Source: a virus | Length of the DNA: 64,000 nucleotides | Strand: one strand, 5' to 3' | Virus record (IMG/VR): IMGVR_UViG_3300035698_022738 | Location: 1-64,000 of that record | Shown here: piece by piece, positions 1-64,000 of the stretch | Layout: each line of letters starts with the position of its first letter | How positions within the stretch are numbered: the stretch's first letter is position 1 | Program-made: the position numbers and the translations under genes | Notes under the pieces: generated by a model | Database searches by the model: none | The model's input: only the letters and a program-made list of their open reading frames with translations | What the model was told of the DNA's origin: nothing

Positions 1-3000
1 CCAGGCCAGCATGATCAGATTTCTCATGGGAATTGGGCGGATGGAAAAGGGGTTGTCAATTGGAGAGAACGAGTTGTACAGAACGACGGAAAAGCTGTTG
101 GACATCAAATCACGACCAAAGATGAGTTGGAGCAAGTTCTTAGAGGAACAAAAGGTCTTTGGGACCCAAACCCCAACAAGCTCCCTGTCTATATCAATCC
201 TCCAGGATCAATAGATGACTATCTTGAAAAGCTGACCGAGCAGCATAGCATAGAGGCTATAAACGAAAGGCGTTTATTTGTTTTTATGGTAGACAACAAG
301 ACTAGAGCTCTCGTCCTGCCAAGTGATATCACTTGGCAGGATTCCCACTGGGCACTTGCTGACTCTGTCTCAGGTCAGATACGGGGAGGACAGCCAGGGT
401 TCCTTTTAGGAGAGCGGGGAAATGTTTCAGATCAGGTGAATAACCTGTTGGATGGCTCAGTGCATGGGCGTGTTTATTTCAAAGAACCGTCTACGGAAGA
501 CTTTAATCTTAAGCTACAGATTGAAAGAATTGAGTTCAATATTGACTATGCTGGTGTTGTGAACACAAGAAACGAAAATTTTGCGTTCAATCTCGACTAT
601 GGGGATCCCTCTATCGGTGTTCAGTCGGGGGACGCTCGTGATAAGGCCTATGATAATATCTACGCTGCTATGGAGCAGCTCTCTAAGTTTGGGCTTGCCG
701 ATGATACTCAAGTTTTGATCCGTGATTGGTCGTTATCAGACGGTGTGCTCACAACTCTCAAACATCTTCCAGGTCAACACGATCAATTCTCTCATGAAAG
801 TTGGGCAAGGCAGGGAGTATTGTCAGGGTTTGAAGACTTTATTCAAGAGGATTACAGAGGACCCAGACCTGAGAGTTCGAGTAAATACGATGAGATGAGG
901 AATCATTATCTACTCCCTCCGGAGGCAGACAGTCCGATCATGGAAGTAAATGACCTGGCCGGAAGTGCCGCCGTTGAGGGGACAAAGAAATTTGTTCAAT
1001 ACCTATACGCTCCGGATGATCCAGATAAATGGGATGAGGACTACTGGTATGAACTCTCGTGGGATGCCGCACAAAAGATTGGAGAATCTTTTGATCCAGA
1101 GATTATAGAGGGTGAGTGGGGAGCTGACTTTTTCAGTGATGGGTACTTTACCGGAGACAAATTCAAAGACCGGGTGGATGATCTCATCAACGGCTGGAAT
1201 GAGCGCATGCCAACAAGTAATCTCACAGGTTTGTCTATGATGGAAGTAGCATCCGACCTTTTTGGTGTTGGTGAATCTGAATTCCAGAAAAATGAAAAGC
1301 CGATGTATGCCGGGGAAGAAGAGGGTAGTGAGAGGAGTGTCGCAGTTAGGGAGAGCCTGCCTCTGGGAGATGTGAGATATTCATTTCCGTTTGAAGAAGC
1401 TTGGAGAGATATGGAGATTCTGCCTCTCGGCTTTCCGACTGACTTCGAGTTTGCAGATGAGAGTAGAGCTGCAACCAGGTACATGCTTGGTAAGATGTAT
1501 GAGAATACTCAAACAGAGTTAGAGGCCGCAGGGGTAGAGAGTGTTATACTTTTCAGGGGGGTTCCGGCGCACAGGTTGGGAGATACTGAGACAGGGGCTG
1601 TCATTGAAATTGAGTCAAATACTCTGACAAGTTGGACAACTAACCCAGAGGTGGCTGCTCAGTTTGGAAGACGGATCGTAGCCGTAGTTCCAAGGGATCG
1701 TATTTTGTCTACCGCAAAAACAGGATTTGGAACATACCCACAGGCAGAGGTTGTGCTCATTGGCGGAATGGGGGGAGATCAAGCTCTTGTTTTGGATACA
1801 CCTGAAGCTGAGAGGATACAAGGTGGAATCTTTGGGGGTGCGTTCAAGCATCTCCCTGGTCAGCATGAACAGATTTCACATGGCAATTGGGCGGACGGCA
1901 GTTTAGAAGGCGATCCTATCCAGACCTCCGACATGTTTATTGTCGATGGCCGTGTGTGTGCATCTATCTTACGGGAGACTAGGGGCTACCATTCAGTTCA
2001 TCCCAATCAAATAGGAGTCTATATCAATCCAGAGAGCTCCCAGGATTATTTGGAAACTCTGAAAGCCCAGAATGGCGACTTGGAATACTACCCGAAGTTT
2101 GAAGTAAGAGTGCTCTATAACCCTAAGACAAGAGCTTTGATCTTGCCCTCCGATCCGATCTACCAAGACTCTCATCAAATGCTCGCTCAGGCCGTTGTGG
2201 GGCGTGATTTGGGGAGCATTGAATTTGATGAGTACGATTCGGGTGACTCCCTAGAAGCATCCTATGTGGGCAATGATTTACTGGACTCTTCGGTGCATTT
2301 GGTATTAGAGATTGACCCAGATGCGGGGTTTGTATTTACAGAGGTTGGAGCAAGTGTTCCCTTTGCCGGAGCAAGTGGAGAAAAGGCCTGGGATAACATC
2401 TATGATGCCTTTGATGCTCTGCACAAGTGGGGCCTGCCAGCGGAAACAAAGGTTGAAGTCTTTGGAGGGAGTTCCTTCAGAGATGTATTGAATACCACCC
2501 TCAAACATCTCCCAGGACAGCATGAACAGGAATCTCACGGAAACTGGGCGGATGGGCGGCCTTCCCTTCCGAGAGGTGCCATCACTGATATTGAGACAGT
2601 AGACAAAGTTTTGTCGAATGTGACAGGGCTCTGGAAGGCAAATGATGAGTCGGATGGGGTGTATATAAACACTCCCCTTGACCAGTATGTCGAAGTCCAG
2701 AAGGAGTTGAAATCATCTTTTGGGGAACCAATGGCATATTTGCCAGCTCTATTTGATCCAAAAACAAAGGCATTGATTTTTCCGAGAAGCCTCGTCTTTG
2801 ACACTCGACATGGAGGGATTGCAAAGAGTGTAACAGGCAATGATGGCGTCACAGAAAAGTACACGACAGATAACCCGCTATTCATTGATTTGATTGATAC
2901 TGAGCGGGAGCTTTTGGACAGGTGTGTACATTTGGAAGTTTTCCTTCGTCCTTCAGAGGATGGGAAAGTCTTGATTCCGGAGGTCACAGCTAATATAGAT

Positions 3001-4587
3001 TATGCCGGGTTCAAAAATGCCAGATACGACAACAAGAACAAAGCATACGACAATATCTACAAGGCTTTCGATAAGATGACCACTCTCGGGTTTCCTGAAG
3101 GCACGAAAGCCAGGATTACGGATAACTCGTTGACATACCCTGTCACGGAAGTTGACACGACCCTCAAACATCTACCAGGCCAGCATGAACAGGAATCTCA
3201 CGGCAATTGGGCTGATGGAATGGTGAAATACGAGAAGCGATTGGGATATGTTCAAGCTCCAAATCCAACCACAAACCCGTTAGATTATACAGACTCGGAG
3301 AAATATGCCCTCGATAAGTTGGGACGATCTTTGTCTACTCTGCACGACTTTTACGGAGAGTTTGATGATTTCCCCGAAGATATGAAAGAGGAATTATACT
3401 CCGTGATGCATGATGCTAGAGATGCTAAAAAGGAATGGCAAGTTGCCATCAAGAAGGAAATCAGCGTAGGAAACATTAAGCTCACAAAAGGGCAGTATAG
3501 TGGGAACTACGGAGATTTTACTGTCGAGGGCGGTCCTTGGAAAGAACCCGCTGACATATCAAGGAATGATCTTGACCTGAGAACTGGTCCAATTGTCCCT
3601 ATGTCAGAGTATCTGTGGCATGTGACAACAGCTGCCACCCAGCTAGAATCTGAGGGCTATATATTGAAGTCTCGGGATGATCTGGCTATGCAGCAAGGGA
3701 CAGGCCTTGGTGGGGGGGATGATACAACTATCAGTTTTTCCGATGACGAAGCGGTAGCAGAGGGTGTATACCGGGCCATGATTGAAGGCAGGGCTGTAGC
3801 CAGGGGTGACATCTCATTTCGTGATATGTTTGATGCCGCAGCTGAGGGTATCGAGGCAGATGAGCCGTGGGCTGGCAGATGGCTTGCATCAGTCACAGGC
3901 AGAACGAAATATGTAGATGAGACTCTTGCACCTGGGGATGCTATGCCACATGAGTTCGAGGCACTGGATGATGGGTATAACGCATTCGCTCTGGGGGTTA
4001 TGTCTCAGCCCATGACTGTTGAAGAAATCAACAGTTTTGACCCCCGTCTCGCAGATGATGGAACACGAGCAGAGGAGATCATACTAAGCCGCGCTGGGTT
4101 TGGTGGTATATTGGATGAGGTAGAACGAGCAAAAAGAAATTATGATGACTTCGAGTGGTCAGGGGTTGAACCTGACCTGTCATTTGAGCCAGTCGATTAT
4201 ACAGATGACGGAGAGCCTCGGTATAAGCACTTCTTGAGAAAAGTATCTCCAATGGAAAAACAAGATAAATACTTCAGTGCTTACACGACATGGCTGGGCC
4301 AGCGAGAAATTGCAAATGGTCCGATGAACCCTTTGTTCTGGAGCACTGATGTACAGTTTCTGGCAAACGCAGATAGGAGCGATATCCAGATACTCCACTA
4401 TCGGTCAAAGCCTGAATCTGTTGGACAGAGAATGGGGTCTCTCGCAGAATGGAGAACGTGGAACGGGGAGGCAGTTGTGTTTGACTCTCCGGCCAGGCAG
4501 TCAATGAATTATGTGGAAGATCAACTTGTCAAAACAAAGTTTGGTGAGAAGGTGATAGAGTCGCTCTACTTAGAGGTATACGACTGA
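1..4587 (+). CDS. Large modular protein with KHLPGQH motifs and ADP-ribosyltransferase-like module (5' truncated)
   Basis: The reading frame is open from base 1, so the gene begins before the window; 1528 codons are visible. Five copies of the motif KHLPGQH(E/D)Q..SHG.WA punctuate it (bases 1-, 760-, 1846-, 2503-, 3166-). Three ~200-residue copies of an unknown module each end just before a motif and share a KAYDNIY.AFD..... signature. Between motif copies 2 and 3 lies an ADP-ribosyltransferase-like domain: FRGV near codon 516, TSWTTN near 541 and QAEVVL near 581 match the R, S-T-S and (Q/E)-x-E motifs of the family. A LWHVT...TTISFS stretch near codon 1205 may be a second, divergent ART-like fold. 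By position it is probably a head or virion-associated protein; delivery into the host is inference. The stop overlaps the start of the next gene (TGATG). Confidence 0.8.
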   Translation, partial: PGQHDQISHGNWADGKGVVNWRERVVQNDGKAVGHQITTKDELEQVLRGTKGLWDPNPNKLPVYINPPGSIDDYLEKLTEQHSIEAINERRLFVFMVDNKTRALVLPSDITWQDSHWALADSVSGQIRGGQPGFLLGERGNVSDQVNNLLDGSVHGRVYFKEPSTEDFNLKLQIERIEFNIDYAGVVNTRNENFAFNLDYGDPSIGVQSGDARDKAYDNIYAAMEQLSKFGLADDTQVLIRDWSLSDGVLTTLKHLPGQHDQFSHESWARQGVLSGFEDFIQEDYRGPRPESSSKYDEMRNHYLLPPEADSPIMEVNDLAGSAAVEGTKKFVQYLYAPDDPDKWDEDYWYELSWDAAQKIGESFDPEIIEGEWGADFFSDGYFTGDKFKDRVDDLINGWNERMPTSNLTGLSMMEVASDLFGVGESEFQKNEKPMYAGEEEGSERSVAVRESLPLGDVRYSFPFEEAWRDMEILPLGFPTDFEFADESRAATRYMLGKMYENTQTELEAAGVESVILFRGVPAHRLGDTETGAVIEIESNTLTSWTTNPEVAAQFGRRIVAVVPRDRILSTAKTGFGTYPQAEVVLIGGMGGDQALVLDTPEAERIQGGIFGGAFKHLPGQHEQISHGNWADGSLEGDPIQTSDMFIVDGRVCASILRETRGYHSVHPNQIGVYINPESSQDYLETLKAQNGDLEYYPKFEVRVLYNPKTRALILPSDPIYQDSHQMLAQAVVGRDLGSIEFDEYDSGDSLEASYVGNDLLDSSVHLVLEIDPDAGFVFTEVGASVPFAGASGEKAWDNIYDAFDALHKWGLPAETKVEVFGGSSFRDVLNTTLKHLPGQHEQESHGNWADGRPSLPRGAITDIETVDKVLSNVTGLWKANDESDGVYINTPLDQYVEVQKELKSSFGEPMAYLPALFDPKTKALIFPRSLVFDTRHGGIAKSVTGNDGVTEKYTTDNPLFIDLIDTERELLDRCVHLEVFLRPSEDGKVLIPEVTANIDYAGFKNARYDNKNKAYDNIYKAFDKMTTLGFPEGTKARITDNSLTYPVTEVDTTLKHLPGQHEQESHGNWADGMVKYEKRLGYVQAPNPTTNPLDYTDSEKYALDKLGRSLSTLHDFYGEFDDFPEDMKEELYSVMHDARDAKKEWQVAIKKEISVGNIKLTKGQYSGNYGDFTVEGGPWKEPADISRNDLDLRTGPIVPMSEYLWHVTTAATQLESEGYILKSRDDLAMQQGTGLGGGDDTTISFSDDEAVAEGVYRAMIEGRAVARGDISFRDMFDAAAEGIEADEPWAGRWLASVTGRTKYVDETLAPGDAMPHEFEALDDGYNAFALGVMSQPMTVEEINSFDPRLADDGTRAEEIILSRAGFGGILDEVERAKRNYDDFEWSGVEPDLSFEPVDYTDDGEPRYKHFLRKVSPMEKQDKYFSAYTTWLGQREIANGPMNPLFWSTDVQFLANADRSDIQILHYRSKPESVGQRMGSLAEWRTWNGEAVVFDSPARQSMNYVEDQLVKTKFGEKVIESLYLEVYD

Positions 4588-6872
4588 TGAGATATAGAAC
4601 TGGAATTATGCGAAGAATGGTATCAGGTGGGGAGCCGTCGCCGGAAGATGATTTGAGAGATGTTGAGTTGGTTCCCGAGAGTTGGGAAGAGGAGACAGAA
4701 CTGAAACATCTCCCTGGTCAACATGACCAAATCTCTCATGGAAGTTGGGCTCAAGGTAGTGCAGAGGAGCCCGTGAGTCGAACACCTATCACAACAGTTG
4801 AACAAAGAAGGGAGCTCTTGGCTCAAAAGGATTTGTATGTCGAAGGCAATTTTCAGGATGGGCTGATGGGATATGCTCTGAATCCATCTAGTTTTGAGGA
4901 TGTCGTTCAATTTTGGAAAGGGGGCAATGTGGCCCCCAAAAGAGTTCCTGTCCTATATCATCCCAAAACCCACACACTTGTTTTTCCAGATGAGCCAACA
5001 GGACATCATAGAGAAGTCTACCTGGGTTTGTTCAATGTTCCCTTTGTTTATCCCAGTGTTCCATCAGAAGGAGTGCGTGAAGCTCAAACCTACGCAGAGG
5101 GGTTTTCTGATTCTTCAGTCCATCTCTACTTGAATCTTGACAAAGAATACAACATTGTACGGGTGGATGCTGATATAACATTTGCCGGAGAGGGATTTGG
5201 CGGATACGGTATGGGAGAGGACGAAAAAACAAAGGAGAGAGCCTACAAGAAAATTTACGAGTCTTTCGATAAACTGAAGGAAATAGGAATCTCTCCAGAG
5301 ACATCTGCAACTATCTCAGACTACACACTCTCCGGAAATGAACTCTCGACAACTCTCAAGCATCTCCCTGGTAGGCATGAGCAAGAATCTCATGGAAATT
5401 GGGCTAAAGGCAGTTCAACAAGTCTGCAAGAAAAATATACATCCAAAAGAATGTCGTTGATCGAAATTGTTGGAAAGTTGGAGCCCGAGGTTGTTGTCAG
5501 GGTAGCATCCAACCAGATTCCAGAGGGCTTTGGAACATACTATAATTATGAGGGAGAATCTGATTTTTGGTCCCCCCCAAAAGATATTTTGTTTGATGTT
5601 GTTGCCCAGTTCAAAAATCCAATCTTAACTGAGATGTCTGAAAATCTCATTGAACCTGAAAGTCTCGTCGAGGATGCCAGGGCGGCTATGCAAGAGTTGG
5701 GCGGCGGCGGAGAGGATGGATTGGATAACGCTCTTGCTCAGGGATTTCGAGTTGTAACTGTACGAAGGTCCACTAATATAGGTGGATGGACAAGGAGAGA
5801 TGACGAGCTATATATCGTCAAAACAGAACCGTCCAAGTGGTTGGAAGTGCGAGAGAGCCAGGGAACATCTCCAAAAATTGAATCTTCTCAAGGGCAAATT
5901 CCAGAAAACATTAAGTCCATGAGACTTCGAGACATTGATAGAGAAAATGGACAAATGAATCGGTACATATCGGGCGAGCAAGACATCGACGACCCCCTTG
6001 CGCTGAAAGTTGATTCTATCCTGGCTGGGGATAGCAAGGACAAGATAGCTACTAATCTATCAAAGGCAGCTCGTATTTCGTATGATGATGCAAACAGTCT
6101 CATTAAAGGATGGGCACAAACATCAAATGATGGTGATGGGCTGGCTTTGGGAGTCCAGCAAGCGGTGTCCGAAGAGTTTGGAATTCCCATGCAAGATTGG
6201 CAAAAGGAACATATGGCTCGTGTTCAGAGTAGTAGGGAAGAGCATTTTCCTGGGATGATCTATGAGACGGATGCCTATCCTTTTGAGCTAGGTTATCATA
6301 AGGTTCTGTCTGCCGAAACTCTTTTGGATAAGGAATGGAGTGAGTTCGGCAAAGAAAAAACAAAAACCATGCTGCGCGTCATGTATGATCAGACACAGAC
6401 AGAGTTGGAAGCAGCCGGGATTGAATATGTCACAGTGTTTAGGGGCGTTGGGTCCTCTATTCCGGAAACTTTCGAGGATTCTCCGTGGAAGAGTATGGAC
6501 AATCTGTCAATGAACCCGATTTCGAGTTGGTCAACATCTCCTTTAGTTGCCTCAGGATTTGGGAATACTGTGCTCGCGATGCGGGTTCCCAGAGAGCGTA
6601 TTTTATCGACTCCCCAGACGGGTTTTGGCTGTACAAATGAATTTGAGGTTGTCCTTCTCGGAGACCCCAAAGGTCAAGATACTGCTATAATTTTCCCAGA
6701 ATATTTAACTCAGTCATATCCACATGGATCACCCGTCAAAGTCTATGACCCAGATGACAATATCATCAAAGTGGTTGATGACGGAGAAGTGATCTATGTT
6801 GAAGATATGACGAATGAAGAAAAGATGGAATACGGGGTGTGGATAGAGGGAATGGGTTGGACAGTCACATAG
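4587..6872 (+). CDS. Modular KHLPGQH-motif protein with C-terminal ADP-ribosyltransferase-like domain
   Basis: This 761-residue protein is a shorter relative of the upstream gene. It carries a KHLPGQH motif near residue 40 (base 4704), one copy of the repeated unknown module, a second motif (LPGRH variant, base 5358), a middle region I do not recognise, and a C-terminal ADP-ribosyltransferase-like domain. The last has FRGV near residue 617, SSWSTS near 647 and an E-x-E (EFEVVL) near 685, a better match to the R-S-E catalytic signature than the upstream copy. The family moves ADP-ribose from NAD+ to a protein or nucleic acid; the target here is unknown. Its ATG overlaps the previous stop, indicating translational coupling. 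Confidence 0.8.
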   Translation: MRYRTGIMRRMVSGGEPSPEDDLRDVELVPESWEEETELKHLPGQHDQISHGSWAQGSAEEPVSRTPITTVEQRRELLAQKDLYVEGNFQDGLMGYALNPSSFEDVVQFWKGGNVAPKRVPVLYHPKTHTLVFPDEPTGHHREVYLGLFNVPFVYPSVPSEGVREAQTYAEGFSDSSVHLYLNLDKEYNIVRVDADITFAGEGFGGYGMGEDEKTKERAYKKIYESFDKLKEIGISPETSATISDYTLSGNELSTTLKHLPGRHEQESHGNWAKGSSTSLQEKYTSKRMSLIEIVGKLEPEVVVRVASNQIPEGFGTYYNYEGESDFWSPPKDILFDVVAQFKNPILTEMSENLIEPESLVEDARAAMQELGGGGEDGLDNALAQGFRVVTVRRSTNIGGWTRRDDELYIVKTEPSKWLEVRESQGTSPKIESSQGQIPENIKSMRLRDIDRENGQMNRYISGEQDIDDPLALKVDSILAGDSKDKIATNLSKAARISYDDANSLIKGWAQTSNDGDGLALGVQQAVSEEFGIPMQDWQKEHMARVQSSREEHFPGMIYETDAYPFELGYHKVLSAETLLDKEWSEFGKEKTKTMLRVMYDQTQTELEAAGIEYVTVFRGVGSSIPETFEDSPWKSMDNLSMNPISSWSTSPLVASGFGNTVLAMRVPRERILSTPQTGFGCTNEFEVVLLGDPKGQDTAIIFPEYLTQSYPHGSPVKVYDPDDNIIKVVDDGEVIYVEDMTNEEKMEYGVWIEGMGWTVT

Positions 6873-6878
6873 TTCTTA

Positions 6879-6913
6879 TTGCTCAAAAATGGGCCTTTGA
6901 ACGTTATTTGTAG
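6879..6913 (+). promoter_or_regulatory. Candidate phage promoter, TTGCTC / CGTTATTTGTAG
   Basis: TTGCTCAAAAATGG at 6879 followed by CGTTATTTGTAGTAGGAG at 6902 is almost repeated at 58572-58610, in each case just before a start codon. The CGTTwTATATAG-like box also occurs at 42641, 44206 and 48062. It is called by this similarity only; the -10 match to the bacterial consensus is poor. Confidence 0.4.
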
Positions 6914-6925
6914 TAGGAGAATTGT

Positions 6926-7198
6926 ATGAATGTTGATGATCTGCACTATTTGGTGCAAGGCTATCCTGGAAATAAGTGTTTGACTCATATCGTTACGAAA
7001 GATGGAAAGGCAATCTGTGGCCTTGGTGAGATTCCTGGGGTTGCTATGAAATTTTCGATTGATTGGGAGACTGCAATCTATACGAAGTTGTGTACAAAGT
7101 GCGCTGATCTGGTAGATATACATGAGTTGAACACTTCCCTCACATGTCGATATGAGTCATATCTGAAAGATTTTGGCATTGAACCCGCAGAGGGCTGA
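6926..7198 (+). CDS. Small unknown protein with CxxC and scattered cysteines
   Basis: This 90-residue protein begins at an ATG preceded by GTAGTAGGAGAATTGT, a good ribosome site. It has cysteines at NKCLTH, AICGLG, a CTKC pair and LTCRY, which could form a small zinc-binding fold. I do not recognise the family. It sits alone between the modular virion-type genes, downstream of a leader resembling the one upstream of base 58620. Confidence 0.7.
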   Translation: MNVDDLHYLVQGYPGNKCLTHIVTKDGKAICGLGEIPGVAMKFSIDWETAIYTKLCTKCADLVDIHELNTSLTCRYESYLKDFGIEPAEG

Positions 7199-7299
7199 CA
7201 GAGCCGTTTTAAGACGGTTTTGGTATGGAGATACACAAATAGAGCATAAAACGCAACAGGGGCCGTTCTGGGGCCTTACAGAGGACGTGGGAGGAAACG

Positions 7300-7590
7300 A
7301 TGGCAGACAAAAAGAAGAAAACTGGTGGTGTGATCTTGGATCGCTCGTTGCATATCAATCCCTACACTGAAGAGGGGAAAAAGGCGCATGACCAGATCAT
7401 GCGTGAGACGCTTGAGGCCCTCGGGGCAGAAGTGCCAGAGGATTTGAAAAAGCGCACGGATGCGGCAGGGCATATCGATATTGATGCCATGATCGAAAAA
7501 GAGCGCAAGGAAAGAGAAGGGGAGTCAAAGGTAGATGTTGGTGATCTGGCAGAGGCTGTGAAAGAACTTGAAGAATCTTTGGAGGAATAA
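7300..7590 (+). CDS. Small highly charged protein, unknown function
   Basis: This 96-residue, lysine- and glutamate-rich protein is probably helical; its C-terminal half (EKERKEREGE...AEAVKELEESLEE) could form a coiled coil. The ATG follows GTGGGAGG, a strong ribosome site. The stop overlaps the start of the next gene (TAATG), so the two are likely translated together. It could be a scaffold-like or partner protein for the downstream JAMM-motif protein; that is inference from coupling only. Confidence 0.7.
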   Translation: MADKKKKTGGVILDRSLHINPYTEEGKKAHDQIMRETLEALGAEVPEDLKKRTDAAGHIDIDAMIEKERKEREGESKVDVGDLAEAVKELEESLEE

Positions 7591-8453
7591 TGCGAGCCAG
7601 TAACTTGATTGCTGATCTACAAACTACCCTCAAGCATCTTCCAGGTCAGCATAACCAAGACGATCATGGAAGTTGGGCTCGTGGGCGTCAGTTGCCGTTA
7701 CCAGGGATGAACCCGCCTGGGTCTGAGTTCCCCAAAGTCTTCACAACTCACGGCAGTCAAACAGCAGATGCCGTGATGGTTAAGTGGGCAGAGGAAAAGG
7801 CTTTGCTTACTCATGAAGAGGGTCTGGCTATTGATGACTCCGGCAATGTGATATTTTCTGTTGTCGGAGAGAAGGATGTGATAAATCTCACAGATGACCA
7901 AGCATCTCAGATGCGTGATGCAATCTTCATTCATAACCATCCTGGAGCTGCCTTGACGTTTTCTGGGGAGGATTTGCTTACCTTTTCGCAACAAGAGGTA
8001 TTGGAGGGGCATGTGATTGGAGTAGATCACAATGGTCAATACAATCATTACAGTGTCAGTGCTCCGGAAGGAGACCCTGATAATTGGCCTGCTACTCCAT
8101 ACATTGCGGCTGCTTTGGATTCTGCTCACATCTCAGGGCTATACCTCTATGAGGTCATGACTGAGGACCTGGGCATTGATCAGTATGACGCCCAGGAACT
8201 TTGTGCGTCCTGGGAGAACGAGACGATTGGGAACTATTTTGACATGGACTACAAGGCTGAGGGAGTTAGGAGCAAAGAGAGCTTTGCCACAGAACATTGG
8301 GAGAGATTGAATGCCGCCTTCATTGAACGAGGCTATGGTCCTATTCCTCCGGCGGATGAATTTGCGATTCCCTTTGCATTTGACCCAGTTGACGCAGTTG
8401 ATCAGGCCAGGATGCAATCTATCTTATCTGGAGCATTCACACCATTCTTTTAA
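7590..8453 (+). CDS. KHLPGQH-motif protein with JAMM/MPN metallopeptidase motif
   Basis: This 287-residue protein has the KHLPGQH motif right at its N terminus (residues 15-30), as expected of a leader or targeting segment. It then has a JAB/MPN-type core: H115-x-H117-x7-S125-x2-D128 (IHNHPGAALTFSGEDL), the exact zinc-ligand spacing of JAMM enzymes such as RadC-like and deubiquitinase-like proteins. The upstream catalytic glutamate is not certain; E76-E78 are candidates. JAMM domains cleave isopeptide or peptide bonds; in phages they also occur in tail assembly factors, but there is no tail context here. Its neighbours are other KHLPGQH proteins, suggesting a shared fate. Confidence 0.75.
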   Translation: MRASNLIADLQTTLKHLPGQHNQDDHGSWARGRQLPLPGMNPPGSEFPKVFTTHGSQTADAVMVKWAEEKALLTHEEGLAIDDSGNVIFSVVGEKDVINLTDDQASQMRDAIFIHNHPGAALTFSGEDLLTFSQQEVLEGHVIGVDHNGQYNHYSVSAPEGDPDNWPATPYIAAALDSAHISGLYLYEVMTEDLGIDQYDAQELCASWENETIGNYFDMDYKAEGVRSKESFATEHWERLNAAFIERGYGPIPPADEFAIPFAFDPVDAVDQARMQSILSGAFTPFF

Positions 8454-8469
8454 TTAAACGGAGGTATAA

Positions 8470-9429
8470 ATGTCATCAATAACGATGATCCCAAGAAGGG
8501 AGAACTTCCCCCAGCAGGGAGGGGTTCGAGAGCATTTGATTCAGTTGACCAAGTGTATTGAGAGTTCAAACAAGTTCAACATTGTTCCATTTGGAGGGAG
8601 CCTCACTCATGTTGAGTCTTCATACAACTCTAAAGACAATATCAGACCGGACATCTATGTTTGTCACGGCGGATTTGAGCCGGAGCCCATTCAGGCTGTC
8701 TTGCGGAATCTAAGAGATGCCAAATTGATAGTGAGTGTTGCCAGGTGGATGGTTCCTGCTTACATGAGTGCAGTAACATACAAAACGGTAGTCATACCGA
8801 ATGGTATTGATCTCGATGATTTCAAGTCAGAGTATTTGCAGAGGGTCGAGACCAAGCCTGGGTATGTTTTGTATCCGAAGGCTGTCCCATATCATATGGA
8901 TGATGTATTTGATATCGCAGGGGCAATGCCAAAAACAAAGTTCCTGACAATCGCCAGGATCGAGAGGAACAAATATCCAAACAATATCCGGTGTATTGGT
9001 TTACAGAGTCATCGGTGGATGAAGAATTACATACGAGATGCTGCCTGCGTGCTACTGACCGGGCCTGAAGTCTGTCCAACGATTATGTTGGAGGCCTGGG
9101 CAGTTGGAACTCCGGTAGTGTTTCACAACTATGATCGAGGAGCCTGGGAGCTGACAACATGGGGACATAGCCATCCGATTTGTGTAGGAGCTATTCCCTA
9201 TAGGACCTTGCCAGAGGCAGTTCGTGCAGTTGAAGTTTGCAGGGACAACAAAGCCTATTATGGGGAAGCCGGTAAGCAAATGGTTGCCGATCATTTTCAG
9301 TGGAACAAACTTTTCAAACGATATGAAGGTGCATATGACGCACTCACGTATGGGGATATTGCCGTGCAAGATTTTATCAAAGCCGCGCAAAAGTGGTACA
9401 CCACGCGACCCTCGCCGTTGCCTGATTAA
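8470..9429 (+). CDS. GT-B fold glycosyltransferase (family 1/4 type)
   Basis: This 319-residue protein is preceded by a strong ribosome site (ACGGAGGTATAA). The C-terminal half carries the retaining GT-B signature GPEVCPTIMLEAWAVGTPVV, in which the two glutamates of the E-x7-E motif bind the nucleotide-sugar donor. A typical VIPNGIDLDDF segment separates the two lobes. Such enzymes transfer a sugar from a nucleotide donor to a protein, lipid or other glycan in the cytoplasm. It is the first gene of the sugar cassette that runs, with interruptions, to base 18999. Donor and acceptor cannot be read from sequence. Confidence 0.85.
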   Translation: MSSITMIPRRENFPQQGGVREHLIQLTKCIESSNKFNIVPFGGSLTHVESSYNSKDNIRPDIYVCHGGFEPEPIQAVLRNLRDAKLIVSVARWMVPAYMSAVTYKTVVIPNGIDLDDFKSEYLQRVETKPGYVLYPKAVPYHMDDVFDIAGAMPKTKFLTIARIERNKYPNNIRCIGLQSHRWMKNYIRDAACVLLTGPEVCPTIMLEAWAVGTPVVFHNYDRGAWELTTWGHSHPICVGAIPYRTLPEAVRAVEVCRDNKAYYGEAGKQMVADHFQWNKLFKRYEGAYDALTYGDIAVQDFIKAAQKWYTTRPSPLPD

Positions 9430-9730
9430 GAAAAAGGGGTATGGGCCAGACTGGATCAGACAGCGCAAGCTGGCTATGGAGCGTGATAATTACACCTGTC
9501 AGAAGTGTGGATACGTTGGAAAGAGGCGGAAGAGTAAGCCACGTAGATGGAGTGTGTCTGTGCATCATATCACAAAGATCAAAAACTTTGCCAACACCAA
9601 GACTGGAGAGGTTGACTACAAGACAGCCAACGACCTCTCCAATCTTGTTACTCTTTGTGATCGATGCCACAAAGCAGCTGACGGTCATACACCACTCAAG
9701 GGATTTTCTGGATTTCGAGGGAAGATATGA
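9350..9730 (+). CDS. HNH endonuclease
   Basis: The core is a classic HNH fold: CQKCG and CDRCH zinc-binding pairs around a VSVHHI...NDLSNLVTLC active-site stretch, in which the H-H, N and H residues are all present. About 126 residues from the ATG at 9350; the start is uncertain because the frame is open upstream inside the glycosyltransferase gene and the real site may lie near its stop. Phage HNH proteins are either homing nucleases or packaging partners of terminase. Its position inside a structural/sugar region, wedged between unrelated genes, favours a free-standing homing-type nuclease. Confidence 0.75.
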   Translation: MGILPCKILSKPRKSGTPRDPRRCLIKKKGYGPDWIRQRKLAMERDNYTCQKCGYVGKRRKSKPRRWSVSVHHITKIKNFANTKTGEVDYKTANDLSNLVTLCDRCHKAADGHTPLKGFSGFRGKI

Positions 9731-11397
9731 GCATTTTATCGGATGTTAAAGAAGCCTTGACTTTTGTTGAGTTGGATACAAGACTCAAACATCTTCCAGG
9801 ACAACATGACCAAGCAAGCCATGGGAGCTGGGCAAGCGGAACTTTTCGGAATGTCACTCAGTATATTGATCCGGACGAAGCTCGCAGGGCCAGGGCCTAC
9901 AATCCATCGGGACAGTCACTCACCGATATGTTTGCTTCCCAAGAGGATGAGGATGATTGGGTATGGTCAGAGGATGAGGGTGATTGGGTGTGGACAGGGG
10001 AGGATGAGACTCCGACTCTGGATAAGCCTTCCGACTGGAACAAGGCTGCTATCGAGGAGTTTGGGCTCACATATGATCTGGCAGAGGCCGGATATGTTCT
10101 CACCAATGGAGACATGCTAGATTTCAGTGGAAAACGTGAGGGAGGTTCTCCAGGTGTGCGCTCATATGACCATAGACAAATAGGTGTGGCATTTGAGGAT
10201 TACGACATAGAGACACTGGGTGGAACTGACGGCATGATGTACTTCATGCAGGAATCCGGTGCTATCAGAATTAGTTACTATGGGGATGATGTAACAATAG
10301 ACATTGCTGCATATCCAACCACAAAGCAATTTGATTGGTTGAAAGAGATAGATGAGCAATATCCCATAATTTGGGATGTGACCGATCCGGCTACCGGGTA
10401 CAGACTGGATTCCGGAGAAGGGTTTAGGGATTTGAGGAGTGCGATTAGTGATGCCTACAATGACCCAAAAACGGGGTTTAAGCATCTCCCTGGTCAGCAT
10501 GAACAGATTTCACATGGCAATTGGGCAGACAGGTTGTCCTATTATAGAGACCAAAGACAAGAAATGTCGGATCAAGAATGGTCTGAGTTCAAACGCATTG
10601 AACGAGAGTGGATGCGCGGTCAATCCTCTATGTTCACTAAAGAGGAATGGGAGGCATTGAACGAGGCCTCCGATGATAAGCCTCTGCCAAGAGTAGGTGA
10701 ATCAACCAGTCCCCGGGTTGAATTTGATGTTGAAGATACATGCAGTCTGAGAATAGCACTCGATGAGCATAATATAAATCTGGATGATATCCAGGCAGTC
10801 GTTGATCTCAATATTGATGGTCTTGTGAGTCAGACAGAGGTCAGTGCTGACAACTCATATGATGATGACATTCGAGTGAAAAGTGAGATTGTAGATTCCG
10901 GCGGGAACTCCGTAGGGAATATTGAATTCAACATTACTTCATACTCTATTCGATTTGGTTACTTTAAGCTCGATAATCAGTATGGTCGCTCGGGGAACGC
11001 CGTAGAAATCATCAATGATATGGTGAGCCTAGGCCAGAGGGCTGGTATTGACAGAATTTCTCTTGAGGCTGACATTTCAATCGGAAAATACGCATGGGCA
11101 AAGCTTGGTTTTGATTACGACGGTTCCGATTATTCTCCGGAACAGGCGTCAGAAGTTTTTCAAAATTGGTTTAGTGATATGAGCTATCTCCATGGGTTAG
11201 ATGAGCCTCCGGATGGATGGCCCGAGTTTGAGTCAGCTATGCATGTAGCTGAATACGATCCTGGAATCTATGTCAAAGGGTCGAATATATCGAACAGAGA
11301 TGTACCAAAGGATATGACTTTACCACTCGGAAAGGCTTTCATGTTGGATGATAGAGGTCATGGAAAGTGGCACGGAGAGCTCTACGTCTGGAACTAA
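9727..11397 (+). CDS. KHLPGQH-motif protein with two internal modules, the second GNAT-like
   Basis: This 556-residue protein has the KHLPGQH motif near residue 21 (base 9787) and again near 252 (base 10480). After the first copy is a region with AGYVLTNGDMLDFSGK and DHRQIG, a pattern I associate with conserved phage and bacterial hypotheticals. After the second is a module ending AGIDRISLEADISIGKYAWAKLGFDY (split across residues ~435-465). Its ISLEAD...YAWAKLGF pattern resembles GNAT-like domains found in phage head-associated fusions. An acidic DDWVWSEDEGDWVW repeat separates the first motif from its module. It starts at ATG overlapping the HNH gene stop. The function call is tentative. Confidence 0.65.
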   Translation: MSILSDVKEALTFVELDTRLKHLPGQHDQASHGSWASGTFRNVTQYIDPDEARRARAYNPSGQSLTDMFASQEDEDDWVWSEDEGDWVWTGEDETPTLDKPSDWNKAAIEEFGLTYDLAEAGYVLTNGDMLDFSGKREGGSPGVRSYDHRQIGVAFEDYDIETLGGTDGMMYFMQESGAIRISYYGDDVTIDIAAYPTTKQFDWLKEIDEQYPIIWDVTDPATGYRLDSGEGFRDLRSAISDAYNDPKTGFKHLPGQHEQISHGNWADRLSYYRDQRQEMSDQEWSEFKRIEREWMRGQSSMFTKEEWEALNEASDDKPLPRVGESTSPRVEFDVEDTCSLRIALDEHNINLDDIQAVVDLNIDGLVSQTEVSADNSYDDDIRVKSEIVDSGGNSVGNIEFNITSYSIRFGYFKLDNQYGRSGNAVEIINDMVSLGQRAGIDRISLEADISIGKYAWAKLGFDYDGSDYSPEQASEVFQNWFSDMSYLHGLDEPPDGWPEFESAMHVAEYDPGIYVKGSNISNRDVPKDMTLPLGKAFMLDDRGHGKWHGELYVWN

Positions 11398-11430
11398 GGT
11401 GATATGCAAAGATAGTAAAAAGGTGGTACA

Positions 11431-11940
11431 ATGATCTCAATTGTTTTACCAAAGGGACACGAGTTGGAAGATGGAGAATCAGATGCTGAGTTCTGGTTTC
11501 CGTTGCTTGAAGAGGATGAGAATTTGGGACAGTTTGAAATCAAAAGGGGGAAGAAACCGATGACAGACCTTGGAAATCTTGATAAGAGTTTGAAGACGTT
11601 GGAGAGCTTGCTTGTACGAGAGAAAAAGAAGGGAATACCTCCGCTTTCGATGAAAATCCGCAAAGCGAAAACAGCTCAAGAGGTAGCTGAAAGAATTCAG
11701 TCCTCGTGGCTGGGCTATGGGGTCAGTGATCTGACACCTGTTGATGGTGGTGTGCAGATGACAATCACCAAAGGCGGGCAGGGGGGGACAGAAGTCAACG
11801 ATGATACGTTCAAGAATGCAATGAAATTTCTCTGGTACAAGGATTCCGGCTCAGGGACCTACACCCTGACAGGCTCTCCTTTTCCAGTCAAGGCTGAATT
11901 TGGCAGTAGCGATATTACGGTAACAGTAACCGACAAATAG
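11431..11940 (+). CDS. Unknown protein, possible virion component
   Basis: This 169-residue protein is preceded by AAAAAGGTGG. The N-terminal half is acidic then basic (EEDENLGQFEIKRGKKP); the C-terminal half is rich in Gly, Thr and Ser with beta-strand alternation (GTYTLTGSPFPVKAEFGSSDITVTV), suggesting a small beta-sandwich. I do not recognise the family. It sits between a KHLPGQH protein and the tandem glycosyltransferase, so it may be a minor head or decoration protein. That placement is inference. Confidence 0.65.
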   Translation: MISIVLPKGHELEDGESDAEFWFPLLEEDENLGQFEIKRGKKPMTDLGNLDKSLKTLESLLVREKKKGIPPLSMKIRKAKTAQEVAERIQSSWLGYGVSDLTPVDGGVQMTITKGGQGGTEVNDDTFKNAMKFLWYKDSGSGTYTLTGSPFPVKAEFGSSDITVTVTDK

Positions 11941-11958
11941 ACGGGCCAGGTAGGTCAA

Positions 11959-13983
11959 TTGAATAGACCAAAAGTGTCGATTGTAATCCCTTGTTACCAG
12001 CATCAAACAATAGTGAAGAGAGCTGTAGCAAGTGCATTAGCACAAAAAAATGCGCCCAAATATGAGGTCATTGTTGTAGATGACGGCTCTGATCCGCCAG
12101 TTGCGGCGATGAGGGGAGTTCGTCTCATACGGCACGAAGAGAATAAGGGGTTGGCGGCTGCTTTGAACACGGGTGTACGTGCATCCAAAGCTAGCCGTTT
12201 TGTGATTCTGGCCTCTGATGACGAGCTCGATCCACTCTACATGAACGAGATGACTAAGCATAAGTCCGATATTGTCAGCTGTGACATGATGATATCTGAT
12301 GAGCATATCCTGATGAGATCTGGAAATTTATACAGGCTCAAGAAGGGGAACTGTCACTCATATGCAGCCCTGGTAACTAGAGATATGTTCAACAGAGTGG
12401 GTGGGTTCAAGAACATGAATCCATCCTGGGAGGATTATGAGTTTTGGTTGAATTGTGCAAAGCATGCAGCAAAGTGGAAGCATGTAAAGAAGCCTTTGCA
12501 CATCTACTATCACACAAAGGATGGGCGTAACGAGCAAGCTCAGGGAAAGGATCGCCTGCTAAACGGCCTGCTGCACGGCTACCACGAGGACCTGTATGGT
12601 CTGGGTATGGGGCTCGTTGGAGTGGTGATCCCCTGCTATAAGCATGAGGAGTTTGTTCTCGAGGCCGTGGAATCCTGTCTACATCAAAGCTACCCTCATG
12701 TTCAGGTTGTTGTGGTTGATGACGGGTCCCCTGGTGATGTTAAAGGAGCTTTGAAGGGAGTGAGTGACCCTGAACGGCTTTCAATCTTGAGGCAAGATAA
12801 CAGGGGCCTATCAGGGGCCAGGAATTCAGGCATACGCTATTTGATATCAAAATTCTATCCAGAATACACAATGATGCTTGACGCAGATGATATGATAGAC
12901 GAGAAATTCATCGAAACCACAATGACTGTGATGCAGGATAATGAGTTTGTGTACACGGATGTCCAGTTCTTTGGGGATGCTTGGCACATCTATGAGCTAC
13001 CGGAATGGGATAGGAATTTAATTCTCCGTAAGCATTTGCATCCGTGTACATTTCTTGCACCGTCTAAAATGTTCGATAACGTGATTGAAAGTCGTGGTTA
13101 TTGCTATGATGAGGATATGAAGGACGGCTATGAAGACTGGGAGTTCAGCATTGCATGTGCGATGTGTGACTGGAATGGAAAACGTGTGCCACAGCCTCTT
13201 TTTCAGTATAGGCAGTTTCAAAATGGATCAATGAGAACTGAGGCAAACAAAAAGAACAAAGACCTTGCCAAGTATATTCGAGAGAAGCACAGTTGGATTT
13301 CGACTGGAGGTTGGAGACAAATGGCTGGATGTACATCTTGCGGAGGTAACAGAATGGCAAAGACAGGTCCAGGAGCTCTCAAGGTTATCGTTCCAGGAAT
13401 AGGTGAGGTAATCTGGGACACCCCGTTAAGTGTGGAGTACACTGGGATCACAACCAGCACCGTTACCAAGATTGGTCATGGAGGCCAAATCTATAAGTTT
13501 AGCGGTGATCTCGAAAAGCAGGCAAGGGGGTATGGACCCCGATTTATTGCGAAGGCTGTAGACGCCCATCTCTTCTCAGGCCCATTTGAGCTGAATCCAA
13601 TCAGTAGTGAACCCGAAGTACAAAGAGATGAAGAGGCGGAAACACTTCAGATCGAGAGGGCTCCGGTTGTTCAAGACCCCAAGGGAACGAGGCTGGTTGA
13701 TCTGCGAAGGCCTTTGACGGAAGAAGAGACTGAAAAGAAAAAGGAACAAGAGTTCGAGGAAATTCAGGAGCGGGCGGCTGCGGTTGTGATTGCCTCTGAT
13801 GACCTAACACAAATCAAAGGTGTTGGGCCAGCTTATGAGGAAAAGCTAAAAGCTGCTGGGTATACTTTCCTTGTCGATCTTGCTGGGGCACACTCCGATG
13901 AGTTGAGTCTGCTGCTGGGGATCAAATCTGAAAAGGCTGAATCGTTGATTGCAGCCGCTCTGGCAGTGATGAATGAATCTTAG
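11959..13983 (+). CDS. Tandem GT2-GT2 glycosyltransferase with C-terminal helix-hairpin-helix domain
   Basis: The TTG start has AGGTAGG upstream. The 674-residue product has two family-2 (GT-A) glycosyltransferase domains: residues ~1-215 (SIVIPCYQH, VVDDGSD, SDDE) and ~217-440 (VVIPCYKHEEF, VVVDDGSPGD, LDADDM as the DxD metal site). After a C-x2-C-G segment and a charged linker comes a helix-hairpin-helix near residues 615-670 (LTQIKGVGPAYEEKLKAAGY). HhH domains normally bind DNA or occur at the ends of ribosomal or repair proteins, so this fusion is odd. It overlaps the next gene by 11 bases. Bifunctional chain synthesis or alternating sugar addition is plausible. Confidence 0.85.
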   Translation: MNRPKVSIVIPCYQHQTIVKRAVASALAQKNAPKYEVIVVDDGSDPPVAAMRGVRLIRHEENKGLAAALNTGVRASKASRFVILASDDELDPLYMNEMTKHKSDIVSCDMMISDEHILMRSGNLYRLKKGNCHSYAALVTRDMFNRVGGFKNMNPSWEDYEFWLNCAKHAAKWKHVKKPLHIYYHTKDGRNEQAQGKDRLLNGLLHGYHEDLYGLGMGLVGVVIPCYKHEEFVLEAVESCLHQSYPHVQVVVVDDGSPGDVKGALKGVSDPERLSILRQDNRGLSGARNSGIRYLISKFYPEYTMMLDADDMIDEKFIETTMTVMQDNEFVYTDVQFFGDAWHIYELPEWDRNLILRKHLHPCTFLAPSKMFDNVIESRGYCYDEDMKDGYEDWEFSIACAMCDWNGKRVPQPLFQYRQFQNGSMRTEANKKNKDLAKYIREKHSWISTGGWRQMAGCTSCGGNRMAKTGPGALKVIVPGIGEVIWDTPLSVEYTGITTSTVTKIGHGGQIYKFSGDLEKQARGYGPRFIAKAVDAHLFSGPFELNPISSEPEVQRDEEAETLQIERAPVVQDPKGTRLVDLRRPLTEEETEKKKEQEFEEIQERAAAVVIASDDLTQIKGVGPAYEEKLKAAGYTFLVDLAGAHSDELSLLLGIKSEKAESLIAAALAVMNES

Positions 13984-14338
13984 CTGGTTGCCGTCCTGGT
14001 TAAGGGTTGTTATATACGCTCTGGCTGTATTCAGGCTGACTCATTTGGTTTTGAGGGAGGCGGGACCCTTCGACATCTTTGTGAGATTGAGAGCCTTGCT
14101 CGGAGCTTACGAAAGACTGGAAGTGTCAAAGAATGGTGAGGTCATAGCCATACAGACCTCGAAGGGCTTTTGGACTGATTTGTTTTCCTGTCCTTACTGT
14201 CTGTCTGGCTGGTTTGCCATCATTGCAGCTGTCGGGCTCGCCTCAGATTTCTTGTGGCTCGATCTGATCGCCCTCTGGCTTTGTGTGTGGGCAATTGTAT
14301 TCTTTGTCTTTAGGGCATTAGAGAGGGGTGAGGGATGA
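13973..14338 (+). CDS. DUF1360-like small membrane protein
   Basis: This 121-residue protein has hydrophobic segments near residues 9-24, 66-83 and 88-111. The central D.FSCPYCLSGWF matches the cysteine-pair signature typical of the DUF1360 family found in phages and sporulating bacteria. Its biochemical role is unknown. It starts inside the end of the tandem glycosyltransferase gene and its stop overlaps the next start (ATGA), so it is embedded in the sugar operon; a membrane anchor or regulator for glycosylation enzymes is conceivable but unproven. Confidence 0.75.
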   Translation: MNLSWLPSWLRVVIYALAVFRLTHLVLREAGPFDIFVRLRALLGAYERLEVSKNGEVIAIQTSKGFWTDLFSCPYCLSGWFAIIAAVGLASDFLWLDLIALWLCVWAIVFFVFRALERGEG

Positions 14339-15213
14339 GAATCCTGATAACAGGAGGCCTGGGGTATATCGGGGGCTATCTGGCAAAAGAGCTAAAGAGA
14401 GATGGACACGATGTTATCCTTCTTGATACTCTGTTCAATGCGGCATGGAATGCCAATGAGTTCAACGAGTTTGGAATTATGAGGGACAGCGTTACAAACA
14501 TTGATGTCGTTTCAAGGGCGTTGAAGGGTGTCGATGTTGTCTATCATCTGGCGGCCAGGATGGATTGGTCACAAGCCTTTAGGCACCCGATCAAGCTGTA
14601 CAGGACAAATGTACTGGGGACAGCCAACGTTTTGACAGCTGCCAGGGATGCCGGGGTTGACCAAGTTGTTGTGGCCTCATCAGCTGCGGTCTATGGAAAC
14701 GTGGATTATGCAGATGAGGACTGCCTGCCGATGCCCATCAATTCCTATGGCTGTACCAAGTTAGCCATGGAGGCTGTCTGTCGTGATTTTGGTATCATGG
14801 GGCTGAATGTTGTTGTTCTCAGGTTCTTCAACGTTTGGGGTGGCATGGTATCCCGATCTGTTGTCAATAAATTTGTAGATGGGCACTCGTCAATCTATGG
14901 AGACGGGGGACAAACACGAGACTTTGTTTACATTGGTGATGTCATTTCTGCTCTCATGCAAGCCCGTCTCTGGGACCCCCTAATCTACAACATTGGGACT
15001 GGGGTATCTATCTCAGTTCAGGATTTGTGGAGCATGATAAGAACTGATAAACCGGAGCTTGAAGGGTTAAGGTCTGGACAGCCTGAAATCTATATGTCAG
15101 GAGCTGACATGGATTCTACCTACCGTCGTGTACCTTGGAGACCAAAAGTAATGATCTCTGAGTTGAAAAAGACAGACATCATTAGACTGTCTTTGTCTGA
15201 ATCGCTTGATTAG
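14335..15213 (+). CDS. NAD-dependent epimerase/dehydratase (extended SDR family)
   Basis: This 292-residue protein shows the glycine-rich nucleotide-binding motif TGGLGYIG near residues 6-13, a serine region (ASSAAVYGN) and the catalytic Y-x3-K (YGCTK near residue 138), followed by RFFNVWG. Length and motifs fit UDP-sugar 4-epimerases and 4,6-dehydratases acting on nucleotide sugars in the cytosol. The exact reaction is not readable. It is coupled to DUF1360 upstream and followed by oxidoreductase, aminotransferase and acyltransferase genes, so it probably supplies or reshapes the nucleotide sugar that those enzymes modify. Confidence 0.88.
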   Translation: MRILITGGLGYIGGYLAKELKRDGHDVILLDTLFNAAWNANEFNEFGIMRDSVTNIDVVSRALKGVDVVYHLAARMDWSQAFRHPIKLYRTNVLGTANVLTAARDAGVDQVVVASSAAVYGNVDYADEDCLPMPINSYGCTKLAMEAVCRDFGIMGLNVVVLRFFNVWGGMVSRSVVNKFVDGHSSIYGDGGQTRDFVYIGDVISALMQARLWDPLIYNIGTGVSISVQDLWSMIRTDKPELEGLRSGQPEIYMSGADMDSTYRRVPWRPKVMISELKKTDIIRLSLSESLD

Positions 15214-15236
15214 AGTCCGGCTGGGAGGCCTATATA

Positions 15237-16085
15237 ATGCGAGTAGCTGTGTTTGGAGCGGGTTACTGGGGTATCAACTATATCAGGGAGTTGGGGAAGT
15301 ACGTTGAATTTGTAATAGAACCAAATGCTGAGAGAGCTGAGGTTGTGCGGAAAAAGTATGGAGTTGCAGTCTATCCTGACCTGCCAGAGGTGTATTTTGA
15401 TGCAGCCGTTGTAACAACACCTCCCGAGCATCATGTCAGGATTGCAAAACCAATCCTGGCCTCCGGCAGGAAAGTATTGATCGAAAAGCCGTTGGCTATG
15501 TCAGTCAATGAGGCCAAAGAGCTTCAGCCCTACGCAGAAAATTGCATGGCCGCTCTGGTCTACCTCTTTCACCCAACTGTCGAAACTCTCAGGAAAGAAG
15601 CTAGCGCGAGGATAGAATTCAAGCAGCTGTCTCATATATGTAGTCGTAGGACAAATGCAGGTCCTGTCAGACCATGGCAGACTGCAATGCACGACCTGGC
15701 TCCTCATGATATTTCCATTTTCAATTATGTACTGGAAAGCTCTCCGAAGTGGGTAAGAGCGGCAGGAAACAACGACTGGACATTTTTGAACCTTGGCTAT
15801 GAACTCACCTCGGGGGAAACATACGATGCCATTTGCTATGTATCATGGCATGGAGGGGAAAAAATCAGAAGAATTGAACTTGTGTACACTCCAGAGCACT
15901 CGGAACGGTTTGTATTTGACGATGTATCCATTGTTCTGTCAATAACCCCCTTGAGACGTATGCTTGACTCATTCATGAACGGGCAATGGGAAAAGAGCAC
16001 TTTTGACGATGGAATGGCTGTTATGCAGGTCTTGCAATCGGCGGAGAAAAGTCTCGCTATGGGTGGGCGGGAGGTAAAATTGTGA
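15237..16085 (+). CDS. Gfo/Idh/MocA-family sugar oxidoreductase
   Basis: This 282-residue protein begins with a Rossmann fold (VAVFGAGYWG) and has the family signature EKPLA near residue 84, where the lysine contacts the substrate. The family oxidises or reduces a ring hydroxyl of a sugar or nucleotide sugar with NAD(P). Followed directly by a DegT-type aminotransferase and a beta-helix acyltransferase, it resembles the WbpB step of the WbpB-WbpE-WbpD pathway (3-oxidation of a UDP-sugar acid). That substrate is inference from gene order. It overlaps the next gene by four bases. Confidence 0.87.
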   Translation: MRVAVFGAGYWGINYIRELGKYVEFVIEPNAERAEVVRKKYGVAVYPDLPEVYFDAAVVTTPPEHHVRIAKPILASGRKVLIEKPLAMSVNEAKELQPYAENCMAALVYLFHPTVETLRKEASARIEFKQLSHICSRRTNAGPVRPWQTAMHDLAPHDISIFNYVLESSPKWVRAAGNNDWTFLNLGYELTSGETYDAICYVSWHGGEKIRRIELVYTPEHSERFVFDDVSIVLSITPLRRMLDSFMNGQWEKSTFDDGMAVMQVLQSAEKSLAMGGREVKL

Positions 16086-17233
16086 GTACCTTACTAGGTC
16101 CTGATCTTCGTATTCTTGACCCAAAAATTCTCGAAAGAGTTGAAAGCGTACTCATGTCAGGACAGTTTATAAACGGTCCGGGGGTTGGGTTCTTTGAGAA
16201 GAGCTGGGCGGAAGTGACTGGCAGTGAGTATTGTGTTGGGGTTGCTTCTGGGTCGGCTGCACTCAAGTCAATACTCACCTATATCCGACGCAAATCTCCT
16301 GACAAGCAGAATGTTATCTTACCCAGGATATCCTTCTATGCGACGGCGGAAGCTGTTGTATCCGCTGGGTTTACACCCTATTATGTTGATGTCGGGCCAG
16401 ATGGGGGAATACTTGTTGGGGACGTTAAGAAAATCTTGGAAGGGGGAGGTACGATAAGCCCCCAGAGTATTGCAGCTGTCGTAGTTGTCCATCTGTATGG
16501 AAAAGCCCTTCAAATGAACACTCATATTCAAAAGCTTGCTCGGGAACTTGGAATTCCTTTTGTAGAGGACGCATGCCAAGCTCATGGTGTATTCAACAAG
16601 GATTTCCCGCATTACGGGATTGCAGCAGCCTATTCATTTTATCCGGCCAAGAATTTAGGGGCAGCTGGGGACGCAGGGGCCGTTGTAACAAACGATATGG
16701 AGTTGGCTGACTTTGTACGGGCATACATCAACTATGGTGATCCAAAGGGCCAGAAGTTCAATCATTCCCTGCTGGGTACAAATGAGAGAATGGACACAAT
16801 ACAGGCAGCTGTGTTGAATGGGAAACTAGAGAGTCTGAAATCTTGGAATAATCATAGGAGCCAGGTTGCTGGATATTATGCAGCCAGTGGACTGAAGTCA
16901 ATTGCTTCCCGGTCTGGTCTGGAAGTTGTCTCAAACTGGCACCTCTATCCAATATTAGTCAAAGAGCGGGATATTGTGATGGAACAAATGAGAACGGTCA
17001 GAAGGGTGTCTACGGGCAACCATTATCCATACACCTTGGATAGTTTGTTCCCTGGCGAGAGGGCTTTTGAATCACTCTGCTTCGGAGATTCCTACTCAAA
17101 AGTTCTTTCCGAGCATACAATGACTCTTCCCATAGGAACTCATGTTACAATGGAGATGGCTGCACAAGTAGTCAACGCCTTCCAATCAATTTGCAAAAGA
17201 GACAAGACATATACATGGAGGTTAAAAGAATGA
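16082..17233 (+). CDS. DegT/DnrJ/EryC1/StrS-family sugar aminotransferase
   Basis: This 383-residue product has a GTG start overlapping the previous stop. Family features are [10 protein letters not shown] near residue 56 (phosphate-cup region), VEDACQAHG near 162 and [15 protein letters not shown], whose lysine near residue 189 should form the Schiff base with PLP. These enzymes aminate a keto-sugar nucleotide using glutamate. The keto group would be made by the preceding oxidoreductase and the new amine acylated by the following enzyme, the WbpE position in the WbpB-E-D scheme. It ends in an ATGA overlap with the acyltransferase. Confidence 0.92.
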
Positions 17234-17670
17234 TACGTGATGATGTTGTCATTGAAGGCGAATGTAAAATCGGAGAAGGCCTGGACACCGGATATTTCGT
17301 TGTGCTCCGGTCATGTACAATTGGGGACAATGTTTGTATTTGGAGCCACTCTACAGTTGATCCAGGGGCTGTAATTGGGGACAACGTTAAGTTACACAAT
17401 CACTCCTACGTGAGTCAGAATGTGATCATCGAGAGTGGTGTTTTTGTTGGGCCTGGAGCCATAATCCTGAACGACAAATACCCCCCTCGGTATAACCCGG
17501 ATGTATGGGAACCACCGAGAATTTGTACCGGGGCTGTAATTGGGGGAGGGGCAGTTATCCAACCTGGGGTCACAGTCGGAAAAGGTGCGATCATTGCCGC
17601 CGGAGCAGTAGTAACAAAGGATGTTCCACCAAATCAGCTTTGGGGTGGAATTCCGGCAAAGAGGATGTAA
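17230..17670 (+). CDS. Left-handed beta-helix (hexapeptide repeat) acyltransferase
   Basis: I place the start at ATG 17230 (ATGGAGGTTAAAAGA ribosome site, ATGA overlap with the previous gene), giving 146 residues. The sequence is almost entirely hexapeptide repeats of the [LIV]-G-x4 type ([35 protein letters not shown]) with the PP.. loop typical of trimeric acyltransferases. Members transfer an acetyl or other acyl group from a CoA or ACP donor to an amino sugar. It is the natural last step after oxidation and transamination, WbpD-like. Donor specificity is not readable. Confidence 0.9.
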
Positions 17671-17671
17671 C

Positions 17672-18268
17672 ATGAAAGCTTTGGACAATGCTGCAAAGGT
17701 GTGGAACGATCCTGAGCCTCTTGAGAGAGCCTGGGAAACAATGGATCAGAAGAAGGAACTGGAAAAATGGGTATCATCTGAATGGGTAGGACAGGCCGAT
17801 AAGATTGCTGATCTGGAGTGTGGAACTGGCAGGTATGCTGATGTACTTGAATATTCCTGGTACAAAGGCTTCGACACCAGCACCCCTATGATCAAGTTTG
17901 CTGAGGCAAAGGCCAAGGACAGGGGAAGGGAGAACGCTGAGTTCACCTGTGTCGATGTCCTGAGTTACCAATCGACTGAGGCCTACGATCTTGTGCTCAT
18001 GATGGATGTAGCCCAGCATATTGATGAGCCCTTACAGGCAATCATGCAGGTTCTCAATCACTGGGTTGCAAACAGGTATATTTTTTCTGTTTTGGTTGGC
18101 CCCAAACGAGAACAGTTGATGAATTCTACGGTGATTCCATATGTAGAATTCGCAGACTTTTTGGTTGATATCACAGGGAAAAAGAAGAAATCTGTCTCTC
18201 TTCGGGTGGATCAGGTTGGGGGAGAACAGTTCAGAGCGGCGTATTTATATGTAGCAGGGGGAAAATAA
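17672..18268 (+). CDS. Class I SAM-dependent methyltransferase
   Basis: This 198-residue protein has a SAM-binding motif I variant DLECGTGRY (usually DxGxGxG), motif II-like FDTSTPMI and VLMMDVAQHIDEP as the post-II segment. The start at ATG 17672 follows GAGGATGTAAC. Its position inside the sugar cassette suggests methylation of a sugar hydroxyl or N-alkylation of an amino sugar (compare methyl-capping enzymes of O-chains), but substrate is inference. The stop overlaps the next ATG (TAATG). Confidence 0.82.
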   Translation: MKALDNAAKVWNDPEPLERAWETMDQKKELEKWVSSEWVGQADKIADLECGTGRYADVLEYSWYKGFDTSTPMIKFAEAKAKDRGRENAEFTCVDVLSYQSTEAYDLVLMMDVAQHIDEPLQAIMQVLNHWVANRYIFSVLVGPKREQLMNSTVIPYVEFADFLVDITGKKKKSVSLRVDQVGGEQFRAAYLYVAGGK

Positions 18269-18999
18269 TGCTATCACATACGATGGTAGGAGCAGTAACT
18301 CCAGGCCTTCATATCCGGAACGAGGAATACTGGATACATTACGTACTTCGAGATATTCTGAAGGTCTTTGGTCGGGCTGTTGTAATTGATACGGGAAGTA
18401 CGGATCAAACAACAGCAATCGTGAAAAAGACGTTTGATATGTATGGAACACCGGGTGAGTGCATCCTGGTCGAAGAGGACATGGGGACCGACGCAATAAA
18501 AATCGGTCAGTGTTCCACTCGATTACGAGGCATGATAAAGACCCCATGGATGCTGTTGGTAGACGGGGATGAGATATGGAGAACAACACAGCTCAAGAAC
18601 TTTTTGGATGCTTTGGAGGGTTTGCGAGTTGAAGATACCGAGGTTGGTCTGATAAAAGCTCGCAATATCATAGAGCACAATGATGTATTTGTAGAACGTG
18701 AGGGCTTTTCGGCAGACCGTCTTTTTTCTCCGGTAGTGAAATGGAGTAAGAGAAATGACTACCCGTTCCAAAGCCATGATCTTGAAGATAGAATCGATAG
18801 AGGGAAGTCATTTTACTTTTTGGGTGATGTGTTTTTCTGGCATGTTAGGCATATAATCAGGTCAAGCAATGAGCAAGTTGCCTACTTCCGCCAGGAAAAG
18901 AGGGATTATTTCCCATGGGATGGTCAATTTGAGGACCTACCCGAAGATTGGCTGGGCGACGTTGATCCAGCATTCCTAAATCCATATTTGAAAATATGA
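18268..18999 (+). CDS. Family 2 glycosyltransferase
   Basis: This 243-residue GT-A protein has the acceptor-side start LHIRNEEYWIHYVLRD, donor-site VVIDTGSTDQTTAIV and a metal-binding LVDGDEIW (DxD equivalent). The pattern (IRNEE...DTGSTD...DGDE) is that of the GT2 branch around WcaA/SunS-type enzymes, some of which glycosylate peptides. It is the last gene of the sugar cassette, translationally coupled to the methyltransferase, and is followed after seven bases by the connector protein of the tail module. Confidence 0.87.
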   Translation: MLSHTMVGAVTPGLHIRNEEYWIHYVLRDILKVFGRAVVIDTGSTDQTTAIVKKTFDMYGTPGECILVEEDMGTDAIKIGQCSTRLRGMIKTPWMLLVDGDEIWRTTQLKNFLDALEGLRVEDTEVGLIKARNIIEHNDVFVEREGFSADRLFSPVVKWSKRNDYPFQSHDLEDRIDRGKSFYFLGDVFFWHVRHIIRSSNEQVAYFRQEKRDYFPWDGQFEDLPEDWLGDVDPAFLNPYLKI

Positions 19000-19006
19000 G
19001 GTAACT

Positions 19007-20152
19007 ATGTACGGTGTTCGAGCAACGCATTTGTCGCTAGAAGAATACTGGGAGTTCCTTCAGCTTGATGAGCCCTTTGGGTATGGGATAAGAAATCATC
19101 CTGATCTGACCCCAACAGGAAACGTAACCTGTGGGACATACTGGGATCAAAGAGAACGGGTGTATCTAGCAAATGCGATTGCAAAGACTGAGAACCGTCT
19201 CAGGGCTGACCGTTGGCTGGGGTTCCCCGTCCGGAGGGAGTATGTAGGCCCCCGAGAGATTGAGTGGTCTGTACCATTGTGTTTTGGGAAGTATATCAGG
19301 CAGATTGGGGTAGAAGCAGAAATCACAATCCAGGCCGGACAGACTCTGGACCTGCAAAATGGAAGTATCAACGACCCAGTAGAGTTCACAGTTGCTGTTG
19401 ATTTCACGGATATTGATGAGTTGATCCTTTACTACCCAGACCAGACAAAGTACACAATACGGCCCTCAAGTGTGGTATTTGCTGGCGGGATTGCTACAGT
19501 TCAAGTGCCCAGGTGCAGATTGTTGAAGCCTGCATATTTTATCAACTACGTGCAGGACACTGACAGGCCAGACTACACTGATGACGACAATTTTCTGGCG
19601 ACGGTGGATGTTGTCCGGAATTATGTGGATACCACGACTGGAACCAACGTTGTTTGGAACAGGGACCCATATCAGATACGACCCTACTCTCCTGGGCCTG
19701 TCTTTGATCCGGTTTTTGGGACGTGCAAGCCAACAGGGCCTGTGAACCAGGAACTCCAATTAGCCCGAGGTGCTGTTGTGAACCAGAGAGATGGAGAGGT
19801 TTTGGTTGAACCTGGTGCTTATGCTGATGGTGCCTGGACGCGCTCAAATTATACAATTTGCCGGAATCCTGACATGGTTCAAACCAATTTCATGCAGGGC
19901 TATTATGATCGGTATGACGAGATTGATGCCGATCTCACCAAGGCAATCATATCTGTGGCCCATAACAACATGCCACAGGACCCGTGTTTTCGTTGTGCGA
20001 CTACTCAGCAGTATTACGAGCGAGATGTTTCCCCGCTTGAGCCCCCCGTGAGTCTAAGGCTTGGTCCAAGTACATGGGGAATTTATGAGGCAGTTCAAAT
20101 TCTCAAAGAGTTTGACGCCAAGCTCAATCCATATCACGGAGGTATGCTGTGA
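19007..20152 (+). CDS. Putative head-tail connector / virion structural protein
   Basis: This 381-residue protein belongs to no family I can name with confidence. The N-terminal ~90 residues are helical with EYWEFLQLDEPFG and ANAIAKTENRLRADRWLGFPV, reminiscent of the helical adaptor proteins that sit under the portal; the rest is beta-rich. It opens the block that runs straight into tail tube, chaperone and tape measure genes, the usual place of connector or completion proteins. It overlaps the next gene by four bases. Confidence 0.6.
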   Translation: MYGVRATHLSLEEYWEFLQLDEPFGYGIRNHPDLTPTGNVTCGTYWDQRERVYLANAIAKTENRLRADRWLGFPVRREYVGPREIEWSVPLCFGKYIRQIGVEAEITIQAGQTLDLQNGSINDPVEFTVAVDFTDIDELILYYPDQTKYTIRPSSVVFAGGIATVQVPRCRLLKPAYFINYVQDTDRPDYTDDDNFLATVDVVRNYVDTTTGTNVVWNRDPYQIRPYSPGPVFDPVFGTCKPTGPVNQELQLARGAVVNQRDGEVLVEPGAYADGAWTRSNYTICRNPDMVQTNFMQGYYDRYDEIDADLTKAIISVAHNNMPQDPCFRCATTQQYYERDVSPLEPPVSLRLGPSTWGIYEAVQILKEFDAKLNPYHGGML

Positions 20153-20520
20153 AAGTGAATGTTGTTGAGGTGAATGAACACTGGGTTGTAGTCCAGTTCA
20201 TTGATACTTTTAGCAGTCTACAGAGACGCATGATACCGAAGGCGTTATCGCCTACTACCACGAAAGGGCCAGTCACTCTTTCACGGAATCTTGTGTACTC
20301 TGGGATGGAATACTCCAACGTTGATTTAGAGGCTGAGTTGGGGGAAATGTATTTGGACATTCCGGTCAGCATCCTACAAAACAAACTTCGAGAGAGGGGT
20401 TTTTGGACTGCGGCGGATTATCAAAAGAACCCTAGAGATGTACAATGGGTTGTGCGACAGCTGGCAGGAGCAAATATCAGCATAACCGATATTCTGAATG
20501 CGGCAGCTCGGCACACTTGA
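20149..20520 (+). CDS. Small unknown protein in head-tail joining region
   Basis: This 123-residue product has a GTG start overlapping the preceding stop (GTGA), with GGAGG just upstream. The first half is beta-rich (VNVVEVNEHWVVVQFID), the second helical (LQNKLRERGFW..., TDILNAAARHT). There is no recognised domain. Position between the connector candidate and the tail tube suggests a neck or tail-completion role; this is inference from gene order. Confidence 0.6.
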   Translation: MKVNVVEVNEHWVVVQFIDTFSSLQRRMIPKALSPTTTKGPVTLSRNLVYSGMEYSNVDLEAELGEMYLDIPVSILQNKLRERGFWTAADYQKNPRDVQWVVRQLAGANISITDILNAAARHT

Positions 20521-20536
20521 TCGAAGGGAGTCATGA

Positions 20537-21973
20537 ATGTCTCAAGAGCTATACTATGCTGGTGAGGTTGCTCTGTGGTTGCAAAGAGATTGTGGCGATG
20601 CATGGGAATTTCTGGGATGCCATAATCTGACAGGTGTCTCCGTCCCTAAAGGAGACACAAACGCAAGTTACTGTCGGACAGGCAAGAACGTGTACGACAT
20701 CAAGCGGACCTGGAAAGGAACACCCGGACTGGGATCGGCAACAGTCGTTGCGTATGATACGGTCCTGAATCTTATTCAGGAGTTGCCTTGCCCGTTTTAC
20801 CTCTTCGCACTGCACAGTGCCTGTGGAGCTGATGATGACCCCAAAAACTACGACTACCTCTACATGTATGAGGGCATAGAGCCCACATCAGAAGACACAG
20901 ACACCCATGTTTCCGGGATGTCCGCCGATGACCAGACGGAAATCACGTTAAGCTTCCCGGTATCATTCAAAAAGCGGTACAAAGTAAAGGGCCTGACAGC
21001 CCAGACCAGAGAACTTTCTGTAGCAACAGACCTTGAAAGCGTCTGGTTCTGTGACGAGCCAGAGTGTGGAAACCTCTGTGGCAACAAGTCAGTAGGTTGC
21101 CAGACTGGGTTCTTTGTTGGAGACAATGGAGTTATCAAACTGACGGAAGATGGGGGCGGATCATTTTCGACTGTCTCCTCACCGTTCACTACTGGAACAG
21201 ACCCAATCAGTGTGGTCAGATGCTCCGGTGATCTGGTCATCGTAGTTGATGGCACAGCAACATCGTATGCCTACAGCTGGGATGGTGGAACAACCTGGAC
21301 GGAAGTCACGACACTGACCAAACTGATCAATGACGTGTTTGTGATGGGCGGAACCAAGATTTGGGCGGTTGCCCAGGGTGGATACGTGTACTTCAGTTCT
21401 GATCGGGGAGCGTCGTTCTCAGTTCAGGATGCTGGGGCGGCAACAACCTACTCGTTGAACGCCGTCTCATTCTCTGACTCGTTGAAAGGTTATGCAGTAG
21501 GTGATACAAATTCCTTTATCCGGACAAGTGACGGCGGTGAAATCTGGGAGGCTGTGACAGGGCCTGCCCCGGCTGTTGTCAACAACGATCTATATTCTGT
21601 GGCTGCTGTCTCGGGGTCGGACGTTGTGTTCATCGGAGACGAGTCTGGTAATCTCTATCGGTCAGAGGACAATGGAGACAACTGGACAACTGTTTTTGCG
21701 AGTGTCACATCTTCGGCGGGTGGAGTCGTTGGTATTGCAGCTCCGCATTGCAATATCGTAGCCATCATTATCAACGACGAAGACCCATACTGGTACTCCG
21801 GCGCAACCGTGGACGGACTGATGTATCAGACAATCGACGGTGGAAATAGCTGGAATTCTATCGAATTGCCTGCAAATGACGGCCTGAATGCAATATACGC
21901 CTGCGACCATAACAAATACTGGATCGTGGGTGAGGATGGGTTTGCAGCTGTCGTTTCCGGACCTTCGATTTGA
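20537..21973 (+). CDS. Putative major tail (tube) protein fused to BNR/Ycf48-type beta-propeller
   Basis: This 478-residue protein is preceded by CGAAGGGAGTC. Residues 1-~165 look like a tail-tube domain (beta-rich, ending in SFKKRYKVKGLTAQTREL). From ~185 onward come repeated BNR/Asp-box-like blades: WDGGTTWTE, SSDRGASFS, TSDGGEIWE, SEDNGDNWT, TIDGGNSWN. This is the pattern of Ycf48, sialidase and sortilin propellers, which bind glycans or proteins. In this place, before the chaperone pair, a tail-tube protein is expected; if so, each ring would display propellers on its outside. An accessory tail protein is the alternative. Confidence 0.68.
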   Translation: MSQELYYAGEVALWLQRDCGDAWEFLGCHNLTGVSVPKGDTNASYCRTGKNVYDIKRTWKGTPGLGSATVVAYDTVLNLIQELPCPFYLFALHSACGADDDPKNYDYLYMYEGIEPTSEDTDTHVSGMSADDQTEITLSFPVSFKKRYKVKGLTAQTRELSVATDLESVWFCDEPECGNLCGNKSVGCQTGFFVGDNGVIKLTEDGGGSFSTVSSPFTTGTDPISVVRCSGDLVIVVDGTATSYAYSWDGGTTWTEVTTLTKLINDVFVMGGTKIWAVAQGGYVYFSSDRGASFSVQDAGAATTYSLNAVSFSDSLKGYAVGDTNSFIRTSDGGEIWEAVTGPAPAVVNNDLYSVAAVSGSDVVFIGDESGNLYRSEDNGDNWTTVFASVTSSAGGVVGIAAPHCNIVAIIINDEDPYWYSGATVDGLMYQTIDGGNSWNSIELPANDGLNAIYACDHNKYWIVGEDGFAAVVSGPSI

Positions 21974-22040
21974 TTGAGTCGAAAGACTCCTTAGACGTGA
22001 GGGAAAATTATGAATAGCTTGATAAAAGCTTGGGGGAAAC

Positions 22041-22655
22041 ATGGCTACAAAGAAAAAAGACACAAGAATTGTTACACTTCCGACCTCTGGTGAAAAGATA
22101 ACAGTTCACCAGGTCCCAACAGCTGTCTTGAGCGGGGTTACACCTAAAGAACCTCGCCCGAGACGGCCTGTTGTCGAAATGAAAATTGCAGGGGGGGCAA
22201 TCCAGAAGCGTGCCGCAAAGCCAGGGGACGATGAATGGGATGCCTACGAAGAGGAAAAGACGTTATGGGATGAGAAGCGTTTCAAGCTTCGTGATGACGT
22301 TGCTCTTTGCCTTGCACTCCGCACCTATGAGTTTCCGGATGAGTTGACCTTCCCAGATTACATTGAGGAGCTTTTTGATCTTGGCATGATGGAAAAGCCA
22401 AGTGATCCTTACTCTCTCAAGGCCCTTTGGATCAAGACCTTTGTCCTCTCTGGTATGGGCGATGAGTTTGAGGTTGAAATGGCCTTGCAGGCTCTGACAG
22501 GAGTTCCGGAGGAGTCCATCGAACAAATGAAGGCCGACTTTCGATCTAAAATTTTCGGGCAAGTCGATGGAGGAGTGGGAGAGGATTCTAACGGCTCCGA
22601 CTCCGGACAACCTGAAGAAAATGTCGAAGTCGGGGACGTTTTGGCGGGAGACTAG
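22041..22655 (+). CDS. Tail assembly chaperone, first frame (G-like)
   Basis: This 204-residue protein lies directly between tail tube and tape measure, the conserved position of the lambda gpG/gpGT pair. It is largely helical with an acidic, Ser/Gly-rich C-terminal tail (GEDSNGSDSGQPEENVEVGD), as is usual for such chaperones. A second open frame overlaps its last 89 bases. Role: holds the tape measure protein soluble during tail assembly. The start is ATG 22041 after TTGGGGGAAAC. Confidence 0.72.
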   Translation: MATKKKDTRIVTLPTSGEKITVHQVPTAVLSGVTPKEPRPRRPVVEMKIAGGAIQKRAAKPGDDEWDAYEEEKTLWDEKRFKLRDDVALCLALRTYEFPDELTFPDYIEELFDLGMMEKPSDPYSLKALWIKTFVLSGMGDEFEVEMALQALTGVPEESIEQMKADFRSKIFGQVDGGVGEDSNGSDSGQPEENVEVGDVLAGD

Positions 22656-22794
22656 AGCTGCCTATAAATCCGGCTACATGGACGTTTGGAACGATCTGGA
22701 TATGACAACCAAGGCATGGATAATTGCAGCTACAGAGACAATTGAACTTCTGGAACAGGCGTCTTACCATGAATCGTCACAACCGACTGAATAA
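22567..22794 (+). CDS. Tail assembly chaperone, second frame (T-like)
   Basis: This 75-codon frame overlaps the end of the upstream chaperone gene in the +1 (equivalently -2) frame. Its own ATG at 22567 has no clear ribosome site, so it may be reached by programmed frameshift, giving a G-T-like fusion, or start internally at 22567 or 22621. Helical, with WRETRAAYKSGYMDVWNDLDMTTKAWIIA (two short segments). I saw no standard -1 slippery heptamer in the overlap, consistent with the different frame relation. Confidence 0.6.
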   Translation: MEEWERILTAPTPDNLKKMSKSGTFWRETRAAYKSGYMDVWNDLDMTTKAWIIAATETIELLEQASYHESSQPTE

Positions 22795-22840
22795 TTTCCG
22801 ATAGGAAAGGGAGGTATCCCATAGAGCATTGAGAGAGCTT

Positions 22841-23326
22841 ATGGCTACCCACGTCAAATTTATAGTCCCTGGACCCTATAGACCCTCAAAAATTCGAGAG
22901 GCCATTGCCTTTGGTCTGTCTAGGACTGGAGAGTTGGTTAAGGTTGACTATGCTCTTGCAACATCCACCTGGGAGGCAGGGAATGTACCAGAGTGGCAAG
23001 AACAAACTCCAAGACTGGAAGGGGGTGCTCTCGTTTGGAAATATACAACAGAGAGCACTCCCTTTGTGTATGTTGACAATGGGACAGTTGGGGGCTATCC
23101 AATTGTTCCCGTCAACGCAAAGTTCTTGAGATTCACTGAGGGATTTATACCAAAGACAAAACCTGGGAGATTGCTGCCTGGGCCAGGGGCAAGATTTGGT
23201 GACTATCAGTTCCGGAAAAAAGTGATCCATCCAGGAGTTGAACCCAGAGACATGTCAGGTGAGGTAGCAGATCGAGCTGATATGGTTTTGGCTAAGTTCA
23301 TTCTTGAGAGCTTGGGAGAAATTTGA
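22841..23326 (+). CDS. Tail completion / HK97 gp10-like protein
   Basis: The start is taken at ATG 22841 (GAGAGAGCTT upstream) rather than a TTG 12 bases earlier; 161 residues. The C-terminal half has FRKKVIHPGVEPRDMS, which closely resembles the K.V.HPG..aR.F signature of HK97 gp10-like and minor tail proteins that close the head-tail joint. Position between the chaperones and the tape measure is less common than before the tail tube, but the motif is persuasive. It ends in a TGATG overlap with the tape measure gene. Confidence 0.65.
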   Translation: MATHVKFIVPGPYRPSKIREAIAFGLSRTGELVKVDYALATSTWEAGNVPEWQEQTPRLEGGALVWKYTTESTPFVYVDNGTVGGYPIVPVNAKFLRFTEGFIPKTKPGRLLPGPGARFGDYQFRKKVIHPGVEPRDMSGEVADRADMVLAKFILESLGEI

Positions 23327-26037
23327 TGGCTACAGATACCAAAGGTCTACGAAAAGCAGGAGTCATTCTAACTGCTGAGAACTACGAAGACTACATGAGA
23401 AAACTTCGGGCTATCAATCAAGCCAATCAAGAGGCTTTCAACAAAAAGCCCATGGAGGAATACGTCGCAGGAGCAAAAAAAGCTTCTCAAGCTGCGAAGG
23501 GACTCAGTTCTGATACCATGAGTCTGGGTCAAAAAGTAGGACTTTTGGCAAAAGGCGGAATGCGAGGATTATTTACCAAACTGGTGGGTTCATTTGCAGC
23601 CCTGCCTCCGCCCATAGCTGCAGCTGCAGCTGCAATTGCTTTTCTTACAGTCAATCTCAAAAAATTTTCCAAAGAAGCTCTCAAGGTTGCGGAGCGTAAT
23701 GAAACTCTAGGTGTTGTCCTGGGGCAAGTTGGCAAAAACGCAGGCTACACGTCGGATCAAGTCGAGGCAGCAACCTCGCAAGTCAAGGCCATGGGCATTT
23801 CAACCAGTGCTGCCACTCACTCACTCACTCTGATGGCTCAAGAAAGCATTAAATGGACGGGAGCAACCAAGTTAGCTAGGGTTGCTCAGGATGCTGCTGT
23901 CATTGGCATGACAAACTCATCTGAGGCATTCAATCGGCTGATTTACGGTATCAAAACGGGTCAGGTCGAGATTCTCAGAACGATTGGGCTGAACGTCGAT
24001 TTCCAGCGATCTTATGCACAGCTGGCAGTCCAGTTGAACACGACTGTTGACAATCTTACAGATCAGGAGGAAATGCAAGCCCGAGTTAACGCTGTTTTAG
24101 AGGCAGGTACAAAGATTCAAGGGACCTATGAAGCCACCCTGGATACGACCAGCAGAAAAACTGAGTTAATGGCCCAATCTATCGAAGAGGCCCAAAACAA
24201 TTTTGGTCAAATGCTCTTGCCAGTAAAGAGAGTATCCGTAGCATTAAAATATGAGTTTTGGAAAGGTGTAGAACAATCATCTTTAGGCTTGAAGAATATG
24301 GGCGTCCTGATAGATATGATTACTGATGATTTTCTCGGGCTGTTTGGTACAGTCCAAGAGGGTGAAGGATTTTGGGAGCATATGGGTTTAAGCTTGCATG
24401 AGACAACGCGAGCTTTAGCCTACTTCATGGCAATGGTGAAAGCCACTGTACGGTCTGTCTTGAACGACCTCAATATTATGGGGGCTGGCTGGAATTCCAC
24501 GTTTGATCTGATCACTGGCAAGAAATCATGGGAAGAGCATGTCAAGTTTATGGCACAGGTGTCTGTTGATCTCTATGAATCGGTAGTCCAGGGACCAGCA
24601 GGAGAGCTTGGCAATGTTATGGATGAGATGATAGCCAAGAACGAGCACGTTTTTGAATCCTGGGATGAAATGAAAAATAGGATCAAAAGCGAAGCCAATG
24701 TTGATCTTACCCTCCAGCCCTCTGCGGGGGACAACTACATCAAAACATTGGAGGATCAGATTCAGGCAGTGCACGCCTACAACCAAGCTCTTCTGCAAGC
24801 TGAGCGTATTGTAGAGAACTACAATGCAGCTCTCAGTAAAGCTTCTGAAAGTAGACAAAAGTCGATAGAAGCTGAAGAGGCCAAGCATACTAAGTCTTTG
24901 CTCGCACTTCAGGATAAGGCCCAAGAGAGTTTAATTTCTGCCTATCAAAACTATGAGGATAGACGAGCAAAACTCATTGACGATTACAGTTATCGACAGG
25001 CAAAAAATGTTGAACAAAAGAACCTTCAAGAGGCCCAAGAACAACGTAGATTTGAGTTGGGTCAGCTCCAGAATTTCCGGAGATTCAAGCTACAAGAGAA
25101 ATGGCTCAGAGCTGAGGGCGATGTCCTGGGTGTTATGCAGTTGAAAGAGAGCTATGCGCTTCAGAAAAAAGAAGCAGAGGAAAATAGGAATGAAAACCTG
25201 AAGTCCGCAGAGGAAAATAACACTGTACAGCTGAAACTGCAAGAAGAGGCACTCCGGCGAAGCTTGCGACAATTGGACATCGACCTAGCTAAACGCCGAG
25301 ATGAAATAGCAAGTAGCTATGTAGATGAACAAGCTGAACTCGAAGAGGCTCACTCAGAACGTTTGGCCTCAATTGAGCAAGCCTATATAGAACAACTCAG
25401 GCTGGCAAAAGAGCAAAGAGATGAGCAACTTACTCAATTAGGGAAAGCTCTTCAAGACGAGAAAACACTGACAGAAGAGGGCATGTCAAAAATACAAACT
25501 GCGATTGCAGAGGTCTTTGGGGATGAGGCAGCCGGAGACGCGCTGATTACAGGGTGGAAAGATAGGTCGAAATCTGAGATCGGTATAATGGTGGATGAGG
25601 GCATAGCAGAAATCAAGCGACTTCAGGCTGAGATAGATAAGATCAGTGCCTCTGGAATTGTTCCAACAGGCAGGCAACCTAACTTTTTTGCTCCTCCGGA
25701 ACCGACATCTATGCCTTTTGGCCCAGGAGCAGCTACCTATGGTCTTCCCTACTTACCATTTGGGCGAAGAGCCCCAGCTGCTACCTACCCGATGAGAGAG
25801 GGTGGAGTTGGAAAAGTGACGGGTCCTGCAATGTTTGAAGTAGAGCCAGGACAAAAAGAATACTTCTCTTTCATGCCTGAGTCTAAAGCAAATCGTGCCT
25901 TGAATGTCAACGCAGCTGTCTCGGGCGGAATTGATGTTAGAGGCGCAGGCAACGCATCTTCCGGAACTGTCGATGCAGCTGTGGAGTTGACAATGGAAGA
26001 GCTGAGACAGGCAATCAAGCGGATGGCCGGGAGGTAA
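23326..26037 (+). CDS. Tail tape measure protein
   Basis: The start is taken at ATG 23326, overlapping the preceding stop; 903 residues. An Ala-rich hydrophobic segment near residues 84-103 (PPPIAAAAAAIAFLTV) could cross the host membrane during DNA entry. Residues ~480-770 form a long charged coiled coil (repeated EEAKH, EQRRFEL, LEEAHSERL), and the C terminus is Gly/Pro-rich. It is the longest gene of the tail-core block and lies right after the chaperone pair. By the known rule of about 0.15 nm per residue, a tail near 135 nm is predicted. No peptidase or muramidase domain is obvious. Confidence 0.92.
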   Translation: MATDTKGLRKAGVILTAENYEDYMRKLRAINQANQEAFNKKPMEEYVAGAKKASQAAKGLSSDTMSLGQKVGLLAKGGMRGLFTKLVGSFAALPPPIAAAAAAIAFLTVNLKKFSKEALKVAERNETLGVVLGQVGKNAGYTSDQVEAATSQVKAMGISTSAATHSLTLMAQESIKWTGATKLARVAQDAAVIGMTNSSEAFNRLIYGIKTGQVEILRTIGLNVDFQRSYAQLAVQLNTTVDNLTDQEEMQARVNAVLEAGTKIQGTYEATLDTTSRKTELMAQSIEEAQNNFGQMLLPVKRVSVALKYEFWKGVEQSSLGLKNMGVLIDMITDDFLGLFGTVQEGEGFWEHMGLSLHETTRALAYFMAMVKATVRSVLNDLNIMGAGWNSTFDLITGKKSWEEHVKFMAQVSVDLYESVVQGPAGELGNVMDEMIAKNEHVFESWDEMKNRIKSEANVDLTLQPSAGDNYIKTLEDQIQAVHAYNQALLQAERIVENYNAALSKASESRQKSIEAEEAKHTKSLLALQDKAQESLISAYQNYEDRRAKLIDDYSYRQAKNVEQKNLQEAQEQRRFELGQLQNFRRFKLQEKWLRAEGDVLGVMQLKESYALQKKEAEENRNENLKSAEENNTVQLKLQEEALRRSLRQLDIDLAKRRDEIASSYVDEQAELEEAHSERLASIEQAYIEQLRLAKEQRDEQLTQLGKALQDEKTLTEEGMSKIQTAIAEVFGDEAAGDALITGWKDRSKSEIGIMVDEGIAEIKRLQAEIDKISASGIVPTGRQPNFFAPPEPTSMPFGPGAATYGLPYLPFGRRAPAATYPMREGGVGKVTGPAMFEVEPGQKEYFSFMPESKANRALNVNAAVSGGIDVRGAGNASSGTVDAAVELTMEELRQAIKRMAGR

Positions 26038-26041
26038 GAAG

Positions 26042-26419
26042 ATGGCTAGTGGTGGAATATACAGAATTGCCGGGGTTGAATTTCCAGCTCCTGTCACAGA
26101 ATGGCAGCAACAGGTGATTGGGCCTGGTTTGGATGGGTACCCAATACTTTGCAGTTATTCGATTCATGTCTGGTCATGGCCGGGAGGTGGTCTTGAGAGC
26201 TACTACATGGAGATGCTCTTGGACAAATTCTTTGATCAGGCAAGCACTCGTGCTCAAGTTGGACCGATTGAGACAGACCCCTATGACGCATCCGGCGGGT
26301 GTGAGGAGTATGGGACAACGACGTATACAGATGCCATACTCCTGAATGTAACTCCGGTGAGACGAGGATTGCCCCATTACGATGATCCCGAGGTGACTTT
26401 TGAGGTCTATGTCGGATAA
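26042..26419 (+). CDS. Minor tail protein, unknown family
   Basis: This 125-residue protein starts four bases after the tape measure stop. The composition is beta-rich (GIYRIAGVEFPAPVTEWQQQ, VTFEVYVG). Small proteins directly after the tape measure usually belong to the tail tip or are distal tail or tail-hub adaptors. I do not recognise the family, and the call rests on position. Confidence 0.62.
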   Translation: MASGGIYRIAGVEFPAPVTEWQQQVIGPGLDGYPILCSYSIHVWSWPGGGLESYYMEMLLDKFFDQASTRAQVGPIETDPYDASGGCEEYGTTTYTDAILLNVTPVRRGLPHYDDPEVTFEVYVG

Positions 26420-26436
26420 CCTGGTGAGGGAGTGAT

Positions 26437-27288
26437 ATGGCAACACCATCAATTCCAAATTCATTCCTGACAAAACTTAGAGCCACAAGACAGGCTGCAA
26501 AGTTCTACATGACCAAGCTTGAACTTCGACAGTTCAGAGCTTTTTGCTGCGACATTGACAGCGAGGTAATTTCAGATGTTGCCAAGAATCCTGTTGTGAT
26601 TCTTGACATGCCACAACTCATCTGCCTGGGAGACACCGTTGACTGGGACTTGAGTGATTCATATGCGCCAGGCTCAACAGTCACTGCCTATTCGATAGAT
26701 ATGGATGATTTAACCACCTATGCAGTAGCCTCTGGGAATCATACTTATGCAGCTGTGGGGACCTATACGGTCGAAGCGACTATCACAGAAGGAACCGGAC
26801 TGACTACAACGATTGAATTGGAGGTCATTGTAGTTGATTGCTCTGTTCCGCTCATGATGGGCTTTGCTTATATTGCCACAGATGGGGGGGGCGTCTACTT
26901 TGTAAACTGGAACGATGCCGTTCCTGCCTGGGAGGCCAGGAACACTGGCCTTGAGGGAAATGCTCTCTTTGTTCGTGATCTTGAAATCAGGCCGGGACAC
27001 AAAGACATTCCTGACGCATATCATGAGCTTTGGGCTGCTACAGCTGATGGGGTATATCGCTCATTCACTGGTGGGCGCAGCTGGGCAAAGATGATTTTAG
27101 ACGAGCCTGTCAATTCAGCTGGGGACACTCCCGCTCCGGAGATGGCCGATTTGGACTTTGTGAGTGTGGAATACGATCCTGCTGTGCAGGATAAGGTGTA
27201 TGTTCTTGCTACGTCACCCACCAGATCATGGGTCTACTACACGACAGACATCGGTATAACTTGGAATAATGAGCAGGTAGGTTTGTAA
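26437..27288 (+). CDS. Tail protein with PKD-like and BNR-like domains
   Basis: This 283-residue protein has a helical N terminus, then a PKD-type immunoglobulin-like domain near residues 66-130 (DTVDWDLSDSYAPGSTVTAY ... HTYAAVGTYTVEATIT). After a DCSVPLMMGFAY link comes a half propeller with Asp-box features (ATDGGGVYF, ADGVYRSFTGGRSWAK, TTDIGITWNNE). Both are surface or glycan-binding folds common in tail-tip proteins. It is coupled to the next gene (TAATG) and shares its BNR theme with the genes at 20537 and 27288. Confidence 0.72.
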   Translation: MATPSIPNSFLTKLRATRQAAKFYMTKLELRQFRAFCCDIDSEVISDVAKNPVVILDMPQLICLGDTVDWDLSDSYAPGSTVTAYSIDMDDLTTYAVASGNHTYAAVGTYTVEATITEGTGLTTTIELEVIVVDCSVPLMMGFAYIATDGGGVYFVNWNDAVPAWEARNTGLEGNALFVRDLEIRPGHKDIPDAYHELWAATADGVYRSFTGGRSWAKMILDEPVNSAGDTPAPEMADLDFVSVEYDPAVQDKVYVLATSPTRSWVYYTTDIGITWNNEQVGL

Positions 27289-28439
27289 TGGCGACTCTTA
27301 GTTGGAATTGGTTAAGTGATCTGGAGACCTGGGCATTGCAAGGATCGTCTATGGGCTCTCCTAGTGTAATCTACGATGGAGCAGATGGTGACCCTGCAAA
27401 TGGTTGTATGGAGGTAGAAGGTATCTCATCTGTGTTTATGGGTACTGAATACGTAGATTCTGAAATCGACTTTGGTGGTGAGGGTGATGGCTATGTTGTT
27501 GGAGCATTAGGATCACAGATTCAGTTGAATGTAAAGATGACCTCTCTATTGTCTGGCTATGTGTACTTGTATGCAAACCTGAGAACAGCTGGTTGGGTCA
27601 ACCTTGGCTACATTTATAGGATAGCAAATCCAACACCAGGAAAGCCTGATGGGACTTGGAGAACATATTACGAGTCTATTGGTGCTGTGTATGCTGGTGA
27701 TATTTTAGATGGGTTTCGTATTCGGCTTCAGCATGGGTCTCTGACTGCCACGGGAACACATACGATTCACATAGACACAATGTCCATAGACAACTTGACG
27801 GCCGAACCGTCTGGCTACACCGTATTTTTCGATCCTACCCTGGTGACAGGAACAGGAATTCCTTCCTTGTCTATGGACATTGCCCCCGACGGAAAGGTCA
27901 TCCTTGGATTGTGGAACGTAAGCTCTCATCCTATCGTTTTAGTTGGGTCCGGACTTCCGGGATGCGCGTGGTCAACTGTATACAATCCTGGAGCAGGGAC
28001 ATGTGTTCATGTTCTAGCCGGAAGGAAAGACTCAGAGAAGTTTTGGATTTGTGGAGACTTTGGAACACCAAAGGTTCGAGTCACTGAAGACTCTGGGGCC
28101 AATTGGTCAACGGTTGATCCGGCATGGGCGTCTGTAACAGCAGTGTACCCGATGCACTTGTGGGCGGAAAACGATGATTCTTTGACTGTCATGACAGGGG
28201 ATCAGTTGCAAGTCAAAGAGACAAGAGACATGGGAGCGAGTTGGACAGAGAGGAACGGAGCTTTGCCATTTGTGGTCAGTGCCTTTGATTTGCTTGATGT
28301 TTATCCTCAAGAGGGGATTTTTGGTCGGATTGTAGCCAATGCAGATCGAGTCAGGGCAACAATAGATAACTGGGCAACAACTGTCGATATTTCAACGGGA
28401 ACTCCAAATGCAGCTGTGACAAAGGTGATTGTGGGCTAA
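27288..28439 (+). CDS. Tail protein with carbohydrate-binding-like and BNR-like regions
   Basis: This 383-residue protein starts with a beta-sandwich-like region (residues ~1-170; GYVYLYANLRTAGWVNLGYIY) resembling carbohydrate-binding modules. BNR/Asp-box-type blades follow (TEDSGANWST, TRDMGASWTE). It probably continues the propeller begun in the preceding protein and contributes to host surface recognition. The stop overlaps the next ATG (TAATG). The exact role, receptor binding versus tail decoration, cannot be told. Confidence 0.68.
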   Translation: MATLSWNWLSDLETWALQGSSMGSPSVIYDGADGDPANGCMEVEGISSVFMGTEYVDSEIDFGGEGDGYVVGALGSQIQLNVKMTSLLSGYVYLYANLRTAGWVNLGYIYRIANPTPGKPDGTWRTYYESIGAVYAGDILDGFRIRLQHGSLTATGTHTIHIDTMSIDNLTAEPSGYTVFFDPTLVTGTGIPSLSMDIAPDGKVILGLWNVSSHPIVLVGSGLPGCAWSTVYNPGAGTCVHVLAGRKDSEKFWICGDFGTPKVRVTEDSGANWSTVDPAWASVTAVYPMHLWAENDDSLTVMTGDQLQVKETRDMGASWTERNGALPFVVSAFDLLDVYPQEGIFGRIVANADRVRATIDNWATTVDISTGTPNAAVTKVIVG

Positions 28440-29542
28440 TGGCAGAAGAATTGAAAGACCTTTCAATTGAGAGTATTGAGGGAGACGCCGAAGTCGGAGG
28501 CTGGCAAGCCAACCTCGGATTCATGAATGACCAGTCTCAGGCAGAGTATGGTCGCCGGGGGAAGATCACTTTTCTGATGGAGGGAGCTGGTGTTTTCTCT
28601 AGCCCCAAATCAGTCGGATTGGTTGGAAGCATATTCCCCCGACAGGTAACTTACGACAAGCGTCAATCAAGGTCTGAAGTTATCCTGGGTACTACGCATC
28701 TGTACATGGAGCAAGCTGGCCTGCAAGGCCTCTATTTTAGCGATCAGGCCGTGCCAGCAAACCCGCATCAGATGGTTGATCTTAGTCTGGCTAAGATTGT
28801 GCAGCATATCGTAGAGCAGCATACTAATATCAGTTCAACCGCTTTTATCCAAGAGTCTGATGGATCTTACAGTGCAGTTTTGCGCGGGGGTTGGGTAGAC
28901 ACAACGGGAATAAACACAGCAGATTCCACAACGGTAGATGTCTATTCTGTTAAAGAGACTCGGTCCATGTGGACAGCAATAAAAGCCATTGCTGCCAATG
29001 AGATGGGAGTTGTCTACTTTACAAAAAATGATGAACTTATCTATCAGTATCACCCCATGTTTGCCCCTGTCCTTCCAGACGTTACCTTAGATATAACTCA
29101 GAATATGGTCATCGACCAACCGCTCCTGAAATTCAATGAAGAGGCAAAGCCAGATCAAGTACAGTTGTATGCCTTCCAGGACCCTGGGGAAGAGCTTAAA
29201 TCGTTCTATCCAGAGGAAATGGGAGCGGAGGGACGCAGACATCGTATATCAAATATGCGGTGCAATACTCAAGCACGTTTAGATGTTTTGTCAGCTCGTC
29301 TCTATAACCAATTACACCGGGATTGGATTGTTGTTCTAAAGCTCCCAGGAGCGATTGGTTCGTTGTTGGAGTTGTTTGATCGGGTATCATTTACCTATAC
29401 TGGAACAGCTCAAAACGGAGTCGATATTGATTGGGACGAAAAAAAGTTCTGGGTCTCAAAAATCCGAGTCTCTCGGGTGCATAACTTTGGGGCAATAACT
29501 GAGCTGAGCCTGGAAGAAGAGCACGTAATTGTAGAGGAATAG
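28439..29542 (+). CDS. Tail hub / baseplate-hub-like protein
   Basis: This 367-residue protein has a layout typical of gp27-like/late-control-D tail hubs: N-terminal beta-barrel, a middle helical part (SMWTAIKAIAANEMGVVYF, with the characteristic 'look up the basis' segment before a beta domain) and a C-terminal barrel (LLELFDRVSFTYTG). Lying after the tape measure and before the long fibre, it likely forms the tail-tip ring. The fold assignment is by pattern, not by search. Confidence 0.62.
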   Translation: MAEELKDLSIESIEGDAEVGGWQANLGFMNDQSQAEYGRRGKITFLMEGAGVFSSPKSVGLVGSIFPRQVTYDKRQSRSEVILGTTHLYMEQAGLQGLYFSDQAVPANPHQMVDLSLAKIVQHIVEQHTNISSTAFIQESDGSYSAVLRGGWVDTTGINTADSTTVDVYSVKETRSMWTAIKAIAANEMGVVYFTKNDELIYQYHPMFAPVLPDVTLDITQNMVIDQPLLKFNEEAKPDQVQLYAFQDPGEELKSFYPEEMGAEGRRHRISNMRCNTQARLDVLSARLYNQLHRDWIVVLKLPGAIGSLLELFDRVSFTYTGTAQNGVDIDWDEKKFWVSKIRVSRVHNFGAITELSLEEEHVIVEE

Positions 29543-29547
29543 GTAGA

Positions 29548-32500
29548 ATGACAGAACCTAAACACTCAAGAATTGCTGAATGGACCGACATTCTGTCAGG
29601 AATCACAGGAATGGGCGGGAAGGATGAAAGGACAAAAATAATCCCCAACCTGTTGGTTGTGGATGACAGTCCTGCTGATCTCCCGGCAGGGTACGTGATT
29701 GTCGAAGATATTGGAGGATACAAAAAACCTGCTGTTGTGGTCTCTGGGCTAGTTGTCAACACAAATGACCTTGTAAATGTTCTGTATATTGAAGGGACGG
29801 AGCCGATTGTCATGCAACAGGGCTCCGCATCTCCAACAGTTCCAGCAGGATGGCCGTATGATGATGTGTTCACTGTCGATTTAACTAATACGGGTGCAGA
29901 TTACGCCTCTGTTGCAACAGCTGTTGCTGCATTGACAGAAGGACAGACAGCTTTCCTCGGTTCTGTTGCGGCTTCATCGTATACAGAGGGCCTGATTGAA
30001 ATGGGGGATGACTATACCTCACTGATCGGGATCGACAAGCTTAACGCATATCTGGTGACTTCTGGCAGTGATGACAGCATTCAAGTTGACTATGGAACAT
30101 ACTTTGCCAATTTGAAGATTAGGAATTCAGCATCTGTCGCAACTACACTAGCAGGATTTGTGACTAACCCGCTTGAGGGTGGGTGTGAGGTAGATATAGA
30201 GCACGTCACTTTGGTTGTTAGTAACACCGGTGCGGGGGATGCACACGGAGTAACACTGGTATACAGAGATGATTATGAACTGATTGATTGTAATTTCAGG
30301 GTCAATATAAATTCTGGTGATGGGTATGCTGCCTACCTCGAAGAGGGGGCTGAGCTGTATGTACAAAGTGGGTTTTTGTTAGGGGAGACAGCAGCAATCT
30401 ACGCAGAGGTTGATGCTGAAGTTCAGTTCCGTGGGATGCCTACACTCCAGGGGGGAATTGACGGGCCAGGAACTTTCAGTGGTGCCTGGCAAGATGAAAG
30501 AGGCTATGTCCATGCAGTTCCAACATACTCAGATGCTGCACCTGCTGTTCCCCTTAATGGCATGATTTGGCTTGACACAAATTCTGATCCAATTGAATTG
30601 AACATCAGGAATACAACCAATGATGGTTGGCATACTTTCACAGCAGGCGGCAGCGCACTGAGTAATGTCACGGTAGCACCCGCTCCCGATGGTGTTACAG
30701 CTCTCTTTACTGTCACTGGTGGGGAGTATGAGGCAGATTCTTTGATTGTGACTGTGAACGGTCAGGTTCAAACAGCTGGTATCGACTTTGTTGAAACCGC
30801 ACCAGCTGCTGGGACGTTTACATTTCAGGCTGGCTCCATTCCAGAGACGGATGATATTATCAGAGTTTTCATTGGTTTGAATCCAGGTGCTGGTGGTATT
30901 GCGGCTGTTGGAGCTAACCCCACTGGGACTGTTGGTCTGTCAGTTGTAAACGGTGTGCTCACTACCTTCATGAGATCGGATGCGGCTCCTCCACTCAGTC
31001 AGTCAATTGAACCTACTTGGGATCACGACCATATTTGGAGTGATGGCTCAGTCACAATGACAGTTGATGTATCCGAGCAACAAGTTCTGTTCCCAGGGAC
31101 AGGCAGCGGGGCAGGATTGGTTATTGGCGGGGATACTCAATGGTACAGAAGTGCTGCTGACATATTGAGAACCCCAGATACAGTGGTCATAGATACAGCT
31201 CTTGGTATTGGTATTTCGCCGTCTCCATATCATCTATATGTCTATGGAGATAGTGGGCCTACTCAGGTTATCATTGATTGTACTGATTCTAGTGGAAGTG
31301 CCATACATAATGTGATGAATGATGCGGACAAAGGCGTTTCTGTTCGAACATTTGGAAGTGCTTATGGCGGCTCATTCCATGGAATTCCTACTAGCGACCT
31401 TGGAACAATAGCATTCACGAATGATAATGCCTTTATTTACACTGCACCTGCTGCTCCACTGTACCTTGGCACTTATGAAACTATCAGACTGGGGATAGCA
31501 AGCACGGGGGCGATTACATTCAATACTGCTTATACTTTCCCAACAGCAGATGGTGCTGCTAGTGAGGTTTTGGTTACTGACGGTGCTGGTGCACTGACTT
31601 GGGAACCACACTATACTAACCCAATGACTACTCAGGGAGACATCATCTACGGTGGTGCGGCTGGAGTAGCGACTCGACTTGCTGGCTCTGGAACAGATGA
31701 GTATGTATTGACATATGACACAGGAACAGGTGCTCCTACATGGGCCGACATTCAAACTAGAACTTTAACTTGGACGGCCCAGCACATATTTACCAACCAA
31801 AATGTAGGTATCGCGGTGAGTGACCCAGACACACAACTAGAAATATTCAACGCTGGCGACCAGCTCAAACTATCATTTGATGCTGCCGATAATGCAGTAT
31901 TTGCAGTAGATACTAATGGGGATTTAACAATCACTCCAAGCGGAACGTCAATCATTGCACCTTGCAAGATAGCGTTCACTCAAGCTGATTTGAACGAGTA
32001 CATAGATAGCTTAGCTGATGGCTATTTGGATATCTATGCTACTACGGCAATAAGAATGGAATCTGCACAAATGAGCCTTAGTGGTACTGGTGCATTAAGG
32101 CTTGGACCTGATACTACCTATGAGGCATTTTATGCAGATGCGGGTGACATCTATTCTGAAAGCGGTAAAATGTATATGGGGTCTGGCATACAGACCGTAG
32201 CCGAGAGATATGGAGTTGGGCTACAGGTAAGAGAGACCGCCCTAACAAAGACTCTGGTGTACGATATTGATGCGACCTTCACAGCTGCGACAGCTACAAT
32301 CCTAAAAGCGGGGGAAACTTTTGTAACAGACGGAGTTGTGGTTGGAGATTTTCTTATCATCGCCAGTGCTAATGACACTTCTTACATCGGCTCTACTGGT
32401 GAGGTGGTGGGCCTTACTGAGACTACCATTATTGTGAGTATAGCAGCAGCTGGGGATGCTATTCCTGCTGACCTGACTTCTGTGGATTTCGTAGTCTATA

Positions 32501-33528
32501 ATCATCCGGTGGCCGCCATATTAGACAATGGAGACATTCACTTTTTGGTTGGAGTCAGCCAGGACGCTTCATTCAAAGTGCTTTCACCAACTGGGAAAAA
32601 TGTACATTCAGCTCACTTTGATATAACCGCAGGAGTGGCTGGTCACCATGGAATCGGTATTGACTTCGACGCTCATACTTACGGCGGGTGTGTTGCAGAA
32701 CGTATAAATTATGACGCGACTGCTTTCGTTGCTGGCATTACTGGTGTTGGTCTTGATTTTGTTTTGTTGAACACAGGTGCAACTGGAGGTGATCTCCATG
32801 CCATTGATGTTGCTTTATCCGATCCAACCAACACCGACATGGAAAATGCAGCCGTAGCAACTCACACAGGAGTAGATGTAATCCATCAGCATTTGGGGAC
32901 ACAGGCTGCAATTGCGGCAGCTTTCACTTACGATGATAGTGCAGCAACCTACACAGATGTGACAGCTGCTTTTGCGGCAGCGGGCGTTGACGTTCAGTTG
33001 TTTGCTGAAGACGATGATCAGGTTTTGATAGCTTCTGCTGCGAAGTTCGATCAAGTAAATGTGCTGCTTGAGATTTTAGCCAGTGTCACTGTTAGTCCAA
33101 CGTTCCATTTTATAGAGGATGACGGTGACTGGATAGCATACACCCCATCTGATGATACTAATGGATTTCAGCAAAATGGGTCCATTAGATGGGATAGCGA
33201 TTCTTTAGCAACATGGGGACAGAGGACAGTAAACGAAGTGACAGGTGAAGCTGGAGCAGTTGATTATTACTGGATCAAGATTACAAGAACCAGGAATATT
33301 GTTGCAACTCCTCCGACGGAAGATACTGTTAAGGTTACGGTAACTGGAACGTTTCATGAATGGGATAGTGCGGGAAGATTGGCAATCAAAACATACAATC
33401 AAGCGGGAGAGCCGGACACAACAGACCTGCCTGCCAGCAAGTTTTGTTTTTGGAGTGACACAGATGACTCCAAGCTATACCTTTGCTATAATCATGGTGG
33501 CACTATCAAGACGGTAGAAATGACATAA
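29548..33528 (+). CDS. Long tail fibre / side-tail protein with beta-helix region
   Basis: This 1326-residue protein is rich in Gly, Ala, Thr, Asp and Val and poor in cysteine, as fibres are. Residues ~110-300 look like a right-handed beta-helix (YASVATAVAALTEGQTAFLG, then repeated short strands), the fold of depolymerase-type tailspikes. A PAPDG..ALFTV domain near 375 and blocks of the form GLVIGGDTQWYRSAADILRT near 525 follow. The latter recurs in the next gene, showing a shared fibre repeat. It is the likely receptor-binding organelle; enzymatic activity is not evident. Confidence 0.85.
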   Translation: MTEPKHSRIAEWTDILSGITGMGGKDERTKIIPNLLVVDDSPADLPAGYVIVEDIGGYKKPAVVVSGLVVNTNDLVNVLYIEGTEPIVMQQGSASPTVPAGWPYDDVFTVDLTNTGADYASVATAVAALTEGQTAFLGSVAASSYTEGLIEMGDDYTSLIGIDKLNAYLVTSGSDDSIQVDYGTYFANLKIRNSASVATTLAGFVTNPLEGGCEVDIEHVTLVVSNTGAGDAHGVTLVYRDDYELIDCNFRVNINSGDGYAAYLEEGAELYVQSGFLLGETAAIYAEVDAEVQFRGMPTLQGGIDGPGTFSGAWQDERGYVHAVPTYSDAAPAVPLNGMIWLDTNSDPIELNIRNTTNDGWHTFTAGGSALSNVTVAPAPDGVTALFTVTGGEYEADSLIVTVNGQVQTAGIDFVETAPAAGTFTFQAGSIPETDDIIRVFIGLNPGAGGIAAVGANPTGTVGLSVVNGVLTTFMRSDAAPPLSQSIEPTWDHDHIWSDGSVTMTVDVSEQQVLFPGTGSGAGLVIGGDTQWYRSAADILRTPDTVVIDTALGIGISPSPYHLYVYGDSGPTQVIIDCTDSSGSAIHNVMNDADKGVSVRTFGSAYGGSFHGIPTSDLGTIAFTNDNAFIYTAPAAPLYLGTYETIRLGIASTGAITFNTAYTFPTADGAASEVLVTDGAGALTWEPHYTNPMTTQGDIIYGGAAGVATRLAGSGTDEYVLTYDTGTGAPTWADIQTRTLTWTAQHIFTNQNVGIAVSDPDTQLEIFNAGDQLKLSFDAADNAVFAVDTNGDLTITPSGTSIIAPCKIAFTQADLNEYIDSLADGYLDIYATTAIRMESAQMSLSGTGALRLGPDTTYEAFYADAGDIYSESGKMYMGSGIQTVAERYGVGLQVRETALTKTLVYDIDATFTAATATILKAGETFVTDGVVVGDFLIIASANDTSYIGSTGEVVGLTETTIIVSIAAAGDAIPADLTSVDFVVYNHPVAAILDNGDIHFLVGVSQDASFKVLSPTGKNVHSAHFDITAGVAGHHGIGIDFDAHTYGGCVAERINYDATAFVAGITGVGLDFVLLNTGATGGDLHAIDVALSDPTNTDMENAAVATHTGVDVIHQHLGTQAAIAAAFTYDDSAATYTDVTAAFAAAGVDVQLFAEDDDQVLIASAAKFDQVNVLLEILASVTVSPTFHFIEDDGDWIAYTPSDDTNGFQQNGSIRWDSDSLATWGQRTVNEVTGEAGAVDYYWIKITRTRNIVATPPTEDTVKVTVTGTFHEWDSAGRLAIKTYNQAGEPDTTDLPASKFCFWSDTDDSKLYLCYNHGGTIKTVEMT

Positions 33529-33552
33529 TGCCGGAACAAGAGGTAAGTGAAT

Positions 33553-34686
33553 ATGGCACAGACTAAAATAACCGAGAGACTGATTGTAGAGGACCCAACG
33601 TGGCTAGGCGATCACACCTGGCAGCCGTCTGTAGATGGTGTGGTCTGGACTATCAACGACAATGCAGCCACTGAGCAATTGACATTTGATACTACTACTG
33701 GACAGTTGGCAGTGGCTACTGAGGGGGTGGCTGCTGGTTTATTGCTTGGTGGGGATGCACTGTTGTACAGAAGTGCTGTCGATGTTTTATATACACCTGG
33801 TGATTTGTATGTCGCTGGTGGTGATTTGTATGTCGGAGCTGACCATACGCAAGTGGGTACAATAGAATTTTTTGGGTCCGCCGGGGGCTCAGATGTCGGC
33901 GGACGTGTGAAGAAGTACATGGCCGCTGACTATGACGGCACAGACGATCTTTGGTGGTCTGAAGTCTATCAAGACGATTACAGATGGCGTCTTGATGATA
34001 CAGGCGTGAGAATGACGCTCACCTATCAAGGCCAATTGCAACTGCCAGTGCAAGGTGATACGGGTGGTCTTCTCATTGGCGAGGATGTTCATTTGTACAG
34101 AAGTGCGGCGGATGAGCTTACAACATCAGACCAGCTAAAGGTTACAAATGCAAGTTCTGGCGCAATTGAAATAGGCGCATCTATCGCTAATGTGGACTTG
34201 GATTCATATTCCCATTTGACTATCAATAATGCATTCACAGCCAGGCTTTCCATAGTGTCGCCAGAGCAAGGCAACTGGGAAGGAGGCATTGTTATCACAA
34301 ATGTGTATGCCGACAATGACATGAGGAATTGGGGCATTGGGCAAGCCTCAGTAGCATTTGGTGGTGCCTTGCACTTTGGTTATCTCAGGAACACAACTGG
34401 GGCAGCAGTCGATACATTTGCTTCTATGTCAAATGCGCTTGTTATAGATGATAATAGTAGAGTTGCCGTTGGTCATACCGTCCCAGCAGCTATGCTGGAC
34501 GTATTACAAACAGAAAATGCTGGTGGAATCCCTGTACTTGAGTTGGACCAAGATGATATATCTGAGGGCTTTATCAATTTTGTCGGAGAAAACAGAGGTA
34601 GCATTGATGAGACAGACTCAGCTGCTAGTGTCAGGGTAGAGTTGAATGGTACAGTATACACCATAGCACTGTATGCTAACCAGTAA
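33553..34686 (+). CDS. Second tail fibre-like protein
   Basis: The start is at ATG 33553 (GAGGTAAGTGAAT upstream) rather than a GTG six bases earlier; 377 residues. It has two copies of the repeat seen in the preceding fibre (GLLLGGDALLYRSAVDVLYT and GLLIGEDVHLYRSAADELTT) and ends in a compact beta-rich domain. Its first residues MAQTKIT and its ribosome site are duplicated in the truncated relic that follows. It is probably part of the same fibre or an alternative receptor-binding tip. Confidence 0.8.
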   Translation: MAQTKITERLIVEDPTWLGDHTWQPSVDGVVWTINDNAATEQLTFDTTTGQLAVATEGVAAGLLLGGDALLYRSAVDVLYTPGDLYVAGGDLYVGADHTQVGTIEFFGSAGGSDVGGRVKKYMAADYDGTDDLWWSEVYQDDYRWRLDDTGVRMTLTYQGQLQLPVQGDTGGLLIGEDVHLYRSAADELTTSDQLKVTNASSGAIEIGASIANVDLDSYSHLTINNAFTARLSIVSPEQGNWEGGIVITNVYADNDMRNWGIGQASVAFGGALHFGYLRNTTGAAVDTFASMSNALVIDDNSRVAVGHTVPAAMLDVLQTENAGGIPVLELDQDDISEGFINFVGENRGSIDETDSAASVRVELNGTVYTIALYANQ

Positions 34687-34707
34687 AAATAATATGTGAG
34701 GTAACAA

Positions 34708-34809
34708 GTGGCACAAACTAAAATGACAGCAAGACAGATAGTCGGCAATAGTACCAATGTGGCTTGTACTCCTGCGCCGGATGGAGCGGAGACCGTATTT
34801 ACCATGTAG
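34708..34809 (+). pseudogene. Truncated remnant of a fibre gene
   Basis: A 33-codon frame with a GTG start and the same GAGGTAA ribosome site as the preceding gene encodes VAQTKMTARQIVGN..., matching MAQTKITERLIV at the start of that fibre. It then has PAPDGAETVFT, matching the PAPDGVTALFTV domain inside the 1326-residue fibre. It stops at TAG right after this match. The simplest reading is a relic of a third fibre gene cut short by recombination or deletion. Confidence 0.6.
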
Positions 34810-34861
34810 CAAAAAGAGACACCATGCTTGTTCAATACAGTTGTAAAAGGAGAGTATGATT

Positions 34862-35227
34862 ATGAAGATCACAGTAGGTACATTGGCAGAATCCAATGAG
34901 GCTTTGGGCTGGATGTCTGAGCAAAAGACATTGAAGTCCAAAGACAAATTTGCGCTCGCATTATTGCTTGTGCAAGTTAGTGGGTATTTGAAAGCTTTTG
35001 AAGAGACCAGACAGGCAGCGATTAACAATTACGGGGTGGTTGAAGGCGACAGGTTTCGTATCCTGCCCGAGAACCTTGAGGCGTTCACTACTGAGATGGG
35101 AGAACTGACATCACAGGAGTGTGAACTGCCAGACGTAAGTATAGACGTAGAATCATTGATTGATGAGATGACCACGGCTCAGCTGGTCCAGTTGGATTGG
35201 TTGTTGATCAGGGATGAGAGTGAATGA
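34862..35227 (+). CDS. Small conserved-looking phage protein, unknown function
   Basis: This 121-residue protein starts at ATG 34862 (AAGGAG nine bases upstream). It is mostly helical with a GDRFRILPENLEAFTTEM stretch and an acidic end (ESLIDEMTTAQLVQLDWLL). The pattern 'G..YGV..GD..R..PEN...F..E...L...E.EL' is one I associate with a frequent small phage protein near the tail-lysis junction, but I cannot name its role. Confidence 0.65.
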   Translation: MKITVGTLAESNEALGWMSEQKTLKSKDKFALALLLVQVSGYLKAFEETRQAAINNYGVVEGDRFRILPENLEAFTTEMGELTSQECELPDVSIDVESLIDEMTTAQLVQLDWLLIRDESE

Positions 35228-35261
35228 AAATTTTATCTGCTTTGTACGAAAGGTGAGACCA

Positions 35262-35657
35262 ATGCCAGCACCCAGAGTTTTGATAGTTGATGACGATGAT
35301 TCCGTTTTGCAGTATTTGAGTATGTGGTTCGAGCAGCAGGCTATTATGCATGAGTGCGTTTCGAGTTGTGCGGATGCCCTAGGTTTGTTGGATGACCATG
35401 TTTACGATCTCATCCTCATGGATATCCGCATGCCGGAAGAAGATGGAATTTCTTGTCGAAAGACTATTCTATCATTGCATCCCTCTGCATGTATCCGGAT
35501 GATCACAGGTTTTCCGGATGACGCTTTTGAGGCTGGCATACCTCCAGTCCAAGTTGTGCGAAAACCTTTCGAGAAGGGGCAATTGTTTGATATGTCTGTA
35601 CTGGCCTCTCAAAGGTATAGACATCGGGTAGGGGGGAGGGTAGTGAACTGTGCGTAG
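35262..35657 (+). CDS. CheY-like response regulator receiver domain protein
   Basis: Start at ATG 35262 (AGGTGAG upstream; a frame start at 35214 has no ribosome site). The 131 residues are a stand-alone receiver domain with every key residue: acidic cluster D10-D13, phosphoacceptor D54 (LILMDIRMP), T82 and K101 (RKPF). No output domain follows. Such a protein could be phosphorylated by host histidine kinases, or drain phosphate from them. Lying between tail and lysis genes in a phage, it is unexpected. It overlaps the lysin gene start. Confidence 0.85.
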   Translation: MPAPRVLIVDDDDSVLQYLSMWFEQQAIMHECVSSCADALGLLDDHVYDLILMDIRMPEEDGISCRKTILSLHPSACIRMITGFPDDAFEAGIPPVQVVRKPFEKGQLFDMSVLASQRYRHRVGGRVVNCA

Positions 35658-37995
35658 GCCTGGAATGTGGACCTCAAACGGTTGGAATGATCGAGTATCA
35701 GAAATGCTCTCATGGCGGCCTGGAAGTCTTATGGGATTCTACGCTTATCTTGGATTCAATGGAGTTGCAGAATACAAAGAGCAATACCCGGAAGCCAGGA
35801 TAATGATCAGATTTCAGCACCCTACGAACTGGCACGAGAACCTGATTCAGAGCTCTCAGGATCATGCCAACAACATTGCGAGCAAGTGGCCTGATATCAA
35901 GTCTTTGGACCCAGATGTGATCATATGGAATGAGTTGAACCTGCACTATGAGAATGGGGACCCAAACGTAGGAAATCAGTGGAAGTATCAGACGCCAGAA
36001 TGGTATGCCAAGGTCGCAGAGTGGACTCAGATGGTAGCTCTTGAGATCAAGGATGTCGTTCCAGGCATGCGTCTTGTGCTTCCACCTTTTGCGTTTGGTC
36101 ATAGTGAGGATGGGTCTCCGGACAATACAGGAGTTCCAAAGGAAGGATGGGCTGGCTATGACTTTTTTGAGGAGCGAGGTTTGTTTTCCCTTTTTGACAA
36201 CATCGTATGCATGCATCCCTACTGGGGGGATGCGGGGGGAGAAAAACTTGATAGGCTGTACGATGAGGAACTGGCAAGCTGGTATGCGTTTAGATGGCAG
36301 CGTGTTTACAATCTTTGCAAATCTCGGTATGGAAAGGACGTAAGATTCTTGCTTGACGAGTGTGGGAACATGCAAGCCGGATCGGGAACCTTTACAGACC
36401 AGGTAGTCTACTATGCAACACGCTGCTTGAAAGACAAAAGAATTCTAGCACTTGCCATGTTCCTCTGGTTTGACCCAACAGGATCGCTCGGAAATATCAT
36501 GAACAGCTGGGTCAACAACATGGTCATCGGAGGCGATGAGTCCCGCCTTACTCAGCATGTCGAAACATTAGCCAACATGCCAGACGTAGAAATTGAGGCA
36601 CCTCCCCACGAGGGGGATAATTGCATTGATGATGAATTGGTGAGAGTCCAGATGTCGGACTCTATTTGGGAGGGGACCGTAGAGGCAGCCCTCAAGCATA
36701 TAATCCCTGCTGAGATCAATGTCCATGACAATCAATGGGCATGGCCTGATGAGGCAGTTAAGGCCAATGTTACAGAGCTCAGAACTTACATTGCCCACCG
36801 ATTAGAACACCCCAGAGATGGTGGTACTCACTACGATCTACGAGTGAGCGATGTTGCCTGGAAGGTGTCCCCCAAAGACGAGGAACTTAGACGGACCACG
36901 GCAGCTATTGAGGCTACTCGGGGGATGGTTGTTACCTCAAACGGGATGGTAGTAGAATACGAGTGTGTGAGTCAGTGCGGCAGAAGGGTAATCTGCAATG
37001 ATCCAGAATGCGCTGTTGGGAACGGGTATGTGAATCCCGAGCACCCCGAGTACGGTGGCCCAGTCTGGAACACTAGATTTTGTCAGGAGGGGAGCAAGGA
37101 ATGGGCGGAAGAAGGAAAAGGTTGGGAGTGGATCGTTCTCCGGTATACGGAGGGCGTTTATGAAGATGTCAAATTAGAGAGGAGATGTGAAATGGCATTA
37201 AATCCAGGAGTACCTGCCTCTCAGCTGCCAGTGTTGACAATTGAAGAGGCAAATAGTGGAATCTTTGGAGTCCGGCTTGGCCCAGATACCCACAAGTGGT
37301 TGTGGGATGATAATGGGATTAAGAGTGGTGTCGTGCGAGTGGTCGATGCAATTACGGCGCATAAGAAGTATGGTCATGATGATGTGATTGGGCCGGATGA
37401 CCTTGTGTGGATTGTTGACCGCGCTAGAATTATCACTAGTGCCGCTGGTGGTGATAACCATTTTATCGCGTTCAGTTTCATTGATGAGCGTGGCATTCCT
37501 GTTTGGAATGTTCCGCTGTTCTCGGCGTGGCCCACTGATCGTCTCAAAAACGCATCTTGGAATGCTGAGATGTGGGATGAGTATCGCCTTGACTATATGT
37601 CACCGCAGACAAACCAGTTTGCAATGGGTGGTGGGAATTTCGGCCCGACGAACAACAGCGACGAAGTTGGACCGTACACGTTCATGGTTTTGGATGTTGA
37701 CCCGACAAGTCCATACGCGCATCCATCTGAAGTTGCTGAAGGTTGGGGAATGCCTGGAAACTGGCATATCCCTGGTGATTGCGCGTGGATGTTGGTCAAG
37801 GCAAGGGACGCATACCCATGGATGTTTGGGGGGCCAGACCCCGATCCAGACCCCGATCCAGACCCAGACCCCGATCCAGACCCAGACCCTGATCCTGATC
37901 CAGGACCCTGTGAGTTTGAGAGAGCTACAGGCTGCTTGGTTGGAGTTATCGAGAATCTGACTGGGGCAGAGTATTACGTCGAAAAGGCCGGTTAG
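35650..37995 (+). CDS. Modular cell-wall lysin: GH-like TIM barrel, SpoIID-like domain, Pro-Asp linker
   Basis: This 781-residue product has a GTG start. Residues ~25-300 resemble a clan-A glycoside hydrolase barrel with acid/base E95 in WNELN and nucleophile E237 in LLDECGN. Residues ~325-450 match SpoIID/LytB: IIPAE (E355, the lytic transglycosylase glutamate) followed by EAVKANVTELRTY and a cysteine pair. A further domain (~510-730) ends at a run of Pro-Asp dipeptides and a 30-residue tail. SpoIID cuts peptidoglycan glycans, so this is the best endolysin candidate, with the holin candidate next. No signal peptide is seen. Confidence 0.72.
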   Translation: MRRPGMWTSNGWNDRVSEMLSWRPGSLMGFYAYLGFNGVAEYKEQYPEARIMIRFQHPTNWHENLIQSSQDHANNIASKWPDIKSLDPDVIIWNELNLHYENGDPNVGNQWKYQTPEWYAKVAEWTQMVALEIKDVVPGMRLVLPPFAFGHSEDGSPDNTGVPKEGWAGYDFFEERGLFSLFDNIVCMHPYWGDAGGEKLDRLYDEELASWYAFRWQRVYNLCKSRYGKDVRFLLDECGNMQAGSGTFTDQVVYYATRCLKDKRILALAMFLWFDPTGSLGNIMNSWVNNMVIGGDESRLTQHVETLANMPDVEIEAPPHEGDNCIDDELVRVQMSDSIWEGTVEAALKHIIPAEINVHDNQWAWPDEAVKANVTELRTYIAHRLEHPRDGGTHYDLRVSDVAWKVSPKDEELRRTTAAIEATRGMVVTSNGMVVEYECVSQCGRRVICNDPECAVGNGYVNPEHPEYGGPVWNTRFCQEGSKEWAEEGKGWEWIVLRYTEGVYEDVKLERRCEMALNPGVPASQLPVLTIEEANSGIFGVRLGPDTHKWLWDDNGIKSGVVRVVDAITAHKKYGHDDVIGPDDLVWIVDRARIITSAAGGDNHFIAFSFIDERGIPVWNVPLFSAWPTDRLKNASWNAEMWDEYRLDYMSPQTNQFAMGGGNFGPTNNSDEVGPYTFMVLDVDPTSPYAHPSEVAEGWGMPGNWHIPGDCAWMLVKARDAYPWMFGGPDPDPDPDPDPDPDPDPDPDPDPGPCEFERATGCLVGVIENLTGAEYYVEKAG
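37839..37905 (+). repeat. Low-complexity tract encoding (Pro-Asp)n
   Basis: Alternating CCA/CCC/CCT-GAC/GAT codons give about twelve Pro-Asp dipeptides near the C terminus of the lysin. Such linkers are stiff, acidic spacers between a catalytic part and a terminal anchor. The tract is prone to slippage, so its length probably varies among relatives. Confidence 0.85.
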
Positions 37996-38047
37996 ACTTG
38001 AGTAGCTCACATTGTGAGTCAAACGCAATAGCGAAAGGAACCAAAAA

Positions 38048-38461
38048 ATGAAGAAGTTCGTGATACCGTTCACAATCGTCTTGGTCACATTTGTGCTTGC
38101 TGGGGCGGCCTTCGCCCAGGATACCGTGGATTTTGTTCAGTTGCCGTCCGAGCAACTGAGTGGGATTTTGGTTTTGGCTGGAGTCCCTCTGGGAGCTGTG
38201 ATATTCATTTTGATTGAGATGCTGAAATTGTTCGGTAAGGCAATCGGCACCGCATTCTTTGATACCACAGCCGTCTGGTGGAATTTGGTACTATCTATAC
38301 TGGCCTTTGCCTTGGTCTTTGTCTGGCAACTCGGGTATCTTCCGGAGGGTACCACACAGACCCTGGTTGCCATCTTCACGTTCCTGACAACGTTTGCGTC
38401 GGCAGCGGGTATCTACAATCTGACAGCGCAGTCTGGGGTATTCCCATCTCGTAAAGGATAA
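38048..38461 (+). CDS. Holin-like membrane protein
   Basis: This 137-residue protein has a signal-like N terminus (KKFVIPFTIVLVTFVLAGAAFAQ) and about three further hydrophobic stretches near residues 40-60, 74-95 and 102-122, with a short basic end (SRKG). Size and topology fit a phage holin, which opens the inner membrane to release the lysin encoded just upstream. A cleavable-looking AFA-Q site suggests the first segment may be a real signal peptide or signal-arrest-release anchor. It is the last gene before a strong terminator. Confidence 0.68.
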   Translation: MKKFVIPFTIVLVTFVLAGAAFAQDTVDFVQLPSEQLSGILVLAGVPLGAVIFILIEMLKLFGKAIGTAFFDTTAVWWNLVLSILAFALVFVWQLGYLPEGTTQTLVAIFTFLTTFASAAGIYNLTAQSGVFPSRKG

Positions 38462-38474
38462 ATTGTTATAGCTC

Positions 38475-38520
38475 AAAAACTGCCTCGTTTTCGTTCTATG
38501 ATACGAGGCAGTTTTTTTTT
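38475..38520 (+). terminator. Strong Rho-independent terminator after the lysis genes
   Basis: Inverted repeat AAAAACTGCCTCG (38475-38487) / CGAGGCAGTTTTT (38504-38516) with a run of nine T. It separates the structural/lysis block from the replication block and ends immediately before the helicase gene. Confidence 0.92.
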
Positions 38521-38529
38521 GTGGAGAAA

Positions 38530-39888
38530 ATGCTTACATTTTTGGTTGGAGATACCTACACAAAAATAGAGGACGCTAACCTTGCGGTCAGGTCGAAGAT
38601 CAAAAAAGCTGTGTCGGCCAGACCCCAGGGTTTTCAGTATATGAAGAAGTTTAGGGATGGGTTTTGGGATGGCTATATCTCATTGCTCAAAGATAGCAGG
38701 TTCCCTACGGGACTCTTGCAACAAGTCACAGATGATCTGGATGAGTCCGGCACTGAGTATCAAATATCGAGGGTATCTGAAACTCCCTGTCCTGATATGG
38801 ATGCAATTGAAATCGAGGGATTTGATCTACGACCCTACCAAAGAGATGCGGTTGAAAAATCTCTAAGGGCCGGGCGTGGTGTTTTGGAAATGGCTACAAA
38901 CTCCGGTAAGACTCTTGTTGCGGCCTCGATTATCCGAGCAACTGGTATGCAGGCCATTGTCATTGTACCCAATCGTACCCTGCTTTTTCAGACAGCGGAA
39001 AGTCTGTCTAAAATGCTTGGTGCTGAGATTGGGATGTTTGGTGGAAACCACAAAGATTTCCTGCCTGTGACTGTGACTACAATGCAGTCACTAAAAAAGA
39101 TGACAAAAACAGAGGATATATCCAGCAACCAAACTCTCATCATTGATGAATGTCATCATACTCGGGCCGGACAGATTTTTGATACAATCTTCTCCGTTCC
39201 AGGTTATTTTAGATTTGGAATGTCTGGGACCCCCATCCGAGGTGATGACTTGAGCGACCTCAAGCTGATGGCAGCTACCGGAGGTGTAATCTGCTCAGTC
39301 TCCAACATGGACCTAATTGACAGTGATTTCTCGGAGATGCCTACGGTCTTTTTTCTCTCAGTCGAGGTGCCTAACCGTGGGGGTGAGACAGACTATCAAG
39401 AGGCCTATCGAGCGTGCATTGTCCGCAACCACGTCCGCAATGATTTGATTGTCTCAATTGCAGAGAGAGAGTCAAAGAGTCGGGGGCCTGTTCTGGTTCT
39501 GGTTGACTGGATTGAGCACCTTGATTCAATACGATCTCTCTACTCAGGGGAAGGAAACTGGCTGTTTTTGAATGGCTCTATGTCACAGGCTGAGATAGTT
39601 AGTGGCCTCGAAGAGTTTAGATCAGGGACGGTAGATGCCATGGTTGCCACTGATATATTTGGTGAGGGTATCGACGTGCCTGCAATTTGTACCGTTGTCA
39701 TGGCAAGCGGGGGGAAAAGTCGTATCAAGGTCCTGCAAAGGATTGGTCGGGGTATGCGTAAAGGAAAAGAGTGCGAAGGTCTGCATGTGTATGATTTTTT
39801 GGATGATACCCACGACATATTGCTATCTCATTCCGCTCAGAGATATGAGGTTTACAAGGGAGAGGGATTTGCCATTAAAAGAGCCTGA
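38530..39888 (+). CDS. UvsW-like superfamily 2 DNA helicase
   Basis: This protein has about 452 residues from ATG 38530 (a GTG at 38521 in frame abuts the terminator). Walker A is ATNSGKT, motif II is DECH, motif III-like is SGTP, and motifs V/VI are DIFGEGIDVPAI and QRIGRGMR. The N-terminal ~100 residues resemble the small beta-alpha domain of T4 UvsW that precedes the helicase core. UvsW-type enzymes remodel branched DNA and R-loops, helping the switch from origin- to recombination-driven replication. It heads the replication block. The next gene starts inside its end. Confidence 0.88.
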   Translation: MLTFLVGDTYTKIEDANLAVRSKIKKAVSARPQGFQYMKKFRDGFWDGYISLLKDSRFPTGLLQQVTDDLDESGTEYQISRVSETPCPDMDAIEIEGFDLRPYQRDAVEKSLRAGRGVLEMATNSGKTLVAASIIRATGMQAIVIVPNRTLLFQTAESLSKMLGAEIGMFGGNHKDFLPVTVTTMQSLKKMTKTEDISSNQTLIIDECHHTRAGQIFDTIFSVPGYFRFGMSGTPIRGDDLSDLKLMAATGGVICSVSNMDLIDSDFSEMPTVFFLSVEVPNRGGETDYQEAYRACIVRNHVRNDLIVSIAERESKSRGPVLVLVDWIEHLDSIRSLYSGEGNWLFLNGSMSQAEIVSGLEEFRSGTVDAMVATDIFGEGIDVPAICTVVMASGGKSRIKVLQRIGRGMRKGKECEGLHVYDFLDDTHDILLSHSAQRYEVYKGEGFAIKRA

Positions 39889-40423
39889 TCTCGTTATACA
39901 ATATAAGCAAGCATGCCGGGAGGTCCTGGGGGCCTCTGTCAGGGTTGCCAAAAAACACTTCGAGAAATTTAATCTTGTGGAAGGTAGCCTGGCTCGGGAA
40001 GGTGTCTCACCCAGGCACTTTGCATTTTCTGTCGTGAAATATTGGAGACCATTCGTAGAATCAAAGGGTTGGCGAAGTCTCCCCATCAACATTTTCCTCG
40101 GGAAGAAAGCTCGTGACAGATACTTTGATGAGATCATCGAAAAGCCATATCTCAATCTGGGGTTCTCCGAGAAAACAAGAACTGAGTCCAATGTCCTGGC
40201 CGATGAGATATGCGTTGGTCGATATGTGATTGAGAGTTACATCTACTACGATTTGGAAGTCAGCCCAGAAGAAGCCATAGGGAATTTGAGGCTTTCAGAG
40301 GACTGGCAATTTGCCATGGAACAAGGCCAGCGACCAGTTCAAAAAGCTGCTCGGGCTCTCTGCTCTTTGTACGGGATAGACAGCAAATCATCTAACTACA
40401 ATCGATTGGCGGAGGATGCATGA
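39869..40423 (+). CDS. Unknown protein of the replication block
   Basis: I choose TTG 39869 because GGGAGAGGG lies just before it; ATG 39845 in the same frame has no site. The product has about 184 residues, helical, with no known motif. It lies between the UvsW-like helicase and the DnaB-like helicase and overlaps both, so a helicase loader or ssDNA-associated role is conceivable; nothing in the sequence proves it. Confidence 0.65.
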   Translation: MPLKEPDLVIQYKQACREVLGASVRVAKKHFEKFNLVEGSLAREGVSPRHFAFSVVKYWRPFVESKGWRSLPINIFLGKKARDRYFDEIIEKPYLNLGFSEKTRTESNVLADEICVGRYVIESYIYYDLEVSPEEAIGNLRLSEDWQFAMEQGQRPVQKAARALCSLYGIDSKSSNYNRLAEDA

Positions 40424-41724
40424 AAGAGCAATATGGGTGGAGCCTTGAGTTCCGGCGCAGGATTATTGCCCTATGCCTCGATCCTACATGGTTCTCAAGT
40501 TTTGGTGTGTTAGTTATCAAACCAGAATTTTTTGATCTGGAAGAGGAGCGTGAAGTTGTCACAGAAATTATTGATTTTTACGAGAAATATCAAAGGGCTC
40601 CATATGAGGACGAGCTGCTGACAATATTCGATGGAGAGGACGATATATTTTCTGACCTTGTGGAAGAATGCTTTGACCTTCTGGAAGTGGGGGACCTTGA
40701 ATTTGCCAAGGACAGCTCCCTGCAATTTGCTAAAGAGCAAGCCATGAAAAATGCGATCCTTGCCTCTGCTGATGACATTAAGGGCGGGGACTTGTCAAAG
40801 CCAATTGAACGGGTCGAAGAGGCTATGCACGTCGGCTTGGATATCAATGATCTTGGCCTGTCCCTGAAGGATGACAGGAGTTGGGCTTATGAGGAACGGT
40901 CAGACAACAAGATGATGACTGGCTGGCATTTGGTTGACATCATGCTTGAGGGAGGTCTTGGCCCAGGTGAATTGGGAGTTATCCTGGGGTCAACAAATGT
41001 TGGCAAGACCAGAGCTCTCATCAACATCGGAGTCGGGGCCTCTGGAATTGTAGGTAGGGCAACTGTTGGACATGTGACGTTGGAGTTGTCTGCTCGAAAA
41101 GTTGCCAAGAGGTATGCAGCTCGGACGGTCTTCCGGTGGATTGGTACAGAGGACCCCGATGAGTATTTGGATGAGTTCCACGAATCTACTGCGTTCAAGA
41201 TGCCGGGGAACATTTACATAAAAGAGTTCCCAACTTCATCTGCCAGTGCGCGTGAGGTAGACATTTGGATAGAGCGTCTGAAGATGTCTGGGGTTGAACT
41301 TGATCTGCTCATCGTAGACTCTCCGGATGAGATGGCACATGAATCTATCGGAGAATATCGGCACAACATCGGCCATACGTTTAAGCTGCTTCGGGCCATT
41401 GGGATCAAGTGGGATATCCCCGTGTGGGTAGCTGCCCAGGGAACCAGAGACAGCCTATCGAAAGAAGTCGTGACCCTCAAGGATATTGCTGAGAGCTTTG
41501 ACAAGGCTCGGATAGCTGATGTTGTTCTGGCCCTATGCCAAACCGTTGCTGAAGAAGAAGATGAAAAGCTACGTTTGTTTGCGGCAAAGGTCAGGGACGG
41601 CGATAAGGGTTGGATGGTAGAATGTCATACTGACAGCGATAGTCATGCAATAATTTCTGAGAGTTTTATAACCCGGTCTGAAATGGCAGAGCGGAAAAAC
41701 GAAAGAATGCAGAGTAGGATGTAG
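40420..41724 (+). CDS. DnaB-like replicative helicase
   Basis: This 434-residue protein overlaps the preceding gene (ATGA). The C-terminal RecA-like core has Walker A GSTNVGKT near residue 190 after GLGPGELGVIL, Walker B LDLLIVDSPDE near 301, and WVAAQGTR as the H3/Q-type motif near 345. The N-terminal ~150 residues are helical like the DnaB N domain. It unwinds the template ahead of the polymerase and is expected to work with the primase at 43249 and polymerase at 59214. Confidence 0.87.
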   Translation: MKEQYGWSLEFRRRIIALCLDPTWFSSFGVLVIKPEFFDLEEEREVVTEIIDFYEKYQRAPYEDELLTIFDGEDDIFSDLVEECFDLLEVGDLEFAKDSSLQFAKEQAMKNAILASADDIKGGDLSKPIERVEEAMHVGLDINDLGLSLKDDRSWAYEERSDNKMMTGWHLVDIMLEGGLGPGELGVILGSTNVGKTRALINIGVGASGIVGRATVGHVTLELSARKVAKRYAARTVFRWIGTEDPDEYLDEFHESTAFKMPGNIYIKEFPTSSASAREVDIWIERLKMSGVELDLLIVDSPDEMAHESIGEYRHNIGHTFKLLRAIGIKWDIPVWVAAQGTRDSLSKEVVTLKDIAESFDKARIADVVLALCQTVAEEEDEKLRLFAAKVRDGDKGWMVECHTDSDSHAIISESFITRSEMAERKNERMQSRM

Positions 41725-41733
41725 AGGAGAGAT

Positions 41734-41970
41734 ATGAGAGACATTGCACTCAGGCCGATGGTAGGCAAAAAAGAGCTTGGAGTTGACGAGCTGGGAGAAG
41801 TCTCCAAACTTTACAGCTTGTGGCAAGGCCTCTGCAAGTACGAGAGGCTGAACCATATGATACCATTTATCATCATTACATCAGATGATAATCCATACGT
41901 TGTAGAGTACAAAAATTTGTACCGTAAACTGCACCTGGCGGCGAAGCAAAAAACACAGATTGGCCGCTAA
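41734..41970 (+). CDS. Small unknown protein
   Basis: This 78-residue protein is preceded by AGAGGAGAGAT, an excellent ribosome site, nine bases after the helicase gene. Contains FIIITSDDNPYVVEYKNLYRKLHLAAKQK, basic at the C terminus. No family recognised. Confidence 0.68.
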   Translation: MRDIALRPMVGKKELGVDELGEVSKLYSLWQGLCKYERLNHMIPFIIITSDDNPYVVEYKNLYRKLHLAAKQKTQIGR

Positions 41971-42066
41971 GGCCTGTTTCAATGTGTTCAGGTCATTTCA
42001 TGCCTATAACAACAAAAAACGTCAGGAACGGGCCTCCAGGGGCCTTAGAAGGCAGGTAGGGGGTAT

Positions 42067-42507
42067 ATGATGGGGGAAAAGACGAAAGAAGGAACGAAAA
42101 TGGCTCTCCATAAGGGTGACAGGGTGAGGATCATGGCGACTGTCGATTCTCAATACATTGGCTACTTGGAGATTCAGGAGCTTGCTAAGAGTGCAGAGAA
42201 ATCAATTGTCGTGTGGCCGAATGACGCGAGCAACCTGGAAGAACTGAGAAAATTGTGGTTGGAAAATCAGCCCAAAGTTGCTGTCAGAGAAATGCTCTCG
42301 AAGCCAGAGGTCGGGATTTTCCTTGGCTGGTCACGGAGAGCTGTTGGTCGGTATATCTCTGGCTACGATGGGGGAAATGGATTGAGTATACACAAGCTGT
42401 ACCGAGTTGGGGTTGTGGCAATCCTGGATGGGACAATCAGGTATTTTATACCTCGTTATGCTTTGCCGGATGATCTCATTCTTGTTGACCAAAGAGAGGA
42501 AACGTGA
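42067..42507 (+). CDS. Small unknown protein, possibly DNA-binding
   Basis: This 146-residue protein starts at ATG 42067 after AGGTAGGGGGTAT. An internal segment, REMLSKPEVGIFLGWSRRAVGRYISGYDGGNGLSIHKLYRVG (in two parts), looks like a helix-turn-helix followed by a wing, which would fit a small regulator; this is a pattern reading only. The ~95-base leader upstream resembles that of the gene at 7300. Confidence 0.65.
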   Translation: MMGEKTKEGTKMALHKGDRVRIMATVDSQYIGYLEIQELAKSAEKSIVVWPNDASNLEELRKLWLENQPKVAVREMLSKPEVGIFLGWSRRAVGRYISGYDGGNGLSIHKLYRVGVVAILDGTIRYFIPRYALPDDLILVDQREET

Positions 42508-42564
42508 TACCATTGAGTTGGATAGCAGCTTTCGATGTCTTCAGCGGCTGCATCCCTTCCTCTT

Positions 42565-42619
42565 GCGGGGGACGGGGTACTGACAACATACCCTGTCCCT
42601 CGCTTTGATTCAGGGACAG
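42565..42619 (+). ncRNA. Mutually exclusive RNA hairpins (attenuator-like)
   Basis: Arm A (42565-42579, GCGGGGGACGGGGTA) pairs fully with arm B (42589-42603, TACCCTGTCCCTCGC), 15 pairs including two G-U. Part of B, CTGTCCCT (42593-42600), also pairs perfectly with arm C, AGGGACAG (42612-42619). A:B and B:C cannot form together. The element lies in a 190-base gap; no T-tract follows, so it is not a simple terminator. Confidence 0.55.
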
Positions 42620-42640
42620 CCCCAGAGAGACAATCTCCTG

Positions 42641-42650
42641 CGTTATATAT
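42641..42650 (+). promoter_or_regulatory. CGTTATATAT box, candidate promoter
   Basis: Matches the CGTTwTATATA box seen at 44206, 48062 and 58595, and lies 50 bases before the gene at 42700. The upstream half found at the other sites is not clear here. Confidence 0.3.
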
Positions 42651-42699
42651 CTAAGATGGGGGAAATTTCGATGAAACTTTACAGGAAAGGGGTCGTAAA

Positions 42700-43041
42700 A
42701 TGACGAAAAAATTTGATGCACGGATTCAAGGGGAACGAAAAACGATGTCAGTCAGAGAGTTCCGTAAGCTGGGTTTTCTGCAAGAGGTCAACCGCCAAAT
42801 TCTGCACCCCATTGGTCTGGCTCTTGAGGTCAGGCTGTTGGAGGATGGGACAGAGGAATTTGGCAGGATTTGGGACAGTCGGGATGACCCGGAAGGGTTT
42901 GCCTATGTGGATGGCCCCGATCAAGAAAAAGCCATCCCCTATTTGGAGCATTGGGTACAACATGCTCGGGCTCGGGTTAAGAGATTTGGCTGGCTCATTC
43001 AGCCTGTCGGAGAAAAGATTGAGGTAAAGGATGAGGGATGA
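42700..43041 (+). CDS. Small unknown phage protein
   Basis: This 113-residue protein follows GGAAAGGGG. It is a mix of charged helices (DARIQGERKTMSVREFRKLG) and a short GFAYVDGPDQEKAIPYLEHW segment. Coupled by a ten-base overlap to the next small gene, and through it to the primase, it probably belongs to the replication operon. Function unknown. Confidence 0.68.
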   Translation: MTKKFDARIQGERKTMSVREFRKLGFLQEVNRQILHPIGLALEVRLLEDGTEEFGRIWDSRDDPEGFAYVDGPDQEKAIPYLEHWVQHARARVKRFGWLIQPVGEKIEVKDEG

Positions 43042-43252
43042 CATGTTTCCAGGGATCGATCCCTTGATTGGTGGGGATTCTGCTTTGTACAGAAGCCACA
43101 TTGCCTCAGCGATAGATATTCCTGAGTACAAATCCTATCTCTATTTGACTGAGTCTTGTTGGGTGCCATCCACAAAGACAATGCCCAACCGATGGATAAG
43201 GTTCTGGCACAAAGTCTTTTTTGGGTTCCGGTGGGAGGCACCAAAAGAATGA
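43031..43252 (+). CDS. Small unknown protein upstream of primase
   Basis: This 73-residue protein starts at ATG 43031 (GAGGTAAAG upstream) and ends in an ATGA overlap with the primase gene, which supports it as real. It is rich in Trp, Phe and Tyr near the C terminus (NRWIRFWHKVFFGFRW). No known family. Confidence 0.6.
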   Translation: MRDDMFPGIDPLIGGDSALYRSHIASAIDIPEYKSYLYLTESCWVPSTKTMPNRWIRFWHKVFFGFRWEAPKE

Positions 43253-44181
43253 TCGAAAGTTGGCTCGAACAGAACTTTGATACATTGCTGGCACGGGACG
43301 GGCAAGAGATCAGGATCAATTGCCCGTTTTGTGCTGGGGGTGATACGGATCACCACTTGTATGTCAATGTCTATGACGCCCCTGTGGCTCATTGCTTCAA
43401 GTGTGAATGGAGAGGCAATCATTATCAGTTGCTCATGCAATGCGGGATGTTTGAGACAGCTCGTGATGTATTTGATGTCTTGGAGGGTAGAGGTACTCCA
43501 GACGTTGGAGAGTTTTCTTCTTTGGCAGATAGACTGTCTCTAACGGATAAGTTGCTTGATACCCCGCAGGACCTTGAGATGCCTGACTGGTTTGTACCCT
43601 TCAAGTATGGTGGGAAGTTGGATACTCATGCGGGTATGGTTTTTCGGTACGCTTGTAACAGAATGGACCTGTCTGACATCCTTGCTTATGGAGTTGGCTA
43701 TTGCAAAGACACAACGCATCCGGCAGCTTTCAGGTTGATCCTACCTGTCGAAAGAGGGTTCTGGCAAGGCCGCTCGATATCATCTAATTCAAGGGCAAAG
43801 TATCTATCTACAAGCAGTCCCAAAGGGGATGTATTGTTCAATGCTGGTGCTTTGGATAGTCAGGGGACATTGTACATAGCTGAGGGCATACTGAGTGCTA
43901 TTGCCCTTGGACCAAAAGCTCTTGCAATCCTGGGTAAGAGAGCGACACGAGGTCAGATAAAGAGGATGTTGGCACGAGCTCAGGCCCGAGAGGTCATCAT
44001 AGCTTTGGATGCCGGGGAAGCATACAGTCCTGGGACAATCGAGTTGGCAAAGGCTTTTGCCAATATCGGGGCTCAAGTCAAAATCAGGAATTATGCTTTT
44101 GGGGACCCTGACAATTACACGGAATACACAGACATACCATTTACAGATCGGTATGAGATTGAGGCGGCACTGTCTTTTTAG
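43249..44181 (+). CDS. DnaG-like primase (zinc ribbon plus TOPRIM)
   Basis: I place the start at ATG 43249, coupled to the preceding stop (ATGA) with GGGAGG upstream; 310 residues. The N-terminal zinc ribbon is CPFC...H...CFKC (residues ~25-60). A TOPRIM-like core follows from ~200: LYIAEGILSAIALG (the conserved E), LAILGKRAT, and VIIALDAGEAYSPG with D and E in place of the usual DxD. The protein is shorter than bacterial DnaG and lacks a helicase-binding domain; it resembles compact phage primases. It makes primers for the polymerase at 59214. Confidence 0.85.
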   Translation: MIESWLEQNFDTLLARDGQEIRINCPFCAGGDTDHHLYVNVYDAPVAHCFKCEWRGNHYQLLMQCGMFETARDVFDVLEGRGTPDVGEFSSLADRLSLTDKLLDTPQDLEMPDWFVPFKYGGKLDTHAGMVFRYACNRMDLSDILAYGVGYCKDTTHPAAFRLILPVERGFWQGRSISSNSRAKYLSTSSPKGDVLFNAGALDSQGTLYIAEGILSAIALGPKALAILGKRATRGQIKRMLARAQAREVIIALDAGEAYSPGTIELAKAFANIGAQVKIRNYAFGDPDNYTEYTDIPFTDRYEIEAALSF

Positions 44182-44217
44182 ATGCCACACTTTTGTGGTG
44201 TGCGACGTTATATATAG
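44181..44217 (+). promoter_or_regulatory. Two-box candidate promoter GATGCCACACTTTT-N11-CGTTATATATAG
   Basis: Both boxes and the 11-base gap recur at 48037-48074. It starts at the stop of the primase gene and precedes a structured leader. The CGTTATATATAG part contains a passable -10 (TATATA). No match to a standard -35 was seen. Confidence 0.5.
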
Positions 44218-44219
44218 TG

Positions 44220-44290
44220 CAGCTGGCTAAGTCAGCTGTCTCCTATGCGAGAGGCGATCCTTGATTGTATGGGGTCGCCTCTCTGCTAAA
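44220..44290 (+). ncRNA. Structured leader RNA
   Basis: Two hairpins lie in tandem: CAGCTG...CAGCTG (from 44220) and GAGAGGCGATCC...GGGTCGCCTCTC (to ~44286, one G-U). The outer GCAG/CTGC could close both. It is downstream of the candidate promoter and upstream of the small gene at 44317; no T-tract. It could be a 5' stabiliser or regulatory leader. Confidence 0.45.
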
Positions 44291-44316
44291 ATGAGAGGTG
44301 CAAGATAAAAATAAAA

Positions 44317-44493
44317 GTGAGTGGAAAAGTGTACGAGGTGTCATACACTAGCAAGGGAGTATGCCTCGATTGTGGTAGTCATACCACTGTGTACCATACA
44401 GTGGATACCAAGTCTTTTCGAGACTGCGATTGCTCTGATGCTCGTAATGTAATTGAGATGGAAAGTGAGAGGCAAGTATGCCACATATTGTAG
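44317..44493 (+). CDS. Small zinc-ribbon-like protein (58 residues)
   Basis: The GTG frame at 44317 encodes a 58-residue protein with CLDCGSHTTVYHTVDTKSF and CDCSD, four to five cysteines in zinc-ribbon arrangement. GAGAGGT sits further upstream and would suit an in-frame ATA at 44305 better, so the exact start is uncertain. It overlaps the antitoxin gene by 16 bases. Role unknown. Confidence 0.55.
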   Translation: MSGKVYEVSYTSKGVCLDCGSHTTVYHTVDTKSFRDCDCSDARNVIEMESERQVCHIL

Positions 44494-44675
44494 GAGCCAC
44501 AATAGCCAAAGTGGATTTTGCACGATTGGTAGCAAAGGCTACAGAGACCGGGGAACCAATCCACACTGTACGGTTCAATAAGCCGTTTGCGGTCTTAGTC
44601 AGTTGTGACACTTGGCAAGCCCTGAATGACAGGGTTGATGAGTTAGAGGAAAAATTGAAAGGGGATGTAGAATGA
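44478..44675 (+). CDS. Phd/YefM-family antitoxin, orphan
   Basis: This 65-residue protein fits the Phd/YefM N-terminal fold: short beta-strand, helix with DFARLVAKATETGEPI, strand HTVRFNKPFAVLVSCDTWQALNDR (in parts), then a charged C-terminal helix that would bind a toxin. No RelE-, Doc- or other toxin-like gene is adjacent. Known phage use of such orphans is to neutralise host toxin-antitoxin defences or to act as small repressors; either is inference. A second relative is at 58964. The stop overlaps the lipoprotein start. Confidence 0.75.
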   Translation: MPHIVGATIAKVDFARLVAKATETGEPIHTVRFNKPFAVLVSCDTWQALNDRVDELEEKLKGDVE

Positions 44676-45031
44676 AACGTGTCTTGATAGTTGTGTTGTC
44701 GTTGGTGCTGTTGTTGGGATTTGTGATGGCCTGCGGTGGGACTGAAGATACCGGGGGTGCTCAGTTGAGCAAGCCGTGTGAGCCGACAATGCTTGCTGGT
44801 CGTGGAGATGATATTGTAGATGTATCCGGCGTAGAGGGCTGCACCCGTGTTGTGTATACCCACAAAGGTGAGTCAAATTTCATTGTCAAACCGTATGATT
44901 CCAGCAACGAGCTGATGTCTGGCTTTATCAACGAGGTCGGGGACTACGCTGGCACAAGCAAATGGAACCAGAGAACTGCGTCCCTTGAGATAACAGCCGA
45001 CGGGAGCTGGACAATCAATATCAGCAAGTAA
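44672..45031 (+). CDS. Phage-encoded lipoprotein
   Basis: This 119-residue protein has a classic lipoprotein signal: MKR, hydrophobic VLIVVLSLVLLLGFVMA and lipobox cysteine at residue 21 (FVMA-C). The mature part is small, polar and beta-rich (CTRVVYTHKGE...NFIVKP, ASLEITADGSWTINIS). Phage lipoproteins are known to block superinfection or alter the host surface, but this one has no recognisable domain. Coupled to the antitoxin gene by an ATGA overlap. Confidence 0.82.
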   Translation: MKRVLIVVLSLVLLLGFVMACGGTEDTGGAQLSKPCEPTMLAGRGDDIVDVSGVEGCTRVVYTHKGESNFIVKPYDSSNELMSGFINEVGDYAGTSKWNQRTASLEITADGSWTINISK

Positions 45032-45040
45032 CCAAATCAT

Positions 45041-45071
45041 ACTGAGCTGGTGCTCTAAGTGCCAGCTCAGT
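45041..45071 (+). ncRNA. 10-bp hairpin in intergenic gap
   Basis: ACTGAGCTGG / CCAGCTCAGT, perfect stem, 11-base loop, placed between the lipoprotein stop and the AAGGAG of the next gene. No T-tract, so it is probably an mRNA processing or stability element rather than a terminator. Confidence 0.6.
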
Positions 45072-45084
45072 GTAAGGAGAAATT

Positions 45085-45627
45085 ATGATGGCTAAGGTTA
45101 TTCCATTTCCAAAAGGCAAATATGATATAATTCTTGCTGACCCTCCATGGAATGAGACAGGCGGGGATCGCCTCCGACGTGGTGCAGATAGACACTACGA
45201 CCTGATGAAAACAAAGGATATAGCATGTCTCCCTGTGTCGGAGATATCTGCTGACAACGCCCACCTGTACTTATGGGTAACAAACAACTTCTTGCACGAC
45301 GGCTTGCATGTGATGCAAGCATGGGGTTTCGATTACAAGACAGCAGTGACATGGGTGAAGGACAGATTTGGTCTTGGTCAATACTTCCGAGGTCAACCTG
45401 AGCATTGTTTGTTTGGTGTACGTGGGATGCTCCCTTACAAAGTTGTTGACGGGAAAAGGCAACAGGGTGTGACTGTAATCAATGCACCACGAGGGGAGCA
45501 CAGCAAAAAGCCAGAAGAGTTGCGGACAATGATTGAAAAGGTGTCTGACCGCGATGGATACAAAAAGATTGAGTTGTTTGCGAGAAATAAAGTTGCTGGT
45601 TGGGATTCGTGGGGCCTGGAAGTCTGA
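45085..45627 (+). CDS. MT-A70-family adenine N6-methyltransferase
   Basis: This 180-residue protein follows AAGGAGAAATT. It has the catalytic DPPW near residues 20-24 (ILADPPWNETGG), LYLWVTNNFL, the WVKDRFGLGQYFRGQPEHCLFGVRG segment (in parts) with conserved H, and SKKPEELRTMIE. MT-A70 proteins methylate adenine N6 in DNA or RNA. In phages they usually protect DNA against restriction. Compact, no target recognition domain. Confidence 0.9.
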   Translation: MMAKVIPFPKGKYDIILADPPWNETGGDRLRRGADRHYDLMKTKDIACLPVSEISADNAHLYLWVTNNFLHDGLHVMQAWGFDYKTAVTWVKDRFGLGQYFRGQPEHCLFGVRGMLPYKVVDGKRQQGVTVINAPRGEHSKKPEELRTMIEKVSDRDGYKKIELFARNKVAGWDSWGLEV

Positions 45628-45656
45628 TTGTTGCATAACTGAGAGGAACTCAAAAC

Positions 45657-45768
45657 ATGGGAAGAGACAAAAAGGATTACGGAATGGGGCGGATCGGCCT
45701 GAGAACTTGCTTTGCTTATTTCCTGATGCTGTCGATAATGGTGGTGGCTATCGGGATTACATTTTACT
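45657..45768 (+). repeat. Direct repeat, left copy (112 identical bases)
   Basis: Bases 45657-45768 match 47287-47398 without a difference; similarity continues to the TAGTCCGG shortly after. The two copies are 1630 bases apart and flank three genes. Confidence 0.92.
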
Positions 45769-45794
45769 GCATGATCAAAGTTTTTGGAGGATAG
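45657..45794 (+). CDS. Small membrane protein, copy 1 of a duplicated gene (45 residues)
   Basis: The ATG after GAGAGGAACTCAAAAC opens a 45-residue frame: basic N terminus (MGRDKKDYGMGRIGLR), one membrane helix (LMLSIMVVAIGITFY), short tail. It is nearly identical to the protein at 47287. Its size suggests a holin-like or superinfection-type peptide; function unknown. Confidence 0.7.
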   Translation: MGRDKKDYGMGRIGLRTCFAYFLMLSIMVVAIGITFYCMIKVFGG

Positions 45795-45930
45795 TCCGGT
45801 TGGTTCTTTGGTCCTCATATTTCACGAGAGGACTCGGGGACTTTACGGCCCGGAATTGTAATTATATTAAAGCATATTCTCTTCAATTCGTCTCACCTCT
45901 AAAGAGGGTGGGTTTCCAGGAGGTTTTAAT

Positions 45931-46620
45931 ATGATAGGGATGGGTGTGAACTTATGGACAAAGAGTGGTGCGGGTGCTCCTGCTCCTGACCTTTGGTGGA
46001 ATTTAGATGGAACCATCGTAGATCCGCAGGTAGCTTATCAGCCAAAGGGGGCATTATCATATGCAGCCAGCAAGCTTAATTTACCAGACCCTGGAACGAA
46101 TGACGCCAGCGAAGGGACGGCACCAACCTGGGATAGTGTGAACGGTTGGACATTTGATGGTATTAACGATTTTCTACGTACTGGTGCGGTGCCAACTGTC
46201 TCAACTGGTTCTATGATTGTGCAATACGCTAATAATCCCATAGGTTCTATCGCCGATGGGCCTTGTGGTTGTCTTGCTTCGCCGTTGACGCAGGATAGAT
46301 TCTATTTTTATATAGACGGCACCAGCAACCTAACACTCTACGGCAATGGCAAATATTCTGCTGGTACTTGGATGGCTGGTGGAAATATAGCAATAGCCGG
46401 ATTGAAGGGGTATAAGAATGGAGCGTTTGATGTAAATATTGCAGCTGGTGGCGAAGCGACACATACAACTGTAGCCGTCGGTTGTTTACATTCTGTCTAT
46501 GCTCCACCTGATGATTGGGTAAATTTTTTTGATGGAAACATTATTGCATTTGCCCTCTATGATTACACTCTGACGGGACCAAACGTGACAGCACTGGCAG
46601 CGAGAATGGCAGCGATCTAA
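45931..46620 (+). CDS. LamG/concanavalin-like lectin-domain protein
   Basis: This 229-residue protein follows CCAGGAGGTTTTAAT. The pattern WNLDGTIVDPQ..., WTFDGINDFLRTGAV, DGTSNLTLYGN, FFDGNIIAFALYDYTL is that of LamG-like jelly-roll domains found in phage adhesins and structural proteins. It lies inside the duplicated-repeat cassette, far from the tail genes, so it may be an extra decoration or receptor-binding protein acquired as a cassette. No signal peptide. Confidence 0.72.
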   Translation: MIGMGVNLWTKSGAGAPAPDLWWNLDGTIVDPQVAYQPKGALSYAASKLNLPDPGTNDASEGTAPTWDSVNGWTFDGINDFLRTGAVPTVSTGSMIVQYANNPIGSIADGPCGCLASPLTQDRFYFYIDGTSNLTLYGNGKYSAGTWMAGGNIAIAGLKGYKNGAFDVNIAAGGEATHTTVAVGCLHSVYAPPDDWVNFFDGNIIAFALYDYTLTGPNVTALAARMAAI

Positions 46621-46631
46621 CGGAGGAAACA

Positions 46632-46823
46632 ATGATGGATTCAAAAACGCATGTGGTCGTAATATTCCCAGACAAAACTCTGACATCGAAAGAAGTGACG
46701 TCTGTATATTGGTGGATGAAACAGTGTCTAATTGATGTGTTCCATTCACAATTTTCCTCAAACCCCGATAGTCTGACCAACGATGTCAATCCAGGTGTCC
46801 ATGATGCTGTGATGGGAGGATGA
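46632..46823 (+). CDS. Small unknown protein of the repeat-flanked cassette
   Basis: This 63-residue protein follows ACGGAGGAAACA. Contains HVVVIFPDKTLTSKEVTSVYWWM. No family recognised. It lies between the LamG-like gene and the gene at 46825, with which it is nearly contiguous. Confidence 0.62.
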   Translation: MMDSKTHVVVIFPDKTLTSKEVTSVYWWMKQCLIDVFHSQFSSNPDSLTNDVNPGVHDAVMGG

Positions 46824-46824
46824 A

Positions 46825-47253
46825 ATGGGCTGGTGGGGATATATCGTACTAACAAAGTCGGACAGCATCACTCAGAAGGATTGGGAAGATAAAGTCATTC
46901 CTGAACTCTGTAAGAAGTGGAATACAGCACCAAAGTCAGAGAACTGGGCGGCCAGATTATGGCCCCCAAGATTCTCGCATGATAAAACTAAGTGTATTAT
47001 TGAGTCAACCTTTGATGAGAGAGATTTGGATACACAAGATTTAACACGCTTGCCAAAGTACATGGCTGATGCACTAAATGCCGAAGAATCTGTGACAACA
47101 GTAGAGATATGCAAGGACGCACTGACTGACAAAGTGACCTGCTTTGATCTGGGTCATGAGTGGTCAATGAGTGGAGACGCATGCCGGGAATACATTGCAA
47201 AAAACAACGCAGAATGGGAAAGGCCACTAGAGTTTGAAGTGTTGGATAAGTGA
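46825..47253 (+). CDS. Unknown protein of the repeat-flanked cassette
   Basis: This 142-residue protein is preceded by GGGAGGATGAA. Alpha/beta composition; GWWGYIVLTKSDSITQKDWE at the start, conserved-looking ESTFDERDLDTQDLTRLPKY and VTTVEICKDAL. No domain known to me. It ends 34 bases before the second copy of the duplicated membrane-protein gene. Confidence 0.68.
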   Translation: MGWWGYIVLTKSDSITQKDWEDKVIPELCKKWNTAPKSENWAARLWPPRFSHDKTKCIIESTFDERDLDTQDLTRLPKYMADALNAEESVTTVEICKDALTDKVTCFDLGHEWSMSGDACREYIAKNNAEWERPLEFEVLDK

Positions 47254-47286
47254 TCTCAGGGAAACCCTGAATGAAAGGAACAGAGC

Positions 47287-47398
47287 ATGGGAAGAGACAA
47301 AAAGGATTACGGAATGGGGCGGATCGGCCTGAGAACTTGCTTTGCTTATTTCCTGATGCTGTCGATAATGGTGGTGGCTATCGGGATTACATTTTACT
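47287..47398 (+). repeat. Direct repeat, right copy (112 identical bases)
   Basis: Right-hand partner of 45657-45768; identical over 112 bases including the start codon. Confidence 0.92.
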
Positions 47399-47424
47399 AC
47401 CTGATCAAATTCTTTGGGGGATAG
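47287..47424 (+). CDS. Small membrane protein, copy 2 of a duplicated gene (45 residues)
   Basis: Same 45-residue protein as copy 1 except near the C terminus (TFYYLIKFFGG instead of TFYCMIKVFGG). Ribosome site GAAAGGAACAGAGC. It precedes another membrane protein by 15 bases. Confidence 0.7.
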   Translation: MGRDKKDYGMGRIGLRTCFAYFLMLSIMVVAIGITFYYLIKFFGG

Positions 47425-47439
47425 TCCGGGAGGGACAAG

Positions 47440-47730
47440 ATGAAATTCATATCTGGTTGGGGTTCTGTAATTGGTTTAACGATCATAGCCATGGTGGTAC
47501 TTCTGGTGCTTTTCGGGGTGACAGTCCAGTATGTAGAGGCTTCTCAGGACACCCCAGCAACCTATCTACAGTGTATTTCATATGAGGGCTGCTGGGTGAA
47601 AGACATTCCATCAGGAACGGCCTATCCGGTAGCCTATTCTTATTGTGTGCCATCCTACACCTCTGCTCCCCTCAAAGGAGAGTTTATCTGGAAGTATTTC
47701 TACCCAGGCCAGTATGCCCCAACAATCTGA
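47440..47730 (+). CDS. Small exported or membrane protein
   Basis: This 96-residue protein follows CGGGAGGGACAAG. One strong hydrophobic segment near residues 10-31 (IGLTIIAMVVLLVLFGVTV), then a short extracytoplasmic part with three cysteines and many Tyr/Pro (CISYEGCWVKD, YCVPSYTSAPLKGE). It resembles in style the exported protein at 48120 (short Tyr/Pro-rich periplasmic domain). Unknown function; accessory membrane proteins of this kind often act on the host envelope. Confidence 0.7.
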   Translation: MKFISGWGSVIGLTIIAMVVLLVLFGVTVQYVEASQDTPATYLQCISYEGCWVKDIPSGTAYPVAYSYCVPSYTSAPLKGEFIWKYFYPGQYAPTI

Positions 47731-47775
47731 GAGGTTACTCTACTGACTAAGTTGACATAACTGTCCCCTTCTCAT

Positions 47776-47810
47776 GAGCTCATGAACTCCTCTATCATGA
47801 GCTCTTTTTT
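47776..47810 (+). terminator. Rho-independent terminator
   Basis: GAGCTCATGA (47776-47785) / TCATGAGCTC (47795-47804), perfect ten-base stem, nine-base loop, six T. Ends the accessory cassette. Confidence 0.9.
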
Positions 47811-47994
47811 CATGAATCCATGAGCTCATGAGCTTATTGGCCCATGGGCCGATTGAGCAAGGGCTCATGGATTCATGGAGCAAGGGCCAATTGGCCCATG
47901 AAATCATGAGATCATGAAGTCATGAATATAAGTGAAAACATGAGCTCATGAATATAAGTGAAAACATGAGCTCATGAGCTCATGAATATAAGTG
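47811..47994 (+). repeat. Palindrome-rich island (CATG/AGCT/GGCC) with tandem 26-bp repeat
   Basis: Contains a perfect 15-bp inverted repeat CATGAATCCATGAGC (47811) / GCTCATGGATTCATG (47863), the palindromes GGCCCATGGGCC (47839) and GGGCCAATTGGCCC (47884), and two perfect tandem copies of a 26-bp unit (47921-47946, 47947-47972) followed by a partial third. ATGAGCTCAT recurs several times. No gene fits. It could be a replication origin, iteron-type operator or recombination hot spot. Confidence 0.85.
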
Positions 47995-48036
47995 TTTGAT
48001 GTAAAGACCATGATGTTCTTCTTGAATTTTATTTTT

Positions 48037-48074
48037 GATGCCACACTTTTATATGTTCTTTCGTTTTATATATA
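48037..48074 (+). promoter_or_regulatory. Two-box candidate promoter GATGCCACACTTTT-N11-CGTTTTATATATA
   Basis: Same two boxes and 11-base gap as 44181-44217, 46 bases upstream of the gene at 48120. The repeat of both boxes with constant spacing is the evidence. Confidence 0.5.
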
Positions 48075-48119
48075 AAAAGCCAACGGAGAATCTTCAGAGT
48101 TGCCTACAAGGAGATCGAA

Positions 48120-48698
48120 ATGAGAGAGAAGATTGTAGTGGGTGTATTTGCGAGGTTGTGTTCAGTCTTGATGATATCTGTCTTGCTCTGCTGTCTGATT
48201 TTAGGGACGTGGATTTTTGAGGCCTCAATACATAGCCTTGAGGTCCAAGCTGATGGACCTGTATATCCCGGAAATTATATTGACAGCTCGGGTTACTGGG
48301 TTTGTGTCCGGCCTCCCTGTCAGTATGCTCTTCCAGGTGGGGGATTAAATTCAGCATATGACCCGTGGGAATCCTATGGTTCAACTCAGATTGTTCCCAG
48401 GCCATCAATTTCAATTGATGGTCAGAATGATTATATCGATATGCCATGGGCATACTTACCTCCATATTCTCAATGGTATTCATCCGAGACACAGAATATC
48501 CCTCAAGACCAATTGCTGTATATGGAATCTACAATTCCAGGCCCCGACTATGTAACTCCAGGACAAGCACCTGCACCAAACTTGAGCATCTATGCACACC
48601 AGGCTCAGGACTATTCTCAGGGTGTCTCACAACCTCAGCAATTAACGTCTCGGGGTTACTTCGGTCCAGGCTATGATTCATCCTGGATTCCCCAATGA
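48120..48698 (+). CDS. Exported Pro/Tyr/Gln-rich protein
   Basis: This 192-residue protein follows ACAAGGAGATCGAA. N-terminal membrane anchor or signal peptide near residues 12-34 (LCSVLMISVLLCCLILGTW). The rest is low-complexity: Pro, Tyr, Ser, Gln and Gly with SGYWVCVRPPCQYALPGGG. It looks surface-exposed and unstructured. Coupled by an ATGA overlap to the next gene. Function unknown; a cell-envelope role is likely. Confidence 0.7.
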   Translation: MREKIVVGVFARLCSVLMISVLLCCLILGTWIFEASIHSLEVQADGPVYPGNYIDSSGYWVCVRPPCQYALPGGGLNSAYDPWESYGSTQIVPRPSISIDGQNDYIDMPWAYLPPYSQWYSSETQNIPQDQLLYMESTIPGPDYVTPGQAPAPNLSIYAHQAQDYSQGVSQPQQLTSRGYFGPGYDSSWIPQ

Positions 48699-49126
48699 GT
48701 GATTTTGAGGTATCTCTTATTGATATAGTGGGGGGTGCATTGCATCAGATTGAGAGAGAGAAGACTCCAATTGTTCGATTCTCTGGACTAAGCCGTAGGC
48801 AGCTCGTGCATTGGTTCTTTAACTCAATTGTTAGGATCAAGTCAATAGAGATCGAAATCTATGAGCCATTTGAGGATTGTGCTGAATATTTGGTGCATTG
48901 CCGGAGTGGAAGTGAATCGTTTTTCTTAGCAATATATGAAACATATGAGCGTAGTCATAATTTGGATACAGCAGATGTAAGAATCACGATTGCTAACATT
49001 GAGAATGCAAAGAAGTATCTGAGTGAGATGTGCAGGCTTATAGATGGTTTGTTAGTTGACATGAACTCTGTTCGTGATTTCTATTGTCTTCGATCTGAGA
49101 CGTGTGGAAAGGAAAAGAACGCATGA
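48695..49126 (+). CDS. Unknown protein
   Basis: This 143-residue protein is coupled to both neighbours through ATGA overlaps. Alpha/beta, with FSGLSRRQLVHWFFNSIVR and SFFLAIYETYERSHN. No signal peptide and no recognisable motif. Confidence 0.65.
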   Translation: MSDFEVSLIDIVGGALHQIEREKTPIVRFSGLSRRQLVHWFFNSIVRIKSIEIEIYEPFEDCAEYLVHCRSGSESFFLAIYETYERSHNLDTADVRITIANIENAKKYLSEMCRLIDGLLVDMNSVRDFYCLRSETCGKEKNA

Positions 49127-49419
49127 ACATGGTCAAGATTGATGGATGGTTTGTAGATATTTCTGACGTAGCGTCTACGGCAAAGCCGTGTGATATGGCT
49201 GAGTTGCTGAAAGATTATTCGTCTCGATCTGATCCAAGAGAGGTTGCCAAGTTTTTGGCTGCGTGGTCCTCATCTGATCAGGCACAGACTATTCGATTTC
49301 TGCGTAATTTGCTTTTGTCATATGCTGAGACGCCAGATGATCTTATTGATGACAATACAGAGCGGGAACGACATTTCTGTCAGCGGGTGGAACAATTTTG
49401 GCAGGCAGGCATGTTATGA
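49123..49419 (+). CDS. Unknown helical protein
   Basis: Start at ATG 49123 in an ATGA overlap (AAAGGAAAAGAACGC upstream); 98 residues, mostly helical and acidic (DMAELLKDYSSRSDPREVAK, RERHFCQRVEQFWQAGML). Last gene before the 630-base gene-poor region with the strong promoter. Function unknown. Confidence 0.65.
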   Translation: MNMVKIDGWFVDISDVASTAKPCDMAELLKDYSSRSDPREVAKFLAAWSSSDQAQTIRFLRNLLLSYAETPDDLIDDNTERERHFCQRVEQFWQAGML

Positions 49420-49498
49420 TGGGCTTATTGGATGTGGATAGTTTTGTAGTGAGTCGAAAAGTTTTTCCAGAATTCCCCAAAAATTTTCGATCCCGTAT

Positions 49499-49527
49499 TT
49501 GACTTTACATGTAACATGTGGTATACT
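49499..49527 (+). promoter_or_regulatory. Near-consensus sigma70 promoter with palindromic spacer
   Basis: TTGACT (49499-49504), 17-base spacer, TATACT (49522-49527): five of six consensus bases in each box. The spacer holds two ACATGT palindromes one base apart (49507-49519), a likely operator. AT-rich tracts upstream (GTTTTT, AAAAATTTT) resemble an UP element. It is the best promoter in the window and drives no obvious protein gene for 500 bases. Confidence 0.85.
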
Positions 49528-49534
49528 GTTTGTG

Positions 49535-50033
49535 GGTAAGGGCTCCCAGCCCAAACCCGCCACCTAGCAAGTAGTTAGGGGGTCAGTAGAATAGAATCTG
49601 GATGGGATCACTGGCAATGATGGGGGATGGTAGACGGCCTGAACCCTGAGCTCGGTCCAGATCGAGGGCAGGAAAGTCAGTAGACAGGATAGCCCTCATT
49701 GATGGCCCACCAAAAGCTTTTCTGGGCGATCTACACCACACCTTGGAACTGGCACGCAAGGGATGGTCACTGGTAAATTCCAACCTGACTGGTAAACACT
49801 CCGACGACAATGAGGGACCAGGGACCAAACTGGAAACGGGGTCAAGGCACACCACATCTAACCTCTGGATCGACTATGAAAAGAGAACTGCCAGGGTCAA
49901 GTTTCCCCCCTCACGGTATACGACTTTTGTATCCGTGATTGCACTGATGAGTGACTAACGTCTCATCACAGCGACATCAAACGCAGGCTATCGCTGTACG
50001 CCTGAGTGCAATCACGGCTACAAAAGTCTTTTT
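49535..50033 (+). ncRNA. Candidate large structured non-coding RNA (~500 nt)
   Basis: Starts just after the strong promoter and ends at a 24-bp inverted repeat with T-tract. No frame in it has both a credible start and ribosome site; the best is a weak TTG frame at 49743-49958 that ends inside the terminal hairpin. Many local pairings can be seen: GTGGGT..GGGCT/AGCCC..ACCCGC at the 5' end, ATCTGG (49597)/CCAGAT, GAGGGC/GCCCTC (49665-49698), CCTTG/CAAGG (49741-49763), GGAAAC/GTTTCC (enclosing ~49834-49905). ACTGGyAA occurs three times. It may belong to the class of large phage RNAs such as GOLLD or ROOL, or be new. Confidence 0.6.
49922..50033 (+). terminator. 24-bp inverted repeat with T-tract, terminal domain of the candidate RNA
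   Basis: Arms 49922-49945 and 50005-50028 pair over 24 positions with one mismatch (49932/50018); five T follow. The 59-base loop holds GATGAG/CTCATC and ACAGCG/CGCTGT. Works as terminator or as the 3' closing helix of the RNA, or both. Confidence 0.75.
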
Positions 50034-50052
50034 GATTCAAAGCATAGGGGGT

Positions 50053-50487
50053 ATGAAAATGAACATGGCTAACAGGTCTTATGAGTTGGTCAAAGCGGGT
50101 CTCGATAGTATTTCACACTACACTTCTGGTGATTACGCTGCGGTGACCATGTGGCAGGGGATGTCTCGGTTTGCGTTTGTCGATGACCTGATGCAAAAAA
50201 TGGGGTTGGATTGCTTTACCAATCACATTACGGTTTACGGGGAACGCTCGTGGATCGTAGAGTTATACAGCATCCTGGACAGGGAAAAACGCCTTGATGC
50301 CTCAGTGTATCTCAGTTTGGACGTGGGCACAGCTGATGTCAATTCTAAGGTCTGTGTCTCAATAATGATGTCGGACGATGGTTTTGGTCGTTTCATCTAT
50401 CGAGCCAAGGTAACTCAGAAGCAACTGGAAGCTGAGATTGCTGTCATCAAAGAGGCAGCCATTCGATTTGAAATGGGGGAAAAATGA
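50053..50487 (+). CDS. Unknown protein coupled to the GHKL ATPase gene
   Basis: Start among ATG 50053, 50059 and 50065, with AGGGGG just upstream; about 144 residues. Alpha/beta, soluble, with SRFAFVDDLMQKMGLDCFTN and VYLSLDVGTADVNSKVCVSI; cysteines are not paired. Ends in an ATGA overlap with the GHKL ATPase gene, so the two may work together. Family not recognised. Confidence 0.68.
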   Translation: MKMNMANRSYELVKAGLDSISHYTSGDYAAVTMWQGMSRFAFVDDLMQKMGLDCFTNHITVYGERSWIVELYSILDREKRLDASVYLSLDVGTADVNSKVCVSIMMSDDGFGRFIYRAKVTQKQLEAEIAVIKEAAIRFEMGEK

Positions 50488-52085
50488 GCTGGGAAAAAGA
50501 GGACCTGATCCAGACCCGTTACGGCTGGTATCGGCTTGATACCAGTCACAAAACAAATGTTCATGAGGACTACCTCAGCACGGAGCTTTTCTGGAACGAG
50601 TGGGCGGCATTGAGAGAGTGCATCCAGAACGCTCTCGATGAGGCAGATATTATGTCTCAGTTGCAGGGTGGGGAAATCCACGATTACATTAGCATCAAAC
50701 GTCGTGGGGAACGAGTTATCCTGGCTGATCGTGGTCGGGGTGTTGACGTTGAGAGTATCCTCTTAATTGGCAAGTCCGGAAAACGTGGGGCTGGCCTTCG
50801 AGGGGATAAGGGTGAGGGTCAGTTGATGTCTTTTCTGGTGTTCACTCGTCTTGGGATTGACATTGAAATGTTTTCACGAGACTGGCTGGCCCGTCCTCGT
50901 TTCGAGAATTTCAACGGTAGCGATGCCAACACCAATAAGGTGTTGGTTGTGGACTTTTACCGATGCACTGATACCGACAGCCAAAAGGCTCTCAAAGAGG
51001 GTTCGGTCTGGCATATCGAGCGGACATCAGAAATTGATGAGATGGTAGCAACCATCGGGGATTATTTCCCTGAAATCTCACCAGCTGCCAAACGACAGGC
51101 CAAACGTCGGAAAGAGCAAGAGCAAGAGGAACGCTGGCGGGAACAGGATGCTCATAGCAGAAAACAACAAAGTCGAGAGCGGAATGAAATCCGTCGGAAA
51201 TCAACGACGGTCAACAAGCCAGTGTTCCGGCCTCGAAAAGGAACTCCCGCTCGGTTGTACTTGAGAGGGATTTACGTCAAGGACCTGACCGACAGCCAAA
51301 AGGCTCTCTGGTCTTACAACCTTGTGGATGCCTCGATTGACAGGGACCGCAAGATGGTCAACGAGCTTGAGTTGCTCGATGACATAGCCGAGAAAATGGG
51401 GTCTGAGTACGTGACTCCTTCGATGGCTCGGGAGTATTGGGAGCACGCCAAAGCTCAGGACAGGGCGTTGTATCTTGAGTTCAGAGTGGTCCCCCGACCT
51501 CAGAACGACGAAGTGTTTGAAATGTGGGCCAAGGCGTTCTGGAAAGTCTTTGGCCCGAAGACTTGTATCTACACCAACAGCTATGCCGCTGGTGACGCTG
51601 CGCGTGAGGGGTGGAACGTGATACCCCTTGACAATATTCAGTTGCGGTTTGCTCTTGACTCGTTGGGGGTCAAGACTGATAAGCAAGCCGCTGGTTTCAC
51701 CTCTGGCGACTTCAAGCTGGTTGACAAGGTGACACAGCGGGAAACCGATATGATAACCAAGACCTTGGAGATTTTCGATCTGCTGGGTCTCGCTCAGAGC
51801 TTCTCTCGGTTCCATGTTGTTGGAACCATACTTGGTGATGAGGAGACAGAGGCCTTTGCTTATGCGGGTGAGATATACGTCACTCGTAAGGCCTTCAAGC
51901 GAGGGGGCTTGCATGTCTTGGAGTGTGCCCTGCACGAAAAGGGGCATATTGAAACTCTGACGCAGGACTTTACGCGGGGATTTACTCACTGGTTCCTGCA
52001 CAACTGGGTGCAGGCGTTACGTGGAACCGATCTCAATCGTCAAGTTGAGATCGCTCAGAAAATTGCAGAACTAGAATCAATCTAA
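50484..52085 (+). CDS. GHKL-type ATPase with C-terminal HExxH zincin motif
   Basis: This 533-residue protein shows all Bergerat-fold boxes: N box ECIQNALDEAD (residues 45-55), G1 ADRGRGVD (81-88) and G2 KSGKRGAGLRGDKGEG (97-112). A very charged helical linker lies near 205-245 (KRRKEQEQEERWREQ). The C-terminal part has HEKGHIE near residue 484, an HExxH zinc-protease signature within a helix after EIYVTRKAFKRGGLHVLE. HSP90, MutL, gyrase and MORC-type proteins share the ATPase fold. An ATP-gated clamp fused to a protease-like domain would be unusual; whether the HExxH binds zinc is unknown. Confidence 0.8.
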   Translation: MSWEKEDLIQTRYGWYRLDTSHKTNVHEDYLSTELFWNEWAALRECIQNALDEADIMSQLQGGEIHDYISIKRRGERVILADRGRGVDVESILLIGKSGKRGAGLRGDKGEGQLMSFLVFTRLGIDIEMFSRDWLARPRFENFNGSDANTNKVLVVDFYRCTDTDSQKALKEGSVWHIERTSEIDEMVATIGDYFPEISPAAKRQAKRRKEQEQEERWREQDAHSRKQQSRERNEIRRKSTTVNKPVFRPRKGTPARLYLRGIYVKDLTDSQKALWSYNLVDASIDRDRKMVNELELLDDIAEKMGSEYVTPSMAREYWEHAKAQDRALYLEFRVVPRPQNDEVFEMWAKAFWKVFGPKTCIYTNSYAAGDAAREGWNVIPLDNIQLRFALDSLGVKTDKQAAGFTSGDFKLVDKVTQRETDMITKTLEIFDLLGLAQSFSRFHVVGTILGDEETEAFAYAGEIYVTRKAFKRGGLHVLECALHEKGHIETLTQDFTRGFTHWFLHNWVQALRGTDLNRQVEIAQKIAELESI

Positions 52086-52096
52086 AGGAGATTTCA

Positions 52097-52336
52097 ATGC
52101 CACGGATCGTAAGAAATTTTTTCATCTCTGGTGAGGTGGATGGACGCAAGACAGCGATTTCGGTCGGACCCGCCTCGAAAGAGGGGGGGTTTGATGTGCA
52201 GTTCCTCATTCGGAGTGCGGGTGAGGTAGCTCAGTCGGTGAGGGTTATCGGTGAGGCCTTCGAGGGGGGTGATCTCAAGCTCACTGTTCTCGATGAGAAC
52301 GGAAATGACATTCATGTACACCGGACTGTCCGGTAA
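52097..52336 (+). CDS. Small beta-rich unknown protein
   Basis: This 79-residue protein follows TAAAGGAGATTTCA. Alternating strands with VRNFFISGEVDGRKTAISVG and KEGGFDVQFLIRSAG. I have the impression of a common small phage protein with a GR....GP..K.GG..I..R..G pattern, but cannot name it. Followed by the structured intergenic region. Confidence 0.68.
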   Translation: MPRIVRNFFISGEVDGRKTAISVGPASKEGGFDVQFLIRSAGEVAQSVRVIGEAFEGGDLKLTVLDENGNDIHVHRTVR

Positions 52337-52341
52337 CGTCG

Positions 52342-52374
52342 TTTGGGCGACGTAAAATAGCCGTCAAGCCCAAA
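52342..52374 (+). ncRNA. Conserved intergenic hairpin, copy 1
   Basis: Stem TTTGGGC / GCCCAAA (52342-52348, 52368-52374) encloses a 19-base loop GACGTAAAATAGCCGTCAA, in which GACG/CGTC can also pair. The second copy at 54552-54584 has the same lengths and loop but a different stem sequence that still pairs. Confidence 0.65.
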
Positions 52375-52378
52375 GCGT

Positions 52379-52428
52379 AGAGAGCTCCGAGTTGGAAGTT
52401 GGAGCTCTCTGGTCGGGGATAAGCCCGA
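52379..52428 (+). ncRNA. Two further intergenic hairpins before the zinc-finger gene
   Basis: AGAGAGCTCC / GGAGCTCTCT (52379-52388, 52401-52410), perfect ten-base stem, and TCGGG / CCCGA (52413-52428). No T-tracts. Together with the preceding hairpin they fill the 112-base gap and lead to an AGCATAGGATGGGAG ribosome site. Confidence 0.6.
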
Positions 52429-52448
52429 GCATAGGATGGGAGTGAAAA

Positions 52449-52754
52449 ATGAATGAATTTCTGGAACGTCACATTGTAGTATGTCCGATGGAAAGACCGA
52501 CATTTGTGGTACGTTGTCCCCTCTGTGGTTTCGAGACAGAGGTCGATGACCATCTGTCGGAGCACATCCTCGAAAAGCATGAGCTTGAAGCTCGTGATGG
52601 GACAGTTGATCTCAGCTCTCTGAGTGAGGATGTCAGAGAGAACATCAAAGAGACCCTGGCTGATTGGGATTTGGATGCGTCTCTCTGCGAGGAAAGTACA
52701 CAAGAATATGATGATTGGTGTCAGGGGATGGCGGAAAAGGAGTGCAAGAAATGA
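52449..52754 (+). CDS. C2H2 zinc-finger-like small protein
   Basis: This 101-residue protein contains CPLCGFETEVDDHLSEHILEKH, a C-x2-C-x12-H-x4-H finger near residues 23-45, followed by an acidic C-terminal half. May bind nucleic acid or protein. Stop overlaps the next start (ATGA). Part of a run of small coupled genes. Confidence 0.72.
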   Translation: MNEFLERHIVVCPMERPTFVVRCPLCGFETEVDDHLSEHILEKHELEARDGTVDLSSLSEDVRENIKETLADWDLDASLCEESTQEYDDWCQGMAEKECKK

Positions 52755-53038
52755 GCAAAGACATATATGAACTTGTTTTAACGGACTGTAATTTCGAGCG
52801 GCTGATAGATGCCTATGAGGCGTTTTGTACATTGTTCTTGGTACAGCCTGAAGTGTATGTACGAGGGGTTTTCAAGAACAACGAGGGCGGAGAAATAGTT
52901 GCTCTTTCGTCGGATATCAAGGTCTTGAATGTGAATCCTTTGGTTGGACTTGTGAACAATGGGAACCTTGAACTTGTTCCAAGTAGCCAATGTGAGTGGT
53001 CTATGTATCTCAATCGAAAGAGAGGGTTACAAAAATGA
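52751..53038 (+). CDS. Small unknown protein
   Basis: Start at ATG 52751 in an ATGA overlap with the zinc-finger gene; 95 residues. Alpha/beta, no motif seen (YEAFCTLFLVQPEVYVRGVF). Ends in an ATGA overlap with the next gene. Confidence 0.65.
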   Translation: MSKDIYELVLTDCNFERLIDAYEAFCTLFLVQPEVYVRGVFKNNEGGEIVALSSDIKVLNVNPLVGLVNNGNLELVPSSQCEWSMYLNRKRGLQK

Positions 53039-53313
53039 AATATAAGTGGCTGGCAGAGGCAGGTATCGCTGGGTGCCTGCCTGGGTTTACTTCCATCTGT
53101 GATACCAAGGCAGATGCTATTCAGACTGTTACAGACCTTTTCGACCTTTCACGTTATGGACGTGTTGCCAAGGACCTGTCACAGGCTGGTGATACCGTTT
53201 CGGATCGTGATGAGTCGGAACATGATCTGATGCGTTTTCAGGTTTACAAGGTAGTCCCGGCTGACCTGAATGTGGAGAGCTGGGATGAATTGGAGTTCAA
53301 TGATGATCTCTAA
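53035..53313 (+). CDS. Small unknown protein
   Basis: Start at ATG 53035 (ATGA overlap, GAGAGGGTTAC upstream); 92 residues. Contains LSQAGDTVSDRDESEHDLMR and an acidic end. No family recognised. Overlaps the start of the SWIM-like gene. Confidence 0.65.
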   Translation: MKYKWLAEAGIAGCLPGFTSICDTKADAIQTVTDLFDLSRYGRVAKDLSQAGDTVSDRDESEHDLMRFQVYKVVPADLNVESWDELEFNDDL

Positions 53314-53701
53314 TCGGATAGACAGGGCGCGGAAAGCTGTCGAGTTTTGCCACGTTGGTACTGAGCGGAAAGGGATCATCCAGACTGTGTTTGTCCCAGG
53401 TCACGAGGGTCGGAAATATCGAGTGATCCTCAAGCGCGGAAAGGGATTGGTCACTCTGGAATGTCAGCGGATGTTGCCCTATGACACGTCTGTCCTATGT
53501 CCAGGGGGCTGTAAGACGGTTTGTTACCATTGTATGGCAGCTCTCATCTTTACGGCTCACCAGGCTGGATTTGATACCTCGTTCTGTGAGTCGAAAGAGG
53601 ATGCTCTCAGGCTCAAGAATTTGCACGAGGGTGCGCTGATGATGCGAGTGGTGAGCAAGCATGCACCATCAAACGGATGTTTTGCTGTATTCGGCAAATA
53701 G
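53300..53701 (+). CDS. Small protein with SWIM-like zinc-finger pattern
   Basis: Start at ATG 53300 (TTGGAG upstream), inside the previous gene's end; 133 residues. Basic N terminus (RIDRARKAVEF) and a cysteine cluster CPGGCKTVCYHCMAAL near residues 67-85, resembling the C-x-C...C-x-H of SWIM fingers, which bind DNA or proteins. A short, acidic helix follows. Role unknown. Confidence 0.68.
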   Translation: MMISNRIDRARKAVEFCHVGTERKGIIQTVFVPGHEGRKYRVILKRGKGLVTLECQRMLPYDTSVLCPGGCKTVCYHCMAALIFTAHQAGFDTSFCESKEDALRLKNLHEGALMMRVVSKHAPSNGCFAVFGK

Positions 53702-53709
53702 GGTAGTTC

Positions 53710-53837
53710 CGGCGACTTTGGAAGTCACGTCCAGGGGACAATACCTCATTGACGCTATGAAGCCTAACTAGCAGACGTGGATATGGGGCTGGCATAGAAT
53801 GGTCGTAAGGAGTCCGGCTAGTGTACAGCCGTCGCCG
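53710..53837 (+). ncRNA. Structured intergenic RNA, closed by CGGCGAC/GTCGCCG
   Basis: A 165-base gap whose ends pair perfectly over seven bases (53710-53716 / 53831-53837). Inside are GACTT/AAGTC (53714-, loop TGG) and CACGTC/GACGTG (53727-, 53776-). No T-tract. It is upstream of an AAGCATGGGAGATTAAA ribosome site. Not homologous in sequence to the hairpins at 52342 and 54552. Confidence 0.45.
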
Positions 53838-53865
53838 TCAATCAATTCAAGCATGGGAGATTAAA

Positions 53866-54570
53866 ATGGAAAAATTGTTTCCGACATGGGATGAAAAGCC
53901 AACAGATTCTGGGCGTATGATTGCTTATGTTTCCGGACATTTCCGGTACTGGACTGGGAACTCGTGGAACCAATCCACGAGCTACGCGCATAACGTCAAG
54001 ATTCCGAGGCTGGGTCTTGACAGTGAGACACGGGACAAGTGCTATGCTGCACTGGATATTCCACAGGCTTTTGATGAGGTAAATGAAATTCTTGAAGACT
54101 TCGCTGTCCGGCACAACTACGCCTGGAAGATTTCGTTTAATGACCGCTCTGGGGGCTACCTTGTACTCTATCAGGGTGGGGTGAAAGACAACAAGTCATT
54201 TGTCTATCCAGTTCGAGGAGTGGGAGAGATGGACTGGGTGGACGGTGATTTTCTGACGGACTTGGTTGATGTGATATGGGATTTCGATGAGACTTGTCAG
54301 AGGGCTGTCGAAGTCTTTGTCGAATTTGCAGTGTCACATACCGTAGTGGAAGAAGAGATTATGGTTTCCAAAACAGTCCTTGTGGCAATCTCAAATGAGG
54401 ATGCAAACCGCAGGGAGTCCAACAGGCTTTGGGAGTCGGCCTGTCAGTTCGATGGGTACGATCCGGATGAAAAGTTTGTATGCTTTTCGGATGAAAATCC
54501 GTTCACCTCTGAGTACAACGCACGTATGATCGAGCGTCTGGAATACAGTCGGCAAGGCGACGTTAAATAG
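53866..54570 (+). CDS. Unknown protein
   Basis: Start at ATG 53866 after AAGCATGGGAGATTAAA; 234 residues. Alpha/beta and acidic, with SGHFRYWTGNSWNQS near residue 23 and FVEFAVSHTVVEEEIMVSKTVL (two parts). No family recognised. Its stop codon lies inside the loop of the second conserved hairpin, an arrangement that could couple translation and RNA folding. Confidence 0.68.
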   Translation: MEKLFPTWDEKPTDSGRMIAYVSGHFRYWTGNSWNQSTSYAHNVKIPRLGLDSETRDKCYAALDIPQAFDEVNEILEDFAVRHNYAWKISFNDRSGGYLVLYQGGVKDNKSFVYPVRGVGEMDWVDGDFLTDLVDVIWDFDETCQRAVEVFVEFAVSHTVVEEEIMVSKTVLVAISNEDANRRESNRLWESACQFDGYDPDEKFVCFSDENPFTSEYNARMIERLEYSRQGDVK

Positions 54571-54584
54571 CCATCAGGCCTTGC
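54552..54584 (+). ncRNA. Conserved intergenic hairpin, copy 2
   Basis: Stem GCAAGGC / GCCTTGC (54552-54558, 54578-54584), loop GACGTTAAATAGCCATCAG of 19 bases, versus GACGTAAAATAGCCGTCAA in copy 1. Four of seven stem pairs differ from copy 1 and all are still paired. The loop includes the stop codon of the upstream gene. Confidence 0.65.
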
Positions 54585-54588
54585 GCGT

Positions 54589-54609
54589 CAGGCCCCCTCT
54601 CGGGGCCTG
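54589..54609 (+). ncRNA. Strong hairpin after conserved hairpin copy 2
   Basis: CAGGCCCC / GGGGCCTG with a five-base loop, no T-tract; occupies the same place relative to the conserved hairpin as the ten-base stem at 52379. Confidence 0.65.
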
Positions 54610-54642
54610 GGTTGGAACACAAATCAAGCATGGGAGACTAAA

Positions 54643-55164
54643 ATGGCAAATGTGTTGATTTTCACAAAGGAAGAATTTGAGGCTGCTTTGCCTTGTCACA
54701 AAGATACAAGCAAGCAGCTATGGACTTATGAGGGGATCGAGAACAATGAGCACTGCTATTCGATAAACATTCCGGGGGGGAAACCTCATCGGGTGTTTAT
54801 CCGGTCCTCTGTGGGTCTTTCAGGTTTGTCAGCTACGTGTGGAGAGGATAGCATTCGTATCTGGCTCGAAGAGAAACGGCCTATCGGTATCGGGAATCGA
54901 GAGGCCTGGGCCGGTGTTAAGAAAAAACAACGCTGGGTGACACGAGTCACAGGCTGGCAAGAGCGTGTTGTGAATGTTTGTCGGGAGACATACCGGCTTG
55001 GAGTCAACAAAGTGAATCTGGAAAGTGCAGCTCCACTTTGTCCGAAGTGTCAAACAGAGATGCGGATCAGGTTCCGCAAATCTGATGACAATCCCTTTTG
55101 GGGATGCCCTGGGTTCCCAGCTTGCAGGGGGACCGCAAATGTTAAAGTTTCAGCGGGTCTTTGA
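54643..55164 (+). CDS. Protein with C-terminal topoisomerase-type zinc finger
   Basis: This 173-residue protein starts after CAAGCATGGGAGACTAAA. The last ~40 residues are a C4 zinc finger of the topoisomerase I type: CPKCQTEMRIR...FWGCPGFPACRGT. The N-terminal part is unassigned. The same finger family begins the next gene (helicase), so one may have been copied from the other. Such fingers bind single-stranded DNA. Confidence 0.75.
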   Translation: MANVLIFTKEEFEAALPCHKDTSKQLWTYEGIENNEHCYSINIPGGKPHRVFIRSSVGLSGLSATCGEDSIRIWLEEKRPIGIGNREAWAGVKKKQRWVTRVTGWQERVVNVCRETYRLGVNKVNLESAAPLCPKCQTEMRIRFRKSDDNPFWGCPGFPACRGTANVKVSAGL

Positions 55165-55171
55165 GTTGTCC

Positions 55172-55200
55172 TTGATGGATTTTGCGGGTTGTGGTACAAT
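55172..55200 (+). promoter_or_regulatory. Sigma70-type promoter before the UvrD-like helicase gene
   Basis: TTGATG, 17-base spacer, TACAAT (55195-55200): four and five of six consensus bases respectively. Followed by a weak ACTC/GAGT hairpin and an AAGCATAGGAGAGTGTAAA ribosome site. Confidence 0.62.
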
Positions 55201-55247
55201 TGACCCTAGACTCAAGTAGAGTTAGCACAAGCATAGGAGAGTGTAAA

Positions 55248-56954
55248 ATGTCTAGTAAGACAATGGTATGCCCCGCTTGCGGAGCAGAGATGGTTCTGCG
55301 GAATGGCCGCCGTGGCAAATTCTTTGGCTGTTCCACATTCCCCAAATGTCGCAAGACCGTGGATGCGGCAAACGGAGCATCTGGGATATTCCCAGTCAAA
55401 AAAGAGGTGCCAGCTGTAATGCACCCCCCTACTCCTCAGCAAGAGGAAATCTTTCAGGCCATAGCCAGTGATGATTGCGACGATATTGTCATTGAGGCTG
55501 GCCCCGGTTCTGGAAAGACCTACACGATTGTCCAGTCCCTCCAAAAAACGGCTGGTCGTGGAAAGGTGGTCGTGGTTGCATTCAACAAGGCCATTCAGCT
55601 AGTCCTTAACCGACTAGCACCTGACCACGTTCTCACAAGCACGTTCCACAGCCTGGGGTTCTCAATTTGCCGCAACGCAGCAAGCGGTCAGATTTCTGTA
55701 GACCAGAACAAAAAATACGGGATTGCGAAGAATATTCTGTTCCCCAATGATGCCGACAAGGCAGCTAGGGGAGCTGTCGTGAAACTGGCGAGTATCTGTC
55801 AGAACACACTGGCTGACCCGACAGACCAGGCCCTGATGTACCACCTGATGGATGAATACGACATTGGGGATGTCTTGAAAGAAAAACACCAGCCAGCTAT
55901 GGTTGTCGATGCTGTCCCCACGTTGTTGGCTCACAGTGCAAGCTTGGAACTTTTAATCGACTTTGATGACATGATCTGGATGCCTGTCATCAAGGGTATG
56001 AAACCAACTGTGTTTGATTGGGTCAATGTCGATGAGGCGCAGGACTGCAATGCGTGCCAGATCGAGTTGATTAAGATGATCACTTCCCCCTATGGGCGGG
56101 TCAATGCAGTAGGGGATCGACACCAGTCGATCTATGGGTTCCGTGGGGCTGACTCGCACGCCATTCCCCGGCTCATATCTGAGTTGAACAACACCTCGGT
56201 GCTACCCCTGAATATTACTTTCAGGTGTCCAACATCTCACGTTGCTCTGATCCAGCAGCTGGTTCCAGAAATCACTGCTCGGGACGGAGCTCCGGAAGGA
56301 ATCATCAATGAGGGCGTGCGTTTGCACGAGATGTATGATCAGGCAAAGCCAGGGGACTTGATCCTGAGTCGGATCAATGCCCCTCTGGCTGGGGATTGCC
56401 TTGAATTTCTCCGCAGGGGGAAAAAGGCAGTCGTGATGGGTCGGGACATCGGCAAAAATCTTATCACCTTGATGGATCGGGTTGATACGGAAAAAACCGA
56501 TGACATGATCAAGGGCCTTGCTGATCACCTTGATGTGGAACGTACTCGGTTTGCTTTGGCTGGCAAAGAGCACAAGATAGCTGCTCTTGAGGACAAGGTG
56601 GAAACCATTTTCGTGCTGGCTGAGGGGACAAAGTTGGTCAGTGAAATCGTCCAGAAAATCAATGCGATATACAGCGACACTGCTGAGGGCATTGTGCTCT
56701 CGACAGTTCACCGGGCCAAGGGACTGGAAGCTGAGGATGGTTACATTCGTAAGCCGTCCCTCTTTCCTCACCCACGAGCTAAGAGTGAAAAAGACATCAT
56801 CCAGGAGCGCAACATTCTGTACGTTGCTCTTTCCCGGTTCAAAAAATCACTCTCATTTGTCGAAGGAAAATCACCCATTTCGATCTCATCAGAATTAGTG
56901 ACAACAGAGGCAGCTGATCCAGTAGCTGCCTCTGAGGCGCAGGGGCTGCTATGA
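55248..56954 (+). CDS. UvrD/Rep-type superfamily 1 helicase with N-terminal zinc finger
   Basis: Start at ATG 55248 after AAGCATAGGAGAGTGTAAA; 568 residues. Residues ~8-35 are a topoisomerase-type zinc finger (CPACGAEM...FFGCSTFPKC). The helicase core has Walker A AGPGSGKT, motif II VDEAQD, motif III GDRHQSIYGFRGA, motif V STVHRAKGLEAE and motif VI YVALSRFK. SF1A enzymes translocate 3'-5' on DNA in repair and replication restart. ATGA overlap with the sigma-like gene. Confidence 0.9.
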   Translation: MSSKTMVCPACGAEMVLRNGRRGKFFGCSTFPKCRKTVDAANGASGIFPVKKEVPAVMHPPTPQQEEIFQAIASDDCDDIVIEAGPGSGKTYTIVQSLQKTAGRGKVVVVAFNKAIQLVLNRLAPDHVLTSTFHSLGFSICRNAASGQISVDQNKKYGIAKNILFPNDADKAARGAVVKLASICQNTLADPTDQALMYHLMDEYDIGDVLKEKHQPAMVVDAVPTLLAHSASLELLIDFDDMIWMPVIKGMKPTVFDWVNVDEAQDCNACQIELIKMITSPYGRVNAVGDRHQSIYGFRGADSHAIPRLISELNNTSVLPLNITFRCPTSHVALIQQLVPEITARDGAPEGIINEGVRLHEMYDQAKPGDLILSRINAPLAGDCLEFLRRGKKAVVMGRDIGKNLITLMDRVDTEKTDDMIKGLADHLDVERTRFALAGKEHKIAALEDKVETIFVLAEGTKLVSEIVQKINAIYSDTAEGIVLSTVHRAKGLEAEDGYIRKPSLFPHPRAKSEKDIIQERNILYVALSRFKKSLSFVEGKSPISISSELVTTEAADPVAASEAQGLL

Positions 56955-57592
56955 ATGAGTTGGGTGAAAGAGTTCATGGCGATCTCAAGAATCTGGTGCA
57001 CTGGATGGGGGCAAACAGCAAGATGTCCGGTTGGCGCATGCAGCCGGATGAGCTTGAGGGTGAGTGTTGGTTGGCTGTTGCACGCTGTCTTGATCGGTAT
57101 GGGAAGTCCATAGAATACCCAGAGCTGCTCAGGGCATGCCGACAGTCGATGAAATTTGCCGTGATAGACGCCTCACGTTTATCTGGGCGTGAGACTGAAA
57201 TGTACTTAGAAGACGCATTAGATACACAAGGGGAGGAAAGTTGGGATGAATCAATTCCAGACGATCTCATCTATACCCCTGAGTTACACCTTGAGGCAAT
57301 GGAACTGGTAACATCTCTGTCTGGTTCTCTTTCAGATACTGACAGAGATGTTCTGGACGCCATTTTGGGAAAGAATAAAAGGGTTCCTATCTATCTTGAC
57401 CTGTGGATCAAGCGGTCAAGAGCTGCATTTTCGGGTAGGTCTGTGTCGACGAATATCTACGTTATTTCAAGGGCATTGTGCCTGTCGGAGTGGACCATCC
57501 GGAGAAGTTTGAGGCGTATAAAAGCCTCGTCAGAGGCGCATAGGGGGAGAAGGAGAAATGGATCTGACAGACCATGTATCGAAGGAGTTTAA
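56951..57592 (+). CDS. Sigma-factor-like protein
   Basis: This 213-residue protein is coupled to the helicase gene by an ATGA overlap. QPDELEGECWLAVARCLDRYG near residues 32-52 followed by LLRACRQSMKFAVIDASRL resembles sigma70 region 2. LSDTDRDVLDAILGKNK (~122) and STNIYVISRALCLSEWTIRRSLRRIK (~165-190, in parts) resemble region 4 with a helix-turn-helix. A basic tail follows. Sequence divergence is high, so it could also be a related HTH regulator. It is the obvious candidate to read the phage-specific CGTTwTATATA motif. Confidence 0.7.
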   Translation: MNELGERVHGDLKNLVHWMGANSKMSGWRMQPDELEGECWLAVARCLDRYGKSIEYPELLRACRQSMKFAVIDASRLSGRETEMYLEDALDTQGEESWDESIPDDLIYTPELHLEAMELVTSLSGSLSDTDRDVLDAILGKNKRVPIYLDLWIKRSRAAFSGRSVSTNIYVISRALCLSEWTIRRSLRRIKASSEAHRGRRRNGSDRPCIEGV

Positions 57593-58013
57593 TCACGGGG
57601 AGTTGGTCAAGGTAGCTGAAATGATGGGCCTGGCTCCCACCTCTAGGTGGGGAGAACGCAAGCTCGTTGATTCCATCTTTGCCAAATGCAAAAAGGATGG
57701 GGTTCCGGAGCTTTCCCTTCGGGATGACGATCAAAGGCTTTTCACTGATTTTCTGTTCGTTGCTGAGCTCATTGATGAGCCAGAGGATGCTAAGAAATCA
57801 AAGTCAGATGAGGATGCGTTTGACCAAGAGTCTAAGCCGGATTGCTTTATGTTTGCAGATGATAAAGACCCGGCCTGTGGTCGGTGCAAGGTCTATAAGT
57901 TTTGTGTCGATGCCCGGCTCAGGAACCTCCCAGATTGCTTTGGTCACAGGTTTGATTTGGAGACACCGGAATGTCAGCTGTGCATCTATGCACCTGACTG
58001 TAAGATGGCATAG
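57558..58013 (+). CDS. Cysteine-rich protein with repeated CxxC motifs
   Basis: This 151-residue protein follows GGGGAGAAGGAGAA, inside the sigma-like gene's end. The C-terminal half has two related units: PDCFMFADDKDPACGRCKVYKFC and PDCFGHRFDLETPECQLCIYAPDC (each in parts), a P.CF....D...C..C.....C pattern that I have seen in small phage and archaeal proteins; likely zinc or iron-sulphur binding. The N-terminal half is helical. Function unknown. Confidence 0.72.
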   Translation: MDLTDHVSKEFNHGELVKVAEMMGLAPTSRWGERKLVDSIFAKCKKDGVPELSLRDDDQRLFTDFLFVAELIDEPEDAKKSKSDEDAFDQESKPDCFMFADDKDPACGRCKVYKFCVDARLRNLPDCFGHRFDLETPECQLCIYAPDCKMA

Positions 58014-58022
58014 GAGAGTAAA

Positions 58023-58517
58023 ATGATTAGAGAACTGAAGTACACTGTGAAGGCGTTTAGGTCCATCTTGTCGGGACCTTTGGGTTGGGTAGTTGCCACA
58101 GAGGATGAGTGGCGACCAGCTGAATTGATGGATTGGTCGTTTAGCTCGTGGTACATCTGTGCTGAGTACCAGAACGGGCGGCACATCCCGTTTCCTGTTC
58201 TGGACGGGGTAAGTGGTAGCTGGTTCCAGAGACGGGCCATTCGAGCAGCTGAGTGGTTGTCAGGAAATTCAGCTTTCCCAAGTGATCCCCCAGACACCTC
58301 AAACTCCGGCATGTGCGTTGTAAGTCCGGGAGCTTTGGGCCTTGAGTCCAGTATTTTGGCGGGTTTGGTAAGGGACACCATTGCTGAGGATTGTCATCAG
58401 CGTGATGCGGGTGTCCGTAGATACAGACATCCAAATATGCAGAGCTTGCATGAGAATACTAAGCTCGGAACAGAAGTCAAAGAGTCTCTGTACAGACATA
58501 TGTACGGCGGGAAGTGA
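58023..58517 (+). CDS. Unknown protein
   Basis: This 164-residue protein starts after GGCATAGGAGAGTAAA, the recurrent ribosome-site cassette. Alpha/beta with many Trp/Ser (WSFSSWYICAEYQNG) and a charged C terminus. No recognised domain. Last gene before a strong terminator. Confidence 0.66.
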   Translation: MIRELKYTVKAFRSILSGPLGWVVATEDEWRPAELMDWSFSSWYICAEYQNGRHIPFPVLDGVSGSWFQRRAIRAAEWLSGNSAFPSDPPDTSNSGMCVVSPGALGLESSILAGLVRDTIAEDCHQRDAGVRRYRHPNMQSLHENTKLGTEVKESLYRHMYGGK

Positions 58518-58535
58518 GTTGACAGGCAGGACAAT

Positions 58536-58570
58536 GGCACACATCCTAAATCGGGTGTGTGCCTTTTTTT
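58536..58570 (+). terminator. Rho-independent terminator
   Basis: GGCACACATCC (58536-58546) / GGGTGTGTGCC (58553-58563), 11 pairs with one G-U, six-base loop, seven T. Confidence 0.92.
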
Positions 58571-58571
58571 G

Positions 58572-58606
58572 TTGCTCAAAAAATGGTGTGATTCCGTTTA
58601 ATATAG
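58572..58606 (+). promoter_or_regulatory. Candidate phage promoter, TTGCTC / CGTTTAATATAG
   Basis: Directly after the terminator, TTGCTCAAAAAATGG then CGTTTAATATAGTAGGAG; near-duplicate of 6879-6913. A new transcript must start here, which supports a promoter function. Confidence 0.6.
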
Positions 58607-58619
58607 TAGGAGAGATTGA

Positions 58620-58964
58620 ATGGAAATTAAAGTGAATGTTGGGGATGTCAATACATACCTCGTCGTGGTGTTTGGGGAGGTAGATATCATGACCAATGCT
58701 CTCAGGGCTATTGCTCGTTTTAGGTCTGTAACAGGGGCACTCTGGCCGTCTGAGGTTGTGGTGCATGAAAACAATCGCATGTGTTTGTCATTGCCGACAA
58801 CACAGCGGAAAGCTCCCTGGAATTTGCGGGATGCCTTGTATATGCTCACGGCATATCCCATCAAAGGGGATGAGGAAAGTGAACGAGTTCCCGTTGTTTT
58901 TGACGGGGAACGTAAGCCTGTTGGCAAGGCTTTTAGAGACAGACCACTGAGGAAAGGGATATAA
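58620..58964 (+). CDS. Small unknown protein
   Basis: This 114-residue protein follows TAGTAGGAGAGATTGA. Beta-rich first half (EIKVNVGDVNTYLVVVFGEV), basic C terminus (RKPVGKAFRDRPLRKGI). No family recognised. Stop overlaps the antitoxin gene start (TAATG). Confidence 0.68.
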   Translation: MEIKVNVGDVNTYLVVVFGEVDIMTNALRAIARFRSVTGALWPSEVVVHENNRMCLSLPTTQRKAPWNLRDALYMLTAYPIKGDEESERVPVVFDGERKPVGKAFRDRPLRKGI

Positions 58965-59224
58965 TGAAAACAATGGGGATTACGAAAGCTCGTGAAAATT
59001 TCACACACCTTGTGACTGAGGCAGCTCAAGAATGTCCGGTTGTCCTGACCAGCCTCAAGGTGCCAAAGGCTGTATTGATTAGCTATAATGCGTGGGTCAG
59101 ATTGAATGATCAGGTGGATGACTTGGAGGATTTGGTCACATATGTTAATCGACGCAATGAGTCATCGACACCATTTGAGAGGTTTGTGAAGGATCACGCA
59201 ATAGAGGGTGAAGATGCTACCTGA
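58964..59224 (+). CDS. Second Phd/YefM-family antitoxin, orphan
   Basis: This 86-residue protein begins MKTMGITKARENFTHLVTEA, the typical Phd/YefM 'strand, then S/K-x-R-x-x-F/L' opening, followed by VLTSLKVPKAVLISYNAWVRL and an acidic C-terminal helix. Longer than the relative at 44478. No toxin gene lies next to it. It may counter a host toxin or repress transcription; the overlap with the polymerase gene ties it to the replication operon. Confidence 0.78.
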   Translation: MKTMGITKARENFTHLVTEAAQECPVVLTSLKVPKAVLISYNAWVRLNDQVDDLEDLVTYVNRRNESSTPFERFVKDHAIEGEDAT

Positions 59225-61796
59225 TCCCTGCAAAGAGTGCGGGTTACACAAGACTTGCAAAACGCACATGGTGCCGGGATCGGGTTCTGATCATCCGTTA
59301 GTTCTTTTTGTAGGGGAGGCCCCTGGAGCGGAAGAGGATGAAACAGGGGTGGTGTTTATGGGTAAGGCTGGTCAGGTTCTCAGAGAGGCTATCAATCAGT
59401 TGGGCCTCTCTGATGACCAGTATCGTATCACAAATGTTGTACGGTGTCGGCCCCCCAAAAATCGGACACCTCGGGCCAGAGAGATAGAGCTGTGCTCTGA
59501 GTTCCTTTTTGAGGAAATTAAACAGCATCCCCCCAAAGTTATTGTGTTGCTGGGTAACACCCCACTCAAAGCTGTTTTGGGGGAAAACAAGATTAGTGAG
59601 TGGAACGGGCTTGCAGTTCAACGGGGAGATTTTGTGTATGCTCCGGCTTTTCATCCATCAGCGTTCAACTATGGGAACCGGGATCGCCTTGAGGATTGGT
59701 ACGATGCTCTGGAACAAGCGGTGCGTATTGCTCACGGAGAAAAGGTTCCCGATAGGAATGCTGGCTGGGAGTACATCTACCCCAAATCGTATGATGACCT
59801 AGTGGCTATGGAACGCGAGCTGGCAAAAAGTGAGACCATCACCTATGACGTAGAGACTCGATTTCTCAATATTCATGATCCGGAGAACACTGTGATATCT
59901 GTCTCATTTGGGATGGATGGTGTGGCCTGGTCGTTCCCCTTGTATCACACTGAAGGGTCGGAATGGTGGAAGGGAACTCGAATATTGTCGGTGGTTGGTA
60001 TGGTTTTGAACATACTTAGTAAGTCACAAGTAGTAGGGCATAACGTCAAGTTTGATAGGTCAGCTACTCGGAAGTTGTTGGGGCAGGACTTTGTTCCATT
60101 TGGGGACACAATGCGTATCTCTCAGCTGATCGACAGCCAGCCAGGAATACACGGCCTGAAGAGATTGGCTGGCATGAAATTAGGGATGTTTGATTATGAC
60201 CAGGAGTTGACTGATTACACCGACGCTCACCCAGAGGCTAATCCCAAAAAAGGTGGGGACTTCGGGCTGGTTCCACTGAAGAAGTTGCTTCCCTATGGGG
60301 CCATGGATTCAGCGGCAACTTACAGGCTGTATCATTTGTTGTTGTCTGAGTTGACACCGGAACAAACTGTCTTGTACAAGCAGCTCATTATGCCAGCTGA
60401 TGACGCGCTAGCTGAAATGGAATATCGAGGTATTCTGTTGGATACCTATATGGCAGAGCGGTATGAGCGGATATATAAGTTTGTTCGGGAAGAGAAGTAT
60501 AGGGCGGCTATCTTGCAGGACCCCGACGTGCAGAGGTTTATAGCACGTAAGCAAAAGATTGTGGATATTGAGCTCAAAAAACGTCGGGAAAAGAGTACAC
60601 GTAAGCTCAAGGACAGAAAATTCTCATTCAACGCAAACAGCACAGAAATGATGGGGGAAGTGTTTTTTACGATCAAGGATCACGTCCCCCCCGCACTGAC
60701 AAAAACTGGAAAGCCCTCAATGGATGCCGGACTGTTGGCTCAGAGTCCAGTTGCGGATGATCCACTATTTCAGCTCTATCGCAAGTATCGGCTCTATGGG
60801 TCGATGCTGTCCAAGTATCTTGGTCCTGCCTCTAAAGGGCTAAGGGATTGGCGGACTTGTGTCGATGGGCGGATACACACTCATTTCAATGTCGGGGGTG
60901 CAACAACTGGCCGATTATCTTCGAGTCAGCCAAACCTCCAGAACATTCCGTCTCCGGAAAAAGAGCAAGGGACCCTGCTTGAGAGCTTGCCTATTCGTAA
61001 CTTGTTCAAGCATACCCATCCCGGTGGATGTCTGGCCTCAGTTGACTTTTCTGGTATGGAATTGAGGATCATGGCCTCAATGTCTGAGTGCCTACCCATG
61101 ATCAAGGTATTCAGGGAAAACGGGGACCTGCATAGGTTTGTTACCTCAGCTGCGTTTTCCATCCCTGAAAAAGATGTAACAAAGACAAAGCGACGTACTG
61201 GGAAGTCGATCAATTTTTTAATCATCTACGGGGGCGGACCTGAGTCTTTGCACAGAAAATATGGGGTCCCTTTGAGTCAAAGCAAGCGTCTAATGAAAAA
61301 CTACTTCAAGAGGTTCCCCGAAGTCCATGAGTTTCACAATAAGGTTATTGACTTTGCAGAACGAAATGGCTATGTAGAGACACCCTTTGGGCGTCGCAGG
61401 TATCTCAGGAATATCAACTCTGTGATCTCTTACAAAAAAGAGGCGGATGAGAGGGCGGCTATCAATATGCCTATCCAGTCTCTGGCCTCTGATATATTGT
61501 TGTGCTGTATTGCAATCCTGGAGCGTAAGCTGATAAAAGGTGGGTTCAAGTCTCGGATGGTCAACACGGTACACGACTCCATCACCTTTGATGTATACCC
61601 AGGTGAGTTGGATACGATCTTGGTTATGGCAAGAGACATCATGGTCAATATCAAATACTATGCCAAGCGGTACTTCCCTGGTCTTGATTTTAGCTGGCTG
61701 AAAGTGCCTCTCAATGTGGATGCTGAGGTAGGGTCCCATTACGGGAGCATGAGCGATTATGAGATACCTGGGGTGGTGAGAGGGAGAGGAAAATGA
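59214..61796 (+). CDS. Uracil-DNA glycosylase / family A DNA polymerase fusion
   Basis: Start at ATG 59214 (GAGGG upstream); 860 residues. Residues ~1-190 are family-4-type UDG: C-x2-C-GLH...C at the start (iron-sulphur ligands), GEAPGAEEDETGVVFMGKAG and HPSAF. Residues ~205-380 are a 3'-5' exonuclease (YDVETR, GHNVKFD, YGAMDSA). The polymerase part has motif A DFSGMELR (~610), motif B RRTGKSINFLIIYG (~655) and motif C VHDSITFD (~786). SPO1-type phage polymerases carry a comparable UDG-like N-domain. It replicates the genome and may sense or exclude uracil. Confidence 0.93.
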   Translation: MLPDPCKECGLHKTCKTHMVPGSGSDHPLVLFVGEAPGAEEDETGVVFMGKAGQVLREAINQLGLSDDQYRITNVVRCRPPKNRTPRAREIELCSEFLFEEIKQHPPKVIVLLGNTPLKAVLGENKISEWNGLAVQRGDFVYAPAFHPSAFNYGNRDRLEDWYDALEQAVRIAHGEKVPDRNAGWEYIYPKSYDDLVAMERELAKSETITYDVETRFLNIHDPENTVISVSFGMDGVAWSFPLYHTEGSEWWKGTRILSVVGMVLNILSKSQVVGHNVKFDRSATRKLLGQDFVPFGDTMRISQLIDSQPGIHGLKRLAGMKLGMFDYDQELTDYTDAHPEANPKKGGDFGLVPLKKLLPYGAMDSAATYRLYHLLLSELTPEQTVLYKQLIMPADDALAEMEYRGILLDTYMAERYERIYKFVREEKYRAAILQDPDVQRFIARKQKIVDIELKKRREKSTRKLKDRKFSFNANSTEMMGEVFFTIKDHVPPALTKTGKPSMDAGLLAQSPVADDPLFQLYRKYRLYGSMLSKYLGPASKGLRDWRTCVDGRIHTHFNVGGATTGRLSSSQPNLQNIPSPEKEQGTLLESLPIRNLFKHTHPGGCLASVDFSGMELRIMASMSECLPMIKVFRENGDLHRFVTSAAFSIPEKDVTKTKRRTGKSINFLIIYGGGPESLHRKYGVPLSQSKRLMKNYFKRFPEVHEFHNKVIDFAERNGYVETPFGRRRYLRNINSVISYKKEADERAAINMPIQSLASDILLCCIAILERKLIKGGFKSRMVNTVHDSITFDVYPGELDTILVMARDIMVNIKYYAKRYFPGLDFSWLKVPLNVDAEVGSHYGSMSDYEIPGVVRGRGK

Positions 61797-62509
61797 AATC
61801 GAGACTTAGAATTGATGGAGTTCCTTGCACTGTGTTTGAGGGATTGTTTCATACGTGCAAGCTAGACTCGGTTGTTGTTGAAGCCGGACAGATTCTAGTT
61901 CCATTTGAAGTTGAAACATCAGAGGGAACCTGTCTGACAGGGGATGCTGGTGATTGGCTGATACGTGTTGATGGGGAATTGTACCCGTGTACGGACAGCA
62001 AGTTTAGAGACGCTTGTGGGGTGGTGGAGAACAAAGAATGGATGTTCAAGACATCTATCAAAGGTTATGACATGGGTAAGGGAAGTCAAATGAGTGAACT
62101 AACACCCGTATCATTTGTTCAGGATGATGGTGATCACCGATGGCCGCCAACATGTGAAGTTTGCAAAAAAGAGATGGAGTGCGACCATGCTGAAGAATGG
62201 AAAGATGGAACTCTGGTCGAGCGTGTACCGTTTGCTACGGGCTATTCTATCCATGCGTCATCTTTCGACTTGGCAACTTGGCCGGAAGGCCGTCGTATTG
62301 ATGTAACAGACGAAGGGTGGGAAGAAGGCCCAATCTGCTTCGAGTGCTTTAAGAAAATGTTGCATGCCCATGAGATGTATAAAGCTCTGGAATGGATAAT
62401 TAACGTGGAAGGTGGTGCAGGGCTGGCGGGGGGTGAGCCGCAGATAGGTGAAATGTCGACTGCGATAGATGCTGGCAAGGCCGCTATTGACAAAGTGGGA
62501 GTGAGATGA
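61793..62509 (+). CDS. Unknown protein with zinc-ribbon-like cysteine pairs
   Basis: This 238-residue protein is coupled to the polymerase gene (ATGA). The N-terminal ~85 residues (DAGDWLIRVDGELYPCTDSKF) look like a PGDYG-type domain that is common in phage proteins. The middle has CEVCKKEMEC and further CFECFKKM, possible zinc ligands; the C terminus is helical. Function unknown; could be a polymerase accessory by position only. Confidence 0.65.
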   Translation: MKSRLRIDGVPCTVFEGLFHTCKLDSVVVEAGQILVPFEVETSEGTCLTGDAGDWLIRVDGELYPCTDSKFRDACGVVENKEWMFKTSIKGYDMGKGSQMSELTPVSFVQDDGDHRWPPTCEVCKKEMECDHAEEWKDGTLVERVPFATGYSIHASSFDLATWPEGRRIDVTDEGWEEGPICFECFKKMLHAHEMYKALEWIINVEGGAGLAGGEPQIGEMSTAIDAGKAAIDKVGVR

Positions 62510-62539
62510 AAAAAATGAATAGCAGAACGGGAGAGAGTG

Positions 62540-62776
62540 ATGGGTGATTGGCTGACGTGGTGTAACGTACTTGACAACGAACAGGTTGCGCGGTTGGAGG
62601 CAATCGAGGCGCGAGCGAAGGCTGTGGCTGACAACGAAACAGGTATTGCTGGCGATGCTGAGATACGACTGGAAATCAATGCTCGACCCGACATACCTTG
62701 GCTGCTGGAACTGGTCAGCGATTTGGTAGCCAGTATCGAAAGCGAAGTTGAAAATTCAATGGGGGATGATATCTGA
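62540..62776 (+). CDS. Small acidic helical protein
   Basis: Start at ATG 62540 after CGGGAGAGA; 78 residues, acidic, helical (EQVARLEAIEARAKAVADNE). Overlaps the next gene's ATG. Its sequence style (Ala/Glu-rich, short) matches the next gene, possibly a related pair. Function unknown. Confidence 0.65.
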   Translation: MGDWLTWCNVLDNEQVARLEAIEARAKAVADNETGIAGDAEIRLEINARPDIPWLLELVSDLVASIESEVENSMGDDI

Positions 62777-63057
62777 TGAGTAATGGAGTAGCAAAGGCAA
62801 TGATGGAGCGTATTGATCAGCTGGTAGCAGAGCGGGATACACTACTAGCAGATGGGCGGACTGTAATTCGTGAGCGCGACAAAGCCTTGGCCGAGTTGGA
62901 TACCCAGGCTGCCGAGATTGAGCGACTGCGAGGTATCATCAACGAGGCGCACGGCCTGTTTAGCACGATTGCATTCGACTGCGAGGATGAGGACGTGTCC
63001 GAGCAGGCTGCCAGTTATGCGGTGCACGTAATTGAGCAAATGGAGGCTTCTCTATGA
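62776..63057 (+). CDS. Small coiled-coil protein
   Basis: This 93-residue protein has residues ~10-60 as a heptad-rich coiled coil (RIDQLVAERDTLLADGRTVI...LAELDTQAAEIERLRG). Coupled on both sides by overlaps. May oligomerise; role unknown. Confidence 0.7.
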   Translation: MSNGVAKAMMERIDQLVAERDTLLADGRTVIRERDKALAELDTQAAEIERLRGIINEAHGLFSTIAFDCEDEDVSEQAASYAVHVIEQMEASL

Positions 63058-63683
63058 GTGAATGTCGGGCGGCAATCGTTGGAGCAGATTTGAAGGGTGA
63101 GCGGAGTCCACAAGATTTCTACCGGACACCCTCAGAGGCCGTTACGTCTCTCATGAAGAGAGAGACCTTTCCCGGTCTTGTTTGGGAACCAGCGTGTGGT
63201 GACGGGGCAATCAGTGAAGTCCTTTTAGATTACAAGGGGCATGAGTATGTACCAAACGGAGGGAAGGGGCCAAAAGACGGGGTATACAGCTCTGACAAGT
63301 ATGATTGGGGATATGGCGTTCCAGGAGTTGATTTCCTGGGGTCAGTGGATGCTCTTCCGCTGAATACAGTGGATCATGTGGTGACAAATCCCCCTTACGG
63401 TGTGGCAAAAGAATTTGTCCAACGAGCGTTGTATGTGACAACAGGCAAGGTTGCCATGTTCCTGAAGCTCACTTTCCTGGAGGGCAAGGGGCGTCATGTG
63501 TTCCTGGACCATAGTCCTCTGAGATCGGTCTATGTTTTCTCGGGGCGTGTCAAGGTCTACCGTCATGACATCGAAAATTTAGACTCTAGGCCGACTGGTT
63601 ATTTTTGTTACGCATGGTTCATTTGGGAGCATGGCTACCGAGGAAAGCCTGAGATTGACTGGATATATGAGGCAGGGATGTAA
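63054..63683 (+). CDS. DNA methyltransferase-like protein (NPPY)
   Basis: This 209-residue protein has DFYRTPSEAV at the N terminus, SAM motif WEPACGDGAISEVL near residue 43, and catalytic NPPYG near 112, the signature of N6-adenine (and some N4-cytosine) methyltransferases. No target recognition domain is visible. Together with the MT-A70 gene it would modify phage DNA against restriction or, less likely, another substrate. Coupled to the coiled-coil gene. Confidence 0.85.
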   Translation: MSECRAAIVGADLKGERSPQDFYRTPSEAVTSLMKRETFPGLVWEPACGDGAISEVLLDYKGHEYVPNGGKGPKDGVYSSDKYDWGYGVPGVDFLGSVDALPLNTVDHVVTNPPYGVAKEFVQRALYVTTGKVAMFLKLTFLEGKGRHVFLDHSPLRSVYVFSGRVKVYRHDIENLDSRPTGYFCYAWFIWEHGYRGKPEIDWIYEAGM

Positions 63684-63686
63684 GGC

Positions 63687-63950
63687 ATGAGAAATTTTAT
63701 CAAGAATTTGTTTTCTCCATCTCGTTGCTACATGTTCTTTTTTTCCTACACTTATGATGCAGATGGCTTCTCTGGTCAGGGGTTTGGAAATGATCGGTTT
63801 TGGATTCGAGGGAAGATAACACATGAAAAAATAAGGGAGATAGAGAATCTTTTGAAGTATTCGATTCCGGAAATTGTACTGCCAGAGAACCATGACAATC
63901 TCGATTATTTCAATATTGTCTCTCTTGGATGGGAACGTATTTGGGAGTAA
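63687..63950 (+). CDS. Small unknown protein
   Basis: This 87-residue protein starts three bases after the methyltransferase stop (TAAGGC before ATG). Hydrophobic/aromatic N terminus (CYMFFFSYTYDADGF) then a KITHEKIREIENLLK helix. No recognised family. Confidence 0.65.
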   Translation: MRNFIKNLFSPSRCYMFFFSYTYDADGFSGQGFGNDRFWIRGKITHEKIREIENLLKYSIPEIVLPENHDNLDYFNIVSLGWERIWE

Positions 63951-63954
63951 ATGC

Positions 63955-64000
63955 ATGAAACTGAGTGTCTCCATTAACCAGCCGGATGAAAAATATTTGG
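63955..64000 (+). CDS. Start of a further gene, cut by the window end
   Basis: ATG 63955 after GGGAGTAAATGC opens a frame (MKLSVSINQPDEKYL) that runs off the window. Nothing can be said of its product. Confidence 0.5.
   Translation, partial: MKLSVSINQPDEKYL

Follow-up and report, generated by a model that had tools for sequence, protein, structure and literature searches.

Architecture of the motif-bearing proteins

The window analyzed here comprises 64,000 bases (bases 1–64,000 of the 96,851-base virus record IMGVR_UViG_3300035698_022738). A six-frame scan of the window locates ten copies of a short peptide motif, motif A, all of them on the + strand and within four large ORFs (1–4587, 4587–6872, 7590–8453 and 9727–11397). 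The proteins, their motif copies and their modules are:

1–4587, +: giant modular protein, C-terminal 1,528 aa; an ORF that probably continues from 95353–96851 of the record
1–45, +: motif copy 1, PGQHDQISHGNWADG, cut by the record start
760–807, +: motif copy KHLPGQHDQFSHESWA
808–1845, +: ART-like cargo module (Pfam DRAT, E=0.0026, below the curated cut-off)
1846–1893, +: motif copy KHLPGQHEQISHGNWA
1894–2502, +: module R, ~200 aa, a repeated module with five copies in the genome
2503–2550, +: motif copy KHLPGQHEQESHGNWA, followed by module R
3166–3213, +: motif copy KHLPGQHEQESHGNWA, followed by a C-terminal module without a family, to 4584
4587–6872, +: 761-aa protein of the form leader–motif–R–motif–ART (DRAT, E=2.1e-6, above the curated cut-off)
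4704–4751, +: motif copy KHLPGQHDQISHGSWA
5358–5405, +: motif copy KHLPGRHEQESHGNWA, heading the ART module (Pfam DRAT)
7590–8453, +: 287-aa protein with a 14-residue leader, the motif and a single JAMM-like (HxHx7SxxD) module, which has a relative elsewhere in the record
7632–7679, +: motif copy KHLPGQHNQDDHGSWA
9727–11397, +: 556-aa protein of the form 20-residue leader–motif–module–motif–module (phrog_25452, E=0.0011)
9787–9834, +: motif copy KHLPGQHDQASHGSWA
10480–10527, +: motif copy KHLPGQHEQISHGNWA, identical in residues to that at 1846

An earlier note on this DNA had claimed ten copies in four proteins, and the scan found every one of them in its place. Its further claim of three invariant histidines held as well; they are spaced five residues apart in each complete copy of this genome (HxxxxHxxxxH). 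The HG dipeptide is not quite invariant, being HE in the copy at 760, and a Q is replaced by R in the copy at 5358. A profile search of the whole genome returned the window copies and three others beyond the window (81003, 95404 and 96049), with no degenerate copies. Shuffling the residues of the four proteins 20,000 times never produced the pattern HxPGxHxQxxH, and a backwards control pattern has zero matches in this genome.

The cut in the first copy simply reflects the start of the record, whose final 14 bases (96838–96851) are the same as its first 14 (1–14), inside a motif; the ORFs at the two record ends join in frame. Hence, the record probably closes on itself, which would give a single protein of ~2,020 aa with seven motif copies. 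We infer this join with the caveat that the motif repeat could mislead an assembler; the repeat is probably what broke the record at its ends.

In the giant protein, which starts directly after the gene in the major-capsid-gene position, the modules are arranged from the N-terminus in the order R, JAMM-like, R, ART-like, R, R and an unknown module. The five copies of module R lie at 95404–96048, 1–759, 1846–2502, 2503–3165 and 4704–5357. In an AlphaFold2 model of a motif–R–motif segment (7 sequences, mean pLDDT 77), residues 28–225 are folded and both motif copies have pLDDT values below 50; thus, the motif copies are predicted to be disordered linkers around a folded module. Neither the PDB nor viral structures gave a fold match to module R at E≤0.001. 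The JAMM-like module of the 287-aa protein (HNHP...S..D) has a 30% identical relative at 96049–96851 in the giant protein; to judge by this similarity, one JAMM-like cargo type is present in two architectures within one phage. RadC chains are among its weak Foldseek matches, which were obtained with a low-confidence model (pLDDT 45). A small motif protein encoded at 80952–81491 of the record (L010:953–1492) belongs to the phrog_17808 family; in the ORFs of the loci retrieved, BLAST gives 33 matches to this family, often close to the N-terminus of large proteins.

The record also has terL (confirmed by PHROG_9, E=5.5e-32) and a portal recognized because it resembles portal-like ORFs at other loci rather than by a curated family, and the MuF and capsid labels in this phage are positional; Phage_Mu_F has no match in any of the four window proteins. 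A 1,446-aa protein with a conserved H...S domain was considered as an S78-type protease, an assignment that profile comparison does not support, as that domain fails to match S78_2. Several other genes of the window were recognized by eye. Glycosyltransferase-, epimerase-, oxidoreductase- and aminotransferase-like genes, which look as if they served sugar decoration, are found amid the structural genes at 8470–9429, 11959–13983 and 14335–17233. The product of the ORF at 35650–37995 resembles a glycosidase in its N-terminal part and has a long (DP)n run close to its C-terminus, and that of the ORF at 59208–61796 is an apparent fusion in which a uracil-DNA-glycosylase-like stretch (GEAPGAEEDETG...) forms the N-terminus of a DNA polymerase A-like protein.

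Spread and conservation of motif A

A strict DNA pattern for the motif matched 43 stretches among 2.9 million viral contigs. Its single match in 84,980 bacterial and archaeal genomes lies on an Anaerolineae MAG contig, which is itself a portal–MuF-like locus. A looser pattern, from whose matches those expected by chance were removed by a filter, recovered at least 166 copies in at least 139 proteins from at least 110 loci, nearly all on phage contigs. Going by these scans, motif A is common to many unrelated, mostly uncultured phages. A WhiB-like protein, noticed by eye, adjoins one motif locus (L075:295–639) and suggests actinobacterial hosts for some such phages.

Across 140 non-redundant contexts among the matches listed, the consensus is K/R-H-L-P-G-[QKR]-H-[DNE]-Q-x-[STD]-H-[GA] followed by a Gly-rich run, with the Gly enrichment extending to about +17; in this consensus, the H, P, G, H, Q, H and [DNE] positions were fixed by the search and the filter, the K/R and S/T/D positions and the Gly run were free in the loose scan, and L was fixed only partly, by the filter. 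Information in the same contexts drops to ~0 upstream of −4 and past +18, and every synonymous codon is used within the motif. This combination of flat flanks and free codon use marks it as an autonomous short motif operating at the protein level. There are no conserved neighbors of one domain family around it; instead, the flanking modules belong to many families.

Searches of named phages by tblastn with short motif peptides, which were probably too short as queries, returned no match; when longer motif proteins served as queries, parts of them had relatives, and the named phages that were inspected have neither motif A nor the second motif introduced below. PDB chains likewise gave no match to either motif. 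The motif letters were not found in the open-access text searched, and a junction peptide serving as a cargo attachment or release device is apparently undescribed.

Head proteins upstream and exchangeable enzymes downstream

The 63 parts upstream of motif A among the matches listed include 18 with PHROG portal matches, 11 with Pfam Phage_Mu_F, 10 with Phage_portal and one with the S78_2 protease. Downstream (n=138, matches listed), we recovered the ADP-ribosyltransferase exoenzyme (14), Mu_F (7), zeta toxin (5) and AAA_33 (4) families, along with ddrB-ParB, ART-PolyVal, DRAT, NUDIX, 2H and Hint. The junction can be delimited at locus L133, where portal homology stops at aa 494 and the motif begins near 519; here, none of the 1,019 matching phage records reaches 80% coverage of the protein. 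Similarly, at locus L054 a portal is followed by the motif and then by a C-terminal domain. Intein/Hint domains occur in several motif proteins, on either side of the motif (alignments A1, A2 and A6; loci L011–L266).

The arrangement is polar: among the matches listed, 34% of the first motif copies are within 60 residues of the N-terminus, and none of 115 last copies is within 60 residues of the C-terminus, the smallest such distance being 85 residues. Thus, the motif opens cargo modules and closes none. The neighbor clusters that can be named are head genes, namely portal, terminase, capsid and head protease. A prohead protease was recognized in 31 of 49 records (S78_2 in 19 and S78 in 13, with one record shared); its median distance to the nearest motif copy is 3.8 kb, and in 30 of these 31 records all copies are upstream of it on the same strand.

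These contexts bear out the placement of the motif at the borders of modules with mixed cargo, which the earlier note had claimed from this one genome: the JAMM-like module recurs in two architectures, and the cargo families recur behind the motif elsewhere. They also bear out the expectation that the motif would not be confined to one enzyme fold, given the near-zero flank information and the many families of flanking modules, as well as the suspected tie to head proteins, given the portal and MuF partners upstream. The proposed placement before or between modules is sharpened by the polarity into a rule whereby the motif stands at the head of a cargo module and, among the matches listed, never at the C-terminus; the motif is also widespread, and a second sequence takes the same place in other proteins. 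The suggestion of a packaging, processing or docking tag for mixed cargo survives in outline through the borders, the mixing and the head partners.

A second motif with the same grammar

We also uncovered a second motif, motif B (GNFGHxGRPG). In a 942-aa protein (L031:3257–6082), it is present at residues 399 and 843 and motif A at residue 13; the same contig has a second motif-B ORF upstream of the gene for this protein. Motif B was found in at least 168 proteins with at least 208 copies of the form GG(P)GSGNFGH(A/S)GRPG(E/Q)(V)GGS, with one invariant His only. The GGS at +12 to +14, which was not part of the query, is present in 165 of the 165 contexts listed. Among the matches listed, its upstream parts (n=59) include Phage_portal_3 (10), Mu_F (6), DUF2213 (5) and Phage_portal (4), and its downstream parts (n=118) ADP-ribosyltransferase (7), Mu_F (5), zeta toxin (4), ART-PolyVal (3), AAA_33 (3) and topoisomerase (2), as well as GNAT, Ntox50 and CdiA_C. 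Its polarity is comparable: in 52% of cases the first copy is no more than 60 aa from the N-terminus, and 0 of 134 last copies are as close as that to the C-terminus (matches listed).

Cargo of our virus also recurs at motif-B loci: the ART-like module at 808–1845 is related to modules that follow motif B in L216, L191 and L225, the 4587–6872 protein is related to locus L225 (E=1.8e-23), and both modules of the 9727–11397 protein have relatives in L240 and L242. Motif B is unrelated to motif A in sequence and has the same grammar and overlapping cargo. The occupation of one grammatical slot by two unrelated sequences speaks for a function of the slot. The apparent mutual exclusion of the two motifs (1/49 and 0/49 records) is not taken as evidence because both are rare.

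Function of the motif

We consider it highly probable that the motif is a tag of some kind for cargo of the phage head. With a probability of about 0.5, we favor a reading that combines this tag role with release as the leading, non-exclusive mechanism; a release or processing joint on its own would be a more tentative proposition, at somewhat under even odds. In the favored scheme, each cargo enzyme would be laid out as the motif, a Gly-rich flexible run and a folded domain. An upstream element, be it a portal or MuF protein, the cargo before it, a short, weakly amphipathic leader or in some cases a head protease, would put the chain inside the prohead. There, or upon entry into the next cell, a protease or the chain itself would make a cut at or close to each motif, and each enzyme, freed from its carrier and neighbors, would travel with the ejected DNA and act on the host, putatively in counter-defense or takeover.

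A release joint would explain why each cargo domain has its own motif, why none is C-terminal and why portal and MuF fusions carry it; a passive linker would be less conserved. On the other hand, the motif is long (~13 positions) and constant across phages with differing portal, terminase and protease families. Prohead-protease sites are usually short and phage-specific, and prohead proteases also cut capsid proteins. A motif that stays constant where the head proteins are unrelated and the proteases come from two families speaks against an ordinary site of this kind, and would be compatible with self-processing, the action of a conserved host factor or some other general chemistry. Also speaking against release, the motif was not seen in the neighboring capsid-protein clusters, and the Streptococcus phage phiARI0462 carries the same cargo type on a MuF protein without it.

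A docking or encapsidation tag that is not cleaved, with the motif binding the capsid lining, the scaffold or the packaged DNA and thereby keeping cargo in the head, strikes us as unlikely. It best explains the position of the motif close to the N-terminus of stand-alone cargo proteins, and is consistent with the flexible linker after the motif and with the weakly amphipathic leaders (z of 0.45 ± 0.17 for motif A and 0.56 ± 0.14 for motif B). However, cargo fused to portal or MuF carries the motif though it is already anchored, one copy per domain would be redundant for a single chain, and the motif is constant while the head proteins of different phages are unrelated. Less probable again is an aid to threading during ejection, wherein the motif would be a soft start site from which the chain could be unfolded and threaded through portal and tail one domain at a time. 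Its presence before every domain, its disorder in the model and its absence from C-termini agree with this; however, flexibility would suffice for such a role, and an invariant 13-residue sequence is not needed.

We regard as decidedly improbable a recombination joint, i.e., shared DNA kept for module swapping with the peptide as a passive linker. The copies at 1846 and 10480 are 98% identical over 48 nt between unrelated flanks and have identical codons at 13 of 13 positions, with 5.5 expected; at the nucleotide level, this pair shows recent copying or recombination at the motif. Against this, between genomes the same codon is used almost at random (10,783 cases vs. 10,560 expected) while the residues are fixed, and the excess within genomes is small (923 vs. 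814 expected). As the residues are fixed and the codons nearly random between genomes, selection acts on the peptide; a DNA-level function as the main cause of the motif is ruled out by the varying synonymous codons. The least probable is a metal-binding micro-element, in which the His triplet, with its five-residue spacing, would hold Zn or another metal: although HxxxxHxxxxH is invariant in this genome, motif B, which occupies the same place in its proteins, has a single invariant His, and the sampled motif-A copies were chosen by a pattern that fixes all three.

Returning to the cargo tag with release, we propose, more tentatively still than the release joint itself, that phages share a portable cargo-attachment code. 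This would comprise at least two unrelated tags that join any cargo to any head carrier and release it, independently of the portal, terminase or protease type, and possibly via self-processing or a conserved host factor.

Relationship to known systems and implications

The closest parallels are with three known systems. First, the MuF polymorphic toxins of temperate phages are encoded in the head gene cluster and join the MuF head protein to interchangeable toxin or enzyme domains at the C-terminus (Jamet et al. 2017, PMC5576092). The motif loci resemble them in the fusion of a head protein to exchangeable enzymes in the head gene cluster and in the variable C-terminal toxin or enzyme domain. 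Unlike the MuF toxins, they have a fixed peptide at each junction (the words motif, linker and cleav are absent from PMC5576092), the motif is also found on portals and stand-alone proteins, and there are several cargo domains per chain. The N-terminal MuF of that class is lacking in the window proteins and present in 11 of the 63 upstream parts among the matches listed elsewhere. Moreover, MuF toxins are tied to temperate phages, whereas the strict motif pattern matched just once in those 84,980 bacterial and archaeal genomes.

Second, the polyvalent proteins of phages and conjugative elements are multidomain, likely packaged proteins with domains such as ART-PolyVal, ddrB-ParB and 2H, some of which are MuF or portal fusions (Iyer et al. 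2017, PMC5512222). The motif proteins, whose delivery is putative, likewise have several effector domains per chain, here the R, ART-like and JAMM-like modules. They differ in being punctuated by one repeated peptide, the terms "linker" and "short motif" occurring zero times in PMC5512222. Third, the T-even internal proteins are diverse and only their capsid targeting sequence is conserved (PMC3012670). The likeness to the T4 internal proteins lies in a short conserved N-terminal element on very diverse packaged defense proteins (PMC3012670). A further precedent for release is the removal of N-terminal propeptides of 20 aa and up by prohead proteases in SPN3US (PMC10052503). By description, the T4 element and the motif are set apart in that the T4 capsid targeting sequence is N-terminal on separate proteins, whereas the motif is repeated between domains and on portal and MuF fusions across unrelated phages.

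Thus, any domain behind motif A or B becomes a candidate packaged effector, including those with unknown folds such as module R. The discovery of enzymes carried in phage heads and delivered to the host along with the DNA has so far leaned on known domains, and the tag adds a further handle. If the tag alone frees or packages cargo, it would be usable for loading proteins into phage heads. More generally, the sorting and release of packaged effectors, a long-standing question, becomes directly testable.

Follow-up and report, generated by a model that had tools for sequence, protein, structure and literature searches.

Two predicted pistol ribozymes at gene boundaries of a bacterial virus and the placement of phage pistols at gene ends

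Introduction

What do two copies of one structured element, placed at two gene boundaries of a bacterial virus, do to the transcript that contains them? The elements lie on the plus strand of a 64,000-nt stretch of viral DNA (positions 1 to 64,000 of IMG/VR record IMGVR_UViG_3300035698_022738; hereafter the window). An initial annotation described them as an intergenic hairpin repeated with compensatory stem changes and suggested processing by RNase III. RNase III and RNase E sites cut polycistronic phage mRNA between genes and need a host protein. The role of small ribozymes in bacteria and phages is largely unproven, and their regular use at phage gene boundaries is worth testing.

Results and Discussion

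Both elements match the pistol ribozyme family

The repeated pairing segments are present as annotated: TTTGGGC (52342-52348) faces GCCCAAA (52368-52374), GCAAGGC (54552-54558) faces GCCTTGC (54578-54584), and three positions distinguish the two 19-base intervals. Scanning the whole window with Rfam returned two matches above cut-off, both to the pistol ribozyme (RF02679, cut-off 34.5). Copy 2 matched over 54547-54616 (60.7 bits, E 1.4e-8) and copy 1 over 52337-52396 (42.2 bits, E 2.4e-4), with E-values for the whole window and library. Because one RNA family is matched twice above cut-off, a chance origin of the repeat is excluded. No third pistol was found in the whole 96.9-kb record, and no Rfam family other than pistol exceeded its cut-off in the window or the remaining record; weak matches at 26090, 24622 and 42533 were all below cut-off.

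Parsing of the sequence and folding gave each copy a full pistol anatomy. Copy 1 (52337-52417) comprises P1 (CGTC/GACG, 52337-52340/52349-52352), the pseudoknot formed by the segments above, P2 (CCG/CGG, 52361-52363/52414-52416) and a 13-bp P3 (52378-52411). The Rfam alignment of this copy skips P3, marking all eight P3 pairs as non-standard, and its end at 52396 reflects that unpaired P3; given the 13-bp P3 in the fold, we set the end at 52417. Copy 2 (54547-54616) has P1 (AGTC/GACG, 54547-54550/54559-54562; three pairs and a mismatch at the outer end), the pseudoknot, a 3-bp P2 (CCA/TGG, 54571-54573/54613-54615) and a 9-bp P3 (54588-54596/54602-54610). In both, as in RF02679, a two-nucleotide GU junction joins P3 to P2 on the right shoulder, placing the predicted cuts, which in the pistol class are Mg2+-dependent and fall between G and U, at G52412^U52413 and G54611^U54612.

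This anatomy changes the geometry first proposed. In copy 2, seven bases of the 8-nt P1 loop pair with the P2-P3 junction, and this pairing is what had been read as the stem of a simple hairpin. The annotated "stem" is thus the pseudoknot, and the "19-base loop" is mostly paired, containing one half each of P1 and P2 together with the conserved core. The strong second hairpin reported after each copy is P3, and it is followed in both cases by the AGCATrGGA leader, as described. With 13 and 9 bp, P3 is the kind of strong hairpin that a protein-cut site of the RNase III type would offer. Such a site, however, leaves the full pistol anatomy, the covarying pseudoknot and the invariant core unexplained, and the elements match instead a self-cleaving ribozyme that needs no protein; we regard RNase III-type processing as barely credible. 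Unlike at RNase III or RNase E sites, the predicted catalyst here is the RNA itself, and the ends left are different.

Judged by sequence and structure, each of the two is a pistol self-cleaving ribozyme, predicted to be active and sited at a gene boundary in this bacterial virus. Harris et al. (2015; PMC4604425) describe for RF02679 the same P1, P2, P3 and loop-junction pseudoknot, the same fixed-length GU cut junction and a phage neighbourhood. Copy 1 is the weaker case: its score is modest (42.2 bits), its P2 has only 3 bp, and its core is a variant, with A at column 18 of our core alignment, where at least 90% of viral cores have U. The same variant recurs in three other aligned rows (L053, L076 and L117). 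The 13-bp P3 and this A distinguish copy 1 from the described family without changing its class.

The pistol core covaries among phages

The initial annotation had called the four covarying stem pairs evidence of selection on RNA structure. The first four pseudoknot pairs do differ on both sides between the copies, and one P2 pair does as well (A-U to G-C). We extended the comparison by aligning the 42-nt core of 116 distinct full pistols found on phage contigs, the two window copies among them. The aligned rows were preselected for at least 3 pairs in P1 and at least 5 in the pseudoknot, so the percentage paired in these helices (98.9% of cells, 102 distinct rows) is inflated. Pair-type turnover is not produced by the row filter alone. 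Both-side pair changes occupied 248 cells against 71.8 in shuffles (102 distinct rows), and the covariation score was 0.574 against 0.156 when shuffled, a value that none of 500 shuffles reached; slid controls scored at most 0.088. P1 and the loop-junction pseudoknot of RF02679 are therefore backed by covariation here. Together with the Rfam matches, this covariation strongly supports selection on RNA structure. The pistol class has about 10 highly conserved nucleotides. All 18 invariant alignment columns are present in both copies, many of them fixed by the collecting patterns themselves; at the nearly invariant column 18, copy 1 deviates.

The alignment drew on a survey in which a core pattern yielded 76 viral contig stretches and a second pattern 108; 4 of 67 distinct pattern matches failed the P1/pseudoknot filter and were dropped. 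The patterns detect close forms only, so the survey counts are not totals; nor are they independent, since G110 and G162, and likewise G099 and G117, look like the same phage. Among 84,980 genomes of bacteria and archaea, a somewhat stricter pattern matched only 6 stretches. A pistol above the Rfam cut-off was present in 36 of 38, 36 of 38, 39 of 40 and 35 of 37 records, or 146 of 153 overall. Two or more matches at E <= 0.001 occurred in 19 of the 153: eight in G066, seven in G122, five in G105, three in G155 and two in the others. One of the two matches in G112 was below cut-off. One phage with two pistols also has a gene for an RNA ligase of the RtcB type (L304; G037:160614-161621) that could rejoin ends of the kind that self-cleavage leaves.

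Further copies had been anticipated in related phages. They are abundant among phage records sharing the core motif, as counted above, but absent from relatives identified by the neighbouring helicase, where 0 of 15 records contained a pistol. No relatives were found of the neighbouring 173-aa and 533-aa proteins, and the phage collection held no DNA match to this stretch at E 1e-5. The paucity of copies (two in the record, none with related helicases) and the core variant in copy 1 would suit ribozymes that play no part in mRNA processing, whether as inactive relics or as selfish insertions. Yet both copies retain P1, the pseudoknot, P2, P3 and the two-nucleotide GU junction despite turnover of the pairing bases, making the relic interpretation quite improbable.

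Pistols are placed at gene ends

Copy 1 directly adjoins the TAA stop (52334-52336) of a 79-aa gene on the plus strand (52097-52336; phrog_37977, unknown function). Past the TAA, the reading frame of this gene reaches GDVK-TAG inside the ribozyme, as in copy 2. The stop codon noted within copy 2 is confirmed: ORF 53821-54570, which encodes 234 aa from the ATG at 53866 (53866-54570, plus strand) with no PHROG or Pfam match, ends at TAG 54568-54570 in the conserved AAATAG core of the ribozyme. Relative to RF02679 as described by Harris et al., a stop codon that adjoins (copy 1) or sits inside (copy 2) the ribozyme is a difference of setting, and the class is unchanged. Upstream stops thus lie at 0 and +24. 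The next starts lie at +36 and +31 nt from the cuts, which would leave a predicted 36-nt 5'-OH leader with a GGGAG ribosome site (52413-52448, plus strand) for gene 52449-52754 and a predicted 31-nt 5'-OH leader (54612-54642, plus strand) for gene 54643-55164, a zinc-ribbon protein.

At neighbouring junctions without an element in the same gene run, gaps were -35 to +11 nt, with three exceptions: a promoter-like gap of 83 nt, 164 nt at 53702-53865, and, in our gene list, 1,064 nt before 50484, a gap that holds at least one further ORF. The 164-nt gap contains a 141-nt element directly 3' of a stop codon (53702-53842, plus strand) that is not a known ribozyme. The leader that follows it (53843-53879) is 86% like that of copy 2, and by this resemblance the element looks as if it were another cut junction. 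It had no relevant Rfam match and no convincing BLAST match among 303 loci, and the fold over 53702-53865 was no better than shuffles (z 0.52). A scan for the leader motif of the 53843-53879 type returned 35 viral stretches.

To place surveyed pistols relative to genes, we kept the 116 whose P3 had 5 bp or more, whose P2 had 2 bp or more and whose cut fell at N^T; omission of 11 with less than 300 nt of flank left 105. The null consisted of random same-strand points no more than 3 kb away, and ORFs of at least 50 codons were counted. A gene end lay within -15 to +35 nt of the ribozyme in 70 of 105. The upstream stop fell at -15 to +3 of the ribozyme 5' end in 45 (random points, 4.2%) and only at +4 to +35 in a further 25 (random points, 7.6%); conserved ribozyme bases contain stop triplets and therefore favour the latter, "stop inside" class and not the former, abutting one. 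An ATG followed 20-60 nt past the cut in 44 of 105 (random points, 16.3%). Both window copies conform to the stop and the start placement. By this simple ORF rule 35 of the 105 lack a nearby gene end, and G122, G105 and G155 include exceptions to the placement. Dense phage genomes could by themselves bring stop codons close.

Several features of the neighbouring genes were also recorded. The helicase encoded at 55248-56954 is of the UvrD type and carries a topoisomerase-type zinc ribbon at its N terminus; a ribbon resembling it forms the C-terminal end of the small protein encoded just before (54643-55164). Gene 50484-52085 contains an exact 21-nt direct repeat (50973-50993 and 51288-51308).

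Arrays combine two ribozyme classes

Some surveyed phages carry ribozyme arrays. In G066 (L139), 8 pistols are spread along a series of small genes; for every pistol the upstream stop lies at -10 to +24, and a near-identical leader follows, with an ATG 33-43 nt past the cut. Two further junctions are occupied by three-stem hammerheads (2998-3046 and 5096-5146), which overlap the upstream stop codon and whose cuts fall 41 and 43 nt before the next ATG. Both were missed at the Rfam cut-off, the second (core 5096) scoring 24.7 bits. A manual count on the ORF list puts a ribozyme at 10 of the 12 junctions in this G066 gene series. In G055 (L264), 2 pistols and then 7 hammerhead II ribozymes lie between consecutive genes over 6 kb (1781-7636). 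The hammerhead II ribozymes are mostly at the same between-gene position, with the nearest called stop more than 60 nt upstream in 2 of 7. Given that two unrelated catalytic folds occupy equivalent positions, we argue that they share a job, cutting between genes. Such arrays make the role directly testable, gene by gene.

Hammerheads were also sought in the window. The CTGANGA..GAAA pattern gave 11 matches against 6.9 expected by chance, and a search with a three-stem type I descriptor detected no hammerhead with a CUGANGA/GAAA core, three stems and an NUH cut in the window, the remaining record or L144/L145. The descriptor recovered the two in L139 and none in 2.18 Mb of mononucleotide-shuffled sequence. 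It does not recognize hammerhead II: in L264, where Rfam identifies seven, it returned none. G000 had no RF02276 or RF00008 match.

A proposed route from polycistronic transcript to single-gene messages

Taken together, these observations make it probable that the two pistols cut a polycistronic phage transcript into single-gene mRNAs without an enzyme; both elements likely function by affecting how the mRNA is processed. As the transcript emerges, each element would fold into P1, the loop-junction pseudoknot, P2 and P3, and would cut itself between the G and U joining P3 to P2, with no enzyme required. The upstream mRNA would then terminate in the P3 hairpin plus one nucleotide bearing a 2',3'-cyclic phosphate, and the downstream mRNA would start with a 5'-OH and a 31-36-nt leader carrying the ribosome site. 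One polycistronic transcript would thereby yield separate single-gene messages, whose ends should withstand exonucleases and 5'-phosphate-dependent RNases; on general grounds, exonucleases would be expected to attack such ends more slowly. After the predicted cut, the copy 1 leader can refold, drawing the P2 strand into a new hairpin (-8.5 kcal/mol) that could hold the cleaved halves apart; the copy 2 leader folds without such a hairpin (-0.4 kcal/mol).

Since the stop codon overlaps the ribozyme, a ribosome terminating there may block or delay ribozyme folding; compact genomes would show the same overlap. We infer that both copies are active, that cutting is co-transcriptional, that it affects mRNA stability and that ribosomes delay folding. 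For other pistols, PMC4604425 reports products ending in a 2',3'-cyclic phosphate and a 5'-OH, and for one of them a cleavage rate of ~10 per min.

Genuine pistols by descent might instead mainly shut down read-through mRNA or shorten its life, rather than making stable single-gene messages. Cutting separates the cistrons under either reading, and some exonucleases accept 5'-OH ends. However, a complete ribosome site is retained in the downstream leader, 31-36 nt from the cut, and in G066 a leader of this kind follows each of the eight pistols and two hammerheads; such retention would be surprising in a message destined for destruction. We therefore consider destabilization unlikely.

Cleavage could also be followed by ligation, since RtcB accepts ends with a 2',3'-cyclic phosphate and a 5'-OH; the phage RNAs produced would be circular or spliced. 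RtcB was encoded in 1 of 20 pistol records examined and an RNA_ligase-family protein in 3 of 20, a rarity that lends this role little support; the record containing the window has neither. Perreault et al. (PMC3088659) reportedly sought such products of clustered hammerheads and detected none. Ligation thus seems very unlikely.

The preferred reading, enzyme-free segmentation, would give phages their own route to single-gene messages with unusual protected ends. Whether it extends further is more speculative. Ribozyme punctuation may conceivably, though doubtfully, be common to many phages: unrelated classes (pistols and hammerheads, perhaps joined by a further, undescribed one at 53702-53842) would be interchangeable and stop-codon-fused, and would cut the nascent transcript at a near-fixed 30-40 nt before the next start. 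Restrained by the terminating ribosome, they would let translation time the release of chemically protected messages.

Relation to known systems

The pistol class, its phage association and, for hammerheads, the idea of segmentation are already in print. Clustered prophage hammerheads likewise flank single genes, according to Perreault et al. (2011; PMC3088659). Compared with what is reported there, the window elements are pistols, their distances from stop and start codons have been measured, and two phages combine both classes within a single gene run. Our literature search, which did not extend to the discovery paper (Weinberg et al., 2015), found nothing on pistol arrays or a stop-codon rule. 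What the present analysis adds is the quantified placement and the mixed-class arrays.

Other features of the window

Three further features lie apart from the ribozymes. A long intergenic gap at 47771-47994 contains repeated palindromic units of the ATGAGCTCAT type and is perhaps a binding or origin region. A sugar cluster (11959-20152) sits amid structural genes and comprises glycosyltransferases, an NAD epimerase, an oxidoreductase and a DegT-type aminotransferase. Finally, a single ORF at 59208-61796 combines a uracil-DNA glycosylase domain, a 3'-5' exonuclease and a family A DNA polymerase.
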